Both the position numbers and the translations under genes were made by a program. From assembly GCF_006364435.1 (NCBI RefSeq), contig NZ_CP040977.1, positions 1,116,001 to 1,180,000 on the forward strand: a DNA stretch of 64,000 bases, read 5' to 3'. How positions within the stretch are numbered: the first letter of the stretch is position 1; each line of letters opens with the position of its first letter. The notes under the pieces were generated by a model, which was given only the letters and a program-made list of their open reading frames with translations, was not told the DNA's origin and did not search any database. Below are positions 1 to 64,000 of this stretch, piece after piece. This DNA comes from Candidatus Methylopumilus universalis. GTDB taxonomy: Bacteria; Pseudomonadota; Gammaproteobacteria; Burkholderiales; Methylophilaceae.

Positions 1-170
1 TTACCAGTCGCTAAAAATTCTTTTGCTGCCGGCGTATCAAAGAGTGCTGGATCAAGTTTAAATGTACTTCCATCTGTTGTTTTTACAAATGAAACATCAG
101 CAGATGCGATACCTGCAATTGTCATCATAGAAACTAAAAGTGATGACATGAGTACTTTTTTTACTAACAT
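1..170 (-). CDS. xoxG: XoxG-like cytochrome c, N-terminal part only
   Basis: Only the first 56 codons are inside the window; the gene runs off the left edge. It starts with ATG at 168-170 behind a good AGGAG Shine-Dalgarno. The visible part is a classical signal peptide (two Lys, then a hydrophobic run ending in GIASA, cleavage about residue 24) and the start of the mature periplasmic protein. No CXXCH haem motif is visible, so the cytochrome call rests on position: xoxF, xoxJ and a cytochrome c form the usual xox locus, in which XoxG takes electrons from the dehydrogenase. It could be another exported protein of the locus. Confidence 0.6.
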   Translation of the reverse strand, partial: MLVKKVLMSSLLVSMMTIAGIASADVSFVKTTDGSTFKLDPALFDTPAAKEFLATG

Positions 171-296
171 AATTTCTCCTAAAAATTGCGTTAATCTTGA
201 AGGGTGTTCGCTCCAAAATATAAATTCTAATAAGCTGTTTTATCTTCCAAAAAATCTAAGAAAACATACAGCAATGTTACTCATTTTTTGTTATAA

Positions 297-321
297 AGTC
301 ACCCTTTTAGAGTGACTTTTT
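297..321 (-). terminator. possible terminator hairpin after xoxJ
   Basis: An 8-bp inverted repeat (AAAGTCAC / GTGACTTT, 9-nt loop) lies just beyond the xoxJ stop and before xoxG. On the minus strand the T-rich tail is poor (TTTATAA), so it may be a weak terminator or a processing hairpin rather than a full stop of transcription. Confidence 0.4.
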
Positions 322-326
322 TAACT

Positions 327-1199
327 TTACTTACCTGTCTTATCGCCCAGAACGACTGGCACATGAGGGATGCCATAATCATCTAAAATTTTTAAAATTT
401 TAGATTGATTTCTATCAAGCGCACCTTGGACCATTTCCATGCGGTCTTTATCTTTCTTTCTAACTGCGAGAGAAATATTAAATTCTGCTTGACCCTTTTG
501 AGTGTCAAATGAATTTCGTTCAGATTTAAACGCAGGAAGCGGAACAACCACTAAAGGCTCCTTAGCTTTTTTTGCATAGTAGCCTCCTAGAGGTCCCCAT
601 ATAATAGCAACATCAATTTTTCCTGCGACTAAATCATCGATCATATGGCCTGGCGGTAAATTTAGATCTCTTTGTAATCGGTAAGGACGAGCATTCGCCA
701 TAAGATCATAATCGCGCAATGGAATGGTCGGTGGGCTTTCACCTACGATACCAATAATACCTTTTCTTAAGTCTTCCGAATTCCAATCCTTTATATTGTA
801 GTTACTTGATTTTCGATACACGAATACATAGCCAGAGCGATAATAAGGTTTGGAGGTACGTAATGTATCCACATCTGATCCCATCCCAATAATCACATCA
901 CAGCGTTGCGCATTAATCGTGTTTCTTAAATAGCCCTGACGATCGAGCCAAAATTCATAAGTCAGTTCTTTACCTAAATCTTTTGCTAAAACTTCTGCAA
1001 TTTTATTTTCAAAGCCCTCGCCTTTTTGATTTGAGTAAGGCAAATTTTCTGGGTCAGCGCACACTCTAAATTCTTTATCCGTAGGAGTTCGATATGGCAT
1101 CCCAGGTAAACCATCTTCACGGTCCTGTCCTACAGCAAACGCATTCCCTACAAAAGCTAAATTCATTACATATAAAAACATTACTATTTTTTTAAACAT
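327..1199 (-). CDS. xoxJ: XoxJ, periplasmic binding-protein-like partner of methanol dehydrogenase
   Basis: A 290-residue exported protein with an N-terminal signal peptide (cleaved near residue 22, after NAFA). The fold is that of an extracellular solute-binding protein; the segment starting FRVCADPENLPYSN is typical of the quinoprotein-dehydrogenase-associated substrate-binding-like family (MxaJ/XoxJ). Members do not import a solute but are thought to help mature or activate the PQQ dehydrogenase in the periplasm. It lies directly downstream of xoxF and upstream of the cytochrome gene, which fixes the assignment. The xoxF terminator lies between it and xoxF, so it is probably expressed at a lower level by read-through or from its own promoter. 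Confidence 0.88.
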   Translation of the reverse strand: MFKKIVMFLYVMNLAFVGNAFAVGQDREDGLPGMPYRTPTDKEFRVCADPENLPYSNQKGEGFENKIAEVLAKDLGKELTYEFWLDRQGYLRNTINAQRCDVIIGMGSDVDTLRTSKPYYRSGYVFVYRKSSNYNIKDWNSEDLRKGIIGIVGESPPTIPLRDYDLMANARPYRLQRDLNLPPGHMIDDLVAGKIDVAIIWGPLGGYYAKKAKEPLVVVPLPAFKSERNSFDTQKGQAEFNISLAVRKKDKDRMEMVQGALDRNQSKILKILDDYGIPHVPVVLGDKTGK

Positions 1200-1235
1200 T
1201 TTTTTTCCTTACCAGTTAAATATCAAGGGCCCTAT

Positions 1236-1267
1236 AAAAAAACACCCCGCTCGAAAGCGGGGTGTTT
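1236..1267 (-). terminator. rho-independent terminator of xoxF
   Basis: A perfect 12-bp stem (AAACACCCCGCT / AGCGGGGTGTTT) with a 4-nt loop is followed on the minus strand by a run of seven T. It lies 50 nt after the xoxF stop and before xoxJ. A second, weaker inverted repeat (AACTAA / TTAGTT, about 1281-1295) sits between the stop and this hairpin, so the xoxF message ends in two stacked structures. Confidence 0.9.
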
Positions 1268-1316
1268 ATAGGACATACTAACTAACAGTTAGTTCTATAA
1301 AAAATCTTTCGATTAA

Positions 1317-3191
1317 TTATAGGCTAAATACTGTTAAAGCACCGCCGCCAGGAGCAGCATTGTACTTAGTAAGTTCAGCATAACCACCAGCAGCGCCAAG
1401 AGCGTCTGTTGGGTTAGTTAAGCCAAGGTTCATTGCAACGCCAGCCCAACCACCGATGCCTGATAAAACGCCAACGTGTTGTTTGCCACCGTTTGTGTAT
1501 GTGAATGCATTACCAATCACACCTGAACCAACTTGGAATTTCCAAAGTTCTTTACCTGTCTTAGCGTCAAGAGCTTTGAACCAACGATCAAGAGTTCCGT
1601 AGAATACTAAGTCTGAAGCAGTATTTAAAGAACCACCCCAAGCTGAGAACTTCTCTTTGTTGTACCAAGCTTTTTTGTTAGTCATTGGATCATAAGCAGC
1701 AAAGCCACCCATTACACCGTCTGGACCAGCAAACATCGTTAATGTTGCACCAACCCATGGTTGACCTGCTACATACTTAGACTCAACTGGTTCGTATGTC
1801 ATACATACGTGGTTAAGTGGTGAGTAGATAAGGCCAGTCTTAGGTGAGTAAGATGCTGGTTGTTGATCTTTTGTACCCAATGCAGCTGGGCATACACCCT
1901 TAGCATTGTAGTCTTGGTGTGTAGAAGCTGTAGCTAACTTGTTAGGTACACCAGATTTTTTGTCAATGTCAGTTGCCCAGTTAACAAATGGATGTACTTT
2001 TTCTGCAGCAACTAAAACGCCGTTGTCAGCTTGCCATGTGTAAGCAAAACCGTTACGGTCATGGTGCCATGCGTATGTCTTACCACCATTGTCAAATAAG
2101 ATCACTTCGTTAATACCGTCGTAATCCCACTCGTCATGTGGAGTCATTTGCATACCCCAGCGTGCAACGCCAGTGTTTAAGTCACGAGCGAAAACAGTCA
2201 TAGACCATTTATTGTCGCCTGGACGTACATCTGGATTCCAAACTGATGGGTTACCTGTACCGTAGTACACTAAGTTTGTTTTTGGATCATATGGCCACCA
2301 GCCCCAAACAGAGCCACCACCATGTTGCCAACCATCTTTAACTGCTTGTGGTTTCAACCATGTTTTAACGCCAAGATCTTTTTCACCGCCTTTTAACTTA
2401 GCAGTATCAATTTTCTTGAATGAACCGCCTTGTTTGTTACCACCATTAACGTCTTCATAGACTGATAATGCTGAGTAAAGTGGTGTGTCTTTGTTAAAGT
2501 CTTTGCCGATTAATACTTCAGCATCAGGACCTGTTGAGTAAGCTTTCCAAGCTAACTTGCCGTCTAAAGTATAAGCTGCGATAAAGCAACGAACACCGAA
2601 TTCAGCACCAGAACAACCTGTTAAAACTTTGTCTTTAATTACGTGTGGAGCGTTTGTGTTTGTAGCACCAACTTTAGGGTCAGTGATTTTAGCGTCCCAA
2701 ATCTTTTTACCTGACTTAGCATCCAAAGCAACTAATGTACCGTCGTTTTGTTGTAAGAAGATTTTACCGTCGCCATAACCAAGACCACGTGAAACGTTGT
2801 CACAGCAGAGAACTGCTTGAACTGATGGATCTTGTTTTGGGAAGTAAGACCAAACGATTTTTTGATTGTCGTTTAAGTCAAGCGCGTAGATGTTATTTGG
2901 GAATGCTGTATGAACATACATCATGTTACCAATAACAAGCGGAGAACCTTCGTGACCACGGTTTACACCGGTTGCGAATGTCCAAGCTGCTTTAAGGTTT
3001 TTTACGTTACCTTGGTTAATTTGAGTTAATTTGCTGTAAGCCTGATTTGAGTAGTCACCGCGTGGTGCTGCCCAGTTATCAGAACTAGCAATTGCTTTTT
3101 CTTGATCAGCAGCTGCTGAAGCAATCATTGGCATTGCCACTGATAGACCAGCTACTAAACCAAGAGCTAACTTGATTTTGTTAATTTTCAT
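1317..3191 (-). CDS. xoxF: XoxF lanthanide-dependent methanol dehydrogenase, large subunit
   Basis: PQQ-dependent periplasmic enzyme that oxidises methanol to formaldehyde (or formate); 624 residues from the chosen start. I start at ATG 3189-3191 because a GGAG site lies 6 nt ahead; the in-frame ATG four codons upstream overlaps that site. A signal peptide ends near residue 26 (ASA). The adjacent cysteine pair (CC, about 129-130) that forms the vicinal disulfide ring over PQQ is present. The active-site segment reads DEWDYDG: the catalytic Asp (about 356) is followed two residues later by a second Asp (about 358), the residue that separates lanthanide-binding XoxF from calcium-binding MxaF. 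Tryptophan-docking repeats of the eight-bladed propeller are visible. The clade (XoxF4 in this family) is inferred from taxonomy. It has its own promoter and terminator, consistent with very high expression. Confidence 0.96.
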   Translation of the reverse strand: MKINKIKLALGLVAGLSVAMPMIASAAADQEKAIASSDNWAAPRGDYSNQAYSKLTQINQGNVKNLKAAWTFATGVNRGHEGSPLVIGNMMYVHTAFPNNIYALDLNDNQKIVWSYFPKQDPSVQAVLCCDNVSRGLGYGDGKIFLQQNDGTLVALDAKSGKKIWDAKITDPKVGATNTNAPHVIKDKVLTGCSGAEFGVRCFIAAYTLDGKLAWKAYSTGPDAEVLIGKDFNKDTPLYSALSVYEDVNGGNKQGGSFKKIDTAKLKGGEKDLGVKTWLKPQAVKDGWQHGGGSVWGWWPYDPKTNLVYYGTGNPSVWNPDVRPGDNKWSMTVFARDLNTGVARWGMQMTPHDEWDYDGINEVILFDNGGKTYAWHHDRNGFAYTWQADNGVLVAAEKVHPFVNWATDIDKKSGVPNKLATASTHQDYNAKGVCPAALGTKDQQPASYSPKTGLIYSPLNHVCMTYEPVESKYVAGQPWVGATLTMFAGPDGVMGGFAAYDPMTNKKAWYNKEKFSAWGGSLNTASDLVFYGTLDRWFKALDAKTGKELWKFQVGSGVIGNAFTYTNGGKQHVGVLSGIGGWAGVAMNLGLTNPTDALGAAGGYAELTKYNAAPGGGALTVFSL

Positions 3192-3243
3192 ATAAATCTC
3201 CATAGTTTTTACTAAGGGTTTTAAAAGAAGTAAACTCTCTTGT

Positions 3244-3262
3244 CACTTTAAATTTTAAAGTG
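3244..3262. repeat. 19-nt palindrome in the xoxF 5' leader
   Basis: A perfect inverted repeat (CACTTTAAA, one base, TTTAAAGTG) lies inside the predicted xoxF leader, about 55 nt before the start codon. A related sequence, CTTTAAAG, recurs at 3268-3275. As RNA it would form a 9-bp A/U-rich hairpin, which could stabilise the message or control translation. No known riboswitch class is recognised. Confidence 0.5.
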
Positions 3263-3304
3263 TTTCGCTTTAAAGACTCTAAGGTGCTTCGAAGGCTTAC
3301 TTTC

Positions 3305-3324
3305 AGCACAATTTGACTTGTGCT
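3305..3324. promoter_or_regulatory. inverted repeat at the predicted xoxF transcription start
   Basis: AGCACAA and TTGTGCT form a perfect 7-bp dyad with a 6-nt centre. It begins 9 nt downstream of the predicted -10 box of xoxF, so it covers roughly +1 to +20. It is either an operator for a repressor-type regulator or the first hairpin of the transcript. The regulator is unknown. Confidence 0.5.
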
Positions 3325-3332
3325 TGAATAGT

Positions 3333-3361
3333 AATATATGCCTCTTTTTTTTAAATTGCAA
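3333..3361 (-). promoter_or_regulatory. predicted sigma-70 promoter of xoxF
   Basis: On the minus strand there is a -35 box TTGCAA (3356-3361), a 17-nt spacer and a -10 box TATATT (3333-3338). Transcription would start near 3325 and leave a leader of about 134 nt before the xoxF ATG. The fit to the consensus is good and no better candidate lies in the 270-nt gap. Confidence 0.6.
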
Positions 3362-3430
3362 CAATTTAGTTACAATTTGTTAACACTTTTTTGTGGCTTT
3401 TTTGACAAAAAACCTGATTTCAGCAATTTT

Positions 3431-3439
3431 TGTTAAAAT
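3431..3439 (+). promoter_or_regulatory. possible extended -10 promoter for pip
   Basis: TG, one base, then TAAAAT forms an extended -10 element 37 nt before the pip start codon. No convincing -35 box is present, which is tolerable for an extended -10 promoter. It is divergent from the xoxF promoter. Confidence 0.4.
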
Positions 3440-3475
3440 AGCTAATAAAATCAATAAGAAAGACAAAAATTTCCT

Positions 3476-4441
3476 ATGCCAACTGACTCTTTATATACCT
3501 TATATCCAGAGATATCCCCCTATCATGCCACTTGGATAGATCGACCTCATGGGCACAAAGTGTATGTCGAGCTTTCAGGAAATCCTCATGGAAAACCGAT
3601 TATTTTCCTCCATGGCGGGCCTGGAGGCGGGACTAACCCAAAACAGCGTCAGTTTTTTGACCCTAAGCACTATCAAATCATTCTTTTTGATCAAAGAGGG
3701 TGTGGTCAAAGTAAACCTTTAGGTGAAGTTAATGGCAATACCACGGCAGATCTTATATCTGACATGGAAGCCATTCGTGAACATCTTCATATTAAGCAAT
3801 GGATTATTTTTGGTGGGTCCTGGGGCAGCGCTCTAGCGCTAGCATACGCCACTCAATACTCACAAACTATCAAAGCACTTATATTACGAGGCATCTTCTT
3901 AAGTCGGATAAGTGAACTTGATTGGTTTCTAGATGAGGTTAAAGCTTTTTTTCCGGAAGCACATCGAACACTTCTTCATTACTTGCCAGAGCATCAACGT
4001 GATGATCTTATAAAAAATTATAGTGCGCTTGTATTTTCAAACGATATAAAAATAAGCGGATCTGCTTCTATTGCTTGGAATCGATTCGAAGGTGGTCTTT
4101 TGAAATTACTACCTCAAGTAGAAGAAAATAAAACGCTCACCGATGAAGATATACAAAATGAAATTGCACGCGCACGTGTTCAACTTCATTACATCAAAGA
4201 CAAATGTTTTATTGATGGGAAAAAGATATTAGAAGAAGTTAAAAAATTAAAAGATATTCCGACGACCATCATTCAAGGGCGCTACGATATGGTATGTCCA
4301 CCGATCACGGCTTACGAACTTCATCAGCATATGCCTCATGCCAATTTTATTATGGTGCCTGATGCAGGACACTCTGCGTCTGAGACATCTATGACGCATG
4401 AACTCATCAAAGCTACAAATAGCTACAGAACATTATCGTAA
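3476..4441 (+). CDS. pip: proline iminopeptidase (prolyl aminopeptidase)
   Basis: Cytoplasmic alpha/beta-hydrolase of the S33 peptidase family that removes N-terminal proline from peptides; 321 residues, normal for the family. The oxyanion-hole motif HGGPGGG lies near residue 46 and the nucleophile elbow GGSWGS near residue 112. The catalytic Asp is in the GRYDMVCP segment and the His in DAGHSAS near the C-terminus. The start is the first ATG after a short divergent promoter region. The stop overlaps the start of the next gene by one base (TAATG), so the two are probably translationally coupled. Confidence 0.9.
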   Translation: MPTDSLYTLYPEISPYHATWIDRPHGHKVYVELSGNPHGKPIIFLHGGPGGGTNPKQRQFFDPKHYQIILFDQRGCGQSKPLGEVNGNTTADLISDMEAIREHLHIKQWIIFGGSWGSALALAYATQYSQTIKALILRGIFLSRISELDWFLDEVKAFFPEAHRTLLHYLPEHQRDDLIKNYSALVFSNDIKISGSASIAWNRFEGGLLKLLPQVEENKTLTDEDIQNEIARARVQLHYIKDKCFIDGKKILEEVKKLKDIPTTIIQGRYDMVCPPITAYELHQHMPHANFIMVPDAGHSASETSMTHELIKATNSYRTLS

Positions 4442-5679
4442 TGATCAAACTTCACCCTCTTTTTAAAAATCTTTATCAAAAAAAAGATGAATCACTTCCT
4501 GTTTTTATGATGAAAGAAACATTAGCAGGTTGTAAACGACACAATGTGTTTGGTTTAACTGCATCTCTTTCTTTTTTCTCTCTCTTTGCTTTAATCCCAA
4601 TGATCCTTCTCATTTTCTTTTTCTTAAGTCATTGGTTAGTCAATTCAGAATTTGCCTTAGGAAAATTAGCACTTCTCACCAGCAATCTTTTGCCGCAAAT
4701 AAGTAAAAAAATTATGCTTGAAGTATTCAAGATATCAAGCCATACCAAAGCATGGGGAATCTTAGGTACCCTTATTCTATTGTGGGCAGCAACACCTCTC
4801 ACAAGTTCACTTCGCGCCAGCCTTCTTATTATTTCAGCCACTGAAGAAAATCCATCATTTTTAAAAAGTAAGATTCGAGATATCGTCGCTATCATTGGCA
4901 TTCTTTTTCTTTTCTTTCTTTTCACGCTATCAGGCATGATCATGCAAAAAACGGCCGTCTTTTTTAGTGAATATTTAAGCTTTGTTAATTCACAAATGAT
5001 TTATTTTATGAGTTCATTTTCGTTTGTTGTTTTATCGCTGTCTCTTTTTAATCGATTTTTCTTCCCCATTAAGGTAGACGTAAAACATATTATTTTAGGT
5101 TCGTTACTGACAGCTTTTTTTTGGCTTCTGCTCCGCTCAACGTTCGATATCTTTTTATCTTTAAGTCATTCATACGGCACCTTCTTTGGCGGGATGCGCA
5201 ATCTTTTCATTTCACTCATCTGGTTATATCTGAATATTGCCTCTTATTTAATCGGTGTAGAGTTAATGGCGACACTTCACAAAAAAGATATGCTGTTATT
5301 AAAAAAATTATTTGACGACTCAATTCCCCTTTCAAGCTCTTTCATTCATTATCTTGCTTCACGTTACGGAAAAATATATAAGCAAAATGCAATGATTTTT
5401 GAGCAAGGCAATCGCGAACATAATGTGTATTTCATTGTTCAAGGCTCAGTCAATTTAATTCAAGACGGTCGAGTGATACGCTCTTTAAAAGCGCATGAAT
5501 ATTTTGGTGAAATGGCAGTCTTAAATGAAACTCCAACCATTGCTTCCGCGATGTCAACCTCTAACGAATCTGAAATCATTGCGATTCCAAAAGTACATCT
5601 TGAAATGATGCTCGCTGATGAACCTAAAGTAGCGATGAAATTTTTAAGAAAAATGTCTTTGCGATTGCAACAACGCTAA
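4441..5679 (+). CDS. YihY/BrkB-family membrane protein fused to a cyclic-nucleotide-binding-like domain
   Basis: A 412-residue protein with two parts. Residues 1 to about 280 are a polytopic YihY/BrkB (formerly 'ribonuclease BN') inner-membrane domain with about six hydrophobic helices; its function is not established. Residues about 305-412 form a cNMP-type beta-barrel (IFEQGN, IVQGSV, FGEM at 355-358). The arginine that normally follows FGE by about nine residues and grips the cyclic phosphate is replaced (PTIAS), so classical cAMP binding is doubtful. The gene is coupled to pip by a 1-nt overlap and converges on the next gene with overlapping stop codons. Confidence 0.82.
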   Translation: MIKLHPLFKNLYQKKDESLPVFMMKETLAGCKRHNVFGLTASLSFFSLFALIPMILLIFFFLSHWLVNSEFALGKLALLTSNLLPQISKKIMLEVFKISSHTKAWGILGTLILLWAATPLTSSLRASLLIISATEENPSFLKSKIRDIVAIIGILFLFFLFTLSGMIMQKTAVFFSEYLSFVNSQMIYFMSSFSFVVLSLSLFNRFFFPIKVDVKHIILGSLLTAFFWLLLRSTFDIFLSLSHSYGTFFGGMRNLFISLIWLYLNIASYLIGVELMATLHKKDMLLLKKLFDDSIPLSSSFIHYLASRYGKIYKQNAMIFEQGNREHNVYFIVQGSVNLIQDGRVIRSLKAHEYFGEMAVLNETPTIASAMSTSNESEIIAIPKVHLEMMLADEPKVAMKFLRKMSLRLQQR

Positions 5680-7259
5680 AAGTTTGCAGGTTTTAAATCA
5701 AAAGCAATACAAATTCTTTCTTCATTAGAACTAAAAGGTATCGTTCGATGAAAAACAGAAGATGGGAAGAAAACAACATCACCGACTTGAGGTAGGTATA
5801 GTTTTTTTTCAAAGTCATCATGCATTCTCGGATAATCATCGCCATCTACACTTAATTCAATACCACCTTCATCAGGATGTTTTTTTTGTTGTGGAATCGA
5901 TAAGTAAACAGCTCCGCTGATCCAGCCTTCCTCATGAATATGTGATGAAAGATGTCCGCCTGTTTGCATTTTGACAAACCATGAACTACTAAACTCAATC
6001 GTTTTTGGAAAAGCCTTAATGAACATTGAATCTTCATGCTTATAGTGGTCATAGTATTTTTTAATAAGCAATGTAATTTCTTGTGCCAATCTTTTAAATG
6101 AAGATTCTTTTCTTTTAAAAAGATTGCCTGATGATTGAGTGCCATTCACCAAACGACTTTGCATTCGCTCTGAAATATCAGCTTCATTAATATCACTTAA
6201 AAGTGATTGTAATAAGTTGTCCTTAGGATCTTTTAATGCATCTACTTGACCGTGAAACGTAAAATGGAGTGGGTCTGGACAAAAATTATACTCATCTTTT
6301 TTGTGAAAGTTTTTTGCAAAGTGGGTTGAGAGAGTTGCTAAAAGTGGGGAGGTATTTTTTTTGACCATCGCGACACTTAATTCTTTTTCGAACGTATCAA
6401 ATTGTTTTGTCTTGTATAAACAATAGAGAGCTCGCTCCTCCCAGTCGTTTAATTGAGAGGCTTTATAAAACTCATAGGCATCTTGAAATTTTTTATTGTC
6501 ATGAAGGAATGTTGCAAGATTGTAATTAGCGATTGGGTTTTCTGGGTCAATTGATACAGCTTCCCTTAACCAGTGATTTGCTTCCGCAATTTCGCCTTGG
6601 TGCCATAACGCATCGCCGATGACTGAGCAAACTTCCGCATCCTGCGGATTCTTCTCTAACGCTTTTCGGTAAGATTGAATCGCCTCTTCCAAATGGCCTT
6701 GATTGCGATAGGCATTGCCTAAATTAAAATGACCTCGTGCGTGATCTTGGATTTTAAGTGACTGCTTAAAAGACTGAATGGCTTGATCAAATTCACCTTG
6801 CACCAGATAGACAGCGCCTACACTACCATGTGCCTCATAGAATCCTGGCTCTAATTCGATCGCTCTTTGATAAGCACTTAAAGCTTTGTCATATTCTGAT
6901 TGGCTTTGGTATGCAATACCAAGATTAAAGTAAGCTACGACTAGATCAGGTTTAATCTGTATTGCTTTTTGATAGTGAAGAATTGCATCTTCACTATCAC
7001 CCATTTGGTATAAGACTGAACCTAAATTAAATTGCATCTCTGCAAATTGAGGTTGAATTTTTAAAATATTGCGATAAGTCTCTGCCGCCTCTTTGAATTT
7101 TTTTTGCGCCTCTAGAGATACACCTAAGACATTATGCAAAATTATTTCTTGCGGAAAATCTTCCAATAAAGCTTTCGCTTTTTTTTCTGCTAAGGCGAAT
7201 TGACTGGATTGGTGAAGTTGAATTAAATCATTCGCATCTGATGATTTAAAAAGCTTCAT
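5676..7259 (-). CDS. TPR protein with C-terminal putative 2OG-Fe(II) oxygenase
   Basis: A 527-residue protein with no signal peptide. Residues about 5-290 are tandem 34-residue tetratricopeptide repeats (roughly seven or eight; YFNLGIAYQSQ and GHFNLGNAYRNQG are typical). The C-terminal ~200 residues match the small TPR-linked putative 2OG-Fe(II) oxygenase family: HIHEEGWISG supplies the first metal ligand, GDVVFFPSS is the jelly-roll turn, and FHRTIPF...ERI gives the distal His and the 2-oxoglutarate-binding Arg. The reaction is probably hydroxylation of a protein or small substrate, but the substrate is unknown. It lies 11 nt after yqhA and is probably co-transcribed. Its stop overlaps the convergent YihY-cNMP gene by 4 nt. 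Confidence 0.82.
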   Translation of the reverse strand: MKLFKSSDANDLIQLHQSSQFALAEKKAKALLEDFPQEIILHNVLGVSLEAQKKFKEAAETYRNILKIQPQFAEMQFNLGSVLYQMGDSEDAILHYQKAIQIKPDLVVAYFNLGIAYQSQSEYDKALSAYQRAIELEPGFYEAHGSVGAVYLVQGEFDQAIQSFKQSLKIQDHARGHFNLGNAYRNQGHLEEAIQSYRKALEKNPQDAEVCSVIGDALWHQGEIAEANHWLREAVSIDPENPIANYNLATFLHDNKKFQDAYEFYKASQLNDWEERALYCLYKTKQFDTFEKELSVAMVKKNTSPLLATLSTHFAKNFHKKDEYNFCPDPLHFTFHGQVDALKDPKDNLLQSLLSDINEADISERMQSRLVNGTQSSGNLFKRKESSFKRLAQEITLLIKKYYDHYKHEDSMFIKAFPKTIEFSSSWFVKMQTGGHLSSHIHEEGWISGAVYLSIPQQKKHPDEGGIELSVDGDDYPRMHDDFEKKLYLPQVGDVVFFPSSVFHRTIPFSSNEERICIAFDLKPANF

Positions 7260-7270
7260 ATTAATCTTGT

Positions 7271-7789
7271 TTAATGATGCGGTGTATCTTCTGCAATTTT
7301 ATCCATAATCGCAAAAAGAACGCCTGAAATAATAAAGGTCATATGAATCCCTACCATCCAAGCCATTTGCGTATTCGTTAATATCTGGCCTGGTGTAGAT
7401 GCATGCATAAAAGCTTTTAAAAGATCAATCGCTGAAATAGCTACAATGGATCCAATTAATTTAAGCTTTAGTCCTGAATAATCCACTTTACCCATCCAAT
7501 GCGGTTTATCTTCATGGTTATCTACATCAATTTTAGATACAAAATTTTCATAGCCACTAAAAATAACCATAATGAGAAGATTGGCCACAAGCGTCATATC
7601 AACTAAAGCAAGTATAGACAAAACGATTTCTCGTTCTGGCGTGTCAACGACTGTCATGACTATATGAAAAAATTCTTGTCCAAATTTTACAAACAAACAT
7701 AAGAGACCACCTACTAAACCTAAATACATAGGTGCCAGTATCCAGCGACTCTTAAATACAACTTTCTCTAAAATTTCTTCAGTTTTCAT
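7271..7789 (-). CDS. yqhA: YqhA family (UPF0114) inner-membrane protein
   Basis: A 172-residue integral membrane protein with about four hydrophobic helices. The N-terminal FKSRWILAPMYLGL segment is the hallmark of the YqhA/UPF0114 family, and the length is normal. No biochemical function is established; it acts in the cytoplasmic membrane. It is the first gene of a two-gene unit with the TPR/oxygenase protein. Upstream it faces a RodZ-like gene across a 127-nt gap that holds a long inverted repeat. Confidence 0.87.
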   Translation of the reverse strand: MKTEEILEKVVFKSRWILAPMYLGLVGGLLCLFVKFGQEFFHIVMTVVDTPEREIVLSILALVDMTLVANLLIMVIFSGYENFVSKIDVDNHEDKPHWMGKVDYSGLKLKLIGSIVAISAIDLLKAFMHASTPGQILTNTQMAWMVGIHMTFIISGVLFAIMDKIAEDTPHH

Positions 7790-7827
7790 GCAAGCTCCAC
7801 AGGTTGTCGTTAATTGGATAAATCATA

Positions 7828-7861
7828 TCATTACTCAGATATTGATATCTTTGAGTAATGA
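7828..7861. repeat. 34-nt inverted repeat between divergent yqhA and rodZ-like genes
   Basis: Outer arms TCATTACTCA / TGAGTAATGA are perfect over 10 bp. They enclose inner arms GATAT / ATATC, with a 2-nt bulge. The element lies midway in the divergent promoter region, so it may be a shared operator. No T-run follows on either strand, which argues against a terminator. Confidence 0.6.
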
Positions 7862-7916
7862 TTGAAAAATACTACTATTAGGATACTATTTTATCTTTAC
7901 TTTCGTAAGTCATGTA

Positions 7917-8849
7917 ATGTCAAACGATTCAATTATTATTCATGGCCATCTTTTAAAAGAGGCGCGGGAAGATTTAAATCTTTCATTGGAGGATGTCGCC
8001 CGTCAGTTAACTTTAAGTAGTAAACATATCATCTCGATGGAAGAAAATAAGAAAGATGGGTTTGTATCTATTCCAATGAAGCTAATTTCAGTCAGAAAAT
8101 ATATAGCTTTTCTTGAGCTAGATATTGATGCGGTCATTGAACATAAAAAAAATAAAGCAAAGTCTTTGTATCTCCCTGAGCCAGAAATCGACAAAGATGT
8201 TGTTGACGCAGAACAGCCCTCCAATAAGAAAATACTTTTATTATTAAAAATAAAATTATTCTTTCTATGGGCAAAAACGCACATTAAAGTGCGCTATATT
8301 TTTTACTTCATTACTTTTCTTTTTATTTCTAACTTTTTGATTGGCGTGTATCAGAAGTATGCTGTCGCTCACAAAAATTTTGAAGGGCGCGAAGTTGATT
8401 TGCCCAATTTAGAATCCCTTCCAAATGATATTGCGACTTATGAAATGAAACTTGGTGAGCAAAAATCAGAAACCCTTGAAGCGCTTCCTATACAAATCAA
8501 AAAAATAGAAGAAAATAAAAGAGATGTTAAGGATCTTGCAATTAAAATGTGTGATCAAACAGTTTCAAAACCAATCACACAAATATCATCCCCTACAGAC
8601 CCTCTTAAACCTAGCGATTACTTTCACATTATCTCAAAAGGCCCACAAACGATTTGTATACTAGACAGCAACGGTAAAGAAAATAAATATGTGATGACTG
8701 AAGGTCAAAAATTAACTTATCGAGGTGGAAAGCCTCCTTTTAAACTTGTCATACACCCCGAGCTTAGTGAAATTTTTTATGAAGGCTGGCTAGTTAAACT
8801 CAAGCCTGAACAAAGTTATGTTCAGCTGAATCCTAAAACCTATAATTGA
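7917..8849 (+). CDS. RodZ-like helix-turn-helix membrane protein
   Basis: A 310-residue protein with RodZ architecture. Residues 9-75 form an N-terminal HTH of the Xre/RodZ type (LKEAREDLNLSLEDVA). A basic stretch is followed by a single transmembrane helix at about 127-148, then a periplasmic linker and a C-terminal beta-rich domain resembling the DUF4115 domain (GGKPPFKLVI). RodZ links MreB to the cell wall and sets rod shape. The copy here stands alone, not beside pilF/ispG as is usual in betaproteobacteria, so it may be a paralogue or a membrane-tethered regulator. ATG 7917 is the first possible start of the conserved domain. Confidence 0.68.
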   Translation: MSNDSIIIHGHLLKEAREDLNLSLEDVARQLTLSSKHIISMEENKKDGFVSIPMKLISVRKYIAFLELDIDAVIEHKKNKAKSLYLPEPEIDKDVVDAEQPSNKKILLLLKIKLFFLWAKTHIKVRYIFYFITFLFISNFLIGVYQKYAVAHKNFEGREVDLPNLESLPNDIATYEMKLGEQKSETLEALPIQIKKIEENKRDVKDLAIKMCDQTVSKPITQISSPTDPLKPSDYFHIISKGPQTICILDSNGKENKYVMTEGQKLTYRGGKPPFKLVIHPELSEIFYEGWLVKLKPEQSYVQLNPKTYN

Positions 8850-8856
8850 AACAGAC

Positions 8857-9459
8857 TTATTTAAATTTTCTAACAGCACCTGTAACGACACCCCATATTT
8901 GAAATTGAATCCCTTCTATAACTTCAATAGGGCTAAATGCTTCGTTTGCAGGTAGCAAGCGTGGGGAGCCATTTTTATTTTTAGCTAAGGTCTTGACGGT
9001 AAATTCACCATCTAATGATGCCAATACAATATCACCAATGGAAGCTTCTTGAGATCGATCTACAATCACGACATCATCGTCATGAATACCAGCGTTATCC
9101 ATCGAATTTCCTTTAATGCGCACAAAAAAGGTTGTATCAGCTTCTCGAATAAGATAATCGTTAAGATCCATTCTTTTCTCAACATGATCATCTGCTTGTG
9201 ACGGAAGCCCTGCAGGCACCTTGTGCTCGAATAGAGGAATCTTAGTTTTGGTCATCGCCTGATTCACCAAATCAATCGATACCACATTAGAAATTTCTTG
9301 GATCTTTCTTTTGGCGTAAGCCTCTAGGATATTTGAAATCACAGCAGTTTGGCTTTCTGGCACTCTAAGTAAAGTTGTCTTCTCACCAAATTTTCCGGTG
9401 CCTGATTTTCGTCCAGCACCTGGTCTTTTACCACCTCGAATAGGAACAATTTTTTTCAT
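8857..9459 (-). CDS. UmuD-like S24 autoproteolytic (LexA-type) protein
   Basis: A 200-residue protein. I start at ATG 9457-9459; an upstream in-frame ATG would add 41 residues unlike the family. The N-terminal GGKRPGAGRKSG stretch is typical of UmuD-like proteins. A candidate self-cleavage site is the Ala-Gly in VPAGLPS. The catalytic Ser lies in GNSMDNAG and the catalytic Lys in FTVKTLAK, so the S24 dyad is intact. In other species cleaved UmuD joins UmuC to form translesion polymerase V. No umuC is adjacent here, so it could instead be a stress-response repressor. No clear LexA box (CTGT-N8-ACAG) was found upstream. Confidence 0.75.
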   Translation of the reverse strand: MKKIVPIRGGKRPGAGRKSGTGKFGEKTTLLRVPESQTAVISNILEAYAKRKIQEISNVVSIDLVNQAMTKTKIPLFEHKVPAGLPSQADDHVEKRMDLNDYLIREADTTFFVRIKGNSMDNAGIHDDDVVIVDRSQEASIGDIVLASLDGEFTVKTLAKNKNGSPRLLPANEAFSPIEVIEGIQFQIWGVVTGAVRKFK

Positions 9460-9561
9460 TTGAATATTGTAACAAGAATCAAACGAAAAGAAAGCTTTAT
9501 TTTGAATTAAGTAGATATCGACGGAACCCTTATCTATTGTGAAAAAAATTGAATATGACTG

Positions 9562-9590
9562 TTGACAAGGCTTAAAAATCAATGCAAAGT
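9562..9590 (+). promoter_or_regulatory. possible hupB promoter
   Basis: A consensus -35 box TTGACA (9562-9567) is followed after 17 nt by a poor -10 candidate, CAAAGT. It lies about 70 nt before the HU gene. A small dyad, ATGAC-GCT-GTCAT (9606-9618), lies in the predicted leader. The weak -10 keeps confidence low. Confidence 0.35.
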
Positions 9591-9659
9591 ACGCCTAGAC
9601 CTTCTATGACGCTGTCATTTCAATGGTCTTACATATCTTAATTTACATTTGGAGGAATT

Positions 9660-9932
9660 ATGAATAAAGGCGAACTAATCGAAGCAGTTGCAAAAGCAGC
9701 AGGTTCAACAAAAGCAGACGCTGGTCGTGCGATTGATGCAACACTTGCAGCTATCACTAAAGCACTTAAAAAAGGTGACGTAGTAACGCTCATCGGTTTT
9801 GGTACTTTTAAAGTTTCTAAACGCGCTGCACGAGTTGGTCGTAACCCACAAACTGGTAAAGAACTTAAAATACCAGCACGTAAGGCTCCAACATTCAAAG
9901 CAGGTGCTGCGCTTAAAGCGGCAGTTAACTAA
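9660..9932 (+). CDS. hupB: HU family nucleoid-associated DNA-binding protein
   Basis: A 90-residue histone-like protein that bends and compacts DNA as a dimer. The family pattern is complete: [11 protein letters not shown] at the N-terminus, GFGTFKV at about 46, and the DNA-binding arm signature [14 protein letters not shown] at 60-73. A strong GGAGG Shine-Dalgarno precedes the ATG. The gene stands alone between a leader of about 70 nt and a strong terminator, consistent with high, independent expression. Confidence 0.95.
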
Positions 9933-9954
9933 GCTTAGAATTAGTTATTTATAT

Positions 9955-9989
9955 AAAAGCGCTTGGGTTTAAACCCAAGCGCTTTTTTT
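9955..9989 (+). terminator. terminator of hupB
   Basis: A perfect 32-nt palindrome (AAAAGCGCTTGGGTTT and its complement) starts 22 nt after the hupB stop and runs into a T-run. It should stop transcription before the cardiolipin synthase-like gene, whose start codon is only about 24 nt away. Confidence 0.92.
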
Positions 9990-10009
9990 ATGCCTTAAAA
10001 TAAAGCGCT

Positions 10010-11152
10010 ATGCCTTATTACATCAAAGGAAACAAAATTGAATTGCTTAAAAACGGCAAAGATTATTTTGCCGCTGTTATTCAATCCATCAAAAAAGCCC
10101 GAAAAAGTATTTTTATAGAGGCCTATATATTTAGCCATGATGTGACGGGTAAGAAAATCTTAACCGCGCTTAAAGAAGCTAGCCAAAAAGGGATTAAAGT
10201 TTATTTGCTTCTTGATGGATTCGGAAGCCGTGATCTCTCACAAAAAGTTATTAATGAAATCAAGGCCTCTAAAATTCACTTCCTTTTTTACCATCCTAAA
10301 ATTTCACCTTATCAAATGAAACGCATTTCATTAAGACGACTTCATCGCAAAATGATTTTAATCGACCATGAAATCGCCTATATCGGCGGTATCAATATTA
10401 TTGATGATATGCATGTACCCAATGGCAAAGGGCCACGCATTGACTATGCGGCGCAATTAAAAGGGCCTGTCGTTCATCTCATCAGCCTAAGTATGGTGAA
10501 ACTTTGGAAAAGAGTGTCATGGTCACATTTAGAAAAATCATTTACTCCAAAAAATTTCCAAAAACAAATAGCGGAATATCCCAATGGCACAAAACTTAAT
10601 TTTATTGAGCGTGATAATTTTCGCCACAGACAAGATATTGAAAAAGCTTATTTACATGCTATCGAAAATGCTCAGAACGAAATACTTATTGCAAATGCCT
10701 ACTTTATTCCAGGTAAAAGATTTGAGAGGGCTTTAATTGCAGCGGCACATCGTGGTGTATCGGTAACGCTTCTCTTAAAGGGCGAAATAGATTATTTCTT
10801 ATCCAACGCTACACGAGCCTTTTATGGAAAATTTTTAAAAGAAGGAATTGCCATCTTTGAATACACAAAAAGTTTTATGCATAGTAAGGTGGCAGTAATT
10901 GATGGAACCTGGTCGACTATAGGATCTTCTAATATTGATCCTTTCAGCCTTTTGCTTGCCCGAGAAGCAAATATTTTTATTTGGGATAAATCTTTTGCAT
11001 CTCAACTTAAGAAAAATATCGAAGAAGATATTCGATTAGGAGGTACTGAGATTCTCTTAAAGGACTGGGACAAATCATACTTAATTAAAAGAATAAAATC
11101 TCGTATTGCATATTTTATTATTCGGATAAGTTTAGGTGTCGCTAATATTTAA
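10010..11152 (+). CDS. clsB: phospholipase D-superfamily cardiolipin synthase (ClsB-like)
   Basis: A 380-residue enzyme with two HKD motifs, LHRKMILID (about residue 115) and MHSKVAVID (about 290), each followed by the conserved GG/GS-N segment (GGINI, GSSNID). This pair defines the PLD superfamily. There are no N-terminal transmembrane helices, which points to the ClsB type rather than ClsA. ClsB makes cardiolipin from phosphatidylglycerol and a second phospholipid at the inner membrane. The gene follows the hupB terminator closely and overlaps the stop of the convergent pentapeptide gene by 4 nt. The exact substrate remains inferred. Confidence 0.85.
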   Translation: MPYYIKGNKIELLKNGKDYFAAVIQSIKKARKSIFIEAYIFSHDVTGKKILTALKEASQKGIKVYLLLDGFGSRDLSQKVINEIKASKIHFLFYHPKISPYQMKRISLRRLHRKMILIDHEIAYIGGINIIDDMHVPNGKGPRIDYAAQLKGPVVHLISLSMVKLWKRVSWSHLEKSFTPKNFQKQIAEYPNGTKLNFIERDNFRHRQDIEKAYLHAIENAQNEILIANAYFIPGKRFERALIAAAHRGVSVTLLLKGEIDYFLSNATRAFYGKFLKEGIAIFEYTKSFMHSKVAVIDGTWSTIGSSNIDPFSLLLAREANIFIWDKSFASQLKKNIEEDIRLGGTEILLKDWDKSYLIKRIKSRIAYFIIRISLGVANI

Positions 11153-12096
11153 GGCATACCACAATCATGGCACTTGCCCTTAACCGTAGAAAACCCTTTT
11201 ACTGTTGACAGACCCTTAACATTCGTAAAAATTGCGCCATCCACAATGGCATCAGTTAAATCTGCATTTGTAAGATCAGCTCCTGTTAAATCTGCTTTAC
11301 TTAGATCAGCGCGATACATATTCGTATTTTTTAAATTCGCCTCTCTTAAATCACCAAATAAAAAACTCGCAATATTTAAATCGGCACCTTCAAAATTTGT
11401 TTTATAAAATTTACCGCCCACTGAATCAAATTTCATTTGTCCCATCGGCTGATTGCCAACATCCAAACCAAATTGACCATTTTTGATGGTAGCGCCTGAC
11501 ATATTGACTGCACCCAGTGTGCCGATCATACGAGCCCTTGTTAAATTAGCACCCTTAAAATTAGTGTCACCAAAAATCGCCTGAAAGATAGTTGCTTCAG
11601 TTAAGTTAGCCCCTGAAAAGTTTGCTTTTTCAAGGCGCGCTAAATTCAAATAAGCTCTTTGCATATTAGTATTCGCTAAATTTGCACCTATAAGATTGGC
11701 ACCAAAGACACTCGTATTAATCATTTTGCAGTGACTTAAGTCTAAACCATTCATATCAAGATACCCTAAGTCTTTATTCGAAAAATCACAATCAGGACTT
11801 TTGATTTCTTTCAGCACATCCTCTTGAGATACCTTTTTACGATCAATTTCTTTATTTTTTTCGTAAAAAACTTCAGCTTTCTTAATAAAGTCATTTGGTG
11901 TTTTTAAAAAGATATCCTTACTTACCTCGCTTCCAAAGCAATAAACCTTACCTTGATAATTTGCATTGACCGAACAGTCAGTTTTAAGGAAATTTCCTTC
12001 AGATAAACTTAAGAGGCAGTAATTTCCGAACTCGCCTGCGAAAACTAAATTTGTAATAAGGAGTAAAAATAATATCCAATATCTCTTTAATAACAT
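11149..12096 (-). CDS. exported pentapeptide-repeat protein
   Basis: A 315-residue protein from ATG 12094-12096. An ATG 15 codons upstream is possible, but the shorter form begins directly with a signal peptide (LLKRYWILFLLLITNLVFAG) and has AGGAT 8 nt ahead. After the signal comes a Cys-containing region, then a long series of pentapeptide repeats of the A(D/N)LXX type (ANLTEA, ADLSKADLTGADLTNADL), which fold into a right-handed quadrilateral beta-helix. A CHDC pair at the C-terminus may form a disulfide. Periplasmic location is inferred from the signal peptide; function is unknown. Confidence 0.8.
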   Translation of the reverse strand: MLLKRYWILFLLLITNLVFAGEFGNYCLLSLSEGNFLKTDCSVNANYQGKVYCFGSEVSKDIFLKTPNDFIKKAEVFYEKNKEIDRKKVSQEDVLKEIKSPDCDFSNKDLGYLDMNGLDLSHCKMINTSVFGANLIGANLANTNMQRAYLNLARLEKANFSGANLTEATIFQAIFGDTNFKGANLTRARMIGTLGAVNMSGATIKNGQFGLDVGNQPMGQMKFDSVGGKFYKTNFEGADLNIASFLFGDLREANLKNTNMYRADLSKADLTGADLTNADLTDAIVDGAIFTNVKGLSTVKGFSTVKGKCHDCGMP

Positions 12097-12156
12097 GGCA
12101 ATACATCCTAAAGTTTTTGATTTATTATAAACCTTTATCATTTCAGATTTTTAATT

Positions 12157-12852
12157 ATGTCAAATAACAGATATACGGTTCTTATCACTGGTGCGAATAG
12201 GGGATTGGGCCTTGAATTCGTCAAACAGTATGCTGTAGATGACTATGAAGTCATCGCATGCACAAGAAGGATCAATAAGAATGATGATCTTCATCGACTT
12301 CAAGCTTCTTTTGAAAATATTTCTATTCAAGCTCTTGATGTTGAAAATTTTCTGGCAATTGATCAACTTGCAAAAACATTAAAAAAATCTATTGATATTT
12401 TGATTAATAATGCAGGGCTTTACCCAAATAGCTCATTCGATGCTATTGACTATGAAGCATGGCTTGATGCTTTCAAAATTAATACACTTGCTGCATTTAA
12501 AATGACAAAGGCTTTTCTTCCCCACCTTAAAAAAGGTGAATTAAAAAAAATAGCATCGCTCACAAGCAAGATGGGAAGTATTGATGACAATGCAGGTGGC
12601 GGTGAATATCTTTATCGATCAAGCAAAACTGCACTTAATATGGTCATGAAAAGTTTATCGATTGATTTAAAACCTTATGACATGAGTCTTATTACGCTTC
12701 ATCCGGGATGGGTAAGAACAGATATGGGAGGACCTAATGGGCTCATTGACGCTGAAGAGAGTGTGATTGGGATGAAACGTCAAATTGATAAACTTTCAAT
12801 GAAGACTTCGGGCCAGTTTATTGCTTACGATGGCAAAAAAATTCCTTGGTAA
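12157..12852 (+). CDS. short-chain dehydrogenase/reductase
   Basis: A 231-residue classical SDR. The nucleotide-binding glycine motif TGANRGLGLEF is at residues 11-21, NNAGLY near 86 stabilises the Rossmann sheet, and YRSSK near 152 provides the catalytic Tyr and Lys with a Ser nearby (SLTSKMGS). It resembles the CsgA/C-factor-like branch often annotated only as SDR oxidoreductase; substrate and cofactor choice cannot be read from the sequence. It is divergent from the pentapeptide gene and ends before a two-way terminator. Confidence 0.85.
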   Translation: MSNNRYTVLITGANRGLGLEFVKQYAVDDYEVIACTRRINKNDDLHRLQASFENISIQALDVENFLAIDQLAKTLKKSIDILINNAGLYPNSSFDAIDYEAWLDAFKINTLAAFKMTKAFLPHLKKGELKKIASLTSKMGSIDDNAGGGEYLYRSSKTALNMVMKSLSIDLKPYDMSLITLHPGWVRTDMGGPNGLIDAEESVIGMKRQIDKLSMKTSGQFIAYDGKKIPW

Positions 12853-12924
12853 TAAAAACATTTTCAGATCTTCACATTAAAGAATCTATCGAGTTTTATT
12901 TTTTCTTGTCCTATTGCAAAAGAA

Positions 12925-12949
12925 AAAAGCCACTTACTAAGTGGCTTTT
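12925..12949. terminator. bidirectional terminator between SDR and PepSY genes
   Basis: An 11-bp stem (AAAAGCCACTT / AAGTGGCTTTT) with a 3-nt loop is flanked by A-rich and T-rich runs on both sides. It can serve the SDR gene on the plus strand and the PepSY gene on the minus strand. Confidence 0.85.
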
Positions 12950-12965
12950 CTAGTTATAGAAAAAA

Positions 12966-13283
12966 TCAACCTTTATCTATACTGTCTTCAATGATTGTCG
13001 CTAATTCTGCATCACATTCAATTTCCCAACGTTTACCGTCAGCACCCTGAATATCAATATCAAATATAGGTCGACCATCCTCTTTTTCCATTTCAATTTC
13101 TACAATTGCTCCAGGATGTTTTTCTAATGCAGTTTTTATGCAAGTACTCATTACTTCATTGTGTTTTTTTAAATCCAGAATCACTGGTCTATCATCATGC
13201 TTATAATCATTACCATAGAATAAAACAGCTCCGACGAGGCCTGCCACAATCACCAGGGCTAATATAGCTAAAGATTTTTTCAA
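12966..13283 (-). CDS. small PepSY-domain protein, membrane-anchored or exported
   Basis: A 105-residue protein with an N-terminal hydrophobic segment (residues 4-23) that is a signal peptide or anchor. The rest is one PepSY domain: a helix with ALEKHPGAIVEIEME, then strands with DIQGADGKRWEIECDAE. PepSY domains occur in protease inhibitors and in periplasmic sensory or carrier proteins; the partner here is unknown. It follows the SoxYZ-like gene after a strong terminator, so it probably has its own promoter. Confidence 0.75.
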   Translation of the reverse strand: MKKSLAILALVIVAGLVGAVLFYGNDYKHDDRPVILDLKKHNEVMSTCIKTALEKHPGAIVEIEMEKEDGRPIFDIDIQGADGKRWEIECDAELATIIEDSIDKG

Positions 13284-13336
13284 AATATTCTCCTTAATTT
13301 AAATGCGTTGTAACGTTAAAACTAAAACCAAAAATC

Positions 13337-13370
13337 TGCAGACACAAAAGTTGTAGCTTTTGTGTCTGCA
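13337..13370 (-). terminator. terminator of the SoxYZ-like gene
   Basis: A perfect 14-bp stem (TGCAGACACAAAAG and its complement) with a 6-nt loop lies 6 nt after the SoxYZ-like stop. A T5 run follows on the minus strand. It separates that gene from the PepSY gene. Confidence 0.88.
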
Positions 13371-13375
13371 TCAAC

Positions 13376-14134
13376 TTATTTGCCAATATATTGCTTACCC
13401 TGTGTATCAACTGCAAGTACTTGAAGATTGCCTTTAATTTTTGGGGAATCAAAAACAAAGACAGGGTTTTCAGATGTGCTGCCACCGCCAAATTCTGCAC
13501 TCCATATTTCTTTTTCTTGATCTTTGACTACCACACTTGATAAATGCCACTCAGGAAGAATAAAAAGTCCTGTGTAGTTACTTAAATTAGCCTGATATCC
13601 ATTATGTTGGGGGTGTTTAATAAATACTGAAGCTCTCGTTTCGGTTTGTAATACTTTCATGGTACCCACTTCCTTTAATACCGCATCTGCATCATAAATC
13701 ATCCCTGCTGAGCAACCACCTGCTGATCGAATTACGACCTGATTATAAAAGAACCTTCCTTCATCGTCCTCAGCAATCACATCAATATAACTGTCTTGCT
13801 CCATGCGGATATTAGTTTCAAATGTGAAAGGTGCTACCTTAGGATGCATAGTTAAGGCTAGAGATCCAATGCCTGGTAACTGATGAGGATTACCTTCAAC
13901 CACCACTGAAATATTTTTATATTTTTTATTTGCTGTAAATTTAAAAGGAACTTGGGTTCCGTCTAGCGCTCTTTTAGCGACATCAAATGTGATGTCATCT
14001 GATTTGGTTAAAGATTTACCTTTAAAGTATTTGTCTATCACACCATCTAGATGATTTGGTGTTTCAGCGTGAACGCCCATAGGCGCGAAAGCGCTTACTA
14101 AGCTCAACAATATTGAAAAAACTATATTTTTCAT
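13376..14134 (-). CDS. quinoprotein dehydrogenase-associated SoxYZ-like carrier
   Basis: A 252-residue exported protein. ATG 14132-14134 is preferred because AAGGGGAG lies 8 nt ahead; an ATG 21 nt upstream would include that site. The signal peptide ends near VHA. The N-terminal half resembles SoxY and ends in a GGC-containing motif (GGCSAG, Cys about 141), where SoxY has its carrier cysteine (GGCGG). The C-terminal half resembles SoxZ. The family (fused SoxYZ-like) is known from genomes with PQQ alcohol dehydrogenases, so a periplasmic carrier role near XoxF is likely; the cargo is not known. Confidence 0.8.
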   Translation of the reverse strand: MKNIVFSILLSLVSAFAPMGVHAETPNHLDGVIDKYFKGKSLTKSDDITFDVAKRALDGTQVPFKFTANKKYKNISVVVEGNPHQLPGIGSLALTMHPKVAPFTFETNIRMEQDSYIDVIAEDDEGRFFYNQVVIRSAGGCSAGMIYDADAVLKEVGTMKVLQTETRASVFIKHPQHNGYQANLSNYTGLFILPEWHLSSVVVKDQEKEIWSAEFGGGSTSENPVFVFDSPKIKGNLQVLAVDTQGKQYIGK

Positions 14135-14222
14135 CACTTTAACTCCCCTTAACATTGCAGCAAAATTTATCTAAATATAATGCTCTCAAATGCATAAAAG
14201 TACAAGAAAACAGGCTTTTACA

Positions 14223-15422
14223 TTATCCACGATATCCTGGTTTCACTAATTTAAGATGAATATCACTGATTACTTTTTCCTTGAATCCGCCTTCACAATA
14301 AGCCAGGTAAAAGTGCCACATTCGAATAAATACATCATCAAACCCTAAAGCCTTTACTTCTTTGATATTTGCAAAAAAAGCCTTTCTCCAAAAAGCCAGC
14401 GTTCTGGCGTAATGATCACCAATATCTTGAACATTATAAATTTTTAAATCTGAGGATTGCGTAATGCTATTTTGTAAAGCTGTCAAAGAGGGAATACAAC
14501 TACCCGGGAAAATATATCTTTGAATAAAGTCAACAGATCGCTTAGCTTTTTCATAGCGTTGATCTGCAATCGTAATGGTTTGTATGAATGCAATACCATT
14601 AGGTTCCAATAACTGAGCACACACTTCAAAATAAGTATCGTAATACTGATAACCGACAGCTTCTAGCATTTCAATAGATACTAATTTGTCATAACGACCT
14701 TTTAAATGCCGATAATCTGAAAGTAACACGTTAATCTTATGCGTTAATTTTAAATCTTTAATTTTTTGTTTTACATAGAGAAACTGTTGTTTTGAAATAG
14801 TTGTAGTCGTTACTTTGCATCCATAATTTTGCGCAGCATAAATAGCAAAACCTCCCCAGCCAGAGCCAATTTCAATCACATGATCATGAGAGGATAATTC
14901 AAGTCCTTGGCATACCTTTTCTAATTTATAAATGGATCCTTTATGAAGCGAGTCATGAGGATTTTTAAACACAGCGGATGAATACATCATGGTTGCATCT
15001 AAAAAAAGCGAGAAAAAATTATTGCCCAAATCATAATGTTTAGAAATGTTAACGCGGCTACCTTTAACTGAATTTTGATTTAAGTAGTGGAGTGTTTTAA
15101 GTATTGGCTTTAGAAAAACATTAAATAAGCCTTCTAATTGATCCATTGCATTTTGATTGATAGCCATAATACGAATAAGCTGAGTTAAATCGTTTACAGA
15201 CCAAAACTTTTGCATAAAGGCCTCGCTCACACCAATGGAGCCTCCAAATGCTAGCGCGCCATAGAATCTCGGGTCATGCACGGTTATATGAGCACTTAAT
15301 TTCCCTTTATTTCCGAAAGAAAAACTTTTGCCTCCTTCTTGAACAGCGATATAGCCTATATCAATTTTCTTTAACTGATTAAAAACAAGGGATCTAGCTA
15401 AATGATGTAATGGATTTTTCAT
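14223..15422 (-). CDS. cyclopropane-fatty-acid synthase-like methyltransferase (first copy)
   Basis: A 399-residue S-adenosylmethionine-dependent enzyme of the CFA synthase family. An N-terminal domain of about 100 residues precedes the Rossmann-type methyltransferase domain; the SAM loop reads EIGSGWGGFA (about residue 172). SKHYDLGNNFF and the C-terminal YCEGGF are typical of true CFA synthases, which add a methylene to the double bond of phospholipid acyl chains. It is the last gene of the eight-gene lipid operon, 16 nt after the DUF1365 gene. Related enzymes make methylated or furan fatty acids instead, so the product is uncertain. Confidence 0.85.
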   Translation of the reverse strand: MKNPLHHLARSLVFNQLKKIDIGYIAVQEGGKSFSFGNKGKLSAHITVHDPRFYGALAFGGSIGVSEAFMQKFWSVNDLTQLIRIMAINQNAMDQLEGLFNVFLKPILKTLHYLNQNSVKGSRVNISKHYDLGNNFFSLFLDATMMYSSAVFKNPHDSLHKGSIYKLEKVCQGLELSSHDHVIEIGSGWGGFAIYAAQNYGCKVTTTTISKQQFLYVKQKIKDLKLTHKINVLLSDYRHLKGRYDKLVSIEMLEAVGYQYYDTYFEVCAQLLEPNGIAFIQTITIADQRYEKAKRSVDFIQRYIFPGSCIPSLTALQNSITQSSDLKIYNVQDIGDHYARTLAFWRKAFFANIKEVKALGFDDVFIRMWHFYLAYCEGGFKEKVISDIHLKLVKPGYRG

Positions 15423-15438
15423 AAGAATAATTGAAAAT

Positions 15439-16170
15439 TTATGGATGTGGAAAAAAAGTAATGCCTTTTATCTTTAGGCATAATGCTTGCCAATAAATGG
15501 ATAGGATTGTTTTAAAAGTTTCGGGTGGGAATCTGAAAAGTAAAAAATTCAGTGATTGCTTTGTTAAAGGTTTTTTTTGTAGTTGCATCGATGCATTAAA
15601 AATAAATTCTTTCTCGTGGATGTTACTCATAAACACTTCTATCTTATCTCCCGGCTCTTTAAAGCTCCAACGGTATTGAATATTCATTGGCATAAAAGGT
15701 GATACATGGAAATTCTTCCTAAATTCGAAAGTTTTGATTGGTGTCTTTATATTTCTGCAGTCATGGACATAAGCATGATTTTCATTCCAAGGTGTATTGG
15801 TAATATGCGACACAATAACTTCTAACTTATTTTTTGTATTAAAGCAGTAATAAAAACTCACTGGATTAAAACAATATCCAAAATAACGTGGGCTCGTCAG
15901 TAAATATACTTTTCCATGATGATTAAAATTGAGCTCTTTTCTAATTTCATCCTGTATGGATTTTTTTAAGTTTATTTTTTTATTACCAAAGTAATCTGAC
16001 CTTAAAAAGCAGCCAAAATTAAATTTGTTATAACTCCAAAAGAAGTTACCTGAAAACATAGTGTCTATATTGTCCAAATCCAGATACAGCAAACGGATTC
16101 GGTACTCGAATGTATGCGTTTTCGGCTTCGACCGGGAATGTTTGAGGGAACCTTCATAAATGGCATTCAT
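15439..16170 (-). CDS. DUF1365 protein of the lipid operon
   Basis: A 243-residue protein of the DUF1365 family. Recognisable stretches are YEGSLKHSRSKPKTHTFEYR at the N-terminus and SPRYFGYCFNPVSFYYCF near residue 110; length is normal. The biochemical role is unproven. Family members almost always sit between an FAD oxidoreductase and a CFA-like methyltransferase, as here, with 2 nt to the gene before it. A role in the same fatty-acid modification is therefore inferred. Confidence 0.85.
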   Translation of the reverse strand: MNAIYEGSLKHSRSKPKTHTFEYRIRLLYLDLDNIDTMFSGNFFWSYNKFNFGCFLRSDYFGNKKINLKKSIQDEIRKELNFNHHGKVYLLTSPRYFGYCFNPVSFYYCFNTKNKLEVIVSHITNTPWNENHAYVHDCRNIKTPIKTFEFRKNFHVSPFMPMNIQYRWSFKEPGDKIEVFMSNIHEKEFIFNASMQLQKKPLTKQSLNFLLFRFPPETFKTILSIYWQALCLKIKGITFFPHP

Positions 16171-16172
16171 TT

Positions 16173-17417
16173 TTAAAATCTATGTATCTCGTTAAACTGC
16201 TTAATCGCAACTAAAGCACTTTTGACACCATCCTCGTGAAATCCATTCCCCCAATAAGCCCCAGCAAAGGAAGTGCGATTTATTCCTGAAATCAGATGAT
16301 AATTTGATTGGGCCACTATACTTTGCAAGCTATATTGTGGGTGGGCGTAGGAAAGCTTTTTGATAATTTTCTTCCTATTAATTTTTTCTTGCGGATTTAA
16401 TGTCACTAAAATCGGTACATTTGTAATTAGATTTTGCAATATATTCATATTGTATGTCAGAGACACAGGGGCATGAATATTTTGATTGATATGATAATTC
16501 CACGCCGCCCAAGCTAGCTTTCTTTTGGGCATAAAGTTCTCGTCATAATGCAAGATGACTTCATTATCTGTGTAAGGTATTGCCTTTAAAATACTTTTTT
16601 CATCTTGAGTGGGGTTTTTAATTAATTTCAATGCTTCATCACTATGGCAAGCAAAAAATACCCAATCAAACTTTTCAGTTCGGTCTTGAAATTGAATAAT
16701 CACATGGTCACTTTTTCTATCAATAGACTGTATTTTTTCATTGAGCTTAATTTTACTCGCAAAAGATGCAGTTAACTTTTTTACATAATTCACTGAGCCG
16801 CCTTTGATAGTAAGCCACTGGGGTCTATCATTGACATTCAACATGCCATGATTATCGAAAAACCGTACAAAAAATTTTGCGGGAAATTCCATCATGGTTT
16901 TATAGTTAGAAGACCATATAGCAGAGCCCATCGGCAATATATAATATTTTTTAAAAAATTCAGAGTAGGCTTCTTGATCAAGATACTCACCTAAACTTAT
17001 TTCTTTATTGCTATTTAAAAGTAAGGTGGAATTTTTATTAAATCGAAGAATTTCTTTGATCATCTTATAAAATGTTGGGCTTATAAGATTTTTTCTTTGC
17101 GCAAACAGTGCATTTAAATTTGTTCCGTTATATTCAAAATCTTTTTGACTATCTTTGACACTAAAGCTCATAGCACTATTTTCGTATGGCACATGAAGCT
17201 CATGTAATAGATCTAAAAAATGTGGGTAGGTTTTTTTATTAAAGACAATAAAACCTGTATCTACATGAAACTTTTGATTAAATAAATCGATGGCATGGGT
17301 ATGTGAGTGCCCCCCTACTCTTGAGTTATTTTCAAATAGCGTAATGTGGTGATTCGAATTTAGATGGTAAGCAAGTGTATTGCCAGAGATACCTGATCCT
17401 ATAATTGCTATTTTCAT
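16173..17417 (-). CDS. FAD-dependent oxidoreductase (amine-oxidase-like) of the lipid operon
   Basis: A 414-residue flavoprotein. It begins with the dinucleotide-binding motif IIGSGISGNTLA (residues 4-15) followed by an acidic strand end and RVGGHSHT, the FAD pattern of the amine oxidase/desaturase class. The C-terminal NGFHEDGVKSA segment is the second FAD contact. Such proteins are the constant neighbours of DUF1365 and CFA-like genes and are thought to oxidise or desaturate an acyl chain at the membrane; the reaction here is inferred. Spacing to both neighbours is 2 nt. Confidence 0.85.
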   Translation of the reverse strand: MKIAIIGSGISGNTLAYHLNSNHHITLFENNSRVGGHSHTHAIDLFNQKFHVDTGFIVFNKKTYPHFLDLLHELHVPYENSAMSFSVKDSQKDFEYNGTNLNALFAQRKNLISPTFYKMIKEILRFNKNSTLLLNSNKEISLGEYLDQEAYSEFFKKYYILPMGSAIWSSNYKTMMEFPAKFFVRFFDNHGMLNVNDRPQWLTIKGGSVNYVKKLTASFASKIKLNEKIQSIDRKSDHVIIQFQDRTEKFDWVFFACHSDEALKLIKNPTQDEKSILKAIPYTDNEVILHYDENFMPKRKLAWAAWNYHINQNIHAPVSLTYNMNILQNLITNVPILVTLNPQEKINRKKIIKKLSYAHPQYSLQSIVAQSNYHLISGINRTSFAGAYWGNGFHEDGVKSALVAIKQFNEIHRF

Positions 17418-17419
17418 AG

Positions 17420-18361
17420 CTAATGATGAAGATGTTCTATTTTTTTAGATTCTCGGATATTGTCAGAAACCGTGCGCACATCCCATATCACACCTATCAT
17501 CGCTAAAAATTTCAAAACGTAATAAGTTAAATCTATTTCCCACCAATAAAAACCTTGCCTTGCAGAGCCGGGATAGTGGTGGTGGTTATTATGCCAGCCT
17601 TCACCAAACGTCAAAAGCGCAATAATAAAATTATTACGACTGGTATCTTTAGTTTCGTATCTTTTTTTTCCCCATTGGTGCGCCACTGAATTTACTAAAA
17701 AAGTAGCGTGATAAAGCATCACTGTAGAGAGCGAAAATCCCCAAATGAATAATTGGAATCCATTCGTATTTAATTGCGGCTCATATTGATTTAGGTAATG
17801 ACCAGCAATAAATAAGCCAATCGACAATCCTAAAGGCATTAAAAGATCAAACCGATCAATGATTCGCAACTCTGGAAATCTTATAAGCTCTCGAATAAAT
17901 TTCGTATTAGTCACGAAATTTGATTTAGTTAAAAACCATCCCATATGACTCCACAAAAAGCCGTGCTCTTTTGGTGAGTGCTTATCTTCAGAAGTATCTG
18001 AGTGCATATGATGACCGCGATGGTGCGCTGCCCACCAGAGAGGTCCTCTTTGAACTGCAGTAGCACCAATCATAGCGAAAAGAAGCTGAACGAAACGGGA
18101 GGTCTTAAAAGTTTTATGAGAAAAGTAACGGTGATAGAAACCTGTGATCGCGAACATGCGAATTGCAAAAAGAGAGATACATAGTATAAAAGCAATCCAA
18201 CTAAAACCTACAACGAAGATTAATAAACAAGACAAATGAAGAAGAATAAATGGAATAACTCTCATCCAATCAATCTCCTTGCCATTTGTGATTGATGCAT
18301 ACTTTTCTTCAAGAAAAGAATTATCAAACCAAAAAAATAGTTTTTTAAAAAATTGACTCAT
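17420..18361 (-). CDS. fatty acid (acyl-CoA delta-9 type) desaturase
   Basis: A 313-residue membrane di-iron desaturase. The three histidine boxes are intact: HRYFSH (about residue 77), HHRGHH (about 113) and HNNHHH (about 258). Four hydrophobic helices separate them, as in stearoyl-CoA desaturases. It would introduce a cis double bond into a saturated acyl chain, making the substrate for CFA-like enzymes in the same operon. There is no fused cytochrome b5 domain, so electrons must come from a separate donor. It is embedded with 2-nt gaps in the lipid operon. Confidence 0.9.
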   Translation of the reverse strand: MSQFFKKLFFWFDNSFLEEKYASITNGKEIDWMRVIPFILLHLSCLLIFVVGFSWIAFILCISLFAIRMFAITGFYHRYFSHKTFKTSRFVQLLFAMIGATAVQRGPLWWAAHHRGHHMHSDTSEDKHSPKEHGFLWSHMGWFLTKSNFVTNTKFIRELIRFPELRIIDRFDLLMPLGLSIGLFIAGHYLNQYEPQLNTNGFQLFIWGFSLSTVMLYHATFLVNSVAHQWGKKRYETKDTSRNNFIIALLTFGEGWHNNHHHYPGSARQGFYWWEIDLTYYVLKFLAMIGVIWDVRTVSDNIRESKKIEHLHH

Positions 18362-18363
18362 TA

Positions 18364-18885
18364 TTAATTTGAATGCTCAATCCAACGTAATTTCTTAATA
18401 TCGTAACCATCATCTTCAATTTTTTTGACTAGGTTTTTTAGTGTATCTTGATCTATCTTTTTTTGGCGTGACATGATCCACACGTAATCACGATCGTCTC
18501 TAGCAATAATCGTATTTTGGTAATTTTGATCTAAATAAACAATTTTATATTGTGCTTTGATAGGCCATATAAATTGCATGCCCCATAAGGCATTGCCAGA
18601 CCCTTTCATCACAAAACCTTTAGGGTGATATGTTTTAACAGGTCCTGATAAAGATCCCTCATTAAAAGTGAAGGTTGTGCCGATCGTACCGTCTTCATTT
18701 AGTTCGTATGACTCGATGGCATTAAATGCATTTTTTTCAATAAAGGTTGGAATGTGAGCAATAACAAACCATGGCCCCATAAATGACTTTAAGTTTACTT
18801 CAGGAACCGTTTTAATCGGGGCTTGACTCATACATCCACTCAATAATAAAAAAAATGCTGCCAGTAGGGAATATTTATATCGCAT
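18364..18885 (-). CDS. blc: lipocalin family lipoprotein (Blc-like)
   Basis: A 173-residue outer-membrane-type lipoprotein. The lipobox LLSGC puts the acylated Cys at about residue 18. The mature part is a bacterial lipocalin: the GPWFVIAHIP segment is the first signature (equivalent to GxWY), and DRDYVWIMSR matches the conserved later strand. Bacterial lipocalins bind fatty acids or lysophospholipids in the periplasm. Placement inside the lipid operon suggests carriage or repair of the modified lipids. Confidence 0.88.
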   Translation of the reverse strand: MRYKYSLLAAFFLLLSGCMSQAPIKTVPEVNLKSFMGPWFVIAHIPTFIEKNAFNAIESYELNEDGTIGTTFTFNEGSLSGPVKTYHPKGFVMKGSGNALWGMQFIWPIKAQYKIVYLDQNYQNTIIARDDRDYVWIMSRQKKIDQDTLKNLVKKIEDDGYDIKKLRWIEHSN

Positions 18886-18886
18886 A

Positions 18887-19645
18887 TTATGCCTTCCAGA
18901 ATCGAGGAATTAAAGTATTTACTTTTTTCTTGTAAGTTTGATACTCATCAAATTTTTTAACGAGATTAGCCTCAAGAAGTGTCACACCTGAAAATCTTAA
19001 TATCAAAAAGGTCATAAGAAGTGGCGTTACTAAATTAAAATGAATTCCTGTGGTAAGGGTTGTCATAAAAAAGCCCCACCAAACTAAAAGCTCACCAAAA
19101 TAGTTTGGATGCCGACTAAATTTCCATAACCCTGATTGTAGAAGCTTCCCGCGATTTTTTATGTTGCTCTTAAATAGCATTAATTGATAATCGGCGACTG
19201 ACTCATAAACAATCCCAAATAATGCTATTGAAAACCCTAATATATCTATCCAAATTAAAGGATGATCATTTTCTATTGCAATAAAAAGAATCGATCCCAC
19301 GATCCATGAAAGAACAGATTGGAGTCCAAAAATAATATAGGCACTTTTATATCTAAAATTGGGTTCGTTATTTTTTCGAATTTTTAAGTAACGCGCATCT
19401 TCTGATTTTCCCCAATTTCTTATCGTAAGATAAATCGAAAGGCGAGCACCCCACAGAAAAACTAATAAAAGAACCAGAGCAGACCTTAATGACGGCGTAA
19501 ATGCTGTATAAAAATAAATCGCATTGAGTACAAAAAATAAACCCCACATAATATCAACATGAGTCACATTATTTTTTTTAAGGCTAATAAGCCAGCCAAG
19601 GCATGCGAACAAAACATTAATGATTAATGCATTTAAATAGATCAT
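18887..19645 (-). CDS. DUF1295 membrane protein (steroid 5-alpha-reductase/ICMT-like)
   Basis: A 252-residue polytopic membrane protein. The start at 19643-19645 is fixed by a 4-nt ATGA overlap with the upstream gene; a longer form would overlap 40 nt. The conserved C-terminal segment SRHPNYFGELLVWWG belongs to the DUF1295/steroid 5-alpha-reductase-like superfamily, which shares the NAD(P)H or SAM-binding fold of isoprenylcysteine methyltransferases. Members often accompany CFA-like genes. Substrate unknown; a reductase or methyltransferase acting on membrane lipids is inferred. Confidence 0.83.
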   Translation of the reverse strand: MIYLNALIINVLFACLGWLISLKKNNVTHVDIMWGLFFVLNAIYFYTAFTPSLRSALVLLLVFLWGARLSIYLTIRNWGKSEDARYLKIRKNNEPNFRYKSAYIIFGLQSVLSWIVGSILFIAIENDHPLIWIDILGFSIALFGIVYESVADYQLMLFKSNIKNRGKLLQSGLWKFSRHPNYFGELLVWWGFFMTTLTTGIHFNLVTPLLMTFLILRFSGVTLLEANLVKKFDEYQTYKKKVNTLIPRFWKA

Positions 19646-20148
19646 GTGCGAAATCCATTCCACTTTCCTGCAATAAGCAAGCAAACTGGGGTTAAGATGG
19701 CCCAGCCAAGCGCTAGGGCATATATTGAAAATTGATTTGTAAGTTGAACTGCATTTAATTGCTCTGCCGCAAAGTAAGCTACAGGGCCACCGATAAACCC
19801 AAATAAAACAGCTAGCACCCTATTAGATTTAAGCCAGCTCAAGGAGAGATTGAGTGTGGTTGCAAATAATCCCCACATAGCGACAATCCAAACAGGTACG
19901 AGAGTATCAAAGAATTGATTCTGATAGGTTACTAAATTTGTAATTAATAGTAACTGATCGAATATCGAGCCCAATAGCATGATGATCAATAGCAGCAGAG
20001 TGGCCTCTTTTTTTCGCGAGGCTTGCATAATATGAGCCAATAAAATCAAAGCTACAACCATCATAGATAAAGGTAGCTTTTGATTGGCAGCTCCCCATAC
20101 CGAGATAAACCAGCCCAGCTGAAAAAGTACAAAATTAATTAATTTCAT
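19642..20148 (-). CDS. DUF2878 membrane protein
   Basis: A 168-residue protein with about five hydrophobic helices, matching the DUF2878 family (N-terminal NFVLFQLGWF; C-terminal LGWAILTPVCLLIAG). No activity is known for the family. In other proteobacteria it accompanies DUF1295 and CFA-like genes, as here. The start directly abuts the stop of the preceding methyltransferase gene, and the end overlaps the next start by 4 nt, so translation of the three is probably coupled. Confidence 0.78.
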   Translation of the reverse strand: MKLINFVLFQLGWFISVWGAANQKLPLSMMVVALILLAHIMQASRKKEATLLLLIIMLLGSIFDQLLLITNLVTYQNQFFDTLVPVWIVAMWGLFATTLNLSLSWLKSNRVLAVLFGFIGGPVAYFAAEQLNAVQLTNQFSIYALALGWAILTPVCLLIAGKWNGFRT

Positions 20149-21204
20149 TTATTTCTTTGGTCTCTGAAATTGATAATGCGTAACCCACCACTCCTGGCCA
20201 TCACGATATCCAAATAATTCAGCACAGGCCATATAAAAAATACGCCACCGATTAAACCATTGCGTCGCATGTTGATTACCATATGTTTTTCTAAGAATAG
20301 GATAAATGTCTGATTTCTTCTCATCCATATTATCTAACCATGCATTGGCTGTCTTTTCATAATGGGTTCCATCCCAACACCATTTTTGATTCAGTTTTAA
20401 ATGCTCTTGAAAATGTAAAGGCAGATCATCGCTTGGCATCATTCCGCCTGAAAAGAAAAATTTGCTCATCCAGTCATCCTTATCTTTTACTTCAAATGCA
20501 TAAGGTGTATGTTGATGCACAAAAATATGCATAAAGAATTTGCCACCGGGCTTTAACCAATCATGAAGCATTCGATAAAGCTTTCTATGATTTCGCATAT
20601 GCTCGAACATTTCAATTGAGACAACTCGATCAAAAGCTTTTGGAATCTTAAAATTTTTAGGTTGGAATCGATTCATATCGCATGTGATGACATGGATATT
20701 TTTAAGCTTTCTTTTTTTCGCCTCAGTCTCAATAAAAACCCTTTGACTGTTTGAATTAGATACCGCAAATATTCGACTTTTCGGATACTTCTGAGCCATA
20801 AAAAGCGTTAAAGATCCCCAGCCACATCCAAGCTCTAAAATAGTTTGTCCATTTTTTAAATCAGCATGTGCGGCACTGATATTCAGCGCATTAAATTCTG
20901 CATCATCTAAATGATTCGTTTGGCTATCCCAATAACAACTACTATATTTTTTATGTTTACCTAAACAAAAATCAAAGAAAGAAGATGGCACTTCATAGTG
21001 TTGTTTGTTTGCAAGGTGAGGAACTAAAGCGATAGGAGAGTCATCCATGCTTTTCAAAAATGCACTTTTTAAATCTTGTGATTTTTCTGAATCTTGATTG
21101 CTGATTTCATCAAGGCGTTTCTTTAAAAGCTGTCTGATTCCAAAACGGATGAGTGAGTCTGGGAGCAACCCTTTTTCAGCAAGTAATAGAGCTTGTTTTA
21201 ACAT
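20149..21204 (-). CDS. cyclopropane-fatty-acid synthase-like methyltransferase (second copy)
   Basis: A 351-residue SAM-dependent methyltransferase, first gene of the lipid operon. The SAM loop reads ELGCGWGSLT (about residue 122), and the CFA-family SIEMFEHMRN segment is present. It differs from the other copy in N-terminal domain and in its C-terminus (GYRDGQEWWVTHYQF), so the two are not recent duplicates. This subtype is usually found with DUF2878. It may methylate a double bond or a different lipid; the product is unknown. The gap to the protease/TPR gene upstream is only 37 nt, so the operon may begin with that gene. Confidence 0.83.
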   Translation of the reverse strand: MLKQALLLAEKGLLPDSLIRFGIRQLLKKRLDEISNQDSEKSQDLKSAFLKSMDDSPIALVPHLANKQHYEVPSSFFDFCLGKHKKYSSCYWDSQTNHLDDAEFNALNISAAHADLKNGQTILELGCGWGSLTLFMAQKYPKSRIFAVSNSNSQRVFIETEAKKRKLKNIHVITCDMNRFQPKNFKIPKAFDRVVSIEMFEHMRNHRKLYRMLHDWLKPGGKFFMHIFVHQHTPYAFEVKDKDDWMSKFFFSGGMMPSDDLPLHFQEHLKLNQKWCWDGTHYEKTANAWLDNMDEKKSDIYPILRKTYGNQHATQWFNRWRIFYMACAELFGYRDGQEWWVTHYQFQRPKK

Positions 21205-21241
21205 AATGAAATATTTTATTAAAGTTTATAGATACGAAATC

Positions 21242-22246
21242 TTACTTTAACTTATCTAATTTATTCAAAATAACTTCTGCGAGACTTGTATTTAATTGAT
21301 TGACCTTTTTTTGAATATTTTGTAGAGCTACTAAATCCTTTTCAGATTCGGCTATGTCTGCTAACCCCATCATGGCATCCACATGTCTCGGATTTATTCT
21401 TTCAGCCTTCGAAAATGCTTCTTTAGCGGCTTTAAGATCTTTTTTTCCTTGGCCAGCTAGCCCCAAAAAATACCAAGCATCAGATGAGTTCGGCTCTTCT
21501 TTAATCCACAAATCTGAAATAGACTTAAGCGCATCCCACTCTTTATTTTGGTAAGGAATCACCACTTTCATAAAATAAGGCTTTTGTTCGAATGGCATGG
21601 CCCAAAAAGGAATATCTAAGGTTTTAAGTGATTTAGTATCAGGTTCCTTCATAAGCTTTTTAATCCACTCTACTGGCAAACTGTAAAAGAACCCTTGAGG
21701 CCCTGGACTTTTAAATGTTGTAATACCGATTAAATTATATTTTTCATCAAATAGGCCACCTCCGCTAGAACCAAGAGCAAAGGCCGCATCTGATCTAATA
21801 ATGACACTGCTATCCAAGCGATGTATCGCCTTAACAGACCCATAAGATGGCTGTGGCACATTGCTCCCATTTGGATAGCTCACACTAAATACATCTTCTT
21901 CGTATTGGAGTGTTTGGCTGTCTCGAAGCGAGACTGGTGTAAATGGTAATTCTTCAAACTTTAATAAACATAAATCATGTTTCCAATCAGCCTTAAATGC
22001 TATTGGCTTATATGTATTATCGTATTTAGAAATATTGGCGCCCATTGTATTCGCTATCACATGGCAGTCAGTTGCAACATACTCCTTACTCACAACAACA
22101 CCTGTTCCAGTGCCTGAGGAGCCATCGGGAAAATCAACATTAACAACTACAATTGAATTATTAAGCTCTAATAATTTTTCAAAAGTGGGGATTGCTTCTG
22201 CTTGTGTCGCAATGAGCAATAAAAATAAACTTATCGTATGTTTCAT
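21242..22246 (-). CDS. periplasmic trypsin-like serine protease with TPR tail
   Basis: A 334-residue exported protein (signal peptide about residues 1-18, ending AEA). The first ~200 residues form a chymotrypsin-fold protease with a complete triad: His62 in TDCHVI, Asp91 in KHDLCLL, Ser161 in GSSGGG. No PDZ domain is present, so it is not a DegP/DegQ protease. The last ~100 residues contain two or three TPR-like repeats (AWYFLGLAGQGKKDLKAAKE). A role in periplasmic protein quality control is plausible but unproven. It lies 37 nt upstream of the lipid operon on the same strand. Confidence 0.8.
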   Translation of the reverse strand: MKHTISLFLLLIATQAEAIPTFEKLLELNNSIVVVNVDFPDGSSGTGTGVVVSKEYVATDCHVIANTMGANISKYDNTYKPIAFKADWKHDLCLLKFEELPFTPVSLRDSQTLQYEEDVFSVSYPNGSNVPQPSYGSVKAIHRLDSSVIIRSDAAFALGSSGGGLFDEKYNLIGITTFKSPGPQGFFYSLPVEWIKKLMKEPDTKSLKTLDIPFWAMPFEQKPYFMKVVIPYQNKEWDALKSISDLWIKEEPNSSDAWYFLGLAGQGKKDLKAAKEAFSKAERINPRHVDAMMGLADIAESEKDLVALQNIQKKVNQLNTSLAEVILNKLDKLK

Positions 22247-22297
22247 GGTCTATGTGACTCCAAGATTTAAATATCGTTCATAGTGGCGTCTTAAAAA

Positions 22298-22660
22298 ATG
22301 ACAATTAAAAATGTTCTCGGCACAAAATTAGAAGTGTGCAACCTAAACCCTATCACAGGATTCACTAGAAATGGATGCTGTGAGACAGGTCCCGAAGATA
22401 TCGGCCAGCACACGGTATGCGCAGAAGTTACCCAAGAATTCCTCCAGTTCTCTAAATTAAAAGGTAATGACTTAATGACCCCAAGGCCTGAATATGAATT
22501 TACGGGACTTAAAAAGGGAGATCGTTGGTGTCTATGTTCCAACCGATGGCTTGAGGCTTTAGAAGAAGGTATCGCACCTCCTGTCGTTTTAGAGGCTACA
22601 CATGAAAAAGCTTTAGAAATTATTGATCTTGCAGAACTCAAATACCACCAAATAAGGTAA
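22298..22660 (+). CDS. DUF2237 family protein
   Basis: A 120-residue protein matching the DUF2237 family, with diagnostic stretches NPITGFTRNGCC, TVCAEVT and GDRWCLC. Several of its conserved cysteines could bind metal or form disulfides; there is no signal peptide. Function is not established. It is followed after 3 nt by the pterin dehydratase gene, so the two probably form one transcript. Divergent from the protease gene with a 51-nt gap. Confidence 0.85.
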   Translation: MTIKNVLGTKLEVCNLNPITGFTRNGCCETGPEDIGQHTVCAEVTQEFLQFSKLKGNDLMTPRPEYEFTGLKKGDRWCLCSNRWLEALEEGIAPPVVLEATHEKALEIIDLAELKYHQIR

Positions 22661-22663
22661 TCC

Positions 22664-22948
22664 ATGGCTTACAACGCAAAAGAAATAGAAGAAAAATTAA
22701 CGCTTAAATGTACATCCTGGTCTTATATTTTTCCTTCAATTGAAAGAAAATTCTTAACGCAGAGTTTTGATGAATCGATTCGCATAGCAAATGAAATTGC
22801 AAAAATTGCGAACCAATTAAATCATCATCCAGAACTCGTATTTAAACATAATGAACTGATCATTAGAACTCATACCCACAGCGCGTCAGGCATTACAGAT
22901 AAAGATTTTGAATTGGCGGAAAAAATTGATCAATTACTCTTGATTTAA
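22664..22948 (+). CDS. phhB: 4a-hydroxytetrahydrobiopterin dehydratase (pterin carbinolamine dehydratase)
   Basis: A 94-residue protein of the PCD/DCoH family. The active-site signature NQLNHHPEL (HHPE) near residue 50 and the later RTHTHSASGITDKD segment are both present. It dehydrates 4a-hydroxy-tetrahydropterin formed by pterin-dependent hydroxylases. No phenylalanine hydroxylase is visible in the window; in bacteria without one, PCD-like proteins have been linked to molybdopterin or folate metabolism. The 3' end overlaps the convergent peroxiredoxin gene by 15 nt. Confidence 0.88.
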   Translation: MAYNAKEIEEKLTLKCTSWSYIFPSIERKFLTQSFDESIRIANEIAKIANQLNHHPELVFKHNELIIRTHTHSASGITDKDFELAEKIDQLLLI

Positions 22949-23479
22949 ATTTTTTAATTTAAGTATTTTTAAATCCTCAATAATTTCTTGGCTATGTTTT
23001 GAGGTATCTACGCTCAGATAAATTTTTGCAATCTTGCCTTGAGGGCTAATCAGATACGTATATCTTTTAGCAAGCTTAATCACTAAAAAGTTGTTTAATG
23101 CCCCGTAGCTATTGGCAACATCTCCTGAAGTATCTGACAAAAGAGGAAAAGGTAAATTATATTTTTCAGCAAATTTCTTATGAGAAAAGCTATCATCAAT
23201 ACTTACACCAATGACTTTAGCGCCTAAAGCCTCTAGCGTTTTAAAATCATCTCTAAACTGACAAGCTTCCTTAGTACATCCAGGCGTATCATCCTTCGGA
23301 TAAAAATATAGAACAACCCATTTGCTTTTGTAGTCAGACAAACTGACTTGATTGCCTTGGCTATCTGGAAGTGTAAAAGTTGGTGCGTCATCACCAATCT
23401 TTAAAATAGGTGCTGCCATCACATTTGCTCTAAGCAAATAAAATACAAGAGCAATCCCAATTAAAATAAAAATTTTCAT
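22934..23479 (-). CDS. bcp: peroxiredoxin of the BCP/PrxQ type, with N-terminal signal or anchor
   Basis: A 181-residue thiol peroxidase. An N-terminal hydrophobic stretch (about residues 3-22) suggests export or anchoring, unlike cytoplasmic BCP of E. coli. The active site DTPGCTKEACQFRD holds the peroxidatic Cys68 and, five residues on, the resolving Cys73 of the atypical 2-Cys BCP type. It reduces hydrogen peroxide and lipid hydroperoxides using thioredoxin-like donors. A periplasmic location would fit lipid-peroxide defence near the lipid operon, but this is inference. Confidence 0.88.
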   Translation of the reverse strand: MKIFILIGIALVFYLLRANVMAAPILKIGDDAPTFTLPDSQGNQVSLSDYKSKWVVLYFYPKDDTPGCTKEACQFRDDFKTLEALGAKVIGVSIDDSFSHKKFAEKYNLPFPLLSDTSGDVANSYGALNNFLVIKLAKRYTYLISPQGKIAKIYLSVDTSKHSQEIIEDLKILKLKNLNQE

Positions 23480-23499
23480 ATAAATATATTAACCTTTCA

Positions 23500-23928
23500 T
23501 TAACGAATCGTCTTAATAAGCTCCAAAAGCTTTGTGGTCATTTTAATGAGCGTCTCTTTTAAAACTTTTGCCTGATCGGCTATGATTGATTCACTCCTAT
23601 CATCTGCATCTGATGCCTGAAGATCTTCAATATAAAAAAGACGGCTATCAAGCTTCAACCATAAAATCAGAACCATGATTCTTTCTTGGTTTGGAAATGA
23701 CAATCCTTTAAGCCATTTTCTTGCAGACTCTTGTGAGATATGAAGTGAGGTTTTTTTACATTGTTTATTAAACTGAGTCGCAAAATAAAGCGCAGAAATA
23801 CTTTTAGATTTGTATTTAAGTCTCAATGCTTTGTTAAGTTCAGCTGAAAATAATTTATGTGTATTCATATTTAGCAAATTAACTAGTACATCCAATTTAT
23901 CGTCCCCCATTCCATCTATAAGTTGCAT
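23500..23928 (-). CDS. small HTH-like transcriptional regulator
   Basis: A 142-residue protein. The middle section (FATQFNKQCKK, ISQESARKWLKG, PNQERIMVLILWL) matches a phage-repressor-like HTH family common in betaproteobacteria, in which the regulator recognises an inverted repeat. The C-terminus is a short amphipathic helix. The start is uncertain: a second ATG 20 codons in (23868) gives a more typical N-terminus, and neither has a strong Shine-Dalgarno. It faces another HTH gene across 84 nt. Target unknown. Confidence 0.6.
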   Translation of the reverse strand: MQLIDGMGDDKLDVLVNLLNMNTHKLFSAELNKALRLKYKSKSISALYFATQFNKQCKKTSLHISQESARKWLKGLSFPNQERIMVLILWLKLDSRLFYIEDLQASDADDRSESIIADQAKVLKETLIKMTTKLLELIKTIR

Positions 23929-23981
23929 TTATAAAGGCTTTGTAACTTCGACTTCAAACTATGTCGTCTAAGAATGACAGA

Positions 23982-23999
23982 ATTATTTTTTAAAATAAT
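23982..23999. repeat. 18-nt palindrome between two divergent HTH genes
   Basis: ATTATTTT and AAAATAAT form a perfect 8-bp dyad with a 2-nt centre, located 13 nt before the GTG start of the plus-strand HTH gene. It lies where a repressor could block that gene and is a candidate operator for one or both neighbouring regulators. Confidence 0.4.
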
Positions 24000-24012
24000 G
24001 CATAGTGATTAG

Positions 24013-24246
24013 GTGAACAAACTTTCCAAAATAGACAGTACCTTCGGTATCATTCTTCGAAAAAAAAGGCTTAGCAAAAAACTTACGCAAGAAGCTTTGT
24101 CAATTGAATCCAGTCTTTCTCGAGCTTATATCAGCGAATTAGAAATGGGCCATAAAGACCCAAGTCTCTATACGATATTTAAGTTAGCTACCGCTTTAAA
24201 AATTAAACCTTCCACAATTATCGACGAAGTCGAGCGTCAGATTTAA
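24013..24246 (+). CDS. small Xre-type HTH regulator
   Basis: A 77-residue protein starting with GTG. It is essentially one helix-turn-helix of the Xre/Cro type: IILRKKRLSKKLTQEALS, then SRAYISELEMGHKDPSLYTIFKLATAL, ending with IKPSTIIDEVE. Such single-domain proteins act as dimeric repressors. There is no toxin gene next to it. It ends 6 nt before the convergent 86-residue gene. Its target is unknown but may be its own promoter palindrome. Confidence 0.78.
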   Translation: MNKLSKIDSTFGIILRKKRLSKKLTQEALSIESSLSRAYISELEMGHKDPSLYTIFKLATALKIKPSTIIDEVERQI

Positions 24247-24252
24247 TTCAAA

Positions 24253-24513
24253 TTACTGAGGTGGTGCAGCAGGTGCTTTTCTACCTGGCGCTGCTGGCGG
24301 TGTGTAGCCTGCGATACGACACTGAATACCTTCAACAAGTTTACCTTTGGCGCCATGTTGAATAATGGTACATGTCTGAATTAAATTCTTGCTTTGTAAT
24401 TCTGAAATAGTTTTTCTTAACTCTTTTAAATCAATCCCTGTATCTTTTACGATCTCGTGATCAATTTTTTGTCCATGTTTTTGTAAATATTTTAATACCA
24501 CTTCTTTTGTCAT
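24253..24513 (-). CDS. small winged-helix-like protein of unknown function
   Basis: An 86-residue protein with a good Shine-Dalgarno (GAAAGG). Residues 1-55 read like a winged helix (VLKYLQKHGQKIDHEIVKDTGID, then LRKTISELQSKNLI), followed by a strand pair and a Pro/Ala-rich tail (PPAAPGRKAPAAPP). It is probably DNA-binding, but no regulon is suggested. It lies about 40 nt downstream of tRNA-Ile2 and rpoD on the same strand with no terminator visible in between, so it may be carried on the rpoD transcript. Confidence 0.6.
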   Translation of the reverse strand: MTKEVVLKYLQKHGQKIDHEIVKDTGIDLKELRKTISELQSKNLIQTCTIIQHGAKGKLVEGIQCRIAGYTPPAAPGRKAPAAPPQ

Positions 24514-24552
24514 ATTGTTACCTTTCTTTTTACTTACTTTTTAATTCTAATT

Positions 24553-24629
24553 TGGTGGGCCCACCTGGACTCGAACCAGGGACCAAAGGATTATGAGTCC
24601 TCTGCTCTAACCAACTGAGCTATAGGCCC
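24553..24629 (-). tRNA. tRNA-Ile2 with CAT anticodon (lysidine-modified)
   Basis: A 77-nt cloverleaf with a 7-bp acceptor stem (GGGCCTA / TGGGCCC, one G-T pair), encoded CCA, D-loop AGCTCAGTTGG and T-arm GGTTCGAGTCC. The anticodon loop is CTCATAA, anticodon CAT. CAT could be Met, but the GGGCC acceptor end, the GGACTCATAATCC anticodon arm and the position after rpoD fit betaproteobacterial tRNA-Ile2. In that tRNA the anticodon C is converted to lysidine by TilS to read AUA. It lies 14 nt after the rpoD stop and is probably processed from its transcript. Confidence 0.85.
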
Positions 24630-24643
24630 TCTGATAGATTAAT

Positions 24644-26584
24644 TTATTCTTTTCCGTTTTCTAAAAAGCTACGTAATCTTTCTGAGCGTGTTGGATGTCT
24701 CAATTTTCTCAAAGCCTTTGCTTCAATCTGTCGAATACGCTCACGCGTGACATCAAACTGTTTACCCACTTCTTCTAACGTATGATCTGTATTCATTTCA
24801 ATACCAAAACGCATACGTAAGACCTTAGCTTCGCGTGGTGTCAGAGACTCTAAAATTTCTGCTGTCACATCACGCAGTGATCCGTATACAGCCGCATCAA
24901 TCGGGGTTAATGTTGCTGCATCTTCAATAAAGTCGCCAAGATGAGAATCTTCATCATCACCTATCGGTGTTTCCATCGAAATAGGCTCTTTGGAAATTTT
25001 TAAAATCTTGCGAATCTTATCTTCAGGCATTTCCATTTTTTCAGCGAGTACTGATGGGTCAGGTTCAGCACCTGTGGATTGTAAAATTTGTCGTGAGATA
25101 CGATTCATCTTATTAATCGTTTCAATCATATGCACTGGAATACGAATTGTTCTTGCTTGGTCAGCGATAGAACGAGTAATCGCTTGTCGAATCCACCAAG
25201 TCGCATATGTTGAAAATTTATAGCCACGACGATATTCAAATTTATCGACGGCTTTCATCAAACCGATATTACCTTCTTGAATGAGGTCTAAGAATTGAAG
25301 GCCACGGTTGGTGTATTTTTTTGCAATCGAAATCACAAGACGTAAGTTAGCTTCAATCATTTCGCGTTTTGCACGACGAGCTCTTGCTTCACCTGTCGTC
25401 ATTTGCTTATTGATTTCTTTTAAATCTTTAATCGACAAACCTGCTTCTTTTTCAATCGCAATTAATTGATCTTGCTGATCTACGATGGAATGCTTAAAGC
25501 GTTCTAATTTTGCGTTATAAGCTTTGTCTAGTTTTAATTCATCGACAAGCCAATTGAGATTCGTTTCATTACCGGGAAAGCTCTTAATAAAATGTGTGCG
25601 AGGCATACCTGATTTTTCCACACAGAAGTCCATCAATTTTCTTTCGTGTATACGAATTTGATTTACGCGATTTCTAACGGAGTCACAAAGAGCTTCCACT
25701 TGTTTCGCTGAAAATCTAAATTCCATAAGCTCTTTTAAAACAGATTCATGAAGTTTTTTATACGCAGGATCGTCAATACCTTTTTTAAGACGAATATCAT
25801 TCATCTTCTGATTAGTTTTTCGGATCGCAGCAAAACGCGTTAAAACTTCTTCACGCAATTTGGCAAGCGCTTCAGCTGAAATTGCAGCGGCTTTAGCGCC
25901 ATCTGCATCATCGTCTTCTTCTGCATCAATATCTTCTTCGACTTCCTCTTCGGCTTCAGCAGCTACGATCGGCGCTTCGACTTCTACATCGATTAAACCA
26001 TCTACCACTTCATCGACACTTAATTCATTGGATTCAACTTTATCAACCATCGCAAGAAGTTCGGTGATAGTTGTAGGACATGCTGCAATTGCTTGCACCA
26101 TGTGTTTTAAACCGTCTTCAATGCGCTTTGCAATTTCAATTTCGCCCTCGCGCGTTAATAGATCCACAGTTCCCATTTCACGCATATACATGCGCACAGG
26201 ATCAGTTGTTCTTCCAAATTCAGAATCCACAGTGGCAAGGGCTTGCTCAGCCTCTTCAGCCGCTTCTTCATCTGTCACAGGAGGTGGCACATCTGCCATG
26301 AGGAGCGCTTCTGCATCAGGCGCTTGTTCATAGACCATGATCCCCATATCGTTGATCATGCTCACAATGCCTTCAATTTGTTCTGACTCTTGAATTTCGT
26401 CAGGCAAGTGGTCGTTGATTTCAGCGAAAGTTACATAGCCTCGCTCTTTACCAAGGACGATTAAGGTTTTAAGACGGGCACGTCGCTCTTCGATAGCCTG
26501 AGGATTTGCGTCATTCGCATTTCCATAGAAATCTTTCATTTTGGGGTTCTTTTTTTGCGACGGGTCTTTTTTTGGTCTGGCCAT
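24644..26584 (-). CDS. rpoD: RNA polymerase primary sigma factor RpoD (sigma-70)
   Basis: A 646-residue primary sigma factor. Region 1.1 is at the N-terminus, followed by an acidic insertion (residues about 190-235, [18 protein letters not shown]) in the non-conserved region. Region 2 includes [12 protein letters not shown] and [17 protein letters not shown], and region 4 ends with the [23 protein letters not shown]. It recognises the -10 and -35 boxes of housekeeping promoters. It is the last protein gene of the rpsU-yqeY-dnaG-rpoD block, separated from dnaG by 109 nt with a hairpin, and followed by tRNA-Ile2. Confidence 0.97.
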
Positions 26585-26661
26585 GCTCTACCTCTTCTTG
26601 TTAGGGCTTATTTTGCCTTATAAATCAACAAAATATAAATAAACGCGTAACCTTCAAGTGT

Positions 26662-26682
26662 ACCAAAAAGGGCCTTTTTGGT
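26662..26682 (-). repeat. hairpin in the dnaG-rpoD gap
   Basis: A perfect 10-bp dyad (ACCAAAAAGG / CCTTTTTGGT) with a single central base lies 11 nt after the dnaG stop. There is no T-run after it on the minus strand, so it is more likely an RNA processing or stability element than a true terminator. This would let rpoD and dnaG be expressed at different levels. Confidence 0.55.
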
Positions 26683-26693
26683 CAATGAAAGGC

Positions 26694-28445
26694 TTAAGTT
26701 TTAGGGGGTGTTTTGGGTCTTTGGGTAAGCGTTTTAAGGTGTTCTTTTTCTTCATTTGTTAAGCTACTTAAAGGCTTATCTTTCAAAGCACTAAAATGGG
26801 CCTTCGTTTTAGACGCTTTTCCCTGCTCAAGGAGGGTTTTTCTCGCCCCCTCAATTTCAGACTCAAAATGGATCTGATCATCAAAGTGGGTAAGCTCCTC
26901 ATTGACTAAGTCCATCACCACATTATCTACTTGTGATTTAAGACCATGGAGGATTGAAGAAGGTTTCGATTCAGGTTGATTTAAGGCAATTTCTAAGACT
27001 TTTTTAAGTAAATCATCTTCAAAAGATTCTGTTTGAGCCAACGCTAAATCTTCGCTCATGGCCAGCTGGGGCTTTAAGATAAGAAGTAAAATAAATTGAC
27101 GTTTGATTGATGCTGGAAGCTTTCCCTTTGTTTTAACATAGGATTTATTGGCTTGAAATTGAGGCTGTGCCACATGAAGCAATTGATCTATTTCTTTATC
27201 ATTCAAATGAAGCAATTCCGCAAAACGTTTACGTAAAAGTAAGCTTAATTTAGGCGCCGTGATCTCTTTTAAGATAGGCTCTGCTTCATTTAAAAATTTC
27301 ACTTTATCTTCTTGAGTCGCTAAATGATTTTTTTCAGTTAATTGCTGGATTAAATACTGCGACAAAGGCATCGCTTCTTGCATCATCGATTCAAAAGCTT
27401 CCTTGCTATGCAATCGAATAAAACTATCAGGATCATGCTCTTCAGGTAAAAATAAAAATTTCAAAACAACTTTATCATTCAGGCTCGGAAGTGCATTCAT
27501 CATGGCGCGCCAAGCTGCCGCTTGTCCTGCATTATCGCCATCAAAACAAAAAATAATCGTATCAGTTTGGCGCATTAATTTTTTAATATGGAATGCAGAT
27601 GTGGCGGTACCCAATGTCGCGACTGCATGCGTCACACCAAATTGGGCGAGACCTACGACATCCATATAGCCTTCTACTACGAGGACACAACCTTTTTCGC
27701 GAATCGATCGACGCGCTGCGAAAAGACCATAGAGCTCTTGGCTCTTTTGGAAGAGTGGTGTTTCAGGTGAGTTGTAATATTTAGGCGTATCTTCGGGATT
27801 GATTACTCGCCCACCGAATCCAATAATTTCGCCTTTCATATTATGAATAGGAAACATGATGCGATCACGGAAACGATCATAGCGTTTACCTTGATCGTTC
27901 TTTAAGACGAGACCCGCAATATTAAGTGCTTCATCATCGTATTTTTTAAATACGCTTTCTAAATTTTGCCAACCTTCGGGGGCATATCCTAATTGAAATG
28001 TTTTTGCAATTTGCCCTGTAAGTCCACGTTTTTTTAAATACTCAATCGCGCGTTCTGATTTTTTTAACGCACTTTGATAATACTGAGACGCGAGTTCTAG
28101 AGCTTCGCCAAGTGCTAAATTTTTTTCTTTAACTTCGGGTGAAATTCTTTGTGAATCTTGCGGCACAGCAAGACCAACTGACTTAGCAAGATCTTCTACC
28201 GCATCCACGAAGCTCATACCTTGATATTCGATTAAGAAACTTAAAGCTGACCCATGCGCGCCACAACCAAAGCAATGGTAAAACTGTTTCGAAGGGCTTA
28301 CTGTAAATGAAGGCGACTTCTCTTGATGAAAAGGACAGCAAGCCACATAGTTACTACCGGCTTTTTTTAAAGGCACACTTTTATCAATCACATCGATCAC
28401 ATCGACACGATTTAAAAGTTCTTGGATGAACGACTCTGGAATCAT
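26694..28445 (-). CDS. dnaG: DNA primase
   Basis: A 583-residue primase that makes RNA primers for replication. The N-terminal zinc finger is complete (CPFHQEKSPSF and FHCFGCG-type pattern, residues about 37-62). The catalytic core contains the RNA-polymerase motif and the TOPRIM signature VVEGYMDV near residue 255, with the metal-binding FCFDGDNAG. The C-terminal domain contacts DnaB. It lies between yqeY and rpoD as usual. A terminator-like hairpin lies between yqeY and dnaG, so dnaG depends on read-through or its own promoter. Confidence 0.96.
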   Translation of the reverse strand: MIPESFIQELLNRVDVIDVIDKSVPLKKAGSNYVACCPFHQEKSPSFTVSPSKQFYHCFGCGAHGSALSFLIEYQGMSFVDAVEDLAKSVGLAVPQDSQRISPEVKEKNLALGEALELASQYYQSALKKSERAIEYLKKRGLTGQIAKTFQLGYAPEGWQNLESVFKKYDDEALNIAGLVLKNDQGKRYDRFRDRIMFPIHNMKGEIIGFGGRVINPEDTPKYYNSPETPLFQKSQELYGLFAARRSIREKGCVLVVEGYMDVVGLAQFGVTHAVATLGTATSAFHIKKLMRQTDTIIFCFDGDNAGQAAAWRAMMNALPSLNDKVVLKFLFLPEEHDPDSFIRLHSKEAFESMMQEAMPLSQYLIQQLTEKNHLATQEDKVKFLNEAEPILKEITAPKLSLLLRKRFAELLHLNDKEIDQLLHVAQPQFQANKSYVKTKGKLPASIKRQFILLLILKPQLAMSEDLALAQTESFEDDLLKKVLEIALNQPESKPSSILHGLKSQVDNVVMDLVNEELTHFDDQIHFESEIEGARKTLLEQGKASKTKAHFSALKDKPLSSLTNEEKEHLKTLTQRPKTPPKT

Positions 28446-28462
28446 ATGCGTTTAATCATAGC

Positions 28463-28492
28463 TTAAAAATAAAAAGGAGCCTTAAGCCCCTT
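28463..28492 (-). terminator. terminator or attenuator between yqeY and dnaG
   Basis: On the minus strand AAGGGGC pairs with GGCTCCTT (one G-T pair) around a short loop and is followed by TTTATTTTT. It lies some 45 nt after the yqeY stop and before dnaG, and should reduce read-through from rpsU-yqeY into dnaG-rpoD. Confidence 0.6.
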
Positions 28493-28535
28493 CATCATTT
28501 TTTTAAATTTTTATATTGAGTTTTTTGGGAGGCTA

Positions 28536-28979
28536 TCAACCAAGCTTTTGTTTGATGAGGGCTGATAATTTACCCATATCTGCTCGACCCACTACTTGTG
28601 GTTTGACGATCGCCATCACTTGACCCATCTCTTTAATGCTTGTGGCGTTTGTGGCCTTAATCGCAGCATCTAAAATGGCACTCACTTCTTCGTCAGTTAG
28701 CGCTTGTGGAAGATAGCTTTGTAAGATTACCACTTCAGCTTTTTCAGCATCAGCTAAATCTTGTCTTTTTGCAGACTCGTAGGCTTCAATGGAATCACGA
28801 CGTTGCTTTAACATTTTTTCAATGACAGCCATGACATCTTGATCCGTCAATTCAATACGCTCATCGACTTCACGCTGTTTAATAGCTGATTGAAGAAGTC
28901 TAATTGTGCCAAGACGAACGACGTCTTTAGCGCGCATAGCATCCTTCATGTCCTCAGTAATTTTTACTTTTAAGGACAT
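28536..28979 (-). CDS. yqeY: GatB/YqeY domain protein
   Basis: A 147-residue helical protein made only of the YqeY domain, which resembles the tRNA-binding tail of the amidotransferase subunit GatB. The LKVKITEDMKDAMRAKD start and VVGRADMGKLSALIKQKL end are typical. Its role is unclear; a tRNA-related function is presumed. It occupies the standard position between rpsU (9-nt gap) and dnaG. Confidence 0.9.
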   Translation of the reverse strand: MSLKVKITEDMKDAMRAKDVVRLGTIRLLQSAIKQREVDERIELTDQDVMAVIEKMLKQRRDSIEAYESAKRQDLADAEKAEVVILQSYLPQALTDEEVSAILDAAIKATNATSIKEMGQVMAIVKPQVVGRADMGKLSALIKQKLG

Positions 28980-28988
28980 CTTAAAAAA

Positions 28989-29201
28989 TTAGAATAATTT
29001 TGGGGGGAGCATTTGATTGCGAAGACGACGGTACTGACGCTTGACTGCCGCAGCAGCTTTACGTTTACGTTCCCACGTTGGCTTCTCATAGAACTCACGC
29101 GCACGTAAGTCGTTGATAAGACCGGTCTTCTCAATTAAGCGCTTGAAACGACGAAGTGCTACGTCGAATGGCTCGTTTTCTTTTACACGTACTGTTGACA
29201 T
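28989..29201 (-). CDS. rpsU: 30S ribosomal protein S21
   Basis: A 70-residue basic ribosomal protein with the S21 pattern: [19 protein letters not shown], then [21 protein letters not shown]. It binds 16S rRNA near the anti-Shine-Dalgarno and aids initiation. It is the first gene of the macromolecular-synthesis block, divergent from tsaD. Confidence 0.96.
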
Positions 29202-29320
29202 TAAACTCTCTTATTTTAAATAATGCGTTTTTGTGTGTTTTCCCAAAATGGAATTTCGGAAAAGTCCGTTATTTTAATGCTAATCTACTCATTTATCAAT
29301 CTTTTTTGAGCCTTAAACCC

Positions 29321-30319
29321 ATGCTGGTACTTGGTATTGAAACCTCCTGTGATGAGACTGGACTCGCCCTTTTTGACAATGAAAAAGGTCTTTTAGGTCA
29401 TGTGCTTCATTCTCAAGTCGACCTTCATGAAGCTTATGGCGGCGTAGTCCCTGAATTAGCGTCCCGTGACCATATTAGGCTTATTTTGCCCTTACTTGAA
29501 AGTCTTTTTAAAAAGACAGGGGTTAAAAAAGAAGATGTGGATGCCATTGCTTATACGCAAGGCCCTGGTTTATCTGGAGCTTTGTTGGTTGGAAGTTCGC
29601 TCGCTGAAGCGCTAGCCTTTGCACTTCAAATCCCTACGGTTCCGATCCATCATTTAGAGGGACATTTATTAGCCCCCTTATTGGAAAAAGATCCGCCTAC
29701 TTTTCCTTTTTTAGCCCTTTTGGTTTCTGGGGGTCACACGCAAATTATTCATGTGAAAAAAATCGGTCAATATGAAATTATTGGTGACACTTTAGATGAT
29801 GCTGCAGGGGAGGCTTTTGATAAAACAGCACAATTATTAGGCTTAGGTTACCCAGGCGGATTGGCTTTGTCACTTTTAGCTGAAAAAGGAAAGCCTTGTT
29901 TTGATTTACCGAGACCCCTGATGCATAGCAAAGATTTAAATTTTAGTTTTAGTGGATTAAAAACGGCAGTGTTGCATTTAATCCGCGCACAAGAAAATTT
30001 AACAGATGAAATCAAAGCTGATATTGCTTTTGCATTCCAGGAAGCGATCACTGATGTCTTAAGTAAAAAATGTCTCGCAGGACTCGATCAAACACACTTG
30101 AAACATCTTGTTGTTTCAGGGGGTGTGGGTGCAAATAAGCAATTACGTGAAAAATTAAAAACTGAATTATCTAAAAAAAATTATGAAGTTTTTTTTCCGC
30201 GCTTAGAATTCTGCACAGACAATGGCGCCATGATTGCATTTGCTGGCGCGATGCGACTAGAAACTTCCTTAAAACGTGATCTTAGTTTTATAGTTAAACC
30301 CAGATGGCAACTCGCTTAA
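29321..30319 (+). CDS. tsaD: tRNA N6-adenosine threonylcarbamoyltransferase TsaD
   Basis: Transfers threonylcarbamoyl to A37 of ANN-decoding tRNAs, with TsaB and TsaE. I start at ATG 29321, which gives [14 protein letters not shown], the universal N-terminus; a longer in-frame extension to 29156 overlaps rpsU and is unlike the family. The product is 332 residues. The metal-binding HHLEGH motif (about 109) and the ASKA-type LVSGGHTQ and [11 protein letters not shown] segments are all present. It is divergent from rpsU, the usual betaproteobacterial and enterobacterial arrangement. Confidence 0.95.
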
Positions 30320-30323
30320 AAAA

Positions 30324-30914
30324 TTATTTCTTATCTCTAAAACTTGATTCGGTGCCATTGATTAAGCGTTTAATATTATCAATGTGACGAAGAATTAAAA
30401 TCAGCGCAATGATGGACGATGCAATCAATTGATAAAAATCAATGGCATAAAAAAAGCCTATCACAGGGGATAAGCTTGCTGCAATGATGGCCGCCAAAGA
30501 TGAATAACGCCAGATGATAAACACAGCGAACCATATAGCTAATACTGTGCATCCCATCACCCACGAAAACATAAAGAGAATACCTGCAGCCGTTGCAACC
30601 CCCTTACCCCCTTTGAAGCCATAATAAATAGGAAAAATATGTCCTATGAGTGTGGCAATTGCAACAAGCGCTACCATCACCGGAGACAATTCAAAATATT
30701 GCGCTAAGCCGACTGTCAAAGAACCTTTAAGAGCATCGCCTAGAAGGGTTAATAATGCAGCTAATTTTTTTCCTGTTCGTAAGACATTCGTGGCACCTGG
30801 ATTTTTTGAGCCTATCGTGCGAGGATCAGGCAAAGAAAATAAATGACTCATCACGATGCCAAATGAAATAGCACCCATGAGATAACTAAAAAGAATGTAA
30901 ATCACGTTCATCAT
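30324..30914 (-). CDS. plsY: glycerol-3-phosphate acyltransferase PlsY
   Basis: A 196-residue inner-membrane enzyme that transfers an acyl group from acyl-phosphate to glycerol-3-phosphate, the first step of phospholipid synthesis. Five hydrophobic helices and the conserved loops are visible: GSKNPGATNVLR (about 37-48) and GFKGGKGVAT (about 97-106). A second Met follows the first, so the start may be one codon shorter. It converges on tsaD with a 4-nt gap and is divergent from folB. Confidence 0.95.
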   Translation of the reverse strand: MMNVIYILFSYLMGAISFGIVMSHLFSLPDPRTIGSKNPGATNVLRTGKKLAALLTLLGDALKGSLTVGLAQYFELSPVMVALVAIATLIGHIFPIYYGFKGGKGVATAAGILFMFSWVMGCTVLAIWFAVFIIWRYSSLAAIIAASLSPVIGFFYAIDFYQLIASSIIALILILRHIDNIKRLINGTESSFRDKK

Positions 30915-30966
30915 TTGAAAATCACTTTATAATGAAACCTCTATTTTACAATTTTTTGAAGCGCTC

Positions 30967-31329
30967 ATGACGGCCCCACTTATTTTTATAGAAGAGATGA
31001 AAGTTGAAACCATTATTGGTGTCTCGGATTGGGAACGCGCATTACCTCAAATATTGGTGATTGATCTTGAAATGGCTTTGCCACAATTAGCCTCAACGAC
31101 TTCTGATTTAATTGGGGATACCATTGATTACGGCATCGTTGCTGAGCGCATTAAATCCATCACAACAAGTCACACATTTAAACTCTTAGAGCCTTTAGCT
31201 CATCTCATTATTGAAACATTAGAAAAAGAATTTAAGTCTCCCTGGATGAAGCTTAAAATTTCAAAACCTCAGATTTTGCCGCAAGTGAAAGCTGTCGGTG
31301 TCATCTTTGAAAAAGGAAGTCGTCCTTAA
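30967..31329 (+). CDS. folB: dihydroneopterin aldolase
   Basis: A 120-residue FolB-family enzyme of folate synthesis that cleaves dihydroneopterin to hydroxymethyl-dihydropterin and glycolaldehyde. The IFIEEMKVETIIGVSDWER start is typical, with the substrate-contact Glu within it; the conserved Lys is in the C-terminal KISKPQILP segment. In beta- and gammaproteobacteria it is commonly paired with plsY, as here (divergent). Its stop overlaps the xerD stop by 4 nt. Confidence 0.93.
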   Translation: MTAPLIFIEEMKVETIIGVSDWERALPQILVIDLEMALPQLASTTSDLIGDTIDYGIVAERIKSITTSHTFKLLEPLAHLIIETLEKEFKSPWMKLKISKPQILPQVKAVGVIFEKGSRP

Positions 31330-32252
31330 CCTCTCGGGTGATGTGTTTCGTGAAGTTTTTTTAAACGCTCGCGTGCCACATGTGTATAAATTTGTGTCGT
31401 TGAAATATCTGCATGCCCCAATAACATTTGAACGACTCTTAAATCTGCACCGTGATTAAGTAGATGTGTGGCAAAAGCATGTCGTAAGACATGTGGTGAT
31501 AATGTTTTTTGGATGTCCGCGATCAATGCATAGCGTTTAATTAAATGCCAAAATGATTGTCGCGTCATACATTCTCCGCGTTGTGTGACAAACAAATCAT
31601 CCGACACATGCTGATTAAGAATATGGGGTCTTGCTTCTTTTAAATAACGATCAATCCATTCGACAGCCACTTCTCCCATAGGGACTAATCTTGTTTTGCT
31701 GCCTTTACCTGTGACGCGAATCACACCATCACTCAAACTCACTTCAGTCACTCTTAGACTAATAAGTTCAGTCACACGCAAACCACAGGCATAAAGAAGT
31801 TCTAGCATCGCGCGATCTCGAAGACCTAAGGGTGTTTCAATTGGAGGGGCTTTTAAAAGAGATTCGACCTCAGTTTCATTTAAACTTTTAGGAAGTGATT
31901 TCGGTAACTTTGGGGCTTCTACATGAAGGGTAGGATCTTCATTGATATGACGTTCGCGTAAGTGATATCGATAGAAACGTCTCAGTGTTGCGATCAGTCT
32001 TGAAATACTTCTTGCTTTGACATGACTAAATTTATTAGCGAGATAAGCTTGAATATCGCTTTGATGAGCCTCTAATAATATTTTCTTAATACTCTTATTT
32101 AGAAATTCGGAGAACTGCATTAAATCAAAACGATAACTCTCCAAAGTATTTTTGGCTAAACCATCTTCAAGCCATAGGTGATCAATAAATTGATCGATGA
32201 CTTTTTTTTCGTCATCAGAAATAACAATGGGATCTCGTGTTTTCTTCGCCAT
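31326..32252 (-). CDS. xerD: site-specific tyrosine recombinase XerD
   Basis: A 308-residue Xer recombinase that resolves chromosome dimers at dif with its partner XerC. An N-terminal SAM-like core-binding domain (to about residue 110) precedes the catalytic domain, which has Arg in YACGLRVTEL, Lys in GKGSKTR, HVLRHAFATHL (HxxR), LGHADISTT and the nucleophile Tyr in QIYTHV. XerD rather than XerC is chosen on overall pattern and the neighbouring genes; a tree would be needed to be certain. It is not associated with any mobile element. Confidence 0.88.
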   Translation of the reverse strand: MAKKTRDPIVISDDEKKVIDQFIDHLWLEDGLAKNTLESYRFDLMQFSEFLNKSIKKILLEAHQSDIQAYLANKFSHVKARSISRLIATLRRFYRYHLRERHINEDPTLHVEAPKLPKSLPKSLNETEVESLLKAPPIETPLGLRDRAMLELLYACGLRVTELISLRVTEVSLSDGVIRVTGKGSKTRLVPMGEVAVEWIDRYLKEARPHILNQHVSDDLFVTQRGECMTRQSFWHLIKRYALIADIQKTLSPHVLRHAFATHLLNHGADLRVVQMLLGHADISTTQIYTHVARERLKKLHETHHPRG

Positions 32253-32274
32253 AGAAAAAGATTAACACAAATAA

Positions 32275-32300
32275 AAAAGCCCCGCTTTAACGGGGCTTTT
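32275..32300 (-). terminator. terminator of the rpsP-rimM-trmD-rplS operon
   Basis: A 10-bp stem (AAAAGCCCCG / CGGGGCTTTT) with a 6-nt loop lies a few bases after the rplS stop. A T6 run follows on the minus strand. It ends the ribosomal operon before xerD. Confidence 0.9.
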
Positions 32301-32304
32301 TAAA

Positions 32305-32751
32305 TTACTCAGCTGCCTTATCGGGAGCCGCCTCAGGCGCTGCCGCCTTCGGTGTTTCTGTTTTTGGAATATCTTGAATAATTTCTTTTTCGCGTGCATC
32401 TAATTTTTCACGGATACGCGCAGATTTTCCTGAACGCTCACGTAAGTAATAAAGTTTTGCACGACGCACATCACCGCGACGTTTTAATTCGATCGATGCG
32501 ATGAGTGGAGAATAAGTTTGGAATGTACGTTCAACACCTTCACCTGATGAAATTTTTCTCACAGTGAATGCTGAATTGAGGCCACGATTTCTTTTTGAAA
32601 TCACAACACCTTCGTAAAGCTGCACACGTTTTCTTGTACCTTCGACTACATTTACACCGACTACGACTGTGTCGCCTGGTGCAAAGCTAGGGATGGTTTT
32701 ACCTAGACGAGCAATTTCTTCTTGCTCTAATAATTGAATAATATCTGCCAT
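32305..32751 (-). CDS. rplS: 50S ribosomal protein L19 with C-terminal extension
   Basis: A 148-residue protein. Residues 1 to about 121 are normal L19 ([38 protein letters not shown]), which sits at the 30S-50S interface. The remaining 27 residues are a low-complexity Pro/Ala/Glu/Lys tail ([18 protein letters not shown]) that most L19 proteins lack. A similar tail is on S16, encoded in the same operon. It is the last gene of rpsP-rimM-trmD-rplS. Confidence 0.95.
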
Positions 32752-32767
32752 AATCCGTTCCTTTTAG

Positions 32768-33535
32768 TTATATAGAGTCTTGTTCCTGCTTATCAATTTC
32801 TTGAAGCAGCCGAGTCTCTTCTTTAGTCAACAGCCTTGCGGCCAACAAATCAGGTCGCCTGACCTTGGTTAACGCTAACGATTGCTGAAATCGCCAGGCG
32901 CTAATTCTAGCATGGTTACCCGACAATAATACATCCGGCACCTTGGATCCTTCGAACACCTCAGGCCTCGTATAGTGAGGGCAATCAAGTAAGCCATTCA
33001 CAAACGAATCCTCAATAGCTGAGTTATCATCACCTAACACCCCTGGTAGTTGCCTAATAATGGCATCCATCACCACCATGGTGGGTAATTCCCCGCCACT
33101 TAATACGTAGTCACCAATTGAAATTTCTTCATCGACACTACTTTCGATCAACCGCTCATCAACCCCTTCATAACGACTCGCTAAAAAAATGAGCCCTGAA
33201 GCTTTTGACAATTCCATTACTTTTTGATGTGTGAGTGGCAATCCTCTTGGGGATAAATGAATCACTCGCACATCTTGAATACCTTTATTCATTTGCGCTT
33301 TTTTAGCCGCATCGATCGCCTTCTTTAAAGGCTCAATCATCATCAGCATGCCAGGGCCGCCGCCATAAGGCCTATCATCTACCGTGCGATGTGCATCACT
33401 CGTAAAATCTCTTGGATTCCATAACGTTAAATCTACAAACGCTTCATGAAATGCGCGAGAGGTAATACCGAAATCCTTTAATGCTTGAAACATCTCAGGA
33501 AAAAGTGTCACCACATCAAAAGATAAAGGTTTCAT
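32768..33535 (-). CDS. trmD: tRNA (guanine37-N1)-methyltransferase TrmD
   Basis: A 255-residue SPOUT-class enzyme that methylates G37 next to the anticodon and prevents frameshifting. [11 protein letters not shown] at the N-terminus, the trefoil-knot SAM site ([14 protein letters not shown], then [13 protein letters not shown]) and the RPEVFEG segment are all present. Its start abuts the rimM stop, and rplS follows after 16 nt. Confidence 0.96.
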
Positions 33536-34039
33536 TTAAAAATCTTTATCCCAGTCGACTTCAATTTCTTTTTTTTCCATATCCACATTTAAAATTACAT
33601 GCGGAATAAAAGGGATTAAATACTCTTTGTCGCCCTTAACGACTAGGACATCGTTCGCTCCTGTTTCCAGAAAAGTTTGAACAACACCTAAATGTTCTTG
33701 TTTCTGGTTGATGACGGCATGTCCCATCAAATCATTCCAGTAATATTCGCCTTTTTCTAAGGCGGGTAACTCATGCTTGGGTATTAAAATTGTTTTATTT
33801 CTTAACCCAAATGCTGCATCTCGATCATCGATATTTACTAACTTAGCAACGATACTATTGCCATGTATTTTTGATGTTTCGATCGAATAACTTATGGATG
33901 ATTTTTCATCCCCAATAAGCCACTCTTTTTTGTTCAGAAGTTGATTGATATCTACCGTGAAGGGCTGGATCTTGATCCAACCTTTGACACCATATGGCCC
34001 ACTGATGCGTGCCATGATAAATTTTTCTCTCTCACTCAT
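33536..34039 (-). CDS. rimM: ribosome maturation factor RimM
   Basis: A 167-residue protein that assists 30S assembly by binding S19. The RimM N-domain motif GPYGVKGWIKI is present, and the C-terminal PRC-barrel includes ETGANDVLVVKGDKEYLIPF. The start is either ATG 34039 or an internal Met eight codons on (MARISG), which is closer to the usual family N-terminus. It lies between rpsP and trmD as usual. Confidence 0.93.
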   Translation of the reverse strand: MSEREKFIMARISGPYGVKGWIKIQPFTVDINQLLNKKEWLIGDEKSSISYSIETSKIHGNSIVAKLVNIDDRDAAFGLRNKTILIPKHELPALEKGEYYWNDLMGHAVINQKQEHLGVVQTFLETGANDVLVVKGDKEYLIPFIPHVILNVDMEKKEIEVDWDKDF

Positions 34040-34069
34040 ATCACTTGTATCAACAAGTGAATCAAAACA

Positions 34070-34606
34070 TTAAGCGCTTTCAGCTGGTGGTTCAGTCGCC
34101 TCAGCTGGAGCTGCTTCAGGAGCTGCGGCTTCTATTGGGGCCGCTTCTGGCGCTGCCTCAGTTGTTACTTCAGGAGCTGCTGCTTCTGCAGGTGCTTCTT
34201 CAGGCGCAGGCGCTGTTGCAGCTTCTGCTGCCTTCGCTTTTTCTTCTGCTTCTTTAGCATCCATCGCTGCTTTTAATTCTTCAGCTTTCTTAGCGGCTTC
34301 TTTAGCTTTTCTGAGCTCTACTTTATCTACGTCTTTTTTCTTTAAAGCCACGATTGCTTCTGGGCCTTTTGCATGCAGTTTAACTAAACGGTGAACTGAA
34401 TCTGAGAGGAGTGCGCCATGACCTTTCCAATGTGTCACACGTTCGTTATCAATACGAAGTGCTTCGGTGCCAATCTTAGCCATTGGGTTATAAAAACCAA
34501 TACGCTCAATAAAGCGTCCGTCGCGGCGATTTCTTGAATCTGCCACTACTACATTGTAAAAAGGGGTCTTTTTTGAACCGCCTCTAGAAAGTCGAATAAT
34601 TACCAT
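34070..34606 (-). CDS. rpsP: 30S ribosomal protein S16 with very long Ala/Glu/Pro-rich tail
   Basis: A 178-residue protein, about twice the usual length. Residues 1-82 are ordinary S16 ([37 protein letters not shown]). Residues about 83-110 are a charged helix ([22 protein letters not shown]). From about 120 to the end the sequence is almost only Ala, Glu and Pro ([25 protein letters not shown]). The reading frame runs unbroken to the stop, so the tail is translated with the ribosomal protein. It is the first gene of the operon, with a clear promoter. The tail is probably disordered and outside the S16 fold; its function is unknown. Confidence 0.95.
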
Positions 34607-34653
34607 AATTTACACTCTTCAATTAGTTAAAAATTTTCTTAAGAAAGGGGCGG

Positions 34654-34683
34654 ATTTTACGCTATTTTTGGCATATTTGGCAA
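34654..34683 (-). promoter_or_regulatory. rpsP operon promoter
   Basis: Minus-strand -35 box TTGCCA (34678-34683), 18-nt spacer and -10 box TAAAAT (34654-34659). It is followed by a GC-rich discriminator (CCGCCCC), a feature of promoters under stringent control. Transcription would start about 40 nt before the rpsP ATG. Confidence 0.65.
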
Positions 34684-34725
34684 GCAAAATCACTTTAAAG
34701 ACAAGAATTTAAGGTCTCTTTTGGA

Positions 34726-35394
34726 CTATTGGTAAGAGGTGGGATCATTAACCCCAGCTGCTTTAAAGCCGTTTTGCCTTAAACGACAAGAATCACAGAC
34801 GCCACATGCATGGCCTTCTTTATCAGCCTGGTAACAGGAGACAGTTAAACTATAATCTACGCCCAATTTCATACCCTGAAGAATAATGGCTTCTTTAGAA
34901 AGATGAATCAACGGGGTGTGAAGTTGAATATTTTGCCCTTCTACAGCTGACTTGGTGGCTAAATTAGCCATTTTCTGAAATTGCTCAATATATTCGGGTC
35001 TGCAATCAGGGTAACCTGAATAATCGACGGCATTGACCCCTATAAAAATATCATGCGCACCGATCACTTCCGCCCAACCTAGCGCCAAAGTGAGCATTAA
35101 GGTATTTCGCGCGGGCACATAAGTAATCGGAATATGAGACGTTAATTCGGTTGGTACTTTTAAATCAGGATTAGTCAGCGCTGAAGTAAGCATCCAACTT
35201 AAATCCATCTCAACCGTTTTATGATCTTGTACTTTAAACAGTAAAGCAATTTTTTTAGCAGCTTCGAGCTCGGCAATATGGCGCTGGTGATAATTGACAC
35301 TCAAGGCATAACATTCATAACCTTCATTTTTTGCAATCGCTAACGTGGTGGCTGAATCAAGGCCTCCTGATAAAAGAACGACAGCTTTAGACAC
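34726..35394 (-). CDS. queC: 7-cyano-7-deazaguanine synthase QueC
   Basis: Converts carboxy-deazaguanine to preQ0 with ATP and ammonia, in queuosine synthesis. I start at GTG 35392-35394, which overlaps the queE stop by 8 nt, has GGAG about 9 nt ahead and gives 222 residues; a longer reading would add unrelated residues. The PP-loop SGGLDSATT lies near the N-terminus, and the zinc cysteines are in the C-terminal [18 protein letters not shown]. It is the last gene of a long minus-strand run. Confidence 0.94.
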
Positions 35395-36028
35395 CCGGTT
35401 TTTCTCCCCAGAGTAATTTATGCAATTGAATTTGCATGCGCACATGCAGCTGATCTTTCAAAATCCAATTCCCTAAATCAGTGACATCCAGTTTTTGATA
35501 TACAGGGGAAAATAAGACGCTACATTTTTGTGTGAGCTTATATTGATCAAGTATTTTTTTAGCCCAGTCATAATCTTCACGACTACAAAGTACAAATTTA
35601 ATTTCATCTTTTGATTCAATAATCGCTAAATTTTCCCAGTGATTTTTTTTCTCTTCACCTGACTCAGGCGTTTTGATATCTAAAATAATTTTAATCCGAG
35701 GGTCAACCTCTTTGATAGAAAGTCCTCCACCGGTTTCAATCGAGACTTCGTAATTGCTATCAGCCAAAGTCTTAAGAAGGTTGTGTACTTCTTTTTGTGC
35801 GAGCGGTTCACCTCCCGTCACTGTGACAAAGCGGGTGTCATATTTTTTGATCGATGCCATAATGGCCTCGATATCCATCATCGATCCACCTTGAAAAGCA
35901 TAAGCGGTATCACAATAATGGCAACGCATCGGACATCCACTTAAGCGAATAAAAATCGTAGGCCATCCCATGCGAGAGGATTCACCTTGCAGTGAATAAA
36001 AAATTTCAAAGATTTTAAGTTGTATCAC
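35387..36028 (-). CDS. queE: 7-carboxy-7-deazaguanine synthase QueE
   Basis: A 213-residue radical-SAM enzyme that contracts the pterin ring to carboxy-deazaguanine. The N-terminal [12 protein letters not shown] contacts substrate. The iron-sulfur motif is CPMRCHYCD (CX3CX2C, residues about 32-39), and VTGGEPL lies near 72. The neighbour queC follows with an 8-nt overlap, so the two enzymes of preQ0 synthesis are translationally coupled. The 40-nt gap from cpoB is the widest in this run. Confidence 0.95.
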
Positions 36029-36068
36029 GTTAAGAATTTAAGACTAAAGAAGTTAAGGTGTAAAAATT

Positions 36069-36845
36069 TTAGGGCTTAATACTTTCTAAAACTTTTAAGC
36101 GCTTTTGAGCATTTTGGATGACATCACTCTTAGGATATTTTTTAATTAAATCCTTTAAGCTTTTTTTGGCTTCAGGGATAAGCGCCAATTGAATTTGTGC
36201 ATTGGCTAAACCTAATAAAGCTTCTGGATTTTTTGCAAAATCAGGATGCTGATCGAGTAATTTTTGATAGGTACCAATCGTTGCTTTGTAATTCTTTAAA
36301 TTAAATTGTGCATTAGCTAAAGCATATTTAGCATCAGGTAATAATGCACTATTGGGGAATTGTTTAATAAAATCAGTAAAGGCTTGGAAAGCTTCTTTAT
36401 TTTTTAAGCCATCTAAAAGTGCGTTCGCTTGATCGTAAACTTCTTGATCTGAAGGTGCTTTTATCTCGGGCGTTGGAGGCGTTTCTGCGACCTTGTTGGG
36501 GGTTGGAAGAGAGCCTGCAGTTGATTTTTCTTCAATCCTTCGAAGTCTGCCATCCAAATCTTGATAAAGATCTTTCTGGCGTTGTTCAACCGTAGCATTT
36601 AAATGACGCAAGGTTTCCATATCACCACGCAATTTGGAAACCTCTTGTTTCATTAATTCGATTTGATTCAGCATGTCGTTGAGGCTACCACTTTTAATGA
36701 CAGCCTCAAGATTGACAATACGAGCTTGTAACTCAGTTTCTTTTAATTGCATCTCTTGAAGTTTTTTTCTAGCGTCCGTATCTTCAAAGAGTGCCGCATG
36801 TAAAGGTGTGACAAATAAATATGCTAAAAGAATAAGTTTTTTCAT
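36069..36845 (-). CDS. cpoB: Tol-Pal system protein CpoB (YbgF)
   Basis: A 258-residue periplasmic protein. The signal peptide ends at about residue 17 (LHA). A coiled-coil (about 27-95, MQLKETELQARIVNLE) mediates trimerisation. The C-terminal half holds TPR repeats (YDQANALLDGLKNKEAFQAF and two more) that bind TolA and coordinate outer-membrane constriction with septal wall synthesis. It follows pal after 14 nt as usual. Confidence 0.93.
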   Translation of the reverse strand: MKKLILLAYLFVTPLHAALFEDTDARKKLQEMQLKETELQARIVNLEAVIKSGSLNDMLNQIELMKQEVSKLRGDMETLRHLNATVEQRQKDLYQDLDGRLRRIEEKSTAGSLPTPNKVAETPPTPEIKAPSDQEVYDQANALLDGLKNKEAFQAFTDFIKQFPNSALLPDAKYALANAQFNLKNYKATIGTYQKLLDQHPDFAKNPEALLGLANAQIQLALIPEAKKSLKDLIKKYPKSDVIQNAQKRLKVLESIKP

Positions 36846-36859
36846 TAAAGCTTAACTAT

Positions 36860-37360
36860 TTACTCTTTTTCGTAAGAGATATCGACGCGACGATCTTTTC
36901 CATAGCATACGTCATCTTTACAATTTGTATCTGCACGCTCTTCACCGAAACTCACTGTTTCGATTTGTGCATCTTGCGCACCTAAAACATTCATGGATTT
37001 CTTAACCGACACAGAACGTTTTTGGCCAAGTGAAACGTTGTATTCACGTGAGCCACGATCATCCGTATTGCCAGTTAAAGTCATTTTGGCTTTTGGATGT
37101 GACGCCACATATTTGGCATGTGCTGCTAAGAGGTCTTTATATTCAGCTTTCACGGTATCTTTATCATAGTCAAAATAAATACTACGTTTAGATAAGATGT
37201 TATTTGGATCACGTAAGCTTGCTAAATCAAGATCTTTTTCATCGCTCGAATCGTTCGATGCAGAAGGGCCAGCAGGTTTTGATACATCAACAATCGGTGT
37301 TGAGCTACAGCCTATCAAAAATAATGATAGTAATGATGCAAGAAATAGTGACTTTTTCAT
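36860..37360 (-). CDS. pal: peptidoglycan-associated lipoprotein Pal
   Basis: A 166-residue outer-membrane lipoprotein. The lipobox LFLIGC acylates Cys about 18. After a short linker comes the OmpA-like peptidoglycan-binding domain: SIYFDYDKD, TGNTDDRGSREYNVSLGQKR and the end VDISYE. It anchors the outer membrane to the wall and is regulated by TolB. It lies 25 nt after tolB. Confidence 0.96.
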   Translation of the reverse strand: MKKSLFLASLLSLFLIGCSSTPIVDVSKPAGPSASNDSSDEKDLDLASLRDPNNILSKRSIYFDYDKDTVKAEYKDLLAAHAKYVASHPKAKMTLTGNTDDRGSREYNVSLGQKRSVSVKKSMNVLGAQDAQIETVSFGEERADTNCKDDVCYGKDRRVDISYEKE

Positions 37361-37385
37361 TTTCCAAATCTCCAGTTAAGTTAAT

Positions 37386-38690
37386 TTATTTTACAAAAGG
37401 TGCCCATGCGGGCTCTCTAATATCATCAGCGTTAATATTAAATGATTGCCGAACCACACCATCAATCGATACGGTAGAAAGTTCGCCCGATCCGTTGATC
37501 TTATGTGCATATAGTATCACATGCCCATTCGGTGAAAACTTAGGCGCTTCATCAAAAGGACCGTCAGTAATTTTCGTAATTTGTCCTGTTTGTAGATCGT
37601 GTAACACCACTCTAAATCGACCTTCATCTTGCATCACATAAGAGAGCATTTTGGCATCGGGAGAGACGTTAGGATTTAAGTTTTGGTTTCCTTCGAACGA
37701 CACACGTTGAGGCTCGCCTCCGCTTGATGCGACTTTATAAATTTGTGGGCGACCACCGCGATCGGATGTGAAATAAATCAAACGGCCATCTGGCGACCAG
37801 ACCGGCTCCGTATCAATATGCGCACTCTGGATAAGCGGTTTTAAATTGGACCCGTCAGCATCGATGAGATAAATTTGTGAGTTTGCGTTGTAGGTTAAAA
37901 CAATGGCCAAACGTCTGCCGTCAGGCGACCATGAAGGCGAGCTATTATTGCCTTTGAAGTTAGCCAAGACCGTTCTTTGTCCTGTCACTAAAGACTGAAT
38001 ATAGATAATAGGTTTTTTCTTTTCAAAAGATACGTAAGCGATCTTTGTCCCATCTGGCGACCATCTTGCAGAGATAATAGGCTGAGGGGATCCCACAACC
38101 GACTGCACATTAAATCCATCTGCATCGGCCACGTTTAAAGAGTAGCGGCCTTTATTTTTTGTGATGTAAGAAATCTTGGTGCTAAAGACCCCTGGAATAC
38201 CAGTTAATTTTTCATAAATGGTGTCAGAAATTTTATGTGCGATGGCTCTATATTGGGCCACTGGTCCTGAATATTCCATAGTAGTTAAAATCGTTTTTTT
38301 ATTGATATCGACTAAAAACCAATTTACCTTTAAACGGTTATTACTGATCTCCACCTGACCTAGCGTCATGACTTGTGCTTCAATGGCACTCATTTCCGAA
38401 TAATTGATTTCGCTTAAAGCTGATGGTTTATTGATCAAACCATCTACATTTAAAGGTCTGAAAAATCCCGAGCGATAAAGATCTGCTGCGATGATTTGAT
38501 GCATACGACTATTAGCTTTATCCCCCGCCATTTCTTTATAAGGCATAACTGCAATATTAATTTGCTTGGTACCGCCTCCAGAAATCTCAATCGTTTCAAT
38601 CGCAAATGCACTAGAAGATATGAAGAAAAGTAAGACTAGAGAAATAAATGCTTTGAATGTTTTTAACATAAGTAAATTATATTTTTTCAT
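37386..38690 (-). CDS. tolB: Tol-Pal system protein TolB
   Basis: A 434-residue periplasmic protein. The signal peptide ends near AFA (residue about 30). An N-terminal domain (to about 170) binds TolA. A six-bladed propeller with repeated SPDG motifs (SPDGTKIAYVS, SPDGRRLAIV, SPDGRLIYFTS) binds Pal. The first ATG overlaps tolA by 14 nt; a second ATG seven codons on (38669) would also give a full signal peptide, and neither has a clear Shine-Dalgarno. Standard position between tolA and pal. Confidence 0.94.
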   Translation of the reverse strand: MKKYNLLMLKTFKAFISLVLLFFISSSAFAIETIEISGGGTKQINIAVMPYKEMAGDKANSRMHQIIAADLYRSGFFRPLNVDGLINKPSALSEINYSEMSAIEAQVMTLGQVEISNNRLKVNWFLVDINKKTILTTMEYSGPVAQYRAIAHKISDTIYEKLTGIPGVFSTKISYITKNKGRYSLNVADADGFNVQSVVGSPQPIISARWSPDGTKIAYVSFEKKKPIIYIQSLVTGQRTVLANFKGNNSSPSWSPDGRRLAIVLTYNANSQIYLIDADGSNLKPLIQSAHIDTEPVWSPDGRLIYFTSDRGGRPQIYKVASSGGEPQRVSFEGNQNLNPNVSPDAKMLSYVMQDEGRFRVVLHDLQTGQITKITDGPFDEAPKFSPNGHVILYAHKINGSGELSTVSIDGVVRQSFNINADDIREPAWAPFVK

Positions 38691-39468
38691 TGGGTCTAAA
38701 GTTAAGTTTTAAATTTTTAAATTTTGAAAATAAATCAGTATCTGTTGGCACTGGTAAGGGTTGTGATTGAAAAATAGCACGCTCGACTGATTCGTCACAT
38801 ACTGGAATACCGCTTGATTTTAACATTTTAGGGTTACCAATCAATTCTCCAGTGGGCATGAGTCCGATTTCAAACTGAAGCTCCACAGGACTCGTGCCAC
38901 ATAACTGCTTATTCACATTCTGTTGAATTTTTCTTTGAATCAATAATTTATATTTATCCATTTCACCTAATTTAGCACCTCCTTGGGTAGGATTAGCATT
39001 TGATTGTTTCACGTCTTCATGACGATTTAATGAAGGCTTTGATTTGTCTTGTAATAATTCTTGTTGAAGTTTAGCCAATTGATCTTGCTTTAAAAGTTCT
39101 TCCTGAATTTTTTTCAAATCATCTTTCTTTTTTTGATCTTCTAATTTTTTACGATCCTCTTCTTCTTTTTTTTGTTTCAAGCTAATTTCGGCCTTATCAC
39201 TTGTCAGTGATTTAATAATTTCTTCCATTTTAGATGGTTTGGGCAGAGGCTTTGGCGGTTCTGGCTCAATCTTCTTTTCAACAGGCGGCGTGTCAATTGC
39301 CTTAACACTTGCTGCAGGAATTGAATCCCATAATTCCACTTCGGCTACTTGGGGTAACTTTACTCTCCATTCAAAACTGACAATCATGATCGCGATTAAA
39401 ACAATATGCACAATCGCTGCATAGATCGCAGCTCTTCTTGCAATGATTTTTTCTTGGGGTCTAATCAC
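38677..39468 (-). CDS. tolA: Tol-Pal system protein TolA
   Basis: A 263-residue protein. One N-terminal transmembrane helix (about 14-33, AIYAAIVHIVLIAIMIVSF) anchors it in the inner membrane. Residues about 80-150 are a long charged Lys/Glu/Gln helix that spans the periplasm. The C-terminal ~95 residues are the TolC/TonB-like domain (CGTSPVELQFEIGLMPTGEL). It passes energy from TolQR to Pal-TolB. It lies between tolR and tolB; the helical rod is shorter than in E. coli. Confidence 0.93.
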   Translation of the reverse strand: MIRPQEKIIARRAAIYAAIVHIVLIAIMIVSFEWRVKLPQVAEVELWDSIPAASVKAIDTPPVEKKIEPEPPKPLPKPSKMEEIIKSLTSDKAEISLKQKKEEEDRKKLEDQKKKDDLKKIQEELLKQDQLAKLQQELLQDKSKPSLNRHEDVKQSNANPTQGGAKLGEMDKYKLLIQRKIQQNVNKQLCGTSPVELQFEIGLMPTGELIGNPKMLKSSGIPVCDESVERAIFQSQPLPVPTDTDLFSKFKNLKLNFRPNEKI

Positions 39469-39477
39469 GTCAAATAT

Positions 39478-39867
39478 TTATTTTTGTGGTTTCAAGAGTA
39501 AGCCCACTTTAGAAACATTATTTTGTTTTAAAAGATCCATGACACTTATCACTTCATCGTATTTCACATTCTTGTCAGCGGCGATCACAAGTGCTCGATC
39601 AGGCGTTGTTTTAATTAAAGACTGCACGTGGCTTAACAATCGATCGCGCGTATAAGTCTCACCCTCAATCTCAATCGTGCTATTAAGTTTTATGGTAATC
39701 ACAATGGGCGCTCCTGTTTGTTTTAATGTCTCACCTACTTCAGGAAGCTCCACGACACCCGGATTCGTCATAGGGGCTGTCACCATAAAAATAACAAGTA
39801 AAACTAAAGTCACATCAATGTATGGCACCACATTGATCTGATTCATTAAGCGACGTTTGCGCATCAC
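39478..39867 (-). CDS. tolR: Tol-Pal system protein TolR
   Basis: A 129-residue ExbD/TolR protein. One transmembrane helix near the N-terminus carries the essential Asp (VVPYIDVTLVLLVIF); a periplasmic domain follows (DRALVIAADKNVKYDEVI). With TolQ it forms the proton channel that drives TolA. It starts where tolQ stops and is followed by tolA after 9 nt. Confidence 0.95.
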   Translation of the reverse strand: MMRKRRLMNQINVVPYIDVTLVLLVIFMVTAPMTNPGVVELPEVGETLKQTGAPIVITIKLNSTIEIEGETYTRDRLLSHVQSLIKTTPDRALVIAADKNVKYDEVISVMDLLKQNNVSKVGLLLKPQK

Positions 39868-40539
39868 TTATCCTTTTCTTTGTAAGATATTAATGAACTC
39901 TTCCATGAAGCTTTCATATCTCACCGATAAACGATCCACTGAAGTTGCAAAACGGTTATAGGCAATGACAGCTGGAATCGCTGCAAATAAACCAATGGCA
40001 GTTGCGATTAATGCCTCTGCAATCCCAGGAGCCACTTGAGTGAGCGTTGCTTGTGCTACATTGGCGAGTCCTCTAAAGGCATTCATGATGCCCCATACTG
40101 TTCCAAATAAACCAATGTAAGGACTTACAGATCCCACTGATGCTAGAAAAGGTAAATGTGCATCTAAGAAATCAAGTTCACGATTATAAGTAGCACGCAT
40201 GGCTCGGCGCACACCTTCAATCACATCGCTCATATCGCTTTTGGATGTTTTATGCCGATTAAATTCTTTATAGCCTGCTTCAAAAATAGTCGCTAGACCT
40301 TTATTCTTAATGCGGCCACTATGAATACTGTCATGGAGTTTATTGAGATCCCCACTTGTCCAGAATGTGTTTTCAAATTCATCCACTGCGAGTTCTGCAC
40401 TTTTTAATACAGAGACTTTAATAAAGATATACCACCAAGAAAATCCAGAAGCAGCTAATAAAATTAACATGACAAGTTGAACAGGAATGGTTGCTCCTGT
40501 AATCAAACTTAAAAAAGATAAATCATTTACAACATTCAT
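39868..40539 (-). CDS. tolQ: Tol-Pal system protein TolQ
   Basis: A 223-residue ExbB/TolQ-family membrane protein with three transmembrane helices. The conserved region LASVGSVSPYIGLFGTVWGIM near residue 130 and EALIATAIGLFAAIPAVI near 170 are the proton-channel helices. It forms a pentamer around TolR. The first ATG overlaps the ybgC stop by 4 nt, the usual coupling. Confidence 0.96.
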   Translation of the reverse strand: MNVVNDLSFLSLITGATIPVQLVMLILLAASGFSWWYIFIKVSVLKSAELAVDEFENTFWTSGDLNKLHDSIHSGRIKNKGLATIFEAGYKEFNRHKTSKSDMSDVIEGVRRAMRATYNRELDFLDAHLPFLASVGSVSPYIGLFGTVWGIMNAFRGLANVAQATLTQVAPGIAEALIATAIGLFAAIPAVIAYNRFATSVDRLSVRYESFMEEFINILQRKG

Positions 40540-40946
40540 AAAGACTCCATGGTTTGTTTAACAGTGGATGGGATTCTGACGGGTTTAAATTTTTCACTAT
40601 CGATACAAGCAATATCGACACTTGCATCAATTAACATTTCATTGTCACGATAAATCATTTGTCTAAACTCAATTTTGCTAGAGCCTATATCTTTGAGCTC
40701 ACTTTTAACGATTAAGTCATCATTAAAACGTGCGGGGAGTTTGTATTGAATATCGATTCGATGCACGACGAACATTATATGATCATGATGTTTTAAATGG
40801 TGTTGGTCAATTCCAACACTTCTCAACCATTCCGTTCTTGCGCGCTCCATAAATTTTAAATAGTTAGCGTGATAAACAACACCACCACTATCGGTGTCTT
40901 CAAAATAAATACGAACAGGGAATGAAAAAGTTCTTATTCCTGCCAT
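40536..40946 (-). CDS. ybgC: acyl-CoA thioesterase YbgC
   Basis: A 136-residue hot-dog-fold thioesterase. The N-terminal [21 protein letters not shown] contains the catalytic Asp and the HANY motif. YbgC hydrolyses acyl-CoA or acyl-ACP and links phospholipid synthesis with the Tol-Pal complex. It overlaps ruvB by 13 nt upstream and tolQ by 4 nt downstream. Confidence 0.94.
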
Positions 40947-41971
40947 AAGTTATCTGTGGGTTGTTGTGAAGGTGGCTTCATACCAAAGTGAAGATAAGTC
41001 GCTTGTGTCACGACACGTCCGCGAGGGGTACGCATGAGATAACCTTGTTGAATAAGATAGGGCTCCAAAACATCTTCAATGGTTTCCCGCTCTTCACCAA
41101 TGGCGGCAGCTAAATTATCAATACCGACCGGGCCTCCATTGAATTTTTCTAGGATCGCTTGGAGAAGCTTTCGATCCATGACATCTAGCCCTAATAAATC
41201 TACATCCAACATTTTAAGTGCGTCATCTGCAATTGACGCTGTAATTTTTCCATTGGATTTGACTTGTGCGTAATCGCGTACACGTCTTAATAAACGGTTT
41301 GCAATGCGAGGTGTGCCTCGTGAACGTTTTGCAATTTCTAACGAGCCTGAAGGATCAATATCGGCTTCTAAAAGACTGGATGAACGATCCACAATTTTTG
41401 CTAATTCAGTTTCACTATAAAACTCTAGTCGAGAGACAATACCAAAACGATCACGAAGTGGATTGGTGAGCATACCTGCTCGTGTGGTCGCCCCCACTAA
41501 GGTAAAAGGTGGCAAATCAAGTCGCACTGATCTTGCCGATGGACCTTCACCAATCATGATATCAAGTCGGTAATCCTCCATCGCGGGGTATAAAATTTCT
41601 TCGATGACAGGTGACAAACGATGAATCTCATCAATGAATAAAACATCATTCGGTTCTAAATTGGTAAGGAGTGCTGCGAGGTCGCCTGCTTTTTCTAAAA
41701 CAGGGCCTGATGTTTGGCGAAGATTAACACCCATTTCTTTTGCAATGATGTGCGCTAAAGTGGTTTTGCCTAAACCGGGCGGTCCAAAAAGTAATACATG
41801 ATCTAACGCTTCGTTTCTATTTTTAGCCGCTGAAATAAAAATCTCTAATTGGCTTCTGACTTTTTCTTGGCCGACATATTCTTGAAGCTCTTTGGGGCGA
41901 AGTGCGCGCTCAATAGATTCCTCAACAGGCTCATTCACGGTACTTGCTACAAAACGATCAGATTCAATCAT
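40934..41971 (-). CDS. ruvB: Holliday junction branch migration ATPase RuvB
   Basis: A 345-residue AAA+ helicase motor. Walker A is [11 protein letters not shown] (about residue 62), Walker B FIDEIHRL (about 113), and sensor regions include [18 protein letters not shown]. The C-terminal winged helix binds DNA ([16 protein letters not shown]). It drives branch migration with RuvA. It lies between ruvA (9-nt gap) and ybgC. Confidence 0.97.
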
Positions 41972-41980
41972 GCGTCTTCA

Positions 41981-42562
41981 TTAGCCTTTAGATAAATATT
42001 TTAAAGCTTGTTTAATGCCGTCATTCACAGTGAGATTTATATCTAAACTTTTGACTGCATTTAAAGATTCGCGTTCATTGTAGCCTAATGCAATGAGCGC
42101 ATTGAGTACATCTTGGCTGATCGATGTGATACCAGAACCCTTAATACTTAGCGCTGAATCAAGCGTGAATTTATCTTTCAATTCTAATAGCAATCGTTCG
42201 GCTGTTTTTTTGCCAATACCAGGCACACGAGTTAAAAGTCCTGCTTCTTGAAGTGACACGGCTTGAATCAATTCATCAATGGATAAGCCACTTAAAATCG
42301 CGAGTGCAGACTTAGCTCCAATCCCGTTCACTTTTAAAAGCTGTCTAAACATCAAACGTTCTTGGTGAGTGCCAAAACCAAAGAGAAGCTGCGCATCTTC
42401 ACGCACGACAAAGTGCGTGAGTAATGTGACTTTATCTCCTACTTGAGGCAGCAAATAAAAAGTACTCATAGGGACTTCACATTCATAACCCACACCATTG
42501 CAATCAATTAAAGCCAAAGGAGGTGTTTTATCTAAAAGAATGCCGGAAATTCTGCCTATCAT
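41981..42562 (-). CDS. ruvA: Holliday junction DNA helicase subunit RuvA
   Basis: A 193-residue protein. Domain I is the OB-fold ([27 protein letters not shown]), domain II contains two helix-hairpin-helix motifs ([13 protein letters not shown] and [13 protein letters not shown]), and the small C-terminal domain III contacts RuvB ([12 protein letters not shown]). Binds the four-way junction as a tetramer. Its start overlaps the ruvC stop by 4 nt. Confidence 0.96.
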
Positions 42563-43107
42563 ACGAGCCTACCTTTTTTCATGCGGTAACTTAAAGCATC
42601 CATACTTTGCAATTGGTTATAAGCATGAGCATGACACATCGCACATGCAAGCGCATCTGCAGAATCGGCTTGCGGTAATTCGGGTAATTTTAAAAAGCGT
42701 TTGACCATTTCTTGCACCTGCTCTTTTTTGGCATGTCCTGAACCTACTACTGATTTTTTAACTTGCAATGCTGTGTATTCATACACAGGTAATTTTTTGA
42801 TCACAGCAGCGCTGATGGCAGCTCCTCTTGCTTGACCTAATAAAAGGGTAGATTGTGGATTCACATTCACAAACACTTTTTCAATAGCGACTTGTTTTGG
42901 CTTGTATTGATCGATCACTTCAAAGAGCCCTTCTAAAATAATTTGAATGCGCTCAGGCAAACTATCACGCGCATCAACCTTAGCGCTGACCGTTTTAATC
43001 ACACCACTTCCAAGATAGCGAATCTTGTCACCACTTTTTTCTACGACACCGAACCCTGTCATTCTTAGACCAGGATCAATACCAAGGATGATAATAGGAT
43101 CACTCAA
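42559..43107 (-). CDS. ruvC: crossover junction endodeoxyribonuclease RuvC
   Basis: A 182-residue resolvase that cuts Holliday junctions. The RNase-H-like acidic residues are present: Asp in [12 protein letters not shown] (about 10), Glu in AIEKVFVN, and two Asp in the [14 protein letters not shown] segment near 140. It lies 8 nt after yebC and overlaps ruvA by 4 nt, so ruvC, ruvA and ruvB are coupled. Confidence 0.96.
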
Positions 43108-43115
43108 TGATGAAT

Positions 43116-43841
43116 TTAATCTTCAATCACTGCTGTGGTATAAACTTCCTGAACATCATCTAAGTCATCAAGCGTATCTAGAATTTTTTGCATGCGAATA
43201 CCGTCATCTCCACTTAAAGCATTTTCTAGTGTAGGTCGCATCGCGACTTCGGCTAATTCTATTTTTAAACCTGCACTTAAAAGCGCTTCCTTAATCTGAA
43301 TAAATTCTTGAGTAGGCGTGATCACCTCAATACTCCCGTCCTCATCATTGATAATATCTTCAGCACCTGCCTCTAAAGCCACTTCCATGACTTTGTCTTC
43401 ATCTGTGCCGGGCGCAAAAAAGATACGTCCACAATGTTTAAACAAAAAAGCCACAGATCCATCGGTGCCTAAATTGCCGCCATGTTTAGTGAGTGCATGT
43501 CTCACATCAGCGACCGCTCTTTGTTTATTATCCGTTAAGCAATCAATAATAATGGCCGCTCCGCCTATACCGTATCCTTCGTATCTTACTTCTTCGTAAC
43601 TCACACCTTCTAACTCTCCTGTGCCTTTTTTAATGGCACGCGTGATATTGTCTTGTGGCATATTTTCTTCTTTAGCGAGTGCCACAGCAGCTCTCAATCT
43701 CGGATTGAAGTTCACTTCTCCACCAGCGAGCCTTGCTGAAACTGTAATTTCTTTGATAATTTTTGTGAATACTTTTCCGCGCTTAGCGTCTTGGCGACCC
43801 TTGCGGTGTTGAATATTCGCCCATTTGGAATGTCCTGCCAT
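43116..43841 (-). CDS. yebC: YebC/PmpR family protein
   Basis: A 241-residue protein with the invariant N-terminus [22 protein letters not shown]. Members act as DNA-binding regulators in some species, and recent work also assigns YebC-like proteins a role in easing ribosome stalling at proline runs. It is linked to ruvC as in most proteobacteria and has 2 nt to the upstream transporter gene. Confidence 0.95.
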
Positions 43842-43843
43842 GC

Positions 43844-44797
43844 TTAACCCTTTCTATGCCTTGATTTTATCATGGGTTCATTTTTAAGCCATGGCTGAAC
43901 AAGCCCTTCTTGGTGCCTTTTAATACGATCATAAGAAATCATTAAAAGGGATATGCCAATGAAGAACATACCTACAAATTCAAAAGGTTTAATGAATTCA
44001 TGAAGCTCAATTGATGATGCCATGACGGCAATCACAGGACAAACTGTGGTGGTCATGGTGGCAACACCTGCTGATAAATGTCTTAATGCATATAGCCATA
44101 ATAGCCATGCAATGGCATTTCCAAAGACTGAGTTATATATGAGTGCCCCTATAAAGTAACCATTCCATTCAATCGAAGTCGTATGCGTCATTAAAGCGAA
44201 GATAACAATAGGTATTGAGCCAAAAAGCATTTGCCAAGCAGTCAAAGAAATAAGATCAAGATCAGGGGATCGAGCCTGAAGTTTTTTAGCCAAGATCACG
44301 GCGAGCGCCCATGAAATGCCAGATACAATCGCTAACACCATACTGAATAAATCGGTGCCTAAATGAAGCGGGTCTAAAATAAATAAAATGCCCATCAATG
44401 AAAAGAAAGCCGCAGGCCATTGCCAGCCACTTAATTTTTCGCCTAAAAGTGGCCATGCCAAAAGCATGGTCCAAAAAGGCATCGTATAAGTAAGTACCGC
44501 TGTTTTGCCGGCACCGCCCTCGACTAAGGCCCATACCAAAAGCCCTGTAAAGCCTGCCGTTTGAAGGAGGCCCAAAATAATTAGACTTGGAATTTCTTTA
44601 ATTTTGAAAGGTTTTTTTAAGATAAGCATCACGATGAATAAACAAAGCGCGCCTAGGATAGTTCTGAGGGCTGCAAAATCAAAAGGGCCTGCAAAATGAA
44701 GGGCATTTTTCATCACCACCCAGTTATAACCCCAGATAAGGCACAAAAGCATGAGAGCTAAAAAAGCCATCAGGCCTTGATTTTTTTTAAGAAGCAT
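43844..44797 (-). CDS. EamA/DMT family inner-membrane transporter
   Basis: A 317-residue protein with ten predicted transmembrane helices in two EamA repeats (starting at about residues 12 and 160). [14 protein letters not shown] in the first and [20 protein letters not shown] in the second are typical of drug/metabolite exporters. Substrate is unknown; amino acids or small metabolites are usual. It is the first gene of the minus-strand run leading to yebC-ruvCAB. Confidence 0.88.
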
Positions 44798-44875
44798 TTT
44801 TATACTTGTTTAATATAGTGACATTATTATAAAGTGTATCTTTAAGATCTTAAGCTTTTCAAAAAAAGGTGATTT

Positions 44876-45307
44876 ATGAAAACAGCCGCTCAACTTATTG
44901 CTGATAAAAAGCATAAAGAAGTCATTAGCATTGCTCCTAATCGTCCGGTGATTGATGCGCTCATTATCTTAGCTGAATATAAGATTGGTGCTCTCATTGT
45001 GATGGATCAAGACAAAATGGTTGGGATTTTTTCAGAGCGTGATTACGCGCGTGAAGTTGTTCTGAAAGGCAAATCATCTAAAGTCACTACCATTCAAGAA
45101 GTGATGACTAAAAATGTACTTGTGGGACAAGGTAAAGATACTTTTGAAAAAGCCATGACGCTTATGACCGAAAATCATATTCGTCACTTGCCGATCACGG
45201 ATGGCCAAAAAGTCATTGGTATGTTGTCTTTGGGCGATGTAGCTAAAGAAATGATTGTGTATCAAAAAAATCTAATTAAAGAACTCGAAGCTTACGTCAA
45301 ACAATAA
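44876..45307 (+). CDS. two-CBS-domain protein
   Basis: A 143-residue protein made of a pair of CBS motifs (residues about 10-65, IGALIVMDQDKMVGIFSERDYAREV, and 75-135, RHLPITDGQKVIGMLSLGDV). Such stand-alone Bateman modules bind adenine nucleotides and modulate a partner. SERDYAR is typical of the small CBS family in betaproteobacteria. No partner gene is adjacent; it is divergent from the transporter gene and converges on ntrC with an 88-nt gap. Confidence 0.88.
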   Translation: MKTAAQLIADKKHKEVISIAPNRPVIDALIILAEYKIGALIVMDQDKMVGIFSERDYAREVVLKGKSSKVTTIQEVMTKNVLVGQGKDTFEKAMTLMTENHIRHLPITDGQKVIGMLSLGDVAKEMIVYQKNLIKELEAYVKQ

Positions 45308-45395
45308 TTGCCCTTAAAAATTGGGTTCGTTTTGTAAAATGCCGCTTTTTAAATTTTTGTCAGAACAAATATCAACGTTACTGACAGAAATAAAA

Positions 45396-46784
45396 TTATT
45401 TTTCGATTTTTAATTCTTTAACTTTTCGGGTTAAAGTATTTCTCCCTAAGCCTAACATTTCAGCTGCCTCAATGCGTCTTCCTTTTGTAAACAAAAGTGC
45501 TTCTTCAATTAGGATCTTTTCGAAGGTTTGATTTAAGTGCGTCAGAATATCTTTCTGATCTTTGTTCAATGCTAATTGCACTTCTTGTTTAAGTGCATCT
45601 TTCCAATTAGCTGACACTTCTTTATACATATCATTATTTCTGAGTTCGGGTGGCAAATCTTTGATGTCAATATTTTGACCTGGGGCCATGACCGTTAACC
45701 AATGACAGACATTTTCAAGCTGACGCACGTTGCCACTCCAATGAAGGTGCGATAAATAACTTAAGGTATCTTCAGATAAAATTTTTGTTTCGACACCTAG
45801 TTGCTGTGCGCTTTGTTGTAAAAAGTGACGGGCTAAATCTGGAACGTCTTCTGCGCGCTCTCTTAAGGCAGGTAAACGTAAACGAATGACATTAAGTCTA
45901 TGAAATAAATCTTCGCGGAAGAGTCCTGCTTTAACTCTTTCTTCCATATCTTGGTGAGTCGCTGCAATCACACGCACATTAACTTTAATTGGATTATGCC
46001 CACCGACACGATAAAACTGACCATCACTTAAAACACGTAAAAGTCTTGTTTGAAGATCAGCTGGCATATCACCAATCTCATCTAAAAAAAGTGTACCGCC
46101 ATCTGCTTGTTCAAAACGACCTTTGCGCAAAGCTTGCGCTCCTGTAAATGCACCGCGCTCATGGCCAAAAAGTTCAGACTCTAATAAATCTTTTGGAATA
46201 GCGGCTGTATTAATCGCGATAAAAGGTTTATCTGCACGAGGGGAATGTTTATGAAGTGCACTTGCAACTAACTCTTTACCACTACCTGATTCACCATTAA
46301 TAAGAACCGTAGCGTGAGAGCGGCTCAGTCGTCCGATCGCACGAAAAACTTCTTGCATCGATGGCGCATGTCCAATCATTTCGGTTGAGTTTTCAAATAA
46401 GACTTCTTGATTCGTTTGCTTTAAAGATTCATCAATCGCACGATGAATAATTTCAATCGCTTGATCGACATCAAAAGGTTTAGCTAAATATTCAAACGCT
46501 CCTCCTTGAAATGCGGCGACCGCACTTTCCAAATCAGAATAAGCTGTCATGATGATCACTGGTATATGTGCATATTTTTCTTTGATCACTTGAAGGAGTT
46601 CTAAGCCTGAGCCTTGCGGCATTCTAATATCACTCACAATCACTTGCGGCTCTTCATCTTTGATGGCACCAAGTGCCTCTTTAATCGAACTAAATGTTTT
46701 AAAATTTAAGTCAGTTCGTGCGAGTGCTTTTTCAAATACCCATCGAATGGATTTGTCATCGTCGATAATCCAAATTGCTTTCAT
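45396..46784 (-). CDS. ntrC: nitrogen regulation response regulator NtrC
   Basis: A 462-residue sigma-54 activator. The receiver domain has Asp52 ([11 protein letters not shown]). The AAA+ domain has Walker A GESGSGKE (about 167) and the GAFTGA loop (ERGAFTGAQ, about 215) that contacts sigma-54. The C-terminal Fis-type HTH ([18 protein letters not shown]) binds enhancer sites. Its start overlaps the ntrB stop by 4 nt. The window also holds matching NtrC boxes and sigma-54 promoters before glnA and ntrB, so its targets can be seen. Confidence 0.97.
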
Positions 46785-47908
46785 AGTGAAGATCCTTGTG
46801 ATTCTTGATTGTGAATAGAAATGTCTTTTACATCTAAATCTTTTATCGGTAATAAAATTGTGAATGTTGTTTGTCCTGGCTCACTCTTACACTCAATCAT
46901 CCCCTGGTGCTGACTGACATAAGTTTGCGCTAGTGATAGTCCGAGTCCTGAGCCCCCTTCGCGGCCGGAGACGAGCGGATAAAATATTTTGTCGCGAATA
47001 CCTGCAGGGATGCCAGGTCCGTTATCAATAATGTCGAGTTTAATACCGACACGGTATCGTTTTTTAGCAAGCATGATTTGACGTTCAGCTCTCGTTTTAA
47101 AAATGATTAACCCTTGTTGTTGTTTTTCATGCATCGCTTGAACGGCATTCCGCGCAATATTAAGCACTGCCTGAATTAATTTTTCTCGGTCTCCAACAAT
47201 GTCAGGTAGACTCGTATCGTAATCACGCTGAATTTTTATTTCATCGGGCGATTCAGCTAGCAACAAACTTCGCACGCGCTCCAAAACCTCATGAATATTT
47301 GTCGGTTCATATTTAGGCTTTTGATGAGGAACAAGCAGTCGATCCATAAGCGACTGCAAACGATCCGCTTCTTTAATAATGACTTGTGTATATTCTTTTA
47401 GTGAAACGTCAGGGAGTTCATGCTCTAGAAGTTGAGCGGCTCCTCTTAAGCCACCCAATGGATTTCTAATTTCATGCGCTAAATTACGAATCAATTCTGA
47501 GTTCGCTTGTTGTTGAATCAACATGCGTTCTTCTTTTGCAATTCTTAATTGTTGATCCATTTGTTGGAACTCAAGAATGTATCTGATCGACCCAGTTTGA
47601 ATAGGTGTAATGGTGCATGTCACAGAATAAGACTGATGCTTTAAGGTGGTAATCAAAAACTCATGTTCACGATAAGGTGTGTCACTATTTAAAGCTTGGC
47701 TGATGGCTAATTTTAAAATATCAGAATGAGGAAATGCCTCGTCCAGTGCCATCTTGTAAATATGTTTAGCACTGAGTCCAAATAAAATCTCGGCCGATGG
47801 GTTCATATACAAAATATGACCCTCAATATCACATAGCAATACCGCACTTGCTAAGTGTTCAATCCCCTTAAGCTCTGGGGTTAAGGATGGCATAGTGGTT
47901 TTTTTCAT
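46781..47908 (-). CDS. ntrB: nitrogen regulation sensor kinase NtrB
   Basis: A 375-residue cytoplasmic histidine kinase without transmembrane segments. A PAS domain (about 15-110) is followed by the H-box LAHEIRNPLGGLRG (His145), then the N-box NIARNAVQA, the G1 box DNGPGIP and GSGLGLSLA. It phosphorylates NtrC under nitrogen limitation and is switched to phosphatase by PII. A sigma-54-type promoter and an NtrC box lie 28-131 nt upstream, so ntrBC is probably autoregulated. Confidence 0.95.
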   Translation of the reverse strand: MKKTTMPSLTPELKGIEHLASAVLLCDIEGHILYMNPSAEILFGLSAKHIYKMALDEAFPHSDILKLAISQALNSDTPYREHEFLITTLKHQSYSVTCTITPIQTGSIRYILEFQQMDQQLRIAKEERMLIQQQANSELIRNLAHEIRNPLGGLRGAAQLLEHELPDVSLKEYTQVIIKEADRLQSLMDRLLVPHQKPKYEPTNIHEVLERVRSLLLAESPDEIKIQRDYDTSLPDIVGDREKLIQAVLNIARNAVQAMHEKQQQGLIIFKTRAERQIMLAKKRYRVGIKLDIIDNGPGIPAGIRDKIFYPLVSGREGGSGLGLSLAQTYVSQHQGMIECKSEPGQTTFTILLPIKDLDVKDISIHNQESQGSSL

Positions 47909-47935
47909 GAATTTTCCATTTTCATTTATATAACA

Positions 47936-47951
47936 AGCAAAACTCGAGCCA
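47936..47951 (-). promoter_or_regulatory. sigma-54 (-24/-12) promoter of ntrBC
   Basis: Minus strand reads TGGCTCGAGTTTTGCT. It keeps the invariant GG and GC exactly ten bases apart and differs from the consensus TGGCACG-N4-TTGC at one position. It lies 28 nt before the ntrB ATG. An NtrC box is about 80 nt further upstream, the usual enhancer distance. Confidence 0.7.
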
Positions 47952-48022
47952 ACTTTGACAGATGGTCTTAAGGCCTATTTACGAGGATGCATGAGTATAT
48001 TGTAAGGAATATTAAGAGGTAA

Positions 48023-48039
48023 TGCACTAAAATAGTGCA
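48023..48039. promoter_or_regulatory. NtrC-binding box upstream of ntrB
   Basis: TGCACT, five bases, AGTGCA: a perfect dyad matching the NtrC consensus TGCACY-N5-RGTGCA. It lies between the glnA terminator and the ntrBC sigma-54 promoter. Confidence 0.8.
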
Positions 48040-48070
48040 TATATGGATTTAGCCCAAAATGAAGGCACAA

Positions 48071-48099
48071 AAAAAGACGGCTATCAAAGCCGTCTTTTT
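48071..48099 (-). terminator. terminator of glnA
   Basis: A 12-bp stem (AAAAAGACGGCT / AGCCGTCTTTTT) with a 5-nt loop lies 15 nt after the glnA stop and runs into seven T on the minus strand. It separates glnA from ntrBC, so the two need their own promoters, and both have one. Confidence 0.9.
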
Positions 48100-48114
48100 A
48101 ATTGTTTCAATGAA

Positions 48115-49524
48115 TTAGCAGCTGTAATACATGCCGAATTCAATTGGATGCGGTGTCATGCGCATCTTAGTAACTTCTTCCATCTTAAGATCGATATAAC
48201 TATTGATCCAGTCATCGGTAAATACACCACCGCGTGTTAAGAACTCGCGATCTTTATCTAAATACTCAAGCGCTTGTTCAAGAGATGAACATACTGTCGG
48301 TACTTGCGCATCTTCTTCAGGTGTTAAATGGTACAAGTCTTTTGTAGCGGGCTCACCTGGGTGAATCTTATTTTGAATACCATCTAGACCTGCCATCATC
48401 AATGCGCTGAATGCAAGATATGGATTCGCTATTGGATCAGGGAATCGCGCTTCGATACGACGCGCTTTGTCACCTTCCACGAATGGAATACGAATGGATG
48501 CTGAACGATTCTTCGCAGAGTACGCTAATTTCACTGGGGCCTCAAAGCCTGGTACTAAACGTTTATATGAGTTCGTACCTGGATTAGTAATCGCATTGAG
48601 TGCACGCGCATGTTTAATCACGCCACCAATATAGAACAATGCGAGCTCACTTAAACCTGCGTAGCCTGAGCCCGCAAATAAGTTTTTACCATCTTTCCAA
48701 ATCGATTGATGTACATGCATACCTGAGCCGTTATCACCTACGATAGGTTTTGGCATGAATGTCGCTGTTTTGCCATAGTTATGTGCAGTGTTTAACACCA
48801 CGTATTTAAGAAGTTGTGTCCAATCGGCACGCTGTGTGAGTGTGCTAAATTTAGTACCAATTTCACATTGGCCTGCGGTTGCGACTTCATGGTGATGCAC
48901 TTCAACGGGAACGCCCATCGCTTCTAATGTGATCGACATTGCTGAACGCACATCTTGAAGTGAGTCCACGGGTGGTACTGGGAAGTAACCGCCTTTCACG
49001 CCTGGACGGTGGCCAGTATTGCCGCCTTCATGCTGAGTGGCTGAGTCCCATGCACCTTCTTCTGAATTAATTTTAACGTGACATCCGTCCATACCTTGAG
49101 ACCAAGTGATGGAATCAAAAATAAAGAATTCGGGCTCTGGGCCAAAGTAAGCTGTGTCACCTATACCTGTTGATTTTAAATAAGCTTCTGCACGACGCGC
49201 TAAGCTTCGTGGACAACGCTCATAACCTTTACCGTCTGTTGGATCTACGACATCGCATGTCAGGATAAGCGTTGGCTCTTCCATAAATGGATCGATATTT
49301 GCCGTATCTGGATCTGGCATGAGCAACATGTCAGAGGCCTGAATACCCTTCCAACCTGAAATCGATGAACCATCGAATGCGTGACCTTGTTTAAATTTAT
49401 CTTCATCAAAAGCTGAGACAGGCACGCTGACGTGCTGTTCTTTGCCTCTCGTATCCGTGAATCTAAAGTCCACGAATTTAACGTTGTTATCTTTAATCTT
49501 TTTCATTACATCAGCGATTGCCAT
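48115..49524 (-). CDS. glnA: glutamine synthetase type I
   Basis: A 469-residue GS-I enzyme that makes glutamine from glutamate, ammonia and ATP, as a dodecamer. Active-site segments [23 protein letters not shown] and [26 protein letters not shown] are present. The adenylylation site is the Tyr in [10 protein letters not shown], so activity is probably controlled by GlnE. The promoter is of the sigma-54 type with two NtrC enhancer boxes. A strong terminator follows. Confidence 0.97.
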
Positions 49525-49595
49525 TTCATTCTCCTAAAAGCTTCAATTGTGATTCAAACTGTTGTTCATTAATACATTTCAACATATTAATAGTA

Positions 49596-49611
49596 AGCAT
49601 AAATTGTGCCA
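49596..49611 (-). promoter_or_regulatory. sigma-54 promoter of glnA
   Basis: Minus strand reads TGGCACAATTTATGCT, with a perfect TGGCAC -24 element and GC ten bases after GG. It lies 72 nt before the glnA start codon. Two NtrC boxes lie 60-107 nt further upstream. Confidence 0.78.
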
Positions 49612-49671
49612 ATCGAATAATGTCATAAGCCCATGGTATTACTGGAGATTTAAAAGAGAAATGTTAAAAAT

Positions 49672-49688
49672 TGCACCAAAAAAATGCA
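49672..49688. promoter_or_regulatory. NtrC box 1 (distal to coding start) of the pair upstream of glnA, imperfect copy
   Basis: TGCACC, five bases, AATGCA: one mismatch from the NtrC dyad. Its centre is 30 bp from that of the perfect box at 49702-49718, close to three helical turns, so both lie on the same face of the DNA. Confidence 0.65.
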
Positions 49689-49701
49689 TATATGAGTTTT
49701 A

Positions 49702-49718
49702 TGCACTTATAAAGTGCA
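49702..49718. promoter_or_regulatory. NtrC box 2 upstream of glnA, perfect copy
   Basis: TGCACT, five bases, AGTGCA, a perfect dyad and the same half-sites as the box upstream of ntrB. With its neighbour it forms a two-site enhancer about 100-130 nt before the predicted glnA transcription start. It also lies 76 nt before the divergent aroE gene. Confidence 0.82.
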
Positions 49719-49793
49719 TAAATGAGTTTGATGGCAGTTTTTTAAAAAACACTTATACTCAAAACCTTAATTAAATCGATGTGATAGCGCTCT

Positions 49794-50627
49794 ATGACTG
49801 ATCTTAAAAAACATTTTGCCGTGATTGGTAATCCAATTCATCACAGCCTATCTCCTCAAATTCATGCAGCGTTTGCTAAAGAAACTGGGCTAGATATTGA
49901 TTACGAAGCTGTTCTGTCGCCTCTCGATCAGTTTAAAAATACAATGCATCAGCTCATCCAACAAAAATTCACTGGGGCAAATGTCACGTTGCCTTTTAAA
50001 AAAGAAGCCTACCAATTAGCAACCACACATTCCAGTCACGCGAGAATCGCTGAAGCGGTCAACACGCTCGAATTTAAGGAAGATGAAATCATTGGCCACA
50101 ATACTGACGGCATAGGATTAGTAAGAGATCTCGAAAAAAATCTCAATACTCAGTTAAAACATAAGAAAATTTTACTCATTGGCGCGGGTGGTGCGGCAGA
50201 AGGTGTGATTTACTCCCTCTTAGAAAAAACACCATCTGAATTAACGCTTACCAATCGTACGATTGAAAAATCAAACGTGATTCAAAATAAAATGGATGTG
50301 CATGCAAAAAGTTTTGATGTGAATTTAAACGTCACTGAAACTCTAAAATGTCCGCATCAATATTTTGATGTCATTATCAATGCAACCTCAGCAAGCTTAA
50401 GCAATGCTGAGCTTCATATGGATCCAAAAGTTTTTCATGAAGGCTGTTTAGCCTACGACATGATGTATGGCAAAGAAACATCCTATATTAGAAAAGCTAT
50501 ATCACAAGGGTCTAAAACATCAGATGGTCTAGGTATGTTGGTTGAACAAGCGGCAGAAGCTTTTTTTATTTGGCATCACATTCAACCCACAACAAAATCT
50601 GTCATTGAATCTTTAAGATCACATTAA
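49794..50627 (+). CDS. aroE: shikimate dehydrogenase
   Basis: A 277-residue NADP-dependent enzyme of aromatic amino acid synthesis (dehydroshikimate to shikimate). The substrate site HSLSPQIH is near residue 17, NVTLPFKKEA near 62 carries the catalytic Lys, NTDGIG is near 102, and the NADP loop LIGAGGAAEGV is near 130. It is divergent from glnA. Its TAA stop is followed directly, in the same frame, by the TTG start of mtgA. Confidence 0.95.
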   Translation: MTDLKKHFAVIGNPIHHSLSPQIHAAFAKETGLDIDYEAVLSPLDQFKNTMHQLIQQKFTGANVTLPFKKEAYQLATTHSSHARIAEAVNTLEFKEDEIIGHNTDGIGLVRDLEKNLNTQLKHKKILLIGAGGAAEGVIYSLLEKTPSELTLTNRTIEKSNVIQNKMDVHAKSFDVNLNVTETLKCPHQYFDVIINATSASLSNAELHMDPKVFHEGCLAYDMMYGKETSYIRKAISQGSKTSDGLGMLVEQAAEAFFIWHHIQPTTKSVIESLRSH

Positions 50628-51347
50628 TTGCCGCAAAGATTAAAAAATTTATTTTGGAACCATCGCTCTTTTAAAGGAAAGATTGCATCCGTCTTATTTC
50701 TTTTGTTTTTTTTCTATCAGCTTTGGATTTTACTTCACATTATTTTGTGGACGGTTATTAATCCAGGTGAAAGTGCTTTCATGGAAACAAGACTCGAACA
50801 CCTTCAAAAGAAAGATGAAAAAGCAACCCTTCGTCATCAATGGGTGAATTACAACCAAATCTCGATCAACATTAAACAAGCTGTGATTGCAGCCGAGGAT
50901 GCCAAGTTTATTGACCATGAAGGTTTTGATTGGGAGGGTATTGAAAAAGCTTACGAAAAAAATAAGCAACGTAAAAAAATTGTAGCGGGAGGTTCCACTA
51001 TCAGTCAGCAACTTGCTAAAAACTTATTCTTATCCAATCAAAGAACGCCTTGGCGAAAAGCAGAAGAAACAATTATCACGCTCATGCTTGAAACGATTTT
51101 AAGTAAGCAAAGAATCTTAGAAATTTATTTGAATGTGATTGAGTGGGGGAGTAATGTCTATGGAATTGAAGCCGCATCCCTTCGTTATTTTTCGTCTCAT
51201 GCAAGAGATTTGAATAGTTTTCAGTCGGCTAAGTTAGCTTCTATGATTCCCAATCCTAAATATTATGAGCGTCATCAAGATGCTTCAGGATTGATTGAGC
51301 GAAGCGGGATCATCTTATCGCGAATGAATGCGATTCAAGTGCCGTAA
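50628..51347 (+). CDS. mtgA: monofunctional peptidoglycan glycosyltransferase MtgA
   Basis: A 239-residue inner-membrane GT51 enzyme that polymerises lipid II into glycan strands. One N-terminal transmembrane helix (about 20-40) precedes the catalytic domain: AVIAAEDAKFIDHEGFDWEG holds the catalytic Glu, and GGSTISQQLAKNLFL is the second GT51 motif. The start must be TTG 50628: the codon before it is the in-frame aroE stop, and the next Met is beyond the membrane helix. The pair aroE-mtgA is standard in betaproteobacteria. Confidence 0.93.
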   Translation: MPQRLKNLFWNHRSFKGKIASVLFLLFFFYQLWILLHIILWTVINPGESAFMETRLEHLQKKDEKATLRHQWVNYNQISINIKQAVIAAEDAKFIDHEGFDWEGIEKAYEKNKQRKKIVAGGSTISQQLAKNLFLSNQRTPWRKAEETIITLMLETILSKQRILEIYLNVIEWGSNVYGIEAASLRYFSSHARDLNSFQSAKLASMIPNPKYYERHQDASGLIERSGIILSRMNAIQVP

Positions 51348-51348
51348 T

Positions 51349-54165
51349 TTATTTTAAGTAAGGCTTTAGATATTTACCCGTGTAACTCTTCTTGTTATTA
51401 GTAACTTCTTCAGGTGTGCCTTCCGCAATAATTTCACCACCACCATCCCCACCTTCAGGGCCTAAATCGATCACCCAGTCTGCGGTTTTAATCACATCTA
51501 AATTATGTTCAATGATGACAATAGTATTCCCTGCATCACGAAGCTTATGAATCACATCAAGTAATAATTGAATATCGGCAAAATGAAGTCCAGTGGTGGG
51601 CTCATCTAAGATATACAGTGTGCGGCCCGTATCACGTTTTGAAAGTTCTAAAGCCAATTTAACGCGCTGTGCTTCACCGCCTGAGAGTGTCGTCGCATTT
51701 TGACCGAGAGTGATATAACCTAAACCGACTTCAATGAGGGTACGTAATTTTTTTTCAACTGCAGGAATCGCATTAAAAAATTGATGGGCTTGTTCAACCG
51801 TCATCGATAAAACTTCATGGATGTTTTTACCTTTAAATTGAATCTCTAAAGTTTCACGGTTATAACGCTTCCCTTGGCAAATATCACAAGGAACATAGAC
51901 GTCTGGTAAGAAATGCATTTCCACTTTGATCACCCCATCCCCCTCACAGGCTTCGCATCGACCACCCTTGACGTTAAATGAGAAACGACCGGGGCCGTAA
52001 CCTCGGTTTCGGCTTTCATTCAATTGTGCAAAAAGTTCTCGCGTAGGGGTAAAGAGCCCTGTGTAGGTCGCAGGATTCGATCTAGGTGTTCTTCCAATCG
52101 GACTTTGATCAACATCAACAACCTTATCAAAAAAATCTAATCCTTTAATCGATGCATGCTCAGCAGGCTCAGTATGGCTGCCATATAAATGATGTGCGAC
52201 GGCACGATAAAGCGTGTCATTGATGAGAGAAGACTTGCCACTACCTGACACACCTGTAACACAAGTGAGGAGCCCAATCGGTAATTTAAGATGCACATTT
52301 TTTAAATTATTTCCCTTGGCACCTTTTAACTCTAACCATTTCAAAGTGCGTGGCAATAGGCGTTTATTTTTATATTTGATTTCTTTACGACCACTAATAT
52401 ATTGACCTGTCAGTGACTTAGGATGTTTGGCAATCATCCTAGGTGTGCCTTCAGCCACGATATAACCCCCATGTTCACCTGCACCCGGACCAATGTCGAC
52501 GACATGATCAGCGCTCATAATCGCATCTTGATCGTGCTCAACGACGATCACAGTATTACCTAAATCGCGCAATCTCTTTAAAGTTTCAAGTAAGCGGTCG
52601 TTATCACGTTGATGAAGCCCAATGGATGGCTCGTCTAACACATACATCACGCCCGTTAAACCACTTCCAATTTGTGAAGCTAGACGAATACGTTGTGCCT
52701 CACCCCCTGACAAGGTTTCGGCTGATCGAGAAAGCGATAAATAATCTAAACCGACATTCACTAAAAACTTTAAGCGACTGGTAATTTCATAAATGATTTT
52801 TTCAGCGATGGTTTTTTTAGCCCCTTTAAGTTTCAGCGACTCAAAAAAATGCACCGTTTCTTTTAAAGGGGTATTGCATATTTCGTGAATATTTTTTTTA
52901 CCCACTTTGACATGTCTTGCTTCAATACGTAAACGTGAACCCTCACATGAAGGACAGGTTTGCATATTCAAATATTTTGCGAGTTCATCACGCACGGTCC
53001 CTGAATCGGTTTCGTGATAACGACGTTTTAAATTATTTAAGATACCTTCAAAGCTATGCATCTTTTTGTTAATTTGACCGCGCTCATTGAGATAAGAAAA
53101 ACTAATCTGCTCACTCCCGCTGCCATTCAAAATGATGTCTTGAATTTTTTCTGCCAACTCTTCAAAGACTGTTTCTAAATCAAATTGGTAATGCTCACTT
53201 AAGGATTGAAGGAGTTGGAAATAAAATTGATTGCGCTTATCCCAGCCTTTAATAGCCCCTGATGCAAGAGACAAATGTGGAAAAGCTACCACGCGTTTGG
53301 GATCAAAGAAATTAATATTACCAAGCCCGTCACACTCAGGACAAGCTCCCATCGGATTATTAAATGAGAAAATACGCGGCTCTAATTCTTCTAAAGAGTA
53401 ATCGCATAAAGGACATGCAAATTTTGCAGAGAATAGATGCGATTTATTGGTATCCATTTCAATCGCAATCATTTTGCCATCAGCAAGCCTTAATGCAGTT
53501 TCAGTCGACTCTGTGATGCGCTGTTTAATTTCTGGGTTAATTTTAATGCGATCAACGACTACATCCACCTGATGCTTTTTAGTTTTGGTGAGTTTTGGTA
53601 GAGCATCAATTTCATAAATCTCACCATCAATACGTAAACGAATAAATCCTTGTGCTTTTAAATCTTCAAATAAATCTTGTTGCTCGCCCTTTCGACTATT
53701 GACGATGGGGGCTAACAACATAATTTTTGTATCATTGGGCAGAGCCAATAATGTATCCACCATTTCGGATACCGTTTGTGATTCTAGAGTATGTGCGTGC
53801 GTCGGACATTCAGGCTCACCCGCTCTGGCATAAAGAAGTCTTAAGTAATCATGAATTTCAGTGACCGTACCTACAGTGGAGCGAGGGTTATGTGAAGTCG
53901 ATTTTTGTTCGATGGAAATGGCAGGGGATAAACCTTCGATTAAATCCACATCTGGTTTATTCATGCGCTCTAAGAATTGACGTGCATAAGCCGATAAAGA
54001 CTCCACGTATCTACGCTGTCCTTCAGCATATAGCGTATCAAAAGCCAAGGATGATTTGCCGGAACCGGATAGGCCTGTAATCACAATCAATTTATTGCGT
54101 GGTAAATCGAGTGAAATATTTTTTAAATTATGGGTTCTAGCCCCGCGAATCTTAATCGTATCCAT
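51349..54165 (-). CDS. uvrA: excinuclease ABC subunit A
   Basis: A 938-residue damage-recognition ATPase of nucleotide excision repair. I start at ATG 54163-54165, giving [16 protein letters not shown], the usual N-terminus; an upstream ATG adds 30 unrelated residues. Two ABC modules are seen: Walker [11 protein letters not shown] and [10 protein letters not shown], and signatures LSGGEAQRI and LSGGEAQRV. Three CXXC zinc modules are also present (CPLC..., CPSC, CEAC/CDIC). It is divergent from the MFS gene, as is common in betaproteobacteria, with ssb beyond it. Confidence 0.97.
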
Positions 54166-54240
54166 GCAACTTAAGCTTTTTAAAGGTAACCTGCTAATAT
54201 ACGAAATTATTCGAAAATAAGAAATATCTAATTCAAGTTT

Positions 54241-55647
54241 ATGAAGATAGAACAAGGTATGACCCCGCTCGAAATTCGATCCAGCTTAAGTTTGGCATCG
54301 ATCTACGGCTTAAGAATGTTAGGCATGTTTTTAATCCTGCCTATTTTTGCTATTTACGCGGAAGGTTTGCCCGGAAGCCCCTCGGCTTTTCAGGTAGGTC
54401 TTGCCCTAGGGGCTTATGGTTTAACCCAAGCTCTCTTTCAATTGCCCTTCGGTATGCTGTCTGACCGTTATGGACGCAAAAACATTATCTATATTGGCCT
54501 ACTTTTATTCGCTTTAGGCTCTTTTGTTTCAGGTTACTCAGACGATATCAATATCATTATTTTAGGCCGTGCGATTCAAGGGGCAGGAGCTATTTCAGCA
54601 GCAATTACAGCGCTTGTAGCAGATTTAACAAGGGATGAACATCGCACCAAAGCGATGGCCATGATTGGAGCCACGATTGGTATTACTTTTGCCTTGTCTT
54701 TAATGGGCGCTCCAGTATTAAATCGCCTCATAGGTGTGCCTGGTATTTTTATGCTGACAGGTTTTTTATCATTGTCAGCTATTTTAGTCGTGCGTTTTGT
54801 GGTCCCCACCCCTTTAAATATAAACACCTCTAAAACATTAAAAGGACCTGCCCCTTCCTTTAAATCCATTCTAAAAAATAAAGAACTCTCGCGTTTAAAT
54901 TTTGGGATCTTTGCACTTCATGCGGCACAAATGGCCATGTTTATTGTGGTGCCCATAGCACTCGCCACTTCAGGTGGTATGGATGTCAATCAGCACTGGA
55001 AAGTTTATCTCCCTGTACTTCTAAGCTCTTTCGTCTTTATGATTCCTATCATTATCCTGAGCGAAAAATTTAATAGAGCGAAGCTTGTATTTATTAGCTC
55101 TATTTTTCTGATGCTCATTGCCCAACTGATGTTTGGCATTTTAATTAATGTTTTTTGGGGTCTAGTAGCATCCCTTTTTGTCTACTTCGTAGCTTTCAAT
55201 GTTTTAGAGGCAAGTCTTCCCAGTTTGATCAGCAAAATTGCCCCGCCAAGCGCTAAAGGGACGGCGATTGGGGTGTATAATACCTGTCAGTCATTAGGTG
55301 TCTTTTTTGGTGGTTTATTAGGTGGTTTTTTAGCGGATGCTGGTGGTAGTTTTTCAGTATTTTCGTTTTGTGCCATTTTGATGACGTTGTGGGTAGTTTT
55401 TGCGTTATCGATGAAAGCACCACCCGCAATTAAAACCTTAATGTTTATGATTCAAAATAAATCATTACTCAAAAGCCCTAAACAATTAGCAACAGTGCAA
55501 CAACAATTAAAAAAAATAAAAGGTGTGCGTGATGTCATGATCTTGCTTGAAGAGGGCAAGGTGATGCTCAAAGTCAACAAGCACGAAACGATTCACGAAG
55601 CATCAATTATTCGGTTACTAGGAGGAAAACATGGCGTCAGTGAATAA
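54241..55647 (+). CDS. MFS transporter with C-terminal ferredoxin-like domain (YajR-like)
   Basis: A 468-residue major facilitator with 12 transmembrane helices. The signature [12 protein letters not shown] lies between helices 2 and 3. Beyond the last helix, residues about 405-468 form a small soluble domain ([25 protein letters not shown]) like the C-terminal YAM domain of the YajR subgroup. The substrate is unknown; drug or sugar efflux is usual. Its end overlaps the ssb start by 17 nt, and its divergent partner is uvrA. Confidence 0.88.
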
Positions 55648-56122
55648 AGTGATTTTAATGGGTAATTTAGGAAAAGATCCTGAAGTGCGATTTATGCCTA
55701 ATGGAGACGCGGTGTGCAATTTTAGTATTGCAACGACAGACAACTGGAAAGATAAGAACGGTGAAAAGCAAGAGCGTACCGAATGGCATAACATTGTCAT
55801 GTATCGAAAATTAGCCGAGATCGCAGGCGAATATTTAAAAAAAGGTCGTCCTGTATTTATTGAAGGCAGACTCCAAACCCGCAAATGGCAAACAAAAGAA
55901 GGCCAAGATCGCTACACGACTGAAATTGTCGCAGAGAGCATGCAAATGTTAGGCGGTCGAGATAGCAGTGGAGGCTCATCAACCGGTTCGTCAAGCGCAC
56001 CAAGTCAAACTGCATCGCAAGGTAATGATGAGTTTAACCAAGCTCCACAAAGAACAAGTGGTGCTCCGCAGGCAGCCGCTGCGACAAACTTTGATGATTT
56101 TGAAGACGACATTCCTTTTTAA
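55631..56122 (+). CDS. ssb: single-stranded DNA-binding protein
   Basis: A 163-residue SSB. The OB-fold is residues 1 to about 110 ([48 protein letters not shown]). A Gly/Ser/Gln-rich linker follows, and the acidic tip DFEDDIPF recruits repair and replication partners. It starts inside the last codons of the MFS gene behind a GGAGG site and continues to the FmdB-family gene after 3 nt. Confidence 0.96.
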
Positions 56123-56125
56123 CGC

Positions 56126-56380
56126 ATGCCTATTTTTGATTTCACATGTGAAGCTTGCGGATGTTCGAAAGAGTTACTGCGAAAAATTTCAGATCCAATT
56201 TTGATGGCATGTCCTGAGTGCCATAAAGAGACTTTTAAAAAACAAGTCTCGGCACCAAGCTTTCAACTGACGGGTTCTGGATGGTATGTCACAGATTTTA
56301 AAAATAAAGCAAAAGAGGGTTCAGCAAAGGCTGATATAAAAACTGAAACCAAAAAAGATGCGGCTGCATCTTCAACTTAA
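56126..56380 (+). CDS. FmdB-family zinc ribbon protein
   Basis: An 84-residue protein with a single zinc ribbon: CEACG near residue 9 and CPEC near 31 (CX2C-CX2C). The GSGWYVTDFK motif, typical of FmdB-like proteins, follows. The C-terminus is a Lys/Ala-rich tail. Once annotated as a regulator of formamidase, the family's true role is unknown. It is 3 nt after ssb and is followed by the DUF502 gene and aspS, a conserved order in betaproteobacteria. Confidence 0.9.
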   Translation: MPIFDFTCEACGCSKELLRKISDPILMACPECHKETFKKQVSAPSFQLTGSGWYVTDFKNKAKEGSAKADIKTETKKDAAASST

Positions 56381-56391
56381 ATAATTAAATT

Positions 56392-57003
56392 ATGTTTAAA
56401 CGATATTTTTTCACAGGCTTACTTGTTCTAGTACCCTTAGCGATTACGATATGGGTCATTACTTCTCTTATCCATTTTCTAGACCAAACACTCATTTGGT
56501 TACCTTACGATTACCAACCAAAAAATCTTTTTGGTTTCGATATTCCAGGTATAGGGGTGCTCCTAACCGTTGCCGTCATTCTTGGCATTGGACTTCTAGC
56601 TTCTAATTTATTTGGTCGTCAGTTCTTAAAGCTATGGGAATTATTGTTATCAAGACTTCCATTTGTGAATTCTATTTACTCAAGTATCAAACAAGTATCC
56701 GATACTTTATTCTCAGAGTCAGGTCGGGCTTTTAATAAAGCAGTGCTCATTCACTATCCTATTCGAGATACCCAGACCATTGCATTTTTGACAGGGGAGC
56801 CCAGTCCAGATATTGCAAAACATTTAAAGGGTAAGTATGTCAGTGTCTATGTGCCTACGACACCCAATCCCACATCAGGATTTTTCCTGATGGTCGCTAA
56901 AAAAGATATTGTGGAACTTGATATCAGCGTCGATCAGGCATTGAAGTATGTGATCTCCATGGGCGTCGTTCCCCCTAAGCAAAAAAAACAAAAAATTAAT
57001 TAA
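56392..57003 (+). CDS. DUF502 membrane protein
   Basis: A 203-residue protein with two N-terminal transmembrane helices (about 5-28 and 52-76) and a soluble C-terminal part. The RLPFVNSIYSSIKQVSDTLF segment and PTTPNPTSGFF are diagnostic of DUF502. Biochemical function is unknown. It sits between the FmdB-like gene and aspS, with gaps of 11 and 23 nt. Confidence 0.9.
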   Translation: MFKRYFFTGLLVLVPLAITIWVITSLIHFLDQTLIWLPYDYQPKNLFGFDIPGIGVLLTVAVILGIGLLASNLFGRQFLKLWELLLSRLPFVNSIYSSIKQVSDTLFSESGRAFNKAVLIHYPIRDTQTIAFLTGEPSPDIAKHLKGKYVSVYVPTTPNPTSGFFLMVAKKDIVELDISVDQALKYVISMGVVPPKQKKQKIN

Positions 57004-57026
57004 CAATTATCTAAGAGACTTTAAGA

Positions 57027-58814
57027 ATGATGCGAACGCATTACTGTGGTGATTTAAATAAAACACATATTGGAGAGACTGTCACTTTATGTGGCTGGGC
57101 TCATCGTCGACGTGACCATGGTGGCGTCATCTTTATTGATCTAAGAGATCGTGAAGGGATTGCACAAATTGTGATCGATCCTGACACCAAAGAAACATTT
57201 TCTATAGCCGAATCGATTCGTAACGAATTCGTTTTAAAGGTCGTATGCAAAGTAAGGGCTCGCCCAGAGGGAACAGTCAATTTAAACATTCCCACAGGTG
57301 AAGTCGAAATGTTGGCGTCCGTCATTGAAATTTTAAATCCTTCGTTAACACCCCCATTTATGCTCGATGACGATTCTATTTCAGAAATGATTCGTCTTGA
57401 ATATCGCTTTATGGATCTTCGTCGTCCGATGATGCAAAATAATTTACGTCTTCGCTATCGTGTGGCAAAAGTCTTACGTGATTTTTTAGATGAAAATGGA
57501 TTTATGGAGATTGAAACACCGATGCTTACTCGTAGCACCCCTGAAGGTGCTCGTGATTATTTAGTACCTTCTCGCGTTCATGCAGGTGAATTTTTTGCAC
57601 TCCCTCAATCGCCTCAATTATTTAAACAGCTTCTTATGGTGTCAGGCTTTGATCGTTACTTTCAGATCACCAAATGTTTCCGCGATGAGGACTTAAGAGC
57701 AGATCGTCAACCAGAATTCACGCAAGTTGATATTGAAACTTCATTCATGAATGAAGAAGACATCATGACCATGGTCGAAAAAATGATTCGAGAGATGTAT
57801 AAAAAAGTGGCATCGATTGATTTGCCATCACAATTTCAACGCATGACTTACCAAGAAGCAATACATAAATATGGCTCAGATAAACCAGATATGCGTGTGA
57901 CTTTAGAAATTACTGAGTTGACCGATGTGATGAAAGATGTCGACTTTAAAGTCTTTTCAGGTGCAGCGACTATGAAAGGTGGCCGTGTCGCAGCATTAAG
58001 AGTGCCCAATGGTTCCGCGATTACGCGTTCTGAAATTGATGCTTATACCGAGTTTGTCAAAATCTATGGCGCTAAAGGTTTGGCGTATATCAAGATCAAT
58101 GATGTTAATGAATTGAATGAAACAGGCCTTCAAAGCCCTATTGTTAAAAATATTCATGTGAATGCTTTGAAAGCTATCATTGAAAAAACAGGGGCCACAA
58201 ATGGCGACATTATTTTCTTTGGTGCTGATAAAGAAAAAATTGTGAATGAAGCTTTAGGTGCATTGCGTCTTAAAGTTGGTCACGAAAAAAATCATGTCGA
58301 CGGAAGAGCATGGGCACCTTTATGGGTGGTTGATTTCCCGATGTTTGAACACGATGAAGAAACAGATCGATGGGTCGCCATTCATCATCCCTTTACAGCC
58401 CCTAAAGAAGGTCATGAGGATTTGTTAGTAACCGACCCAGGCAAGTGTTTATCTAAAGCTTATGACATGGTCATCAATGGATGGGAAGTCGGCGGCGGCT
58501 CCATTCGTATTCATGAAGAAAAAATTCAATCCAAAGTTTTTGATGCATTAAAAATTTCAAAAGAAGAAGCAAAAGAAAAATTTGGCTTCCTGCTTGATGC
58601 GCTTCAATATGGCGCCCCACCTCATGGAGGCCTAGCATTTGGGCTTGATCGATTGGTAACTTTACTCGCAGGTGCTGAATCGATTCGCGATGTGATTGCA
58701 TTCCCAAAAACACAACGTGCACAATGCTTACTCACAAAAGCACCTAATGTGGTTGATGAAAAACAATTGCGTGAGCTTCATATTCGCCTTCGTACATCAC
58801 AACCTACAACTTAA
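57027..58814 (+). CDS. aspS: aspartyl-tRNA synthetase
   Basis: A 595-residue bacterial-type class II synthetase. The N-terminal OB anticodon domain ([15 protein letters not shown]) is followed by motif 2 ([18 protein letters not shown]), the bacterial GAD insertion (about 290-420) and motif 3 ([15 protein letters not shown]). It may also charge tRNA-Asn if the genome uses the GatCAB route, which this window cannot show. A second ATG follows the first. It is the last large gene of the ssb-fmdB-DUF502 transcript. Confidence 0.96.
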
Positions 58815-58826
58815 AAAAATAGATTT

Positions 58827-59204
58827 ATGATTTTATCTATCAATCATATTCAGCTTGTTGCAGAAAAAGATTTAGTGATTCAATTAAGAGATTTTTATTG
58901 TGATGTCGTGGGTTTAACTGAAGGCTTTAGGCCAGCATTTGAACGCTTTGGTTTTTGGTTGTATATCGAGGATAAGGATGTATTACATCTTATTACGCCT
59001 AAAGAAGGTGACGGGCGCTCCCCGCAAAAATCATCTTTTGATCACATTGCATTTAAAACTGCTAACTATCAAGATGTTTTAAAAAAGCTTAAATCACTCA
59101 ATATTCTTTTTGAGGAAAAGCCCATCCCCGGCATGTCAGCTCATCAAATTTTTTTGCGCGACCCTACAGGAAACCGCGTCGAGCTTAATTTTGATGGCGA
59201 TTAA
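58827..59204 (+). CDS. VOC-superfamily (glyoxalase-like) protein
   Basis: A 125-residue single vicinal-oxygen-chelate domain. Paired beta-alpha-beta repeats start at SINHIQLVAEKD and SFDHIAFKTANY, with likely metal ligands His near residue 7, His in LHLITP and Glu in NRVELNF. It resembles glyoxalase/fosfomycin-resistance-like enzymes; the substrate cannot be assigned. It lies 12 nt after aspS and is probably on the same transcript. Confidence 0.84.
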   Translation: MILSINHIQLVAEKDLVIQLRDFYCDVVGLTEGFRPAFERFGFWLYIEDKDVLHLITPKEGDGRSPQKSSFDHIAFKTANYQDVLKKLKSLNILFEEKPIPGMSAHQIFLRDPTGNRVELNFDGD

Positions 59205-59238
59205 GATTTATTAAATTTTTTGCAAGGATATTTTTTAT

Positions 59239-59658
59239 ATGAAAAGCTACCGAAAAGAACTCTGGTTTAATGCCCCAGCTAGAATGCATTTCACTAACAT
59301 CACGCCTGATATCAGAGATTGCTTAACCGAAAGCGGCATTAAAGAAGGTCTCGTTTTAGTTAACGCCATGCATATTACTGCCAGTGTTTTTATTAATGAT
59401 GACGAATCAGGCCTTCATCATGACTATAAAGAGTGGCTCGAGGCCTTGGCGCCCCATGAACCCGTGAGTAACTATCGCCATAATGATACAGGGGAAGATA
59501 ATGCCGATGCGCACATCAAACGACAAATCATGGGTCGAGAGGTTGTCGTTGCTGTCACGGGAGGAAAGCTTGACTTTGGTCCATGGGAACAAATTTTTTA
59601 CGGCGAATTTGATGGAAGACGCAAAAAAAGAGTGCTAGTGAAGATTATTGGCGAATAA
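59239..59658 (+). CDS. yjbQ: YjbQ family (UPF0047) secondary thiamine-phosphate synthase
   Basis: A 139-residue protein of the UPF0047/YjbQ family, whose members show weak thiamine phosphate synthase activity. Typical stretches are [22 protein letters not shown] and [20 protein letters not shown], with conserved His and Asp forming a metal site. Its physiological role is unsettled. It is the last gene before a two-way terminator that faces the porin gene. Confidence 0.9.
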
Positions 59659-59677
59659 GAACTAAATGATAAAAATA

Positions 59678-59707
59678 AAAAAGCACCCCGAGGGGTGCTT
59701 TTTTTTA
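59678..59707. terminator. bidirectional terminator between yjbQ and the porin gene
   Basis: AAAAAAGCACCCC pairs with GGGGTGCTTTTTT around a tiny loop. T-runs follow on both strands, so it stops both the aspS-yjbQ transcript and the convergent porin transcript. Confidence 0.9.
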
Positions 59708-59735
59708 CAACTATAAAACTAAAGTTAACTAAGTC

Positions 59736-61019
59736 TTAGAAAAACAAGATACCACCAACGCTCATAATATCTGATTTGTTTTCTTTAGCTGCAGTCGCAT
59801 GGTTTTCTGACTCAACGCGTGAGTACTCACCAACTAAATTAAGATGCTTAGTAAGTGGGTGGTAAAGACCAATTGTCGTCATCTCATTAGATTTAACTAA
59901 GTTAGATGCAGACTCACCGTTAGCTTTGTCGAGGTTACTTCTACCCCAGCTTGCTGCAGCTTTTGTCTTTGTAGGAAGCGTGTATGAAAGCTGCATATAA
60001 CCACCGTCAGAATCACGTTTGCCACCTGTTGCTGAATAACCATCCATTAAGAATGCTGTTGTACCAGCACCTTCACCCTTGTAGTAGTAAGCTACAGCAC
60101 CGAAACCACCAGCGTTCACATTTGCACCGATACCTGCAATTTGTGAGTTTGCTGAGAAGCCAGATGAGCCGTAGATTTTTTGAGACTTACCTTCAACCCA
60201 AATCTTACCTGTAACATCGTTTGCAGTGAAGCTATAACGTGCAACACCCACAAACGCTGGGTTCTTTTGCGTACCTACAGCGTCTAGAGAGAGCGTTTCA
60301 GCTGCTGTTGTTACAGCAAATGTCTGTGTGCCACCAGCGGCGACGGCATTTGCTGTATATGCGACAGCCGTGTTACCTAGGTTATTGGTAGACATTGGTT
60401 GATCAATACCTACTGTTAACTCTAAACCATTCATGTTAGGAGTGGTGTAGTTGATCTGACCATTGAAGTCTGCATACATGAAGCCTGCACCGATACGGCC
60501 GAGTGTTGTAGTTGTACCACCAGCTGCACCTACCACGCCTTGTGAACCCACGCCTAGAAGTGTTTGGTCATTTAAAATTGCATCACGACCGAATTGGCCT
60601 AAGTTCTTACCAATTAAAACTGTACCCCATGATTTGTCACCAAATGAGAAATACGCTTGACGGAACTCAGAACCACCGCCGCCGCCGAGTGAAGCTCTTT
60701 GTGAAGCACCTGGTTGCAAGCTAATCGTGAACTCAGTATCTAAATCATTTTGACGTGATTTACCTGTTACACCCAACCATGAAGGTAAAAGACCTGTATT
60801 GATTGAAGAAGCTTGGTCGCCTGACGTAGTGCTTCTGCTATTTGCTAAGCCACCCTTGATTGTATTTGAATCTTTAGAGTCATTATAGATGTAGAACGCA
60901 TTCACGTTACCGTTCACGTCTAATGTCCACTCACCTGCTGGGATAACAATACCAGCGTTCGCTGTTGCTGAAAGTGCTAAAACAGCACCAGCCACTGCTA
61001 ATTTAATATTCTTGTTCAT
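59736..61019 (-). CDS. Gram-negative porin (major outer-membrane protein)
   Basis: A 427-residue outer-membrane beta-barrel. The signal peptide is clear (ends TANA, about residue 22). The mature protein starts GIVIPAGEWTLDVNGNVNAFYIY, a typical betaproteobacterial porin strand. Alternating polar/hydrophobic strands continue to a C-terminal Phe (VGGILFF), needed for BAM assembly. It lets small solutes such as methanol pass; no specificity can be read. It has its own promoter, a structured leader and a strong terminator, which suggests high expression. Confidence 0.93.
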   Translation of the reverse strand: MNKNIKLAVAGAVLALSATANAGIVIPAGEWTLDVNGNVNAFYIYNDSKDSNTIKGGLANSRSTTSGDQASSINTGLLPSWLGVTGKSRQNDLDTEFTISLQPGASQRASLGGGGGSEFRQAYFSFGDKSWGTVLIGKNLGQFGRDAILNDQTLLGVGSQGVVGAAGGTTTTLGRIGAGFMYADFNGQINYTTPNMNGLELTVGIDQPMSTNNLGNTAVAYTANAVAAGGTQTFAVTTAAETLSLDAVGTQKNPAFVGVARYSFTANDVTGKIWVEGKSQKIYGSSGFSANSQIAGIGANVNAGGFGAVAYYYKGEGAGTTAFLMDGYSATGGKRDSDGGYMQLSYTLPTKTKAAASWGRSNLDKANGESASNLVKSNEMTTIGLYHPLTKHLNLVGEYSRVESENHATAAKENKSDIMSVGGILFF

Positions 61020-61044
61020 ATATTTCTCCTATTGTTTTTAAAAC

Positions 61045-61081
61045 CTCATCAATTGCTTGATGAGAAAGTTCGCGAACTTTC
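61045..61081. repeat. two tandem inverted repeats in the porin mRNA leader
   Basis: The first is CTCATCAA / TTGATGAG with a 4-nt loop (61045-61064). It is followed immediately by the perfect 18-nt palindrome GAAAGTTCG / CGAACTTTC (61064-61081). Both lie 25-62 nt before the porin ATG, within the predicted leader. They may protect the 5' end of the message, as in ompA, or act as a sRNA or protein target. Confidence 0.6.
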
Positions 61082-61117
61082 CCAATGAATAAAAGCTTCA
61101 TCAAGAAGGTTAAGTGA

Positions 61118-61147
61118 ATTATGCACGGTCAAACTGGGCAATCGCAA
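61118..61147 (-). promoter_or_regulatory. predicted porin promoter
   Basis: Minus-strand -35 box TTGCGA (61142-61147), 18-nt spacer, -10 box CATAAT (61118-61123). A transcript would start near 61110 and have a leader of about 90 nt. Confidence 0.5.
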
Positions 61148-61194
61148 GTATTTTTAGTGTTTTTTACGACATTTGTGAAGTTTTATAGGTTTTT

Positions 61195-61210
61195 GTTGCA
61201 AATTTACAAC
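61195..61210. repeat. imperfect palindrome upstream of the porin promoter
   Basis: GTTG(C)AAATTT(A)CAAC is a 16-nt near-perfect dyad with a single mismatched pair. It lies about 50 nt upstream of the -35 box, a position suited to an activator. The regulator is unknown. Confidence 0.4.
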
Positions 61211-61224
61211 AAAATTAATTTAAA

Positions 61225-62340
61225 CTATTGATTTATAAGTAATTTTTCATACTCACGAATCGCATAGCGATCCGTCATTCCCGCAATATAGTCTGCAATC
61301 ACGCGCGGTTTTTCCTCTTTCCCGATAGATTGGTAGTCCGAAGGGATTAAGTTTAGGTCGTCCATATACGCCTTAAATAGACCCTCAATGGTCTTCGCTG
61401 CCTTATCTGTCATCTCGGTCACCTTGGGGTGAAGATACAAAGACCTCCTTAAGAACTGTTTCAGCTCAAGCTGTTTTTCTGCCATCTCGGTCGAAAAGTC
61501 AATCATGGAGCCATGAAGCCTTACCTCGTCCACGTTTTTTGGTTTTGATACCTTTATATAAGAGAGGCTGGTTCGACATAAATCATCGACTAAATTATGG
61601 ATCATGCGTCGAATGGTTTCATGAACGAGCCTTTTTTGAGATAAATCGGGATAGAGCGCTTTGACCTTTAAAGCATGCTCTTTAAAAAGAGAAACTTCCA
61701 TCAACTGATCGATCGTTAAAAGTCCTGAACGAATGCCGTCATCAATATCGTGATTGTTATAAGCAATCTCATCCGCAAAATTTGCAATCTGTCCCTCAAG
61801 CGTCGTTTCTGTTTTATCTAAAAACCTTTGACCCACATCGCCTAACTTTTCTGCATTTTTAATAGAACAGTGCTTTAGGATGCCTTCCCTTGTTTCAAAG
61901 GTGAGATTAAGTCCATCAAATTCTGCATATCTTTGTTCTAAAAGATCCACGACACGGAGTGACTGAAGGTTATGCTCGAATCCTCCATATTCTTTCATGC
62001 AACGGTTTAGGGCATCTTGTCCTGCATGACCAAAAGGTGTGTGGCCTAAATCGTGCGCTAAGGCGATGGCTTCTGCTAAGTCTTCATGAAGATTTAAGGT
62101 TCTAGCAATACTTCGTGCAATTTGAGCCACTTCTAAGCTATGCGTTAAGCGCGTTCTGAATAAATCACCTTCATGATTGACGAATACTTGGGTTTTGTAT
62201 TCAAGACGCCTGAAGGCAGTGGAGTGGATGACACGATCTCGATCGCGCTGGAAATCATTTCTTAAACTTGAGGTTTCTTCTTTAAAACATCGGCCGCGAG
62301 ATTGATCTGGATGTGCAGCGTAAGGTGCCAGCTTCATCAT
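61225..62340 (-). CDS. dgt: dGTP triphosphohydrolase-like protein (HD domain)
   Basis: A 371-residue HD-superfamily enzyme. The metal-binding residues are seen in [11 protein letters not shown] and [15 protein letters not shown]. The family (Dgt-like, type 2) hydrolyses dNTPs to deoxynucleosides and triphosphate, with broader specificity than E. coli Dgt. The N-terminal [16 protein letters not shown] is typical. Its start overlaps the aroB stop by 4 nt; aroK-aroB-dgt is the common betaproteobacterial order. Confidence 0.92.
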
Positions 62341-63425
62341 GCTGAAAAGTTTGAAGTGTGAAGTGTCGTCTTAAGATGTTTCGTATCGTAATCACTTGTG
62401 ACCACAGCGTCGCCAATACCTTTTTGCAACACCAATCTAATTTTTCCATCCACGACTTTCTTATCCATACTCATGAGTTCCATATATTGATCCTCACTTA
62501 TTTTTGGGGGTTGAGTTGGAAGCTTAGCTTCTTTTAAAAGTTGAATGATGCGACTAAATTCAGTATCTTTAACCCAGCCCATCAATTTCGATAAATGAGC
62601 TGCCATGACCATACCGGTTGCCACCGCTTCACCATGAAGCCAAACACCATAGCCCATCGCATTTTCAATGGCATGTCCAAAAGTATGGCCAAGATTTAAA
62701 GTGGCCCTCACACCTGATTCATGTTCATCCATCTCCACCACATCCGCTTTGTTTTGACATGAGCGCTCTATCGCTTCAATCAAAAGGGATGGATTTAATT
62801 TCATAAGGCCTTCAATATTTTTTTCAAGCCAATTAAAAAACGCCTCATCACGAATGAGCCCATACTTAATCACTTCCGCCATGCCTGCTGAAAATTCTCT
62901 TTCAGGTAAGGTTTTTAAAGTATCGATATCTGCAATCACGCATTGGGGCTGATAAAAAGCACCGATCATATTTTTACCCATAGGATGATTAATCCCTGTT
63001 TTGCCACCGACGGATGAATCTACCTGAGACAAAAGTGTGGTCGGGATTTGAATAAAAGGTACACCTCTTAAATAAGTCGCAGCCGCATAGCCTGTCATGT
63101 CCCCTATGACGCCACCCCCTAATGCAATGAGTGTGACAGTGCGTTCACATTTTTCTTTTAAAAGTGCGTCGTAAATTAGATTTAAGGTTTCTTGATTCTT
63201 GTAAGACTCTCCATCGGGCAAAATAATCGGAAACGCTTTAATGCCATGCGCTTTTAAAAGAGATAACAATGAATCAAGATATAAAGGTGCGACTGTTGTA
63301 TTGGTGACAACCGCCACATGTTTTTGTTTTAAATGAGATTCGATGAGTTTCATTTGAGACAGCAAGCCCTCTCCAATGTAAATAGGATAGGATCGATTCT
63401 CTAATTGAATATTTAGTGTTTGCAT
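62337..63425 (-). CDS. aroB: 3-dehydroquinate synthase
   Basis: A 362-residue NAD-dependent enzyme converting DAHP to 3-dehydroquinate, second step of the shikimate pathway. The NAD-binding segment [21 protein letters not shown] is near residue 103, [19 protein letters not shown] near 127, and the zinc ligands are in [11 protein letters not shown] and WLHGEAVA. It lies 4 nt after aroK and overlaps dgt by 4 nt. Confidence 0.96.
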
Positions 63426-63429
63426 ATAC

Positions 63430-63945
63430 TTAACTTAATAATGACTCAATTTTATGAATAATCGTTTGTGTTTTTTGTTGTCCAGTGTCGACGACGAATG
63501 ACGCCACATTTAAATATAAAGGATGTCTATCTTTGTATAATTGATTTAATGTATCTAGCATATTGCCTTGTTGTAAAAGTGGGCGATCTTTATCGTAAGC
63601 CATTCGTTTTGCTAAGTGCTGAGGTTTGGCATTGAGATAGATAACCTTACCTCTTTCTTTTAAAAGCGCTCGATTTTCTTCGCTTAATATGGCACCCCCA
63701 CCTGTCGCTAAAATAATATCTTTTTTACTCGATAACTCATCAATCATTTGCGTTTCTCTTTTGCGAAAACCTTCTTCGCCCTCGAGTTCAAAAATCACCG
63801 AGACCTTAACGCCCAACTTTTTTTCAATTTCATGATCGGTATCGTAAAAAGTTTTTTTAAGTTTTTTGGCTAACAATTTACCTATGGTCGTTTTACCTGC
63901 GCCCATAAGTCCTACAAAAAAAATATTGTCATTAATCGTTGCCAT
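63430..63945 (-). CDS. aroK: shikimate kinase
   Basis: A 171-residue P-loop kinase that phosphorylates shikimate. The P-loop is [11 protein letters not shown] (about 12-22), the substrate residues are Asp in [10 protein letters not shown] and Arg in EEGFRKRE, and ATGGGA is near 78. It is followed closely by aroB. The remaining 55 nt to the window edge hold no recognisable gene. Confidence 0.95.
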
Positions 63946-64000
63946 GACGAACTAGCTTTATATTCAAGAATACTGATTATTTTAAGGGATTAATGAAGTT

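Follow-up and report, generated by a model that had tools for sequence, protein, structure and literature searches.

What kind of lipid would be made by a compact bacterial operon that encodes two different CFA-like methyltransferases? The question is raised by a 64,000-nt window of Candidatus Methylopumilus universalis, a light-harvesting planktonic freshwater bacterium with a genome reduced to 1.3 Mb. Gene sets of this kind are widespread in bacteria and have so far mostly been labelled cyclopropane-lipid genes. For this locus, an initial annotation had left the choice between a methylated, a cyclopropane and a furan fatty acid. Furan fatty acids are radical scavengers and antioxidant lipids of fish, plants and some marine bacteria. 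Gene identities, clades and linkage narrow the choice to a furan, probably a dimethyl one, and we consider it likely that the operon converts the chains of membrane phospholipids first into monomethylated and finally into dimethylated furan fatty acids. If this is true, a 1.3-Mb plankton genome still devotes eight genes to furan lipids, and the idea that bacterial plankton supplies food webs with dimethyl furan lipids becomes testable.

A conserved eight-gene operon

Eight minus-strand open reading frames occupy positions 14223-21204 of the window, in agreement with the operon initially annotated, and Pfam searches verified the family labels of all eight proteins. The first gene (20149-21204, earlier termed CFA-like 1; CMAS, 126 bits) encodes a FufM-like methyltransferase. 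It is followed by genes for an accessory DUF2878 membrane protein (19642-20148; PF11086, 136 bits), a DUF1295 membrane protein proposed to be an NADPH-dependent reductase (18887-19645; PF06966, 221 bits), a Blc-like lipocalin and putative lipid carrier (18364-18885; PF08212, Lipocalin_2, 126 bits; lipobox LSGC in the translation), and an acyl desaturase (17420-18361; PF00487, FA_desaturase, 74 bits; HRYFSH/HRGHH/HNNHH boxes). The remaining genes encode a UfaD-like FAD oxidoreductase (16173-17417; Amino_oxidase, 62 bits, and NAD_binding_8), an adjoining UfaO-like DUF1365 protein (15439-16170) and, last in the operon, a UfaM-like methyltransferase (14223-15422, earlier CFA-like 2; CMAS, 261 bits). 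Intergenic gaps range from -4 to 16 nt, provided that translation of DUF1295 begins with the ATG at 19645, which is preferred over the upstream TTG at 19684. An Rfam scan of positions 11000-25000 returned no match except one tRNA outside the operon.

Purifying selection acts on each of the eight genes, with dN/dS values of 0.05-0.13 against two close relatives. Since the same eight genes were also found in identical order in Methylophilaceae relatives, the arrangement is not due to chance. Across this family the set is conserved rather than scattered, streamlined planktonic lineages included: of 187 genomes, 127 encode DUF1365 and 125 encode DUF2878, the two distributions nearly coincide, and in part of one sister genus the set is divided into two intact modules. 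The gene cluster is also present in Xanthomonas, on Acinetobacter plasmids and in several other phyla. UfaD/UfaO genes lie at most 10 kb from FufM in 54 of 80 named FufM loci, and DUF2878 does so in 45.

The two methyltransferases and the Ufa core

The initial annotation was right to describe the two methyltransferases as different, as both are CMAS proteins that fall into distinct clades, but neither belongs to the classical Cfa clade. In our tree, which did not include the named RSP2144/RPA2569 sequences or R. palustris RPA0924, the 14223-15422 protein lies inside a clade of DUF1365-linked, UfaM-like proteins (support 99), while the 20149-21204 protein falls into a coclaurine-N-methyltransferase-like clade of its own (support 100). 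The plant protein AT4G33110 presumably belongs to the same coclaurine-N-methyltransferase-like group. Signature residues, numbered after E. coli Cfa, separate the same three groups: positions 139/236/240/266/268 read C/G/H/H/I in Cfa, S/E/A/Q/I in the UfaM-like protein of the operon and S/E/H/H/F in its FufM-like protein. The set G236/H240/H266/I268 is present in 21/21 Cfa proteins and absent from both proteins of the operon. The 14223-15422 protein carries the UfaM-like signature E236/A240/Q266/I268, shared by 58/58 members of the DUF1365-linked clade and 0/21 Cfa proteins, and the 20149-21204 protein carries the FufM-like signature E236/H240/H266/F268. Both also score under the NCBIfam Cfa equivalog cut-off (265 and 136 bits vs 400). 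A classical Cfa was not found in the genome, since the only two CMAS genes above 100 bits are both members of the operon.

The nearest solved structures of the FufM-like protein are coclaurine N-methyltransferases, at 215 bits compared with 88 for E. coli-type Cfa. It has the same plant relatives as FufM and the low identity to UfaM reported for FufM, which point to FufM indirectly. Judged by its sequence, the protein is most likely FufM, which would add a second ring methyl, and not a cyclopropane synthase.

The genes for UfaD, UfaO and UfaM are adjacent in the RPA2571-2569 order, running from 17417 down to 14223 in the window. UfaO has been described as a DUF1365 protein (PMC7380195), and its counterpart here scores 251 bits with PF07103 (cut-off 25). 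The model of this protein (pLDDT 95) consists of a beta barrel plus a long C-terminal helix; a fold comparison gave OlmO/OssO spirocyclases and heme-binding nitrobindins as top matches, with Z scores of at most 7.5 that are too weak to name a cofactor. From its position and a plant match, we infer that the FAD oxidoreductase is UfaD. By sequence, three operon genes thus match the proven furan-fatty-acid pathway (UfaM-type, UfaO and UfaD), and the resemblance to the alphaproteobacterial ufa genes extends beyond what had been claimed, with UfaM-, UfaO-, UfaD- and FufM-like proteins all encoded.

Proposed pathway, alternatives and physiological role

From the gene identities, clades, linkage and conservation, we infer a series of reactions with their product and role. 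The desaturase, alongside FabA, would provide a cis-monounsaturated chain; FabA is present in the genome (309 bits), which rules out the desaturase as sole supplier of unsaturated chains. The UfaM-like enzyme would then methylate the chain and move its double bond, as is known for UfaM; a DUF1365-linked UfaM of Halomonas yields the 11-methyl product in E. coli (PMC12089945). The UfaD-like enzyme would introduce a second, conjugated double bond. The UfaO-like DUF1365 protein would use O2 to close the furan ring, onto which the FufM-like enzyme would put the second methyl group. Processing or movement of the lipid may be the task of the lipocalin, DUF2878 and DUF1295, the last a membrane protein that resembles steroid reductases; together with the desaturase, these three are accessory. 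DUF1295 and DUF2878 thereby gain a pathway context.

For DUF1295, the model (pLDDT 95) has the fold of delta-14 sterol reductase and steroid 5-alpha-reductase (Z 15.0 and 14.5, respectively), the family profile retrieves 5-alpha-reductase (E 6e-7), and the gene is the commonest neighbor of FufM (64/80 named loci). NADPH-dependent steroid and sterol reductases reduce C=C bonds, in the case of 5-alpha-reductases those of enones. In quenching singlet oxygen or radicals, a furan fatty acid is itself opened into a reactive ene-dione, and a 1,4-dione can re-close to a furan, losing water. Fold, sequence similarity and linkage lead us to propose, as a long shot, that DUF1295 may run a repair cycle from ene-dione to 1,4-dione and, by water loss, back to furan, so that the lipid would be reused many times.

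The pathway might also end at the monomethyl furan acid, with the coclaurine-N-methyltransferase-like enzyme, DUF2878 and DUF1295 acting elsewhere, e.g., on an amine head group or a different lipid. This reading, which we consider unlikely, would fit the plant-alkaloid N-methyltransferases that are the closest solved relatives of the FufM-like protein, the ability of FufM, DUF2878 and DUF1295 to move as one block, and the three genomes that carry a FufM-like gene without DUF1365. However, DUF1365 is present in 30/33 FufM genomes vs 123/365 (p = 9e-11), and the two genes often share one operon, in several phyla. In addition, R. palustris FufM methylates furan acid in vitro (PMC7380195) and is reported to be closest to AT4G33110 (PMC10940516).

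A different proposal is that both methyltransferases are cyclopropane synthases that produce cyclopropane or simple methyl-branched acids for membrane stability. Both are CMAS-family proteins with S. maltophilia homologues annotated as CFA synthases, and plant relatives of UfaM are able to make cyclopropanes. Expression of ufaM in E. coli, a host that has its own Cfa, also raised cyclopropane acids (PMC12089945). Yet clade and active-site residues rule out cyclopropane synthesis as the main reading, and the linked DUF1365 and FAD enzymes would be left unexplained, making this proposal quite improbable. We give hardly any credence to an operon whose main task is to desaturate and transport lipids in the service of membrane fluidity, with modified chains as a side product: the desaturase and the lipocalin are encoded here and a desaturase lies at most 10 kb from FufM in 38/80 named loci, but these are the two genes most often missing from a constant UfaM-UfaO-UfaD core, and FabA already supplies unsaturated chains.

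The dimethylated furan product that we favor would probably shield the membrane from singlet oxygen and radicals in this bacterium, which carries a rhodopsin and lives in surface water. The light or oxidative-stress role suggested initially draws its support solely from relatives: MerR-like, ECF sigma or photolyase genes neighbor related sets in other genomes, and the S. maltophilia set is under sigma-Ec/ChrR control and required for superoxide tolerance, with singlet-oxygen tolerance unaffected (PMC11832516). In the genome studied here, by contrast, no dedicated light or stress regulator of the operon was found near it or among the MerR_1 and ECF sigma matches. As noted before, the operon has no sigma factor, ChrR or photolyase gene next to it; the closest gene for a sigma factor, rpoD (24644-26584), does not count as a specific regulator, and the photolyase gene of this genome is located elsewhere. 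Behind the single ECF sigma gene lie RseA/RseB-like genes rather than ChrR. No LitR was seen either. The only MerR_1 match, by an IHF-like gene, has an open frame of 150 aa and is too short to hold a B12 domain. A promoter scan was uninformative, with 20 sigma-70-like sites vs 35 expected by chance.

Relation to known systems

In R. palustris and R. sphaeroides, the monomethyl furan acid requires UfaM, UfaD and UfaO, and these three suffice to form it; the same is true of FufM for the dimethyl acid (PMC7380195). The Ufa genes are RSP2144, RSP1090 and RSP1091 in Rhodobacter sphaeroides and RPA2569-2571 in Rhodopseudomonas palustris, with RPA0924 as FufM (PMC7380195). The operon resembles this system in its UfaM-, UfaD-, UfaO- and FufM-like proteins and in the UfaD-UfaO-UfaM order. 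R. palustris FufM is, however, encoded at a separate locus and is not part of the R. sphaeroides account, whereas all four genes share one operon here, which adds the desaturase, lipocalin, DUF1295 and DUF2878, is devoid of the transporter, DUF3833 and SDR genes, and has no adjacent ChrR. The same four activities have been proposed, by homology to UfaM, UfaD, UfaO and FufM, for the Arabidopsis lipid-droplet proteins AtUFAMD1, AtUFAO1 and AtFUFM1/LIME1, where they are putative, UfaM- and UfaD-like parts are matched in one protein, and the genes lie at separate loci (PMC10940516).

With E. coli Cfa, the two methyltransferases share the CMAS superfamily, SAM dependence, action on phospholipid acyl chains, and E239 and Y317; they differ in clade and at G236, H240 and H266 (UfaM-like) or G236 and I268 (FufM-like). 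These signature residues distinguish Cfa, UfaM-like and FufM-like proteins.

The same family set, published without a product, is found in Stenotrophomonas maltophilia (smlt2375-smlt2367), where both methyltransferases are called CFA synthases, the desaturase counterpart is annotated as an acyl-CoA desaturase, and furans are nowhere mentioned (PMC11832516). A literature search for furan fatty acids and Stenotrophomonas returned nothing relevant. The order in a Stenotrophomonas relative (L223), desaturase-FAD-DUF1365-UfaM-DUF2878-DUF1295-FufM-lipocalin, agrees with the published S. maltophilia annotations. That cluster differs from the operon described here in gene order, an additional periplasmic protein and the adjoining sigma-Ec/ChrR genes, and our reading offers a concrete candidate product for its 'cyclopropane synthases'.

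Three enzyme types in one methyltransferase family

The eight genes lie on the minus strand at 14223-21204 with hardly any gaps between them, as the initial annotation had described, and Pfam agrees with the family label given to each. Purifying selection acts on all eight (dN/dS 0.05-0.13 against two relatives). Both methyltransferases had been called CFA-like. In a tree of 108 methyltransferases, FufM-like (support 100) and DUF1365-linked UfaM-like proteins (support 99) separate from stand-alone cyclopropane fatty acid synthase (Cfa). The three types also differ at positions 236/240/266/268 of E. coli Cfa, with G/H/H/I in 21 of 21 Cfa, E/A/Q/I in 58 of 58 UfaM-like and E/H/H/F in 29 of 29 FufM-like proteins. 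In UfaM-like proteins, Q266 replaces a residue that is generally believed to bind the base, bicarbonate, in Cfa. This exchange would fit a methyl transfer with a different outcome from that of Cfa; the argument falls short of proof, since related plant enzymes are still capable of making cyclopropanes.

The FufM-like protein (20149-21204) scores 215 bits to plant coclaurine N-methyltransferases versus 88 bits to Cfa; FufM of R. palustris has a reported identity of 26% to UfaM and 37.9% to Arabidopsis AT4G33110. When 398 Pseudomonadota genomes were searched with the alignment of the 20149-21204 protein, scores fell into two distinct groups: 33 genomes exceeded 370 bits, while other matches scored 132 bits at most, with Cfa residues in the 20 of these that were inspected. 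DUF1365 occurs in 30 of the 33 FufM-like genomes versus 123 of the 365 others (p = 9e-11, genome kinship ignored). Three large genomes of a single genus (G221, G550, G569) carry a FufM-like gene without DUF1365, and FufM may serve another use there.

A proposed furan fatty acid pathway

We propose that the operon product would be furan fatty acids, mono- and then dimethylated. UfaM of R. sphaeroides and R. palustris methylates cis-vaccenate and shifts its double bond, their UfaD introduces a conjugated double bond, and their DUF1365 protein UfaO forms the furan using O2; in R. palustris, FufM adds the second ring methyl (PMC7380195). When expressed in E. coli, a Halomonas ufaM that adjoins ufaD and ufaO gives the 11-methyl product (PMC12089945). 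RPA2571-2569 and the last three genes of our operon, UfaD-like (16173-17417), UfaO-like (15439-16170) and UfaM-like (14223-15422), share three families in identical order. The FAD enzyme would correspond to UfaD because it adjoins UfaO, because a similar cluster in one Methylophilaceae genus contains transporter, DUF3833-like and SDR genes (labels read from sequence) sized near RSP1089-1087, and because UfaD is reported to resemble the plant protein AT3G23510.

Functions of the remaining genes are proposals. The desaturase probably supplies the pathway; FabA is also encoded in the host genome. The DUF1295 fold matches delta-14 sterol reductase (Z 15.0) and steroid 5-alpha-reductase (Z 14.5); apart from one chain of a chloroplast complex, no match beyond this superfamily exceeds Z 5.9. 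The DUF1295 profile retrieves 5-alpha-reductase (E 6e-7). Of the possible classes, an NADPH-dependent membrane reductase is the most probable, while the related ICMT fold (Z 11.7) makes a methyltransferase possible. For DUF2878 and the lipocalin, too, roles are only suggested.

Distribution of the gene set

Among 80 named loci, retrieved by the FufM-like protein alone and many on short contigs, UfaD and UfaO lie within 10 kb in 54, UfaM in 55 and DUF1295 in 64. Their labels span Pseudomonadota, Bacteroidota, Verrucomicrobiota, Planctomycetota, Acidobacteriota and others. Many of these loci come from metagenome bins. FufM-like genes also occur on 44 plasmids, seven from Acinetobacter; one of these, pYUSHP14-1 (L258), encodes lipocalin, desaturase, UfaD, UfaO, UfaM, DUF1295 and FufM-like proteins without DUF2878, and a cryptochrome/photolyase gene lies ~1-2 kb from the set.

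Across 187 Methylophilaceae genomes, DUF1365 (127) and DUF2878 (125) have almost identical distributions, and the full operon is retained in the streamlined genus studied here and in larger relatives. Many of the latter insert a ~208-aa protein with an apparent signal peptide between DUF1295 and the lipocalin (L048:11681-12307, L047:4875-5498), absent from our genus. In part of a small-genome sister genus (OM43-like, name inferred), lipocalin-desaturase-UfaD-UfaO-UfaM and FufM-DUF2878-DUF1295 form two blocks ~70-95 kb apart. Genus g7 lacks DUF2878 and combines UfaD-UfaO-UfaM with genes for chalcone-isomerase-like, transporter, DUF3833-like and SDR proteins; the family thus holds two kinds of ufa cluster (loci L042, L050 and L095, genera g2 and g7). 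G086, a genome of our genus (97% complete, ~40 contigs), has neither DUF1365 nor DUF2878, possibly through whole-operon loss or an assembly gap.

Surroundings and a plausible photo-oxidative role

The host genome is one contig of 1,304,290 bases with two rhodopsin genes side by side, in agreement with the description of 'Ca. Methylopumilus' by Salcher et al. (PMC6794327). A minus-strand trypsin-like protease with TPR repeats (21242-22246) lies 37 nt upstream of the operon, an arrangement common to all six aligned genomes of the genus, and may be co-transcribed with it. Just past it, 22298-23479 reads as DUF2237-like, pterin-4a-carbinolamine-dehydratase-like and peroxiredoxin-like proteins, the last of which could likewise be linked to oxidative stress. 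Immediately downstream of the operon, a fused SoxY and SoxZ domain protein is encoded on the minus strand (13376-14155).

Relatives carry ECF sigma/anti-sigma-like pairs or MerR-type regulators, as read from sequence, beside the operon. Neither kind lies near it in our genome, in which only three sigma-70 region 2 genes were found. A photo-oxidative role is plausible by analogy with other bacteria. The blue-light response of V. cholerae employs ChrR and a MerR protein (PMC5241685). Judged by annotation and by a named Stenotrophomonas relative, the cluster smlt2375-2367 of S. maltophilia has the gene set of our operon; the authors who described it named two CFA synthases and did not mention furans, and the genes, without effect on singlet-oxygen tolerance, are strongly induced upon ChrR loss and required for the ensuing superoxide tolerance (PMC11832516).
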